Source of the DNA: a virus
DNA: 25,305 nucleotides
IMG/VR virus record: IMGVR_UViG_3300037963_006561
Coordinates: 1-25,305 of that record
Direction: 5' to 3' (one strand)
Each line of letters opens with the position of its first letter. Position 1 is the stretch's first letter. Positions 1-25,305 of the stretch are shown one piece after another. The position numbers and the translations under genes were made by a program. The notes below the pieces were generated by a model. The model did no database searches and was not told the DNA's origin. It was given only the letters and a program-made list of their open reading frames with translations.

Positions 1-3
1 AGA

Positions 4-660
4 ATGGCAAAATTAATTGCAAACCTACCAACTAAAAAAGTATGGGTAAGGAGAGAGTATCTTCGTGATTTTCAAGATGGGCATGGAGAATACGTAGAAG
101 GAATTTGGGTCAGTGCAAAGTCCATACAAGGACGTGCATTCTACTTTGAGACCTATCTGCCTGAATATGGTGCAATGTTCGATAAACTGCCCATATCGGC
201 GTTCCTAGCACGTCCAGAGAAACCAGATCCTGATATGGACCTTGTGAATCTTCAGTTTTGGAATTGTATGGACTATGATTTCACTGTGATTGAAAAACAA
301 TTCGTATCACCGATGGAATGGGAAGTCAGAACAAGACACTTTGGCAACATCAAAGGCAGCTATATCTGCACTTTGGACAACTATCATGGAGATTTTAATC
401 AAATTGATGCTTCGACAAGTGAGTTGCCTGATGAACATAAGTCATTTAATCTGATTGAGTTGAGAAATGGTCAGTTTTGTCTGTATCCAAATAACAGATG
501 TCGCATCTATGACACTTCAATGACTCCTGAAAAACCCAAAATTCCCGATTTCAAGGTATCAACAAGTATTTTCCAGACTGAAAATGATACTAACTGGGGA
601 AGACTTGGTGATTGTGATGATTATTTCTGGACAACACCTGATGAAAGACAAAAAGAATAG
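4..660 (+). CDS. Conserved phage protein of unknown function (218 aa)
   Basis: The protein starts MAKLIANLPTKKVWVR and ends with an acidic, aromatic tail (GRLGDCDDYFWTTPDE). I recall very similar proteins, with the same start and the same 'FQDGHGEYVEG', 'FYFETYLPEYGA' and 'DKLPISAF' segments, as unnamed conserved proteins of T4-like marine phages, but I know no function for them. It has no signal peptide or membrane segment and is rich in Tyr, Phe and Trp, so it is probably a soluble globular protein. It does not resemble T4 gp53 or gp5, which lie near gene 25 in T4-like genomes. The ATG at position 4 is chosen because it gives the familiar N-terminus; only three bases precede it in the window, so its ribosome-binding site cannot be judged. 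Its last 20 bases overlap the likely start of the next gene. That it is a real gene is near certain; its role is unknown. Confidence 0.85.
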   Translation: MAKLIANLPTKKVWVRREYLRDFQDGHGEYVEGIWVSAKSIQGRAFYFETYLPEYGAMFDKLPISAFLARPEKPDPDMDLVNLQFWNCMDYDFTVIEKQFVSPMEWEVRTRHFGNIKGSYICTLDNYHGDFNQIDASTSELPDEHKSFNLIELRNGQFCLYPNNRCRIYDTSMTPEKPKIPDFKVSTSIFQTENDTNWGRLGDCDDYFWTTPDERQKE

Positions 661-1111
661 TCATATTCGGAAATGGATCCGCAATTTATCTAAAATTAGA
701 CCAGAATTGGGAAATTTTTCATTATGTCCCTTTGCTTCGACTGCTAATTTTCTGATTATTGAACAAAAATTGGATGAAATTGTCCCATATCCAGATTATG
801 ATGTGGTAATTAACATTGTAGAAGATTATCATGAGAGTGATTACCTTTACAATGCTGTTGACCACTACAATTTAAAGTATAAAGACTACAAATTCATTGC
901 AGATCACGGTAAAACTGATACTTTTATCAACAAAATACAATCTAATAACGGAAAATATAATCTAGTTCTTTTTCAACCACGAAAAGATTTAACTGAGGCA
1001 AGAATAAAACTTGCAAAAACCAATTATTATGATTATTGGGATAAAGATTACCTTAAAGAAGTTCTTGAAGATGATTATGAAATCGTAAAACAAGAAATAA
1101 ATAAAAAATAA
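641..1111 (+). CDS. Small phage protein of unknown function with a CPFA motif
   Basis: The frame is open from an ATG at 584, but I prefer the ATG at 641, giving 156 aa. It leaves only a 20-base overlap with the upstream gene and yields a sensible start, MKDKKNSHIRKWIRNLSKI; the 19 residues added by the 584 start are a hydrophobic shadow of the upstream frame. Neither start has a clear Shine-Dalgarno sequence. The N-terminal part has Trp-Ile-x-Asn-Leu followed by GNFSLCPFAST. This vaguely recalls the short W...LCPFA motif of bacterial DUF1415 proteins, but the rest does not let me assign it. The C-terminal half is acidic and Tyr/Asp/Lys-rich (NYYDYWDKDYLKEVLEDDYE). It has no signal peptide or membrane segment. 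Its position just ahead of the gp25 late promoter suggests it closes the preceding transcription unit. Function unknown. Confidence 0.72.
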   Translation: MKDKKNSHIRKWIRNLSKIRPELGNFSLCPFASTANFLIIEQKLDEIVPYPDYDVVINIVEDYHESDYLYNAVDHYNLKYKDYKFIADHGKTDTFINKIQSNNGKYNLVLFQPRKDLTEARIKLAKTNYYDYWDKDYLKEVLEDDYEIVKQEINKK

Positions 1112-1163
1112 TGATTATGCACAACGATTTGAAAGCAGGATAGAAAAATCTTAAAGAATAAGG

Positions 1164-1171
1164 TATAAATA
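1164..1171 (+). promoter_or_regulatory. T4-type late promoter before gp25
   Basis: This is a perfect TATAAATA octamer in the 78-base gap between the 156-aa gene and gp25, continuing as TATAAATAAATAAA. T4-like phages use this single -10 type element with the gp55 sigma factor and the gp45 clamp for late genes. Transcription would start a few bases downstream, leaving a leader of roughly a dozen bases before the ATG at 1190. No strong Shine-Dalgarno sequence is visible in that leader. It probably drives gp25-gp6-gp7 as one unit, since no other copy was seen before gp6 or gp7. Confidence 0.85.
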
Positions 1172-1189
1172 AATAAAAACTCCTTGTAA

Positions 1190-1591
1190 ATGGCAATCCA
1201 AAGGATATCAAGAGCATTTAAAGACATTAGTTTGTCCTTTGATGCACATCCTGTCACCAAAGATCTACTAGTTCTAAAGAATGAAAACGCGATTCGTAGA
1301 TCGGTGAGGAATATTGTGGAAACTATCCCAACAGAAAGGTTTTTTAATTCATTATTTGGATCTGAAGTTAGAGATAGTCTATTTGAATTTGTAGATTTTG
1401 GTACTGCATCAGCAATTCAAAATCAAATTTTAGTTTCACTTGAAAATTTTGAACCAAGAATTGGAAATGTAGAGGTAAATGTTTTTCCTCGTCCAGATCA
1501 AAATTCATTCAATGTAACTGTTATATTTGATATTATTGGTCAGGAGTTTCCAACTCAAGAATATTCGTTCCTATTAGAGGCAACAAGATAA
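1190..1591 (+). CDS. 25: Baseplate wedge subunit gp25
   Basis: This 133-aa protein matches the GPW/gp25 family (T4 gp25 is 132 aa). Residues 30-60 (AIRRSVRNIVETIPTERFFN...FGS) correspond to the conserved helix-turn region in which T4 has 'IKNSLLGIITTRKGSRPF...FG'. The family hallmark Glu-Pro-Arg is present at residues 88-90 in NFEPRIGNVEVNVFP. In contractile injection systems this core interacts with the gp6/gp7-type wedge bundle and the sheath, and the EPR motif is needed to initiate sheath assembly on the baseplate. It is a virion structural protein with no signal peptide. It is the first gene after a late promoter, and gp6 follows after a single base (TAA-T-ATG), so the two are probably translationally coupled. 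The start at 1190 gives the family's normal length. Confidence is high from both motif and neighbours. Confidence 0.96.
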   Translation: MAIQRISRAFKDISLSFDAHPVTKDLLVLKNENAIRRSVRNIVETIPTERFFNSLFGSEVRDSLFEFVDFGTASAIQNQILVSLENFEPRIGNVEVNVFPRPDQNSFNVTVIFDIIGQEFPTQEYSFLLEATR

Positions 1592-1592
1592 T

Positions 1593-3503
1593 ATGCCTTT
1601 TACTAAGTATACAAATCTAGACTTTGATCAGATAAAGTCATCCATCAAAGATTATCTCCGTGCAAATTCTAATTTCACTGACTTTGATTTTGAAGGATCT
1701 AACTTTTCTGTCTTAATAGACACGCTAGCATATAACACATATATCACAGCATTCAACTCAAATATGATTGTGAATGAATCCTTCTTGGATTCTGCAACTC
1801 TCAGAGAGAATGTTGTATCATTGGCAAGAAATATTGGTTATGTGCCTCGCTCTAGAACCTCTGCAAGGGCACAAATCTCATTTTCGGTACAAAGACCTGA
1901 TGGAGATTCATCCGCCCAGGTGACTCTTAGTAGAGGTCTTGTATGTACCGGAACTAGTTCTAACAGCAATTTTGTGTTTTCAATACCAGAAGACATTACC
2001 AGAAATTTTGTTGATGGGGTTGCAACTTTTGATAATATTGTAATCTATGAAGGAACATATTTAACAAAACAATTTTTATATGATGGATCTCTCGATCAAA
2101 AATTTATCCTTAATAACTCTTTTATAGACACTTCTACTCTTAAAGTATACATTAAAAAAGAAAATGATAGTGGTATAGGAATTGAATATTCTTTGGTTGA
2201 TAATATTGTTAATGTAAAATCAAACTCTCAAATTTATCTTATACAGGAAGTGCAAGATGAAAAGTATCAATTACTTTTTGGGGATGGATTAATTGGAAAA
2301 AAACTTGGAACTGATAGAAATTCTGATGGCAACATCATAACGGCAAATTATATCGTATCAAATGGTTCTGATGGCAACGGAGTTAGTAATTTTTCTCTTG
2401 CTGGAAGTTTTTTAACCTCTGATGGAAACAATATTAATCCATCTACGATAACAATCACTACGAATCAGAAATCTCAAAATGGATCTGAGATAGAATCGAT
2501 TGATTCCGTTAGATATTTTGCTCCAAAAATATATTCTGCACAATCAAGAGCAGTTACTGGCCGTGATTATGAAGCAATCATCAAAATGATCTACCCAGAC
2601 ACCGAATCTGTGGCGGTTGTTGGTGGGGAAGAGATGGAACCACCACAATTTGGAACTGTAAACATCAGTATAAAACCAAAAAATGGAACTTTTGTCTCAG
2701 ATTTTAATAAATCTAGAATTTTATCACAATTAAAACAATATACAGTCTCTGGAATCAATCAAAAAATTACAGATTTGAAAATTCTTTATGTTGAAATTGA
2801 TTCTTCCGTTTATTACGACTATTCTCGAATATCGACTGTCGAGACACTCAAAACAAATGTTCTTAATTCTCTAAATGAGTATTCAAACTCGGTAGATATT
2901 AATAAATTTGGTGGTAGATTCAAATATAGTAAAATTCAACAAATTATTGACAACACAAATACAGCAATAACTTCAAATATCACCAAAGTGAAAATTAGAA
3001 GGGATTTAAAGGCAGTAGTAAATCAATTTGCCCAGTATGAACTGTGTTATGGAAACAGATTCCATGTAAATAATAGTGGATATAATATTAAATCAACTGG
3101 TTTTAGAATTGCAAATGATTCCGATGTGGTTTATTTGACAGATATTCCCAATCTTGACGGAAGAACGGGAGTTTTATCAATTGTGAAACCACTCGATAGT
3201 CAAAATATAAAAGTTGTTGTAAAATCAGCAGGAACAGTTGATTATATGAAAGGTGAGATAAATCTTAATACAATAAAAATTGTTTCAACGGAACTCCAAA
3301 ATAACATTATTGAAGTTCAGGCATTTCCAGAGTCAAATGATATAGTTGGACTTAAAGATTTGTATCTTAATTTTAACGTCTCTGCAAGTGCAATAAATAT
3401 GGTGAAGGATGTTATTGCATCGGGAGATGAAATATCGGGAACGGTATTCAATAGAGATTTTTACACATCAAGTTATCTAAACGGAAATTTAATAAGAGAG
3501 TAA
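1593..3503 (+). CDS. 6: Baseplate wedge subunit gp6
   Basis: At 636 aa this is close to T4 gp6 (660 aa). The N-terminal 90 residues carry the signature I know from cyanophage gp6: DFDFEGSNFSVLIDTLAYNT, then FLDSATLRENVVSLARNIGY. Around residues 305-370, FAPKIYSAQSRAVTGRDYEA followed by YPDTESVAVVGGEE resembles the baseplate J/gp6 core, where a crossover RAVT-x-x-DYE element sits. In T4 two gp6 copies and one gp7 form the helical core bundle of each wedge, and gp6 dimers join wedges into the inner ring. The gene lies between gp25 and the gp7-like giant gene with one-base gaps on each side and no promoter of its own, so it should be made at matched levels with them. The start codon follows the gp25 stop directly, and a GAGG within gp25's last codons may serve as ribosome-binding site. 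I see nothing broken or fused. Confidence 0.96.
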   Translation: MPFTKYTNLDFDQIKSSIKDYLRANSNFTDFDFEGSNFSVLIDTLAYNTYITAFNSNMIVNESFLDSATLRENVVSLARNIGYVPRSRTSARAQISFSVQRPDGDSSAQVTLSRGLVCTGTSSNSNFVFSIPEDITRNFVDGVATFDNIVIYEGTYLTKQFLYDGSLDQKFILNNSFIDTSTLKVYIKKENDSGIGIEYSLVDNIVNVKSNSQIYLIQEVQDEKYQLLFGDGLIGKKLGTDRNSDGNIITANYIVSNGSDGNGVSNFSLAGSFLTSDGNNINPSTITITTNQKSQNGSEIESIDSVRYFAPKIYSAQSRAVTGRDYEAIIKMIYPDTESVAVVGGEEMEPPQFGTVNISIKPKNGTFVSDFNKSRILSQLKQYTVSGINQKITDLKILYVEIDSSVYYDYSRISTVETLKTNVLNSLNEYSNSVDINKFGGRFKYSKIQQIIDNTNTAITSNITKVKIRRDLKAVVNQFAQYELCYGNRFHVNNSGYNIKSTGFRIANDSDVVYLTDIPNLDGRTGVLSIVKPLDSQNIKVVVKSAGTVDYMKGEINLNTIKIVSTELQNNIIEVQAFPESNDIVGLKDLYLNFNVSASAINMVKDVIASGDEISGTVFNRDFYTSSYLNGNLIRE

Positions 3504-3504
3504 T

Positions 3505-4434
3505 ATGATAGAAACTGGATTTGAATCTAGAGTTAAGGTTCAACAACTTATCGATAGTCAGTTGCCCGAATTTGTTTTGGATGAAAATCCAAAATCGGTA
3601 GAATTTTTAAAGCAATATTATATTTCTCAAGAATATCAAGGTGGTCCAACTGATATTACAGATAATTTAGATCAATATCTAAAACTTGATAATTTAACAC
3701 CTGAAGTAATAGTTGACACCACACGCACTACGTCAGGAATTACCTCTACGGACACTACAATCGCCGTAAACAGCACTAAAGGGTTTCCTAATGAATATGG
3801 TCTCTTTAAGATAAACAATGAAGTTATAACCTATACTGGCATAACTACAAATTCATTTACTGGTTGCCAACGTGGTTTTAGTGGCATCACTTCATATCAT
3901 AGTGATTTGAATCAAGAAGAACTTGTATTTTTAGATTCTTCAAGAGAAGATCACTCAAAAGATGATGTAGTTCATAATTTAAGTTCTCTATTTTTAAAAG
4001 ATTTTTATAAAAAATTAAAATTTACTTTTGCTCCGGGTTTAGAAGACGTTGATTTTGTCAAAGAATTAAATGCTGGAAACTTTATAAAAGAAGCAAAATC
4101 ATTTTATCAGTCAAAAGGAACTGATGAATCATTTAGGATTTTGTTTAATGTTCTCTATGGTGCAACACCTAGAGTAGTTAATTTAGAAGAATATTTAATT
4201 AAACCATCTTCTTCAAATTATTTGAGAAGAGAAGTTGCTATTGCTGAAGTTATTAGTGGGGATCCATCAAAACTTGTTGGTCAAACGATAGTAAAATCTA
4301 CTGATTCGGGAACAACTGCTGCGATATCAGAAATAGAACCATTTACAAGAGAAAATAAGCAATATTTTAAACTTTCTCTTTTTGTTGGATATGATGATTC
4401 TTCAACTATTGAAGGAACTTTTAATATAACTCCT
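3505..4434 (+). other. gp7 wedge-core segment, part A (N-terminus of the giant protein)
   Basis: Residues 1-310 open with LIDSQLPEFVLDENPKSVEF and LKQYYISQEYQGG, a start typical of gp7-like proteins of many myoviruses. One 'INNE...RG' module (about residues 70-150) is inserted. The helical stretch LFLKDFYKKLKF, then FIKEAKSFYQSKGTDESFRI and LFNVLYG, follows and parallels the T4 gp7 segment around 'FFESRSYDFYSTKG'. In T4 this region forms the bundle with two gp6 chains. The alignment is by eye and from memory. Confidence 0.8.
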
Positions 4435-7400
4435 AGTACAAAAAATATTGAAACTGTCGCTATTGGCGCATCAGTAATTACTGTTGATTCCACAATAGGT
4501 TTTGCACAAACTGGAATGGTTATATCTGGTATTAATAGTATCAGTTATACAGATAAAAGCATTAATCAATTTATTGGATGTACTGGAGTCGGTGCCACGA
4601 TTTCTGCCGCAAGTAATGTAAGATCGGATGAAATTTATTTTGGATTTGAAAATGGAGACCCGGATAAAAAAGTTGAGATAAGATTGACCGGAGTGTTGTC
4701 AAAATTTGTCCAAATATCCGAAGAACTTAATGTTTCTGAAAATGATATTATTTCAGTAAAAAATATTGGAGATTTAATTGAGAATCCTACCACTGGAGAA
4801 AAAACAAATAAGGAAATTTTCGCCAACTCTTGGATTTACAATACTAGTTCAACTTTTGAAGTAGAAAGTTTTGGTAATAATTTAACATTAACCTTAAAAA
4901 GCGAAATTGATAAATCCAGTTTAAAAAAAGGTGATAGTGTTGAAATTATTCAAAAAGGTGGAAGTGATGATGGAAAAGTTGTATATCCAACATCATCTAC
5001 TCCCACAACCGTAACTGACATCTCCTCAGACAACAAATCGATTAGTTTAAATAATTTTACATTTAATGCGGATAGTTCTGTAGATTATAGTTTGAGAAGA
5101 AAAATTAATAAAGTTAGTAGCGAATTTACTCCGATTGAATTTGGAAATGATGTAATTACCGGTGATGTGCAAAATGTTTATACTGATTTAGATGGAAAAC
5201 ATGCTTATGTTGCATCTAATTCTTTACCATCAAAAACACCGGGGATAACCACATCATTTACTTATGAAATAACTAAAAAAATTAACTCTGCTTCTATTGA
5301 TTCTGAGACAAGTTTAGGTGATCGCAATAGTTCAAATAATTTTACAACTATAACTTTTGCAGATGATGCTCCATTCGTCACTGGAGATAGAGTTTTTTAT
5401 AAACCAGATGGAGATCCTCTTGTTGGTTTAATTGAAGGATCTTACTTTGTAGAAATTTTACCAACCAATAAGAAAAAAATTAAGTTATACAATTCTAGAG
5501 TTTTTGTCGGAACAGAAAGTTACTTAACATTTTTAACTCCATCCTCTGGAATTGGAAAACATACTTTCACATTATTTGAACACAAATCTGGAGAAATTGC
5601 TCCACAAAAAATATTTAAAAAATTCCCCCTACCTCCCAATAACAAAAATGGAGTTAATGAATTAACTGAACCAGATAATTCAACTGGAATGTTGATTAAT
5701 GGTGTAGAAATCATCAATTACAAATCTAATGATGTTGTATATTATGGTCCGTTAGAGTCGATAAGTGTTTTAAATGGTGGACGTGGATATGATGTAATCA
5801 ATTTACCCAATCTAGTAGTTTCTGCTGGATTTGGATCCACGGCATTGTGTCGTCCAGTGATTCAAGGATCTATTGAAAGAATTGATGTTGATGTTTTAAA
5901 TTTTGATATTGATTCTGTAGAGTCAGTAAAAATAACAGGTGGTAATGGTAGTGGTGCAAATCTTAACGCGATTGTTCAGAAAAGAGTTAGAGAAGTATTT
6001 TTTGACGCACAACTAACAGCAAATAATGGTGGAATTGATAATAATACAAATCAAATTACATTTTTAACTGATCATAATTTTATTAATGGTCAAGAGGTAG
6101 TGTATGATTCCAATGGAAATCAAGGAATAGGAGTTGGAATCGGAACTTCTTCTCTAGTTGATTCGGCAATTTATTATGCAAAGGTTGATAATAATACTAC
6201 TATTCAATTATTTGAAAGTTTTGATGATTATTCTTCAAATACAAATGTTGTCGGACTGAGTACCCTTTACACGGCAGGTATTCATAAATTTAAAACTAAT
6301 GATAAAACAAAAACCATATCTTCAATTGATGTCATCGATGGTGGAAGTGGATATACCAATAGAAAACTAATTGTTAAACCAAGTGGAATATCAACATCAA
6401 AAGATATAATTAACTTTATAGATCATGGATTTAATGATGGTGATGTAGTTTTGTATTCCTCTGACGGAACACCAATTACCGGATTGACAACATCAACAGG
6501 GATCACAACTACATCTGTTCAATATAAAATTATAAAAATTGATAATGATTCTTTCAGAGTTGCAGATATTGGAGTTGGAGGAACATCTCCATCAAATTAT
6601 GAAAGAAAAAATCATTCCAAATTGGAATCAACTGGAGTTGGATATCAAAATTTTGCATTTCCGGATATTGAAATTTCATTAGAATTTACTTCCACTGGAT
6701 TGGGGACAGATACACAAAATAGATCAGTTGTAGCGACTCCTGTGGTGAGAGGATCATTAATTGATGCATATGTTTATGAAACTGGAACTGGATATGGATC
6801 TAGCACGATTAATCTTGAGAGAAAACCACTAATTACCATACAAACTGGTAGAGACGCTCAATTAAAACCCATTATAATTAATGGATCTATTGATTCTGTA
6901 AATGTTCAATTTGGAGGATTTGAATATTTTTCAGCTCCAGAATTAGAGGTATTTGATAATAGTGAATCTGGATCTGGGGCAATATTGCGACCAGTAATAT
7001 CATCTCAAGGTAAGATTACAGATGTTAAAGTTATTAACGCTGGAATAGGATACTCTGCTGCTTCAACTGGAATCAAAGTTTCGCCTAAGGGATTTGGAGC
7101 AACATTCGATACAACTATTAGAAAATTAAGAGTAAATAATATCCATAAGTATGGAAATGAAATACTCAAAGAAAGGAACGATAAACTGCAATACAACATA
7201 TGTGGATATTATGATGATTTAAGATCCACTTTTAATGAAAGTCAATCCAAAGTATCTGGGATAATTGGGTGGGCTTATGATGGAAATCCAATATATGGTC
7301 CATTTGGAAATTCGGATTCGTTTAACACTAGTTCAGATCCAGCTCGTTTAACTTCCGGATATGTAGAAAATTCATCTAGTGTGATTGATAGACCTGCAGG

Positions 7401-10400
7401 ATTTAGTGCTGGATTTTTCGTTGAAGATTATGAATATACTAATTCTGGAGATTTGGATGTCCATAATGGAAAATTTGTAAAAACAACAGATTATCCAAAA
7501 GGAGTCTATGCATATTTTGCCACTATTGACAGTAGTGGGGACCCACAATTCCCATATTTTATTGGAAATACTTTTAGATCTAACACTTTAAATGAAAATA
7601 AAACTTTAGATCAAAAATTTGATTTTAAAAATTCTCAATTATTAAGAAACACTTTCCCGTATAGAGTATCCGATCCGTTTGCTGACAACGATTTTCTAAT
7701 TGAAACTAATGAAATTTCAAGACAAAAAGCAGTTATTGAATCTGTAACAGAAGGTCCTATTGAAAAAATTAATATCATTAATCCTGGCACAGGGTTCAAA
7801 GTAAATGATGTTTTAAATTTTGATAGTGATGGCACTGATGGAGATGGAATTATTGCAAGAGTATCATCAATATCAGGAAAAAGTATTGATGATATACAAA
7901 CTTCTGTAGAAACTTATGAAAATTCTATTTTCACTTGGAATGGAGGAAATGAAATAAAAGTTTCAATATTACCTCAACATAATCTGAGAGATAAAGAATA
8001 TGTTACTATCTCAGGATTTAGTAGTTCTTTATCTGAATTGAATAGAAATTTTCAGATTGGAATCTCATCTTTCTATTCAAATCTTTCTTCATTAATAAAA
8101 GGATCGGATGCATCTCCAGGAGCAGCCACCACAGAAATATACGTGTCTCAAATACCAGATTCAGTTTCTGTTGGTAGCAGTGTTGGAATTGGTTCAGAAA
8201 CTTTGCAGGTATTAAATATATTCCCCAATTTGAATATTCTCAGAGTTAAGAGAGGTTTGGTGGGAACTTCTCATACTGCCACAACAAAAATCTCATATAT
8301 TCCAGATTCATTTACAATAACCAAAAATGTAGATTATTTTGAATCTGCGGTCAATGATAAAATATATTTTAATCCAAAAGAATCTGTTGGCGTTGGAACT
8401 ACTGTTGGAATATCCAGTTCTATGACATTTATATTTGGAGATTCCTCTGTTACTAGAGAAATTCCAACTAAGAGGATTTATATTGAAAATCATCCATTTG
8501 CAACAAATCAACCAGTCAATTTAACTGTTCCTACAGGTGGAGCAATATCGATTTCAACTTCACCAACTGGAACACCATTTAATTTGCCAATATCCGGAGT
8601 CACTACTACAGTATACATTGTAAGAAAAACAATTAACTCAGTTGGCATTAAGACAGGAATTGGACCCGAATTTGATGAAGTATTTTTCCGCAATAATGGA
8701 AGTGATAGTGATGAATATCTATTTGAAAGTATAAAAACACAAATTAAATCCAGAGTCCAAAGAATAAATTCTGTTGTATCTATTTCTACCGTAGGTCTTT
8801 CAACTGTTGCGCCGGGTGCCACGTACCATAAGTTGTTGACAGGCGATACAATAAAATTAAACCTTCAACCAAAACTTATTTCTGGAATTGGAACAGATGC
8901 TTCAGTAATTGTAAAAAGAGATACTATCTCCAATAATATTTTAATAAATCCACTTACAATTGATCCATCAGGAATTAATACTACCACAAATCAAATAACA
9001 ATACTATCACATGAATTAAAAACTGGAGATAAGGTTAGTTATGCAGCATCATTACCTGCTTCGGGATTGTCCACAGGTTCTTACTATGCATATAGAGTTA
9101 ATGAAAATGTCATTCAATTGGCAGAAACTCTTAGTGATGCAAAATTAGATCCTCCAACTATTGTAAGTATTGGAAACACTGGAGGAGGAGAGCAAACAAT
9201 TTCTCCAATCAATCCAAGAATTGCAATAACGAAAGATAATAGTGCAATTTTTGATTTGTCGGACTCCACATTATCTGGATATGATTTTAAAATTTATTAT
9301 GATAATGAATTTAATAACGAATTTGTTTCTACAGGATCTACTAGTGGAATAACTATCGCAGGAGTTGGAACTATTGGAGTTAGTGCCAACGCTTCATTAA
9401 CTATTAATTACAACACAGATCTTACCAATATACTACCTACAAGATTATATTATAATTTAGAGAAATCAGGTTACATTAGCACAGCAGACACTGAAGTTGA
9501 AAATTATTCTGAGATACTTTATATTGATAGTTCTTATAATTCTTCATATAAAATTTCTGGAGTAGGAGCAACTACATTTAATATTGCTCTTAATGAGGTT
9601 CCTGAAAGATTGTTCTATAAATCGAGTGAGTGTTCTTCTTTAGAATATACTACAGAATCATTAAGTGTAGAAGGTCCTATTAATAAAATCAACATTGTCT
9701 CTGGGGGATCTGGATATAAGAAGTTGCCGAATTTTGTTGGATCTTCAAATACGACAGCAAAAGATGCATCTTTAATTGCCAAATCTGGTTCAGTTGGGAA
9801 TGCAAAGAGAGTTAGAATAATAAATCAAGGATTTGAATATTCTTCTGATAGAACACTGCAACCAAACGCAAACGTACCAGTTTTAGTTTCTACTAAAGAT
9901 TCAAACACTATAGGAATTGTTACTGTTATTAGTGGTGGAAGAAATTACATAACTCCACCAAAACTCGTAGTTGTTAATACATCCTCAAAACAAAAAATTG
10001 ATAATGGTATTATAGAAGCAAATCTTACCGGAAACTCTATAACTGAAGTTAAAATTATTCAAGAACCAAAGGGTCTTCCATCTGAGTCAGTAGGAATTTT
10101 TGCTGAGGAAAATACTAATGGAATCAGTATTCAAAAAATTTCCCAACAATCTGATACTAAGTTTATATGCAAATTGACTACACCAGTTCTTGGATTCTCC
10201 ACAAGCGCGTTTAGCGTTGGGGAAGAAGTTTTTATTGAAGGGATTCAAAAAGTTGGTGCCGCAGGTTCAGGTTTTAATTCTGCAGACTATGGATATCAGT
10301 TTTTTGTCGTTGAGGAATATAAAAACTCATCTTTTATTGGAACCGTTACTCAAGATGAAGTAACAATCAATTTAAGTAGTTTAACAACTAATACAGGCAC

Positions 10401-13400
10401 AGCAAAAACTGTTCAAGATTCTCTTGGGACGATTATAAAAAAATCTGATTATCCAACATTTGCTGTTAGTCAAAAAGAATCTAAATTCTCCATAGGAGAA
10501 AAATTAAATCTTAATGAATCTGTTGCAGATTTGCGAATAACTGGTATTGACGGCGATAATATAAAAATAACGGGTGATGTTTTTGGATTATCTCCAAATG
10601 ATGTTCTTACGGGACAAACAAGTGGAAATATTGCTTCCATAGAAAATATTGTCAGAAATGAAGGAAGATTTGAAGTTGATTTCTCTAGTAAGAAAAATAT
10701 TGGATGGGATGACAACATTGGAAAATTAAGTCTTGATGATCAAGTGATTCCTGATAATGATTATTATCAAAATCTTTCTTATACAATCAAAAGTCCTATT
10801 GAATGGAGAGAATTAAGGACTCCAGTCAATAGTCTTGTCCATACTAGTGGTCTTAAAAATTTTGCTGATGTTGGGATAGTATCAACTGCAAACATTGGAG
10901 TTGGTAATTCGGATAATTTAGTTATTGCTCGTGATTTAATTGAAGAACTTAGAGTAGATACAATTAATAATTTTGACAATGTGTTAGATATTGATGTTGT
11001 AGGATCTCAATCTAAATTTCTAAAATTAAAATCAAAAAAATTAACAGACTTTACTCTTTCCAAGAGTAACGTTGTATTAAAGATTGATGATATTTCCGGC
11101 CTATTTTCAAATGATGATAATGTCACTAATAATGAATTTGTTGATATTTTCAAATTTGTTGCTTCTGATTCTTATGATGATGTTTTAGTTAGAATAACTA
11201 ATTCAGAAAATAGTGAAGTTCAATTAACAGAATTGACTATTATTAGCAATAATAGTGGAGATAATTTCTTATTGGAAAAAGGGGAAATTGCTAATATTGG
11301 ATCATCTCCAACTTCAGTAATAGATGAAAATTACGGAACTTTTTCCGTCACCGATAGCAATTTCCTTAGATTTACTCCTAAAGATGCTAGTGATACTGAT
11401 TATGATATTAAATATCTTAAAAATACTTTTGGTTCCTCTACATCTGGTGTAGGAACAACTTCAATTGGATTTATTGATCTAACTAATGTTGCTGGAGTTG
11501 TAACTTCCGGAGGTTCCGGTATAACAAGTTCTATTATTGGAGTTGCAACGGATAAATTTACATCACTGCATGTCAATACACAAATTATTCAATCTAATAC
11601 TGATGAATTAAATTTTGTTGAGTTGTACATAACTCATGACGGAGAAAATACATTTCTTGCAGAATCATTTTTTGATACTGATGAAAATAGTTCTTCTTTC
11701 AATTTTATTGGATCTTTTGGTGCAAATATCAGTTCTGGTGTTCTCAATTTAAATTATACAAATGATACTGCAAATGATGTTCAGTTGAAATCAAGAATTA
11801 TCGGATTTGGAACAACATCAGTAGGCACAGGAATTCACAGATTTATAACACCATCTCAACCAGAGGGTGCGGAAAGAAGTGCAGTAATTAGATCTGCGTA
11901 TGAAACTACAGTTTCTGCTGCCGCGACGACAGTTATCAGTTTTGATAGGAATTTGTTTAATTCTGTTAAATCAGTGGTCGAAGTAAGTATGGGTTCGACA
12001 AAGGCAGTTCATAACGTATTGGCTTTACAGGATAATTCTTTTGACACATATGTTCAACAATCATCTTTCCTTTCTGCTGGAGGAATAGGTGTAACCGATG
12101 GAAGAAGTGGTATGGGAACATTTGGTGTAGAATACTCTGGAGAAAACTTTATATTGAAGTTCTATCCTGATGCAGCAATGACATCAAATCTGCAGGTTTC
12201 ATCTCTCAATGAAATTCTATACACAGAAATAGACGTATTTAATACTGCCCCAGAACTTCAATATGGGGATAATATTCAATCACTTGAAATTAAACTTTAT
12301 AATGCAAAAAATGGTAGTAGAATTAATAAAACTGATTTTGTTGCAAAAAATGAAGGCACTCCAATTTTTGCAAAATCTTTTAATCCAAAAAATTCCACTC
12401 AATTAGATCTTTCTACCGGAACATTCACTATACAGAATCACTTCTTTAGAACCGGTGAAGAGTTGTCATATACTCCAAAATCAACTTTTGTTGGAGTTGG
12501 ATCAACTGCAATGACGTATGGCAGTGGCACCCCATTACCATCAATCGTATATGCTATTAGAGATAATGATGACGAATTCAAACTTGCCACAACTAGAGCA
12601 AATGCAGAAGCAGGTGTAAATGTATCTTTTGGATCCTCTGGTGAAGGAAATGCTCATGAATTGGCAATGTTATTGGGTAATGAAAAAACCATAATAACAC
12701 TGGATGGAATTGGTCAATATCCGCTTAAATTTACTCCAATTGCACATACATTATCAGGAAATGCCGGTGGACAAATTGGAACAGCATCTACGATATTTGC
12801 TTTAAGTGGAATTTCCACAATAATTCCGACAGATCTTCTAAAAATTAATAATGAATTTATGAAGATTCAAAACATAGGTTTTGGAACTACTGCAGTTGGA
12901 CCAATAACAGGAATTGGTCAATCAACTCTTGTTCAAGTTGAAAGAGGTGCAGTTGGATCTATATCAACATCTCATGCAGATGGAAGCGAAGTTAGAATTT
13001 TTAAAGGTTCTTATAATATTGTTGGTTCCAAAATACACTTTGTAAATCCTCCTAGAGGATCTTCTTCAATCGAAAGAGATGATAGAAACTTAGAACCAGA
13101 AACTTCTGATTTTACTGGAAGAGTATTTTTAAGAAATAACTATGACACCAATCAAATATATGATGATATTTCTGATCAATTTACTGGAATTGGAGCAACA
13201 TTTACGCTAACTGTTGGTGGTGCAAATACCACAGGAATTGGAAGCACCGGGGGAAATGGAGTTCTGTTTATCAATGGAATTTTCCAAACACCTTCAACTT
13301 CTAATAATCCATTCAACAATTTTAAATTTGATGATGAAAGCACTGCAGGAATAACAAGCGTCATCTTTAGCGGAATAACCTCTGCAGACGGATCTCGCCA

Positions 13401-15522
13401 AATATCAGATATTGATGTTAATCAAAATCAACTTCCAAGAGGAGGAGTAATTGTTTCTCTAGGTTCTTCTGGTGGATTGGGATATGCACCTTTAGTTGGT
13501 GCTGCAGTGAGTGCTATAGTTGGTGCTGGTGGTTCCATAGCAGGATTTACTACAGCATTAACCGGAGGAACTTTTGGATCTGGATATAACGGATTAGTAT
13601 CTATTGGAGTCAGCGTTCATGAGGATGGGCACACCGGTGCTGCTGCAGTGGTGTCAGCAACTGCTTTAGTTGGAGCTGGCGGAAGTTTATCCCTTACTGT
13701 AGTTGGAAATGGAGGATCTGGATATTCTAATCCTCAAATTATGGTTTCGGAACCAACTTATGAAGGTCTCGAAATAGAGGGAGTCTCAAGGTTGGGACTT
13801 GGAAACACTACATTAAGTGGCACAGGATTATTACTCGATATTGGAGTTGGTGCTGCAACCACTACAGGAATAGGGTCGGATACTTTTGAAGTTAATAGTT
13901 TTAGTATTGCAAGAAACGGATATGGATTTAGGGAAGGTGATGTTATTAGACCAGTTGGTTTAGTTACACACAGCACTCTATCTTCAACAACCTCCGAATT
14001 GTTATTAACAGTTGAACGAGTATTTGATGATTCCTTTGCTTGTTGGCAATTTGGAGAATTTGATTTTATTGACTCAATTGCAAATTTCCAAGATGGAATA
14101 AGAACTAGATTCCCACTGTTCTATAATGAGGAACTCATAAGTTTCGAAAAACAGGAAGGAAGTAGAGTAAATCTTTCTAATGCATTATTAATAGTCATTA
14201 ATGGAATTATTCAAGATCCTGGAGTAGCATACTTATTTGAAGGTGGAACATCATTTAGTTTTACTGATCCTCCTCAAATTGAAGATAGAGTTGATATTTT
14301 CTTCTATAGAGGTACTAGAAACGATGATGATCAATTAGTTACAAGTATAAATCAAACGATTAAACGAGGTGATAGTGTAAGAGTTTATAAAAATAATGCA
14401 ATTGATGGAACTATAACTCAAAATAGCAGAACTGTGTTTGATTTATCATTCTCTGATAAATTTGAAACAAATCTGTATAGCGGAGTTGGAATAGACCAAA
14501 ACAATTTCAAACCAATGTCTTGGACAAAACAAAAAGTTGACACCGTTATTAACGGTGAAATTGTTCAAAAAGATAGAGATTCTATTGAAGCACTAGTTTT
14601 TCCAACAGCAAAGATTATTAATACTATTGAAACTACTGATAGTGAAATATTTGTCGAAGATGCTGATTTATTTGATTACAATTCGGAAACAGAATTGTCT
14701 GGTTTAATTGTATCTGGTTCTGCAGATCCAATATCGGCTGCTGCAACAGCAGTGGTTTCTACTGCTGGAACAATTTCATCATATATTGTCTCTGGCGGTA
14801 GTGGGTATACTGCAGTGCCCACAGTCTCTGTTCTTGCTCCTCCAGAAATTGGAGTAGGAGTAGGAACCACTGCTACTGCAACTGCTACCATATCCAATGG
14901 GGCCGTAACTGCAATTACGGTCAATAACCCAGGATTAGGATATACAATTGCTCCAAATGTAATTATTTCTCTTCCTAATCCCACTGTCGAAACAGTATCT
15001 AGTATTGATGTGATTCAAGGATTCTCTGGAATTGTCACTGGAATTAGCACCGTCAATGCTCAAGGAATTGGAACTTTAGCAATTCAATTTAACTTGCATA
15101 GATTTGATGCAACAAATTACACTGATTTAAATATTGGATATCCAATTTATATTTTTGACACTCAAGTTGGAAATGGTGTAACCTCAGTTGCAAATAATGA
15201 TTTATCCATAGTTGGTGTGGGCACAACATTTGTTGATAATATATACTTTATTCAGGAACTTTCTTCTGTTGGTGCTGCGGGTTCAATTGTTTGTTATGTG
15301 GATTCTGGAACATCAATAGTTGGTGTTGCAACTACATCAAACTCTAACAATCCTGTGGGTAAATTCTCTTGGGGTAGACTTGCGGGAATTTCTAGAGCAA
15401 CTTCTCCAGTTTCTATAGCAGTTACTGGAAATGTGGTTGATGTCGGACTGACAACCTTCCCAACTATTCAAAGAAGAGGTGTTGGTCTGAGAGATAGTGG
15501 TGCTCTTCCTAAAAGGTTATAA
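3505..15522 (+). CDS. 7: Giant gp7-like baseplate wedge protein (4005 aa)
   Basis: The first roughly 300 residues and a short segment near residue 2420 match the C-terminal wedge-core part of T4 gp7 (1032 aa) as I remember it. Shared elements are 'FY-x-SKG-x-(D/E)-SF...LF-x-VLY' at residues 200-219, LVGQTI at 257-262, and YYQNLSYTIKS followed by HTSG at 2420-2449 (T4: SYYVMKIKSN, then HPVG). Gene order (6, this, 8) agrees. Between and after these parts the chain consists of beta-rich modules: about 13 GGxGY units, six to seven H-x(4)-G-(D/E/Q) units, four 'INNE/RG' units, a YHYH-like domain (about 1213-1360), and two 'INGI.Q.P' units (near 3256 and 3566). It ends in FPTIQRRGVGLRDSGALPKRL-type residues. 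There are no signal peptide or convincing membrane helices; hydrophobic runs near 3320-3400 are Gly/Ala-rich repeats. The T4 N-terminal half, including its propeller, is not recognisable. The frame is open for 12 kb with uniform composition, so I see no sign of an artefact. Confidence 0.88.
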   Translation: MIETGFESRVKVQQLIDSQLPEFVLDENPKSVEFLKQYYISQEYQGGPTDITDNLDQYLKLDNLTPEVIVDTTRTTSGITSTDTTIAVNSTKGFPNEYGLFKINNEVITYTGITTNSFTGCQRGFSGITSYHSDLNQEELVFLDSSREDHSKDDVVHNLSSLFLKDFYKKLKFTFAPGLEDVDFVKELNAGNFIKEAKSFYQSKGTDESFRILFNVLYGATPRVVNLEEYLIKPSSSNYLRREVAIAEVISGDPSKLVGQTIVKSTDSGTTAAISEIEPFTRENKQYFKLSLFVGYDDSSTIEGTFNITPSTKNIETVAIGASVITVDSTIGFAQTGMVISGINSISYTDKSINQFIGCTGVGATISAASNVRSDEIYFGFENGDPDKKVEIRLTGVLSKFVQISEELNVSENDIISVKNIGDLIENPTTGEKTNKEIFANSWIYNTSSTFEVESFGNNLTLTLKSEIDKSSLKKGDSVEIIQKGGSDDGKVVYPTSSTPTTVTDISSDNKSISLNNFTFNADSSVDYSLRRKINKVSSEFTPIEFGNDVITGDVQNVYTDLDGKHAYVASNSLPSKTPGITTSFTYEITKKINSASIDSETSLGDRNSSNNFTTITFADDAPFVTGDRVFYKPDGDPLVGLIEGSYFVEILPTNKKKIKLYNSRVFVGTESYLTFLTPSSGIGKHTFTLFEHKSGEIAPQKIFKKFPLPPNNKNGVNELTEPDNSTGMLINGVEIINYKSNDVVYYGPLESISVLNGGRGYDVINLPNLVVSAGFGSTALCRPVIQGSIERIDVDVLNFDIDSVESVKITGGNGSGANLNAIVQKRVREVFFDAQLTANNGGIDNNTNQITFLTDHNFINGQEVVYDSNGNQGIGVGIGTSSLVDSAIYYAKVDNNTTIQLFESFDDYSSNTNVVGLSTLYTAGIHKFKTNDKTKTISSIDVIDGGSGYTNRKLIVKPSGISTSKDIINFIDHGFNDGDVVLYSSDGTPITGLTTSTGITTTSVQYKIIKIDNDSFRVADIGVGGTSPSNYERKNHSKLESTGVGYQNFAFPDIEISLEFTSTGLGTDTQNRSVVATPVVRGSLIDAYVYETGTGYGSSTINLERKPLITIQTGRDAQLKPIIINGSIDSVNVQFGGFEYFSAPELEVFDNSESGSGAILRPVISSQGKITDVKVINAGIGYSAASTGIKVSPKGFGATFDTTIRKLRVNNIHKYGNEILKERNDKLQYNICGYYDDLRSTFNESQSKVSGIIGWAYDGNPIYGPFGNSDSFNTSSDPARLTSGYVENSSSVIDRPAGFSAGFFVEDYEYTNSGDLDVHNGKFVKTTDYPKGVYAYFATIDSSGDPQFPYFIGNTFRSNTLNENKTLDQKFDFKNSQLLRNTFPYRVSDPFADNDFLIETNEISRQKAVIESVTEGPIEKINIINPGTGFKVNDVLNFDSDGTDGDGIIARVSSISGKSIDDIQTSVETYENSIFTWNGGNEIKVSILPQHNLRDKEYVTISGFSSSLSELNRNFQIGISSFYSNLSSLIKGSDASPGAATTEIYVSQIPDSVSVGSSVGIGSETLQVLNIFPNLNILRVKRGLVGTSHTATTKISYIPDSFTITKNVDYFESAVNDKIYFNPKESVGVGTTVGISSSMTFIFGDSSVTREIPTKRIYIENHPFATNQPVNLTVPTGGAISISTSPTGTPFNLPISGVTTTVYIVRKTINSVGIKTGIGPEFDEVFFRNNGSDSDEYLFESIKTQIKSRVQRINSVVSISTVGLSTVAPGATYHKLLTGDTIKLNLQPKLISGIGTDASVIVKRDTISNNILINPLTIDPSGINTTTNQITILSHELKTGDKVSYAASLPASGLSTGSYYAYRVNENVIQLAETLSDAKLDPPTIVSIGNTGGGEQTISPINPRIAITKDNSAIFDLSDSTLSGYDFKIYYDNEFNNEFVSTGSTSGITIAGVGTIGVSANASLTINYNTDLTNILPTRLYYNLEKSGYISTADTEVENYSEILYIDSSYNSSYKISGVGATTFNIALNEVPERLFYKSSECSSLEYTTESLSVEGPINKINIVSGGSGYKKLPNFVGSSNTTAKDASLIAKSGSVGNAKRVRIINQGFEYSSDRTLQPNANVPVLVSTKDSNTIGIVTVISGGRNYITPPKLVVVNTSSKQKIDNGIIEANLTGNSITEVKIIQEPKGLPSESVGIFAEENTNGISIQKISQQSDTKFICKLTTPVLGFSTSAFSVGEEVFIEGIQKVGAAGSGFNSADYGYQFFVVEEYKNSSFIGTVTQDEVTINLSSLTTNTGTAKTVQDSLGTIIKKSDYPTFAVSQKESKFSIGEKLNLNESVADLRITGIDGDNIKITGDVFGLSPNDVLTGQTSGNIASIENIVRNEGRFEVDFSSKKNIGWDDNIGKLSLDDQVIPDNDYYQNLSYTIKSPIEWRELRTPVNSLVHTSGLKNFADVGIVSTANIGVGNSDNLVIARDLIEELRVDTINNFDNVLDIDVVGSQSKFLKLKSKKLTDFTLSKSNVVLKIDDISGLFSNDDNVTNNEFVDIFKFVASDSYDDVLVRITNSENSEVQLTELTIISNNSGDNFLLEKGEIANIGSSPTSVIDENYGTFSVTDSNFLRFTPKDASDTDYDIKYLKNTFGSSTSGVGTTSIGFIDLTNVAGVVTSGGSGITSSIIGVATDKFTSLHVNTQIIQSNTDELNFVELYITHDGENTFLAESFFDTDENSSSFNFIGSFGANISSGVLNLNYTNDTANDVQLKSRIIGFGTTSVGTGIHRFITPSQPEGAERSAVIRSAYETTVSAAATTVISFDRNLFNSVKSVVEVSMGSTKAVHNVLALQDNSFDTYVQQSSFLSAGGIGVTDGRSGMGTFGVEYSGENFILKFYPDAAMTSNLQVSSLNEILYTEIDVFNTAPELQYGDNIQSLEIKLYNAKNGSRINKTDFVAKNEGTPIFAKSFNPKNSTQLDLSTGTFTIQNHFFRTGEELSYTPKSTFVGVGSTAMTYGSGTPLPSIVYAIRDNDDEFKLATTRANAEAGVNVSFGSSGEGNAHELAMLLGNEKTIITLDGIGQYPLKFTPIAHTLSGNAGGQIGTASTIFALSGISTIIPTDLLKINNEFMKIQNIGFGTTAVGPITGIGQSTLVQVERGAVGSISTSHADGSEVRIFKGSYNIVGSKIHFVNPPRGSSSIERDDRNLEPETSDFTGRVFLRNNYDTNQIYDDISDQFTGIGATFTLTVGGANTTGIGSTGGNGVLFINGIFQTPSTSNNPFNNFKFDDESTAGITSVIFSGITSADGSRQISDIDVNQNQLPRGGVIVSLGSSGGLGYAPLVGAAVSAIVGAGGSIAGFTTALTGGTFGSGYNGLVSIGVSVHEDGHTGAAAVVSATALVGAGGSLSLTVVGNGGSGYSNPQIMVSEPTYEGLEIEGVSRLGLGNTTLSGTGLLLDIGVGAATTTGIGSDTFEVNSFSIARNGYGFREGDVIRPVGLVTHSTLSSTTSELLLTVERVFDDSFACWQFGEFDFIDSIANFQDGIRTRFPLFYNEELISFEKQEGSRVNLSNALLIVINGIIQDPGVAYLFEGGTSFSFTDPPQIEDRVDIFFYRGTRNDDDQLVTSINQTIKRGDSVRVYKNNAIDGTITQNSRTVFDLSFSDKFETNLYSGVGIDQNNFKPMSWTKQKVDTVINGEIVQKDRDSIEALVFPTAKIINTIETTDSEIFVEDADLFDYNSETELSGLIVSGSADPISAAATAVVSTAGTISSYIVSGGSGYTAVPTVSVLAPPEIGVGVGTTATATATISNGAVTAITVNNPGLGYTIAPNVIISLPNPTVETVSSIDVIQGFSGIVTGISTVNAQGIGTLAIQFNLHRFDATNYTDLNIGYPIYIFDTQVGNGVTSVANNDLSIVGVGTTFVDNIYFIQELSSVGAAGSIVCYVDSGTSIVGVATTSNSNNPVGKFSWGRLAGISRATSPVSIAVTGNVVDVGLTTFPTIQRRGVGLRDSGALPKRL
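7141..7590 (+). other. YHYH-like domain inside the giant gp7-like protein
   Basis: Residues 1213-1362 contain IIGWAYDGNPIYGPFG (1253-1268), then DLDVHNGKF (1316-1324) and YPKGVYAYFAT (1330-1340). These follow the order of the YHYH domain (GWAxDGxPIYGP ... LDxxNG ... YPxGxYHYH). The name-giving YHYH is YAYF here (1335-1338), so both histidines of that motif are replaced; one His remains nearby at 1320. The role of this domain in phage baseplates is not known to me. Domain assignment is confident; loss of metal binding is an inference. Confidence 0.82.
10741..10860 (+). other. gp7 wedge-core segment, part B (split core)
   Basis: Residues 2413-2452 read QVIPDNDYYQNLSYTIKS, then W-R-E-L-R and VNSLVHTSGLKNF. 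Gp7-like phage proteins commonly have a (I/L)QD-x-DYYQ-x-(F/L)SY-x-I-x-S segment followed by V-x-x-x-x-HP-x-G; T4 gp7 has SYYVMKIKSN and VIRFVHPVGF. The Tyr-Tyr, Ser-Tyr, Lys-Ser and His-x-x-Gly positions agree, although the usual Pro after His is Thr here. It lies about 2160 residues after LVGQTI, compared with roughly 80 in T4. Confidence 0.7.
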
Positions 15523-15539
15523 TAAAATCCTCCAACCCT

Positions 15540-15547
15540 TATAAATA
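15540..15547 (+). promoter_or_regulatory. T4-type late promoter before gp8
   Basis: A perfect TATAAATA lies in the 42-base gap after the giant gene, 17 bases ahead of the gp8 ATG. It continues as TATAAATATCTAAA, exactly as at the promoter at 24817. It likely starts a new late transcript covering gp8, the 2500-residue protein and the 70-aa gene, giving supply independent of the 12-kb gene upstream. No terminator hairpin precedes it, so read-through from upstream is possible too. Confidence 0.86.
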
Positions 15548-15564
15548 TCTAAAAAACTATTAAT

Positions 15565-17112
15565 ATGGCTGCGGTAGTAACAGATCAATTTAGAATATCC
15601 AATGCAAATAATTTTGTAGACTCGGTGTCCAATACGAGTAACTCTTATTATGTTTTTCTGGGATTACCAAATCCTTCCAATCCAGTTTCTGGTTTTGGTA
15701 GAACTACTTCGGACAACGAATGGAGTACTAATACTCCAGTTCCCATAGATAATTTACAATTTAACTCCCATTTTAGGGACACTGCTCTATTTGGAAAAAA
15801 AGTAACAACTTCCAATGTTAGAAGATTAATAAGAAAAGTTTCTTGGTCTAGTAATACACGTTATGATATGTATAGGCATGACTATAGTATCATAAATCCT
15901 GCTCCAAACTCAAATTTAAGTAGATTATATGATTCAAATTATTATGTAATAAATAGCGATTTTAGAGTTTATATTTGTATTGATAATGGTTCATCAGGAA
16001 CAAATTTAACTGGAAATGTATCTAAGGATGAACCAACTTTTACAGACCTAGAACCAACGGCAGCTGGAACTAGTGGAGATGGATATGTTTGGAAATATCT
16101 ATTTTCAGTCGCTCCGAGTGACATTATAAAATTTGATTCAACTGAATATGTTGTTGTTCCAAATGATTGGGCGACTTCAACTGACAGTCAAATTTTAAGT
16201 GTTAGAGAAGCTGGAGATTCTGACATAAATTTGAATCAAATTAAAAAGGTATATATTGCTAATGGTGGATCTAATTATAGTTCGGGAGTAGTAAATATTA
16301 ATGGGGATGGAACTGGTGCTAAAGTATCAATTGAAGTGGATTCTGCAGGAACAATAACTTCTGCTGTTATGACTGCTGGTGGAAGTGGATATACTTATGG
16401 TATTGTTGATCTTGGTTCACTTCAACCATCAGGAACTTTGTCAGACCCAGCAAAATTAATTCCCATTATTCCACCATCTAAAGGTCATGGGTATGACATT
16501 TATACTGAATTAGGAACTGATAAGGTATTGGTTTATGCTAGATTTGATGACTCCACAAGAGATTTTCCAGTTGATACGAGATTTACTCAAGTAGGCATTA
16601 TAAAAAATCCACAACAATTTTCGTCCACGGCAATTTATACTGCCAGTGATTATTCATCTTTATTCTCATTGAAACTCAATTCAGTCACCTCCACTCCGGT
16701 TGTTGGTGCTGCAATTTCACAATCGGTTTCTGGAGGTGCTGCCAAGGGATATGTTGCATCATATGATTCTGAAACTAGAGTTTTAAAATATTTTCAAGAT
16801 AGATCTTTATATTTTGGAAATTCTAAAGATGAAACTGATAGCAGTGATGTTAGTTCCTCAAGTAAGTTGCTTTCTTTTGAATCATCATCAGCGAATATTT
16901 CTCCATTTACTGGATCTATTGATACAGGATTCTCTGGAATTAAAACCACAGTAAACACCAAAGAAATTGATTTGGGAGTAACTTTTACAGATGGACTTGC
17001 AAATCCAGAGATAAATAAAAAGACAGGGGAAATTATTTACATTGATAATAGACCTCTCATACAGAGAGACTCTCGCCAAAAAGAAGACGTTAAAATCATT
17101 CTGGAATTCTAA
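15565..17112 (+). CDS. 8: Baseplate wedge subunit gp8 with two insertions (515 aa)
   Basis: The framework matches T4 gp8 (334 aa) from memory in four places. These are the start (VTDQFRISNANNF / YYVFLG), GDGYVWKYLF then EYVVVP at residues 171-195, F-T-Q-V-G-I-I-K-N-P at 340-349 (T4 FRQISIITNP), and the end GEIIYIDNRP (488-497) closing with a hydrophobic ...KIILEF. The 180 extra residues form two blocks. Residues about 205-300 hold two GGxGY units (NGGSNY at 233-238, GGSGY at 272-276); about 355-485 is a Ser/Gly-rich beta-type segment with SGGAAKGYVASYD. In T4, gp8 dimers sit on the outer wedge and bind gp7 and gp10. Here it follows the gp7-like gene, has its own late promoter, and is five bases from the next gene. 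The start at 15565 fits the family and the promoter. Codon use is like that of its neighbours. Confidence 0.9.
   Translation: MAAVVTDQFRISNANNFVDSVSNTSNSYYVFLGLPNPSNPVSGFGRTTSDNEWSTNTPVPIDNLQFNSHFRDTALFGKKVTTSNVRRLIRKVSWSSNTRYDMYRHDYSIINPAPNSNLSRLYDSNYYVINSDFRVYICIDNGSSGTNLTGNVSKDEPTFTDLEPTAAGTSGDGYVWKYLFSVAPSDIIKFDSTEYVVVPNDWATSTDSQILSVREAGDSDINLNQIKKVYIANGGSNYSSGVVNINGDGTGAKVSIEVDSAGTITSAVMTAGGSGYTYGIVDLGSLQPSGTLSDPAKLIPIIPPSKGHGYDIYTELGTDKVLVYARFDDSTRDFPVDTRFTQVGIIKNPQQFSSTAIYTASDYSSLFSLKLNSVTSTPVVGAAISQSVSGGAAKGYVASYDSETRVLKYFQDRSLYFGNSKDETDSSDVSSSSKLLSFESSSANISPFTGSIDTGFSGIKTTVNTKEIDLGVTFTDGLANPEINKKTGEIIYIDNRPLIQRDSRQKEDVKIILEF
16240..16410 (+). repeat. Pair of GGxGY modules inserted in gp8
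   Basis: Residues 226-282 contain KKVYIANGGSNYSSGVVNIN and TSAVMTAGGSGYTYGIVDLG, 38 residues apart. They sit between the conserved EYVVVP and VGIIKNP blocks, a place where T4 gp8 has unrelated sequence. The second unit shares 18 identical bases with a unit in the giant gp7-like gene (TGGTGGAAGTGGATATAC at 16377-16394 and 6339-6356). Confidence 0.8.
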
Positions 17113-17117
17113 AGAAA

Positions 17118-20100
17118 ATGTCACAAAAAACAAATTTAAATATTAATCCATATTATGATGATTATAATTCTGAAAAGAATTTTTATAAAGTTTTATTTAA
17201 ACCAGGATTTCCAGTTCAAGCGAGAGAACTGACAACGTTACAGTCCCTCTTACAGGGGCAGGTAGAGTCTTTTGGTAGTCATATTTTTAAGGAAGGATCT
17301 GTAGTAGTTCCTGGAAATATTTCTTATGATAGTCAATTCTACTCTGTAAAATTAAACGCAACCAGTTCAGGAATAGATGTTGCATTATATATTGAGAACT
17401 TCGTAAATAAAAAAATAGTAGGATCTGCATCAGGAACTACTGCCAAAATTCAACGTGTTGAATTTGCTGATGACAATAATTTTGAATTTTTAACTATCTA
17501 CGTCAAATATCTAGATTCTGATAATGATTTTGAATTTACACCATTTGAAGATGGAGAATCTTTATCTTGTGTAGACAACGTAACCTATGGTAATACTACG
17601 ATTACTGCAGGTACAGAATTTGCATCTTTGATTGCGTCTGATGCAACTGCTATTGGTTCTGCAGCTTCTATTGGGAAGGGAATTTATTTTATTAGAGGTT
17701 ATTTTGTTAATGTTTCAAAACAAACTATACTTTTAGATAATTATACTAATACTCCATCATATAGAGTTGGTTTAAAAATTGATGAGTTAATTGTTGGGTC
17801 CAAAGACGATGAGTCTTTATTTGACAATGCAAAGGGATTTACAAATTTTGCTGCACCTGGTGCTGATAGATTTAAAATAAATTTAACTCTTACTAAAAAA
17901 TTAATATCTGATACTAATGACACCGACTTTGTTGAACTTTTAAGACTGAAAAATGGTAAAATTCAAAAAATTACCACAAAAACGCAATATAATCAAATTC
18001 GCGATTATATGGCAGAAAGAACGTATGATGAGTCTGGTGATTACGCTGTAGAACCATTTGATCCATCAGTTCATAACTCATTAAATAATAGACTGGGCAA
18101 TAATGGTCTTTTCTTCTCTAATGAATTAACAGAGCAAAGAAATGTGCCATCTGAAGATTTGATGTGCTTTAAAATATCACCCGGAAAAGCGTATGTGAGA
18201 GGATATGATGTAGAAAAAGTTTCGACCACAATAATTGATGTAGAAAAACCAAGAGATACTCAAAAAGAATCTAATGTAACTATTCCATTTGAAATGGGTA
18301 ATTTACTCAGAGTAAATAATGTTACTGGTGTTCCACAAAATAAAGCAACAATTCAATTACTGAATAGAAAAAAAGGTGATACTGAGTCGGTGATAGGAGA
18401 CGCAAGAGTATATACATTTAATCTTACTGATGCCGCATATTCTGGAGCAGCAACAAAGTATGATTTGAGATTATATGATGTTCAAACATATACCAAAATA
18501 ACTTTAAATAAGGATGTAGATGCCACTGACATGCCTGATGGATCATACATTAAAGGCAAGAGTAGTGGTGCTAGTGGATATCTTGTTGATGCTGGTGGCG
18601 GAACAGAATTCATCAACTTGAGAGGGACATCTGGTTCTTTTGCCAAGGGTGAACAAATAACTGTCAATGGAGTTGATTTTTCAAGAACAATTGTTAATTT
18701 TGTAGAATATGGAACTCAAAATATTAAATCAGTAAGACAAGCAGCAGGTGGTGGTTTTCCGCAGTTTACAGCAGACTCAGTTCTTGAAAAATTTAGAATG
18801 CCTAATGGCATAGATCAAATATCAATTCCATTACTTGGAAACTCAGGTACTAGTGGCGTTGCAACAGTAACTGCTACAGGAAAAGTTTTTAGTGGAATAA
18901 GAACTGATACGATAATTTCATATCAAAGACCAGGATTTAGCACAGAAACATTTAACAGAGTTTCATCAGTTGCTGCAGATGGACTATCAATAGAATTAAG
19001 TCCAATTAACGCTGGTGCTGCTGTCACTAATGTATATGATGGGAAATTAGCTACAGGATCTGGAAATTTATTGGTCACACCATTCCCTCGTGGACCAATT
19101 ATCGATGCAGAAAACGGATATTTATTTGCACAACTGCCCGACATTAATATTTCTTCTGTAGATTTACTTAATTCAACATTTACAGTTGTTGAACAAATCA
19201 CGGAGGGGGAAACTAGTGGTGCAGGAGAACTAACTTTCAACCTTTCAAGTATTTCTGGAATTACTAGCGCATCGTTTGCAACTTTTGATCAGGAAAGATA
19301 TGGAGTTCATTATTCAACTGGTATAGCAGGAACAATTACAGATGATACTTTTGATCTTACGAATAATATTGTAACTATTAGAGGTTTAAGGCCAAGTCAA
19401 AGTAATGTTGTCGTAAATACAACTCTTACAAAATTTGGTGTTCAAAGTAAAATTAAAAAATACAATAGAAGTCAAACTTTAAATATAACAAGATCAAAAT
19501 ATTCGGATTCTGGGGTTGGAATTAACACTTCTAATAATGATGGACTTAATTTTAACACTCAATATGGATTGAGAGTTCAAGATGAAGAAATTTCTTTGAA
19601 TTATCCAGACGTTGCAAAGGTTATAGCAATCTATGAATCTTTGGGAACAGGAAATCCCACTTTAGATAGATTTCAATTTACTTCAACTGCAAGTGTTCAA
19701 ACAAATGCAATAATTGGAGAAAATGTAGTAGGGAATTCTAGCAATGCAATTGCAAGAGTTGTTTCATCACCTTCAGCAAATAATTTAGAATTAGTATATT
19801 TGACTAATGATGTTTTTAGTGTTGGGGAAACAGTAACTTTCCAAGAATCAAATATAGTTACGGAAGTAGAATCCATTACATTGGGAAGTTATAAAGATGT
19901 AACTCAATTATTCAAGTTGGATAAGGGGCAGAAGGACGAATACTATGATTATTCTAGAATTGTTAGAAATAAAAATGTTTCTGAACCAACTCGTAGATTG
20001 TTAGTTGTTTTTGATTATTATTCTGTTCCATCTGATGATAATGGAGATGCATTTACTGTATTAAGTTATGATGAAGAGAGATTTGCACAGGACATACCAA

Positions 20101-23100
20101 ATATTGGTCGTTATAAAATAAGAGCATCAGATACACTTGATTTCCGTCCAAGAGTATCTGTATTTGATCCGACCACTGCAACAGTTTCTCCATTCGATTT
20201 TTCTTCTAGAAGTTTCGATTCTGTTCCAAAACTTTTAATGGCACCTGGAGAAGGATCCATTATAGGATACGAATATTATCTCCCCAGAATTGATAAATTA
20301 TATCTTGATAAGTATGGAAGTTTTATTGTCGAAAAGGGAATATCTGCAAAATATCCCAAAGCACCCACTAAAAATGATGCATTATTGGAAATTGCTACCA
20401 TTAATCTTCCACCTTTCTTATATACTCCACAAAACGCATCTATAACTCTAATTGATAATAGAAGATTTACCATGAGAGACATTGGTAATATTGAAGATAG
20501 AGTTGAAAATTTGGAAAGAGTAACTTCACTATCATTATTAGAGTTAAACACTCAAACGTTGCAAATTAGAGATGCAGACGGAAGAAATAGATTTAAGAGT
20601 GGATTTTTTGTTGATGATTTCAAAAATTATTCACTAATTGATAGACCATTATCATCAATACAAATCAATCCAACAGCAGAAGAATTAATACCAATTATTA
20701 GCAGAAATTCACTTAAATCACAGATTGCACTGACGGAAAATATTATCCCTCAGAGTTTAGATTTTACTGATAATGCTGATTTATTGGATCCCAATATTCA
20801 AAAGACAGGAGATTCCATAACTCTAGCATATGATGAGATAGATTGGATCGAACAACCAATAGCAACTACAACAGAAAATGTTAATCCATTTAACGTTGTT
20901 GTATATACTGGAAATATTGAATTAAATCCAGCAGTTGACACTTGGGTTAGAACCATCCAACTTCCGGATAGAAGTATTAGAACTTCTACTAATAGATCTA
21001 GAACTCTTACACAAAATCTAACTAGTTCGATAAATTTAAATCTTGGCACGGCACAAATTCAAGGTCAAACTACTAATGTAAGAGTAGGTAGACAAGATGG
21101 TGGAGTTTTAACAAGAACTTCCACAAGAACTACCACAAGAAATAGAAATCTCAGTGCGAGTAGTTCAAGTTTCGATTCTAGTACAACTGTTGATACTATT
21201 AGTTTTGACGATATTAGTATTAGGAATGAACATATTTCATCTTCGGATGAAACATTCATGAGATCTAGAAATACCGAATTTTTAATATCTAATCTCAAAC
21301 CATCTACAAGATTCTATCAATTCTTAGATGGAAATAGTAGTGTTGATTTTATTCCCAAATTAATTGAAATTTCCAATAGTCAATCTTTGGCAAATTACGG
21401 CACTGCTAATGGTTCTTTCCAAGTTGGAGAGACAGTCGTAGGAACTTTAGGTTCAGCTTCAATTAATTTTAGAGTTGCTACTCCAAATCACAAATTTGGA
21501 ATATTTAATGATCCATCATCAATATACAATGTAAATCCTTACATAATTTCCGAATCAATACCATCTTCTTACAGTCAATCATCTAAAGTTCTTAATGTTG
21601 ACACTGCTTCATTATCTGAAGAGGCACAAGGATTATATTCTGGATATCTTGTTAAGGGAATGAAATTGGTTGGGCAAACTAGTGGTGCAATTGCTTATGT
21701 TAAAGATTTAAGATTAATATCGGATAATTATGGAGATTTAAATGGTTCTTTCTTCATAAGAAATCCAAATGCATCTCCAGTTCCCCCAGTTAGACTTCAA
21801 ACTGGAACAAAAACATTTAAGATTACTTCCAGTGCTACAAATGATCCAGGTCTTCCTGGAAGCAACACAGTTTCTTTTGCAGAAGCAAATTATAGTTCTA
21901 CAGGTTCTTTAGAGCAGTGGCAAAATGAAGTTACTACTCGCACCGACAACCTTACAACTACATCTACAATAAATCTCAGAACTCAAGCATCTGCATCTCT
22001 GACAATTTCACAAGTTGATACAGAAGTTAGAGAAGAATATGGCGATCCATTAGCTCAAACGTTTGTTGTTGGGGGGAATGTAGAGGCACCTTCAGACATT
22101 GACACCAGTGATGACATTAATGGTGCTTTCTTAACCGCTGTTGATTTATTCTTTGCAAAAATAGATGAAGGAAATGCTCCAGTAAAAGTTCAAATTAGAA
22201 CAACTGAGTTAGGTTTCCCAACAAGAACAATTTTAGGAAAAACTGTCACTATAAGACCAACAACCGTTGATTCTAATGGCAATATCGTAAAGAATATTGA
22301 AGTATCAGACACTGGAGATGTCGCAACAAAAATTACTTTCCCAGAACCTATTTTCTTACCGCCAGGTAAAGAATATGCAGTGGTAATTTTAGCAGAAACT
22401 AGTGATGAATATGAAGTTTGGACTGCCACTATGGGAGAAACTTCTGTAGCATCGGATAATCTTCCTCCAAATTCAAATGCACAAAGTGCTGTCTATTCTA
22501 GACAATTTGCCCTTGGAAGTTTGTTCAAATCTCAGAATGGATCTATCTGGACTCCAAATCAATATCAAGATCTTAAATTTAAACTTTATAAGGCAGAATT
22601 TACTTCAGATACTGGAACAGCATTTTTCTACAATCCTGTATTGGATAAGAGTAATGATTATGTTTCCAAATTGTCTATTGATCCGTTAAGAACTTTACCA
22701 AAAACTGGAACAATTGGTATTACCACTGTTAGTGGATCTTCTGCTAACATTGGAATATTAACTACAGGAAGAAAACTTGCAGGTGCTAATAATACTAACG
22801 GATCTGCAATCGTTGTTGGTAGAGGAAGTTCTGTTACATCCCAAAGCGTAACTGAGGGTGGAACTGGGTATGTTGTAGATAGTTCGGTGGAAACCTTTAA
22901 TGTTGTTGGTTCCGGTTCTGGATTAAAATTGAATATTAGCAGTATTAATGCCAATACTGGAGCAATTACGGGTATTGCTGCAGCAGCTGCAGCAGCAGAT
23001 CGTGGCAATGGATATAAAGTCGGTGACGTAGTTGGTGTTGTAACTTCAACCGTTTCTAAACAAACTGGTAAGGATGCAAGAATTACTATTACTGGAATCT

Positions 23101-24620
23101 CAACAGATGTTGATACACTTTATGTTTCCAATGTTCAAGGAGAGTTTGGTTCTAATGGTTCTGGAAAAGCATTCGCTGTGGGTGCAGGAATAAGTTACTT
23201 TGCTGATGATGGGACGTTAACGTCAATAGCAACTAATGATATAAGAACTGCCACTGGAACAGGTGGAGTGTATTCAGGAAACTACCTGAGAGTTGATCAC
23301 TTTAATCATGGAATGTATTCCAACACAAATAGAGTGATATTGAGTGACGTTCAATCCAATATTGAACCAACAACTTTATCTGCAGCATTATCAGTTAGTG
23401 AGGTCAGTAGTGTCAGTGTAGCAAATACAAGCAACTTCACTACATTTGAAGGTGTGGAAGTAAGCGCATCAAATCCAGGATATATTAAAATAAATAATGA
23501 AATCATTACTTATAACGGTGTTGGTTCTGGATCACTCACAATTGCTAGTGATGGAAGAGCAACAGATTCTTCTGTTATAGAATTGCATGATATTAATAGT
23601 ATTGTTTATAAGTATGAACTTAGTGGAGTCTCTTTAAGGAGAATAAATAAAACTCACACTATTGCAGAACCAATAGGAATTGATGATTATTATATCATTG
23701 TTGATCGATCTGCGAATGGAGTTGATAGAAGTGTCGATGGCACTCCTTCAGGAATGCCTCAACTTAATTTCTCCAGTGAGGCATCTACGGGTAGTAACAA
23801 TTGTAGAGCAACAGAAAATATTATGTTTGACTCTATAATTCCAACTTATAATATTATTACTCCAGGATCTTCTACTTCTATTAATGGCACAATAAGAACT
23901 ATTAGTGGAACCAGTGTTGATGGAACTGAAGCTTCATTTAATGATGAAGGATTTGAACCTGTTGGAATAAATGTATTAAATACTTTAAATTCTCCAAGAA
24001 TAGTTTGTTCCAAAGTAAATGAGGATCAGTTCTTATCAAATCTTCCAAGGGGCAAATCTTTCACAACAGGAATAACTCTAAATTCTAGTGATTCCAATTT
24101 ATCCCCACAAATAAATCTAGACACTGCATTTACAGAATTTAGATCTAGTCGTTTTAATAAACCAATTACTGATTATGCCTCTGATGGTAGAGTTAAATCA
24201 ATTTTCAATGACCCACATTCTGCTGTATATGTTTCAAATACTATATTCTTAGCAAATCCTGCCACATCACTCAAAGTAATTTTGAGTGCATATAGAGATC
24301 AATCTGCTGATTTTAGAGTTCTTTATAATTTAATAAGATCGGATTCTGGACAAGTTGATCAAACATTTGAATTATTCCCTGGATATGATAATGTAACTTA
24401 TACCGATGATGATGGATTTAGTGTTGTAGATGCATCTAAAAATAGTGGGTTGCCAGATAAATTTGTTCCAGCAAGTTTAGATAATGAATTTTTAGAGTAT
24501 GAATTTACTGCAAATGAATTGCCGTTATTTACGGGGTATACAATTAAAATTGTAATGTCTGGCACCAATCAGGCATATCCCCCAAGAATTAGCGAACTGA
24601 GGACTATAGCAGTAAGATGA
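17118..24620 (+). CDS. Large DUF4815-type tail fibre/baseplate protein (2500 aa)
   Basis: The start NINPYYDDYNSEKNFYKVLF, then PGFPVQARELTTLQSLLQ, is the classic beginning of DUF4815 phage structural proteins. Typical later elements are FDYYSVPSDD and IRASDTLDFRPRV (about 960-1015), a short coiled coil IEDRVENLERVTSLSLLEL (1125-1143), DPLAQTFVVGG (1643-1653), FLTAVDLFFAKID (near 1675), GSLFKSQNGSIWTP (1800-1813) and FNHGMYSNTNRVILS (2062-2076). Six 'vG-x-(T/S)SG-x-x-(A/G)' units occur near residues 98, 478, 692, 865, 1435 and 1512. A GGxGY pair near 1915-1968 and an INNE unit at about 2090-2170 are shared with the gp7-like protein. It occupies the place of T4 genes 9/10, so a role as tail pin, fibre or fibre anchor is inferred. 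There is no signal peptide or membrane segment. The start five bases after gp8 gives the family N-terminus. Confidence 0.88.
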   Translation: MSQKTNLNINPYYDDYNSEKNFYKVLFKPGFPVQARELTTLQSLLQGQVESFGSHIFKEGSVVVPGNISYDSQFYSVKLNATSSGIDVALYIENFVNKKIVGSASGTTAKIQRVEFADDNNFEFLTIYVKYLDSDNDFEFTPFEDGESLSCVDNVTYGNTTITAGTEFASLIASDATAIGSAASIGKGIYFIRGYFVNVSKQTILLDNYTNTPSYRVGLKIDELIVGSKDDESLFDNAKGFTNFAAPGADRFKINLTLTKKLISDTNDTDFVELLRLKNGKIQKITTKTQYNQIRDYMAERTYDESGDYAVEPFDPSVHNSLNNRLGNNGLFFSNELTEQRNVPSEDLMCFKISPGKAYVRGYDVEKVSTTIIDVEKPRDTQKESNVTIPFEMGNLLRVNNVTGVPQNKATIQLLNRKKGDTESVIGDARVYTFNLTDAAYSGAATKYDLRLYDVQTYTKITLNKDVDATDMPDGSYIKGKSSGASGYLVDAGGGTEFINLRGTSGSFAKGEQITVNGVDFSRTIVNFVEYGTQNIKSVRQAAGGGFPQFTADSVLEKFRMPNGIDQISIPLLGNSGTSGVATVTATGKVFSGIRTDTIISYQRPGFSTETFNRVSSVAADGLSIELSPINAGAAVTNVYDGKLATGSGNLLVTPFPRGPIIDAENGYLFAQLPDINISSVDLLNSTFTVVEQITEGETSGAGELTFNLSSISGITSASFATFDQERYGVHYSTGIAGTITDDTFDLTNNIVTIRGLRPSQSNVVVNTTLTKFGVQSKIKKYNRSQTLNITRSKYSDSGVGINTSNNDGLNFNTQYGLRVQDEEISLNYPDVAKVIAIYESLGTGNPTLDRFQFTSTASVQTNAIIGENVVGNSSNAIARVVSSPSANNLELVYLTNDVFSVGETVTFQESNIVTEVESITLGSYKDVTQLFKLDKGQKDEYYDYSRIVRNKNVSEPTRRLLVVFDYYSVPSDDNGDAFTVLSYDEERFAQDIPNIGRYKIRASDTLDFRPRVSVFDPTTATVSPFDFSSRSFDSVPKLLMAPGEGSIIGYEYYLPRIDKLYLDKYGSFIVEKGISAKYPKAPTKNDALLEIATINLPPFLYTPQNASITLIDNRRFTMRDIGNIEDRVENLERVTSLSLLELNTQTLQIRDADGRNRFKSGFFVDDFKNYSLIDRPLSSIQINPTAEELIPIISRNSLKSQIALTENIIPQSLDFTDNADLLDPNIQKTGDSITLAYDEIDWIEQPIATTTENVNPFNVVVYTGNIELNPAVDTWVRTIQLPDRSIRTSTNRSRTLTQNLTSSINLNLGTAQIQGQTTNVRVGRQDGGVLTRTSTRTTTRNRNLSASSSSFDSSTTVDTISFDDISIRNEHISSSDETFMRSRNTEFLISNLKPSTRFYQFLDGNSSVDFIPKLIEISNSQSLANYGTANGSFQVGETVVGTLGSASINFRVATPNHKFGIFNDPSSIYNVNPYIISESIPSSYSQSSKVLNVDTASLSEEAQGLYSGYLVKGMKLVGQTSGAIAYVKDLRLISDNYGDLNGSFFIRNPNASPVPPVRLQTGTKTFKITSSATNDPGLPGSNTVSFAEANYSSTGSLEQWQNEVTTRTDNLTTTSTINLRTQASASLTISQVDTEVREEYGDPLAQTFVVGGNVEAPSDIDTSDDINGAFLTAVDLFFAKIDEGNAPVKVQIRTTELGFPTRTILGKTVTIRPTTVDSNGNIVKNIEVSDTGDVATKITFPEPIFLPPGKEYAVVILAETSDEYEVWTATMGETSVASDNLPPNSNAQSAVYSRQFALGSLFKSQNGSIWTPNQYQDLKFKLYKAEFTSDTGTAFFYNPVLDKSNDYVSKLSIDPLRTLPKTGTIGITTVSGSSANIGILTTGRKLAGANNTNGSAIVVGRGSSVTSQSVTEGGTGYVVDSSVETFNVVGSGSGLKLNISSINANTGAITGIAAAAAAADRGNGYKVGDVVGVVTSTVSKQTGKDARITITGISTDVDTLYVSNVQGEFGSNGSGKAFAVGAGISYFADDGTLTSIATNDIRTATGTGGVYSGNYLRVDHFNHGMYSNTNRVILSDVQSNIEPTTLSAALSVSEVSSVSVANTSNFTTFEGVEVSASNPGYIKINNEIITYNGVGSGSLTIASDGRATDSSVIELHDINSIVYKYELSGVSLRRINKTHTIAEPIGIDDYYIIVDRSANGVDRSVDGTPSGMPQLNFSSEASTGSNNCRATENIMFDSIIPTYNIITPGSSTSINGTIRTISGTSVDGTEASFNDEGFEPVGINVLNTLNSPRIVCSKVNEDQFLSNLPRGKSFTTGITLNSSDSNLSPQINLDTAFTEFRSSRFNKPITDYASDGRVKSIFNDPHSAVYVSNTIFLANPATSLKVILSAYRDQSADFRVLYNLIRSDSGQVDQTFELFPGYDNVTYTDDDGFSVVDASKNSGLPDKFVPASLDNEFLEYEFTANELPLFTGYTIKIVMSGTNQAYPPRISELRTIAVR
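22977..22997 (+). repeat. GCA/GCT triplet run coding seven alanines
   Basis: Seven consecutive Ala codons (GCT GCA GCA GCT GCA GCA GCA) encode residues 1954-1960 of the DUF4815-type protein, within a linker just before DRGNGYKVGD of a GGxGY-type unit. It is the most G+C-rich, microsatellite-like spot I noticed in an otherwise AT-rich gene, and in-frame slippage by triplets would change only the linker length. Confidence 0.8.
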
Positions 24621-24829
24621 TTAAAGTCAAAGGATATCAAAATTTATATCGTGATGAAAACAGTGGTGCCATAATTAACACAGATTCTATGGCATACAAT
24701 CAATATGTAAATTCACTAGAACAGAGAGATCTTCAAAAAAAGGAGATCTCTGATATAAAAAATGACATTGATGAGATAAAATCTCTACTCAGAAATTTAT
24801 TGATGAATTCTGAGAATATAAATATCTAA
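24617..24829 (+). CDS. Small coiled-coil phage protein (70 aa)
   Basis: The ATG overlaps the stop of the 2500-aa gene in an ATGA junction, implying translational coupling. The N-terminal half, MIKVKGYQNLYRDENSGAI followed by INTDSMAYNQYV, is familiar to me as a short conserved protein of marine T4-like phages. The second half, LQKKEISDIKNDIDEIKSLL (39-58), has heptad-spaced Ile/Leu and alternating charges, predicting a coiled coil. No signal or membrane segment is present. Its place between two virion protein genes and its late expression suggest a structural or assembly role, perhaps an oligomerising partner of the large fibre protein; that is inference. Its last codons contain a late promoter for the next gene. 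I know no assigned function. Confidence 0.85.
   Translation: MIKVKGYQNLYRDENSGAIINTDSMAYNQYVNSLEQRDLQKKEISDIKNDIDEIKSLLRNLLMNSENINI
24817..24824 (+). promoter_or_regulatory. T4-type late promoter inside the 3' end of the 70-aa gene
   Basis: A perfect TATAAATA lies within the codons for the final Asn-Ile-Asn-Ile of the 70-aa protein. It extends as TATAAATATCTAAA, ending one base past the stop codon, and is identical over 14 bases to the gp8 promoter at 15540-15553. It stands 31 bases ahead of the ATG at 24856, leaving a leader of about 25 bases. It probably drives the 111-aa gene and the gene beyond it. Confidence 0.83.
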
Positions 24830-24855
24830 AGATAAGACAGCATAATTTTTGAATA

Positions 24856-25191
24856 ATGGCAGTATTTGTATCCAACATAACAATTGAGCAAGGGTTCGAC
24901 TTTGATACGTCTTTTCAATTGGAAGATACTAGAACAAACACTCCATTGGTTTTGACCGGTGCTGAAACGGAAGGCATGTTGAGAAAAAGTTATACAAGTG
25001 CAAATGCCGTCTCCTTTGCTTCTACTGTAACTGATGATGTGCAAGGTATTATTTCAATATCTTTGACATCTACTCAAACAGCAACATTGAAACCTGGAAG
25101 ATACGTATATGATGTAAAACTGACCAGTGCCGGAAAAGAGTTCAAAGCAGTTGAAGGATCAGCATTAGTACGAGCCGGAGTAACTAGGTAA
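24856..25191 (+). CDS. Small virion-type beta protein of T4-like marine phages (111 aa)
   Basis: The protein starts MAVFVSNITIEQGFDFDTSF and continues with LEDTRTNTPLVLTGAETEGM, LRKSYTSANAV, IISISLTSTQTATLKPGRY and VYDVKL, ending ALVRAGVTR. This order (IEQG...F ... DLTG-like strand ... R-K ... G-x-I-x-I-x-LT-x-x-QT-x-x-L-x-x-GRYVYD ... EG-x-x-x-V-x-x-GVTR) is familiar from small conserved cyanophage proteins and resembles the N-terminal beta-sandwich of some baseplate/fibre proteins such as BppU-like folds. It is likely a structural accessory of baseplate or fibre; no function is proven that I know of. It has its own late promoter and no clear Shine-Dalgarno sequence. The next gene begins on its stop codon (TAATG). 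The start at 24856 gives the N-terminus seen in relatives. Confidence 0.82.
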   Translation: MAVFVSNITIEQGFDFDTSFQLEDTRTNTPLVLTGAETEGMLRKSYTSANAVSFASTVTDDVQGIISISLTSTQTATLKPGRYVYDVKLTSAGKEFKAVEGSALVRAGVTR

Positions 25192-25305
25192 TGCCAAGCA
25201 TAAACGATAGAATTGGTTCTCAAAACGTAATTCGCGTTTTATCCAATGCCTCCGCCCCACCATCAAGACTACTTAATCTAACTGATGTTGAATCAACATC
25301 TCAGG
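25191..25305 (+). CDS. N-terminal part of a phage structural protein, cut by window end
   Basis: The ATG at 25191 shares its A with the preceding TAA stop (TAATG), a coupling junction. The 38 visible codons read MPSINDRIGSQNVIRVLSNA then SAPPSRLLNLTDVESTSQ and run off the window. I recall the same start as the N-terminus of conserved structural or fibre-type proteins in T4-like cyanophages, with the Asn-Leu-Thr-Asp-Val element leading into repeats. Only the N-terminus can be seen, so length and function are open. Because it follows a late promoter and a virion-type gene without a gap, a virion role is likely. Confidence 0.75.
   Translation, partial: MPSINDRIGSQNVIRVLSNASAPPSRLLNLTDVESTSQ

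Follow-up and report, generated by a model that had tools for sequence, protein, structure and literature searches.

Giant gp7 of a cyanophage-like myovirus: a T4-type baseplate wedge core split by an insertion that probably grew module by module

The two halves of a T4-type gp7 core, a component of the baseplate wedge, lie far apart within a single reading frame of a virus related to marine cyanophages. In T4-type baseplates, each of the six wedges has a gp6 dimer (two gp6 chains) joined by the gp7 core. We consider it quite likely that the core of this giant protein was split by an insert of beta-sheet modules that grew stepwise, that the two halves co-fold in the wedge, and that the protein also grew at other, separate sites. 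The protein is orthologous to T4 gp7 and belongs to a cyanophage-like myovirus; its core is interrupted at a single place that tolerates insertion, between a small region of beta structure and the segment YYQ..HPAG. According to this model, about 2,080 residues of GGxGY modules, FCCH-like modules and one YHYH domain would loop out at this position, and the two core segments should still pack and fold together in the wedge. The insert would have arisen through stepwise addition of modules at that one site.

The stretch of DNA analysed here (the window) has a length of 25,305 nucleotides and makes up most of a 25.6-kb virus record of IMG/VR. Five of its genes, all on the plus strand, encode a gp25-like baseplate wedge or sheath initiator protein (1190..1591, 133 aa; Pfam GPW_gp25, E 4.9e-12; PHROG 261), the baseplate wedge protein gp6 (1593..3503, 636 aa; Pfam Gp6-like_1st, E 4e-18; PHROG 219, baseplate wedge subunit), the giant gp7 (3505..15522, 4,005 aa, about 430 kDa), the baseplate wedge protein gp8 (15565..17112, 515 aa; Pfam Phage-Gp8, E 6e-13) and a structural protein of 2,500 aa (17118..24620; PHROG 358, function unknown). 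The gene at the position of the last one is annotated VrlC in related phages, namely after gp8 in S-SCSM1, phiM7 and HTVC008M. The order gp25-gp6-gp7-gp8 thus places the giant ORF between gp6 and gp8. Near the start of the window (4-660), a product of 218 aa matches PHROG 3704 (E 2.5e-106), which is named ferredoxin; at this length the product hardly looks like a ferredoxin, and the name may be a database slip.

The giant ORF is a single unbroken frame. Its residues 2-3372 match PHROG 2885 (“baseplate wedge subunit”), and its closest cultured relatives are two Synechococcus phages, S-SRM01 and S-SKS1, the latter with 69% identity over the first 331 residues. Over the same 331 residues, the identity with the counterpart in P-SSM2, a gene of 5,195 aa annotated as gp7, is 55%. 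Judged from these similarities and from the core profiles described below, the 4,005-aa ORF is orthologous to gp7, and the phage is a Kyanoviridae-like marine relative of T4. We rejected an assembly artefact as the source of the split, because the 4,005-aa ORF recurs unbroken, and with identical motif spacing, in three independent contigs (L008, L009 and L010).

The protein begins with the N-terminal part of the gp7 core (residues 1-60; 3505..3684), which the N-core profile covers likewise in the minimal gp7s of OC, pf16 and Mendera. In the following INNE/RG module, which we call growth site 1 (residues 61-150; 3685..3954), the profile match is gapped in these three phages. The first half of the core (FYQSKGTDESF..LFNVLYG..LVGQTI) comprises residues 151-313 (3955..4443). 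Growth site 2, the insertion of beta-rich modules, spans residues ~314-2395 (4444..10689; ~2,080 aa, ~224 kDa per copy). The second half of the core (LSLDDQVIPDNDYYQNLSYTIKS..VHTSG) comprises residues ~2396-2465 (10690..10899). The remaining residues, ~2466-4005, form a C-terminal extension (10900..15519; ~1,540 aa, ~161 kDa per copy) that varies in length among relatives. All these parts lie on the plus strand.

The motifs FYQSKG (200-205), LVGQTI (257-262), YYQNLSYTIKS (2420-2430) and HTSG (2446-2449) correspond in T4 gp7 to FYSTKG (734), LVGQTI (781-786), YYVMKIKS (861-868) and HPVG (884-887). From LVGQTI to YYVMKIKS, the spacing in T4 gp7 is 74 residues; between their counterparts here it is 2,157. 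A first-pass annotation of the window had put these distances at about 80 and about 2160 and had concluded that the gp7 wedge core is split by about 2,000 residues; our measurements bear it out, and so do the profiles, the insert-less relatives and the graded series at one site presented below. As the homologous core extends past the motifs of that annotation in both directions, the insertion proper comprises residues ~314-2395.

T4 gp7 (1,032 aa; PDB 5HX2, 5IV5) also follows gp6 and precedes gp8, and it carries the two core segments in the same order. However, it has no insert between the halves and carries its extra mass at the N-terminus, as an extension of about 640 residues, whereas the extra mass of the window protein lies inside and after the core.

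Homology of each half to T4 gp7 was assessed with profiles. An N-core profile built from the window family (residues 150-318) aligned with T4-type gp7 at 733-822 (hhalign, E 7e-9). With the controls, i.e., eight other T4 baseplate and tail proteins and the reversed profile, E was 0.1 or worse (0.1-0.8). The C-core of the window family matched minimal gp7s with E 1e-9; alone against T4 gp7, it aligned in the correct place at a sub-significant E of 0.04-0.1. A broad C-core profile, made from the second halves of 16 gp7s from named phages plus relatives, aligned with T4 864-896 at a score of 40.9 (E 2e-5), compared to at most 21.0 among 100 column-shuffled profiles and at most 19.8 among control proteins. 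Both segments that the first-pass annotation took for conserved parts of the core thus prove real. A profile match of residues 2413-2452 to the gp7 core exists as well; to reach T4, it has to pass through intermediate sequences.

Such intermediates are found among natural phages. By blastp, OC matched window residues 173-306 and 2412-2464, and pf16 matched 189-267 and 2412-2459. In short gp7s (OC p050 and IMG/VR loci between L136 and L158), the halves adjoin or stand one module apart. A profile of these short proteins aligned with the solved T4-type gp7 9F4A at 649-892 in a single alignment (E 3e-11) and with T4 gp7 5HX2 at 644-758 (E 2.5e-11). At the level of sequence comparison, the short natural gp7s with adjoining halves are the strongest link between the split core and T4 gp7.

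The Pfam family PF23786 (Baseplate_wedge) has both halves side by side in its model (~153-230 and 230-281) and finds them far apart within single frames of S-H34 and S-SSM6b. The N-core of the window matched positions 177-211 of this model at 18.9 bits (E 0.0011), under the curated cut-off of 27 bits, and the C-core of the window gave no PF23786 match. By Pfam's rule, the window gp7 is therefore not a member of the family, and OC, phiM7 and HTVC008M exceed the cut-off. When the N- and C-core regions of the window protein itself were searched by sequence against the PDB, nothing matched. The N-core profile also yielded second matches at 306-532 in giant gp7s; we rejected them as a second core, attributing them to the repeated INNE/RG module and profile drift.

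To place the insertion in context, we measured the gap between the same two profile positions in more than 150 gp7s. The two halves are about 20-30 residues apart in OC and six IMG/VR phages and ~0-30 apart in T4. In OC p050 and the IMG/VR loci L136-L140, both halves are present and collinear, as in the window, but the 20-30-residue gap marks an empty site without the insertion (L139, with a longer gap, is the exception). Intermediate gaps fall into classes of 100-110, 161-188, 254-294, 323-490 and 583-821 aa. Gaps of ~1,480-1,525 aa are seen in S-CAM4 and S-H34, of 2,007-2,288 aa in the window's clade, P-SSM2, S-SSM7, S-SCSM1 and Sf-CH8, and of 2,640-2,750 aa in Syn33 and S-SSM6b.

P-SSM2 and other Kyanoviridae gp7s of PHROG 2885 have the same split and an insert of ~2,150 aa, and they can be aligned along most of the window protein; they differ in being annotated as baseplate wedge initiator and in having a longer C-terminal extension. 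The gene of Pelagibacter phage HTVC008M (L098:33435-36485, NC_020484), which is its gp7, also contains both halves, with a 436-aa insert, but it is much shorter and bears the GenBank name “head closure Hc2”. This label probably stems from the shared GGxGY modules.

Relative to the insert-less type, L143, L147 and L158 have one extra stretch of ~77 aa, which is a single GGxGY module. As far as the alignments tell, one such module is the earliest visible step in the series. The GGxGY profile matches nearly every insert of 60 aa or more and none of the shorter ones. Below 1,000 aa, the number of modules does not rise smoothly with insert length (Spearman 0.17, p 0.07), so non-module sequence appears to have been added too. 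We also considered whether the insert originated from a duplicated VGQT-type module on its flanks and dropped the idea, since the short profile gave no consistent flanking pair.

We built a tree from the core columns only, leaving T4 out because its C-core was under the threshold there. On this unrooted tree, every insert longer than 1,000 aa lies on one side of a single branch, that of the cyanophages (SH-aLRT 99), and the insert size classes require 20 changes versus 72 with shuffled labels. The series of relatives suggests that the insert grew stepwise at one site, from ~20 to ~2,750 aa. Because the tree is unrooted, we infer rather than observe that the direction was growth and not loss; the insert-less T4-type gp7 supports it.

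Among 37 complete relatives, the insert has a length of 2,070 +/- 50 aa (2,007-2,288), and the C-terminal extension ranges from 1,433 to 2,651 aa. Minimal gp7s have no residues 61-150, and Syn33 and S-SSM6b have ~500 aa at growth site 1. The module 61-150 and the C-terminal extension would have grown separately from the insert. The first-pass annotation had correctly located growth site 2; it overlooked residues 61-150, the C-terminal 1,540 aa and the generality of the arrangement across the cyanophage clade.

Several relatives deserve mention in their own right. The longest among the gp7s compared is the 6,932-aa protein of S-SSM6b (L094:5276-26074), with ~500 aa at growth site 1, ~2,750 at site 2 and ~3,300 after the core. 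In S-SSM7 (L006:8759-27853), gp7 is divided: the first gene matches window residues ~9-3007, next comes a 1,023-bp gene annotated as tail fibre connector, and then a gene matching window residues ~3133-3991. The gene occupies at least two frames, with differing breaks, in S-SKS1 (L005:16001-28387), L040 (4780-4940), L085 (6280-6440) and L083 (3251-3899). These broken frames may be sequencing frameshifts or real gene fission. The locus L206 contains a 200-aa ORF (7995-8594) with the first core half only; since no second-half match was found in the locus, its gp7 may be broken or divided. In OC, the gene at the gp6 position, between gp25 and gp7 (L002:5431-7314), is annotated “T4-like gp7”, as is the true gp7 after it.

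The insert of the window protein contains GGxGY modules at residues ~740-795, 1075-1195, 1410-1465 and 2048-2195, and FCCH-like modules at 610-689, 833-931, 952-1050 and 1818-1897, with weaker ones at 1654-1808. A YHYH domain lies at ~1225-1345 (7177..7539, plus strand; Pfam PF14240, E 1.7e-22 at residues 1244-1342), with a score of 80.8 bits against a cut-off of 25 and with profile positions 87-183 of 193 covered. All three kinds of modules are where the first-pass annotation placed them. Residues 700-1460 are predicted to be almost all beta (pLDDT 82, pTM 0.67). This model had no credible match among solved structures (best E 3.7e-3, probability 0.10, TM 0.09), and its viral matches are giant cyanophage proteins, the best of them the baseplate wedge initiator of Bellamy (TM 0.69). 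Function cannot be read from the fold, because the modelled part has no solved relative. An AlphaFold model of the HTVC008M gp7 (1,015 aa, 15 closely related sequences) had a pLDDT of 36 and was discarded, and we drew no conclusion on packing from it.

The insert and the C-terminal extension would run outward from the wedge as beta-rich arms, with six copies per baseplate. Together the arms may make up an extensive periphery, stabilising the baseplate or carrying and positioning host-contact parts; the protein would then act as a rigid peripheral scaffold or armour. In 30 relatives, the mean pairwise identity is 49% in the insert versus 64-68% in the core. It varies between 39 and 63% among 100-aa bins of the insert, and no hypervariable patch was found there. 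This even conservation, together with the nearly constant insert length, favours a scaffold or armour over a fast-evolving hypervariable receptor binder. The “six large outgrowths” and the “host contact or armour” of the first-pass annotation are likewise what we would infer, and the “baseplate hub” to which it assigned them should read “wedge”.

The main rival to a scaffold or armour is an enzymatic or receptor-binding role. The core would be split in the same way, but the insert would chiefly be a host-contact device, with arms that bind receptors or degrade the envelope and with YHYH as an active metal-dependent hydrolase. YHYH domains are present here and in the inserts of S-H34 and S-CAM4, and YHYH has been predicted to be a tail-associated Zn-dependent hydrolase, with a Zn site of a conserved histidine triad plus an aspartate (PMC7824862). 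The growth sites also resemble the places at which spikes are attached in Vibrio phage XM1, where loop 80-106 and the C-terminal tail of the gp7 orthologue attach host-facing spikes (PMC10457771). This orthologue, the 242-aa gp17, has loop and C-terminal additions on a minimal gp7, as the window protein does, but they amount to tens of residues, not thousands, and the likeness follows the description in that paper only. However, the matched YHYH stretch of 40 relatives, which leaves out the N-terminal part of the profile, has no conserved histidine column (the best are kept in 23 and 19 of the 40), and the insert offers neither a hypervariable patch nor much variation in length. We therefore regard a chiefly host-contact role as unlikely, though it deserves to be taken seriously. 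The YHYH domain of the window itself lacks the histidine before SPIIGWAYDGNPIYG, which 19 of 40 relatives keep.

Giant gp7s do reach the virion in relatives. Mass spectrometry of virions found 91 unique peptides of ORF122 of S-CREM2 (1,938 aa; PMC10665884) and 71 peptides of S-SZBM1_208 (6,619 aa; PMC9146016), both taken here as gp7 by position, size and annotation, without alignment. These peptide counts are silent on whether the chain is intact, and the giant chain could be cut or made as separate polypeptides, with the core halves in different virion proteins. The gene is in two frames in L040 and L085, with breaks near window residues 1232 and 1136-1147, respectively; L083 has no continuous frame over ~1719-1978; S-SKS1 has four frames; and the C-terminal extension is a gene of its own in S-SSM7. 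Nevertheless, the frame is unbroken in dozens of contigs and in P-SSM2, S-SCSM1, Sf-CH8 and S-SSM6b, and the breaks fall at differing places and may be sequencing frameshifts, which makes separate polypeptides improbable.

Two other readings have very little left in their favour. The segment YYQNLSYTIKS..HTSG might be a mobile tail module whose likeness to gp7 is due to chance or module sharing, given its sub-significant match to T4 when taken alone and the GGxGY modules common to gp7 and gp8 (PHROG 460 matches both). The comparisons of sequences already contradict this reading: each phage has the segment a single time (189 places in 188 records, and 0 of 203 loci with two), within the gene that follows gp6 and behind the N-core. 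In the minimal gp7s whose match to T4 gp7 forms one alignment, it adjoins the N-core. According to one publication (PMC7029224), cyanophages and pelagiphages have no gp7, and VrlC takes its place; the giant ORF would then be an unrelated structural protein. This is hardly credible, as the gene that follows gp6 holds both core halves in the window, P-SSM2 and HTVC008M, and VrlC is a further gene, after gp8.

The preferred reading, a split gp7 core, can be taken further, though tentatively. One loop of a widespread T4-type wedge protein may have served as an evolutionary growth point, to which phages added beta modules one after another until the chain exits the core, runs through the periphery for ~2,100-2,750 residues and returns to complete the core. 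A single protein would then combine the core with a rebuilt outer baseplate, a part for which T4 uses other proteins.

Giant gp7s of cyanophages are already known, annotated and named. In the literature and records searched, we did not find the split core, the shared site or the stepwise series, and literature searches for cryo-EM of a cyanomyovirus baseplate or for a giant split gp7 found none.

The results correct the published statement that gp7 is missing from cyanophages and pelagiphages, as well as a misleading “head closure” label. Among the cyanophage virion proteins of 400-700 kDa, whose architecture lacks an explanation, one can now be interpreted as a small gp7 core that is opened at one place. 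With natural gp7s that range from insert-less to ~2,750 aa of insert, the growth of a tail machine can be tested stepwise, and cryo-EM gains a concrete prediction of where the chain exits and re-enters the wedge. The series also suggests how phages may enlarge the host-facing part of their tails.
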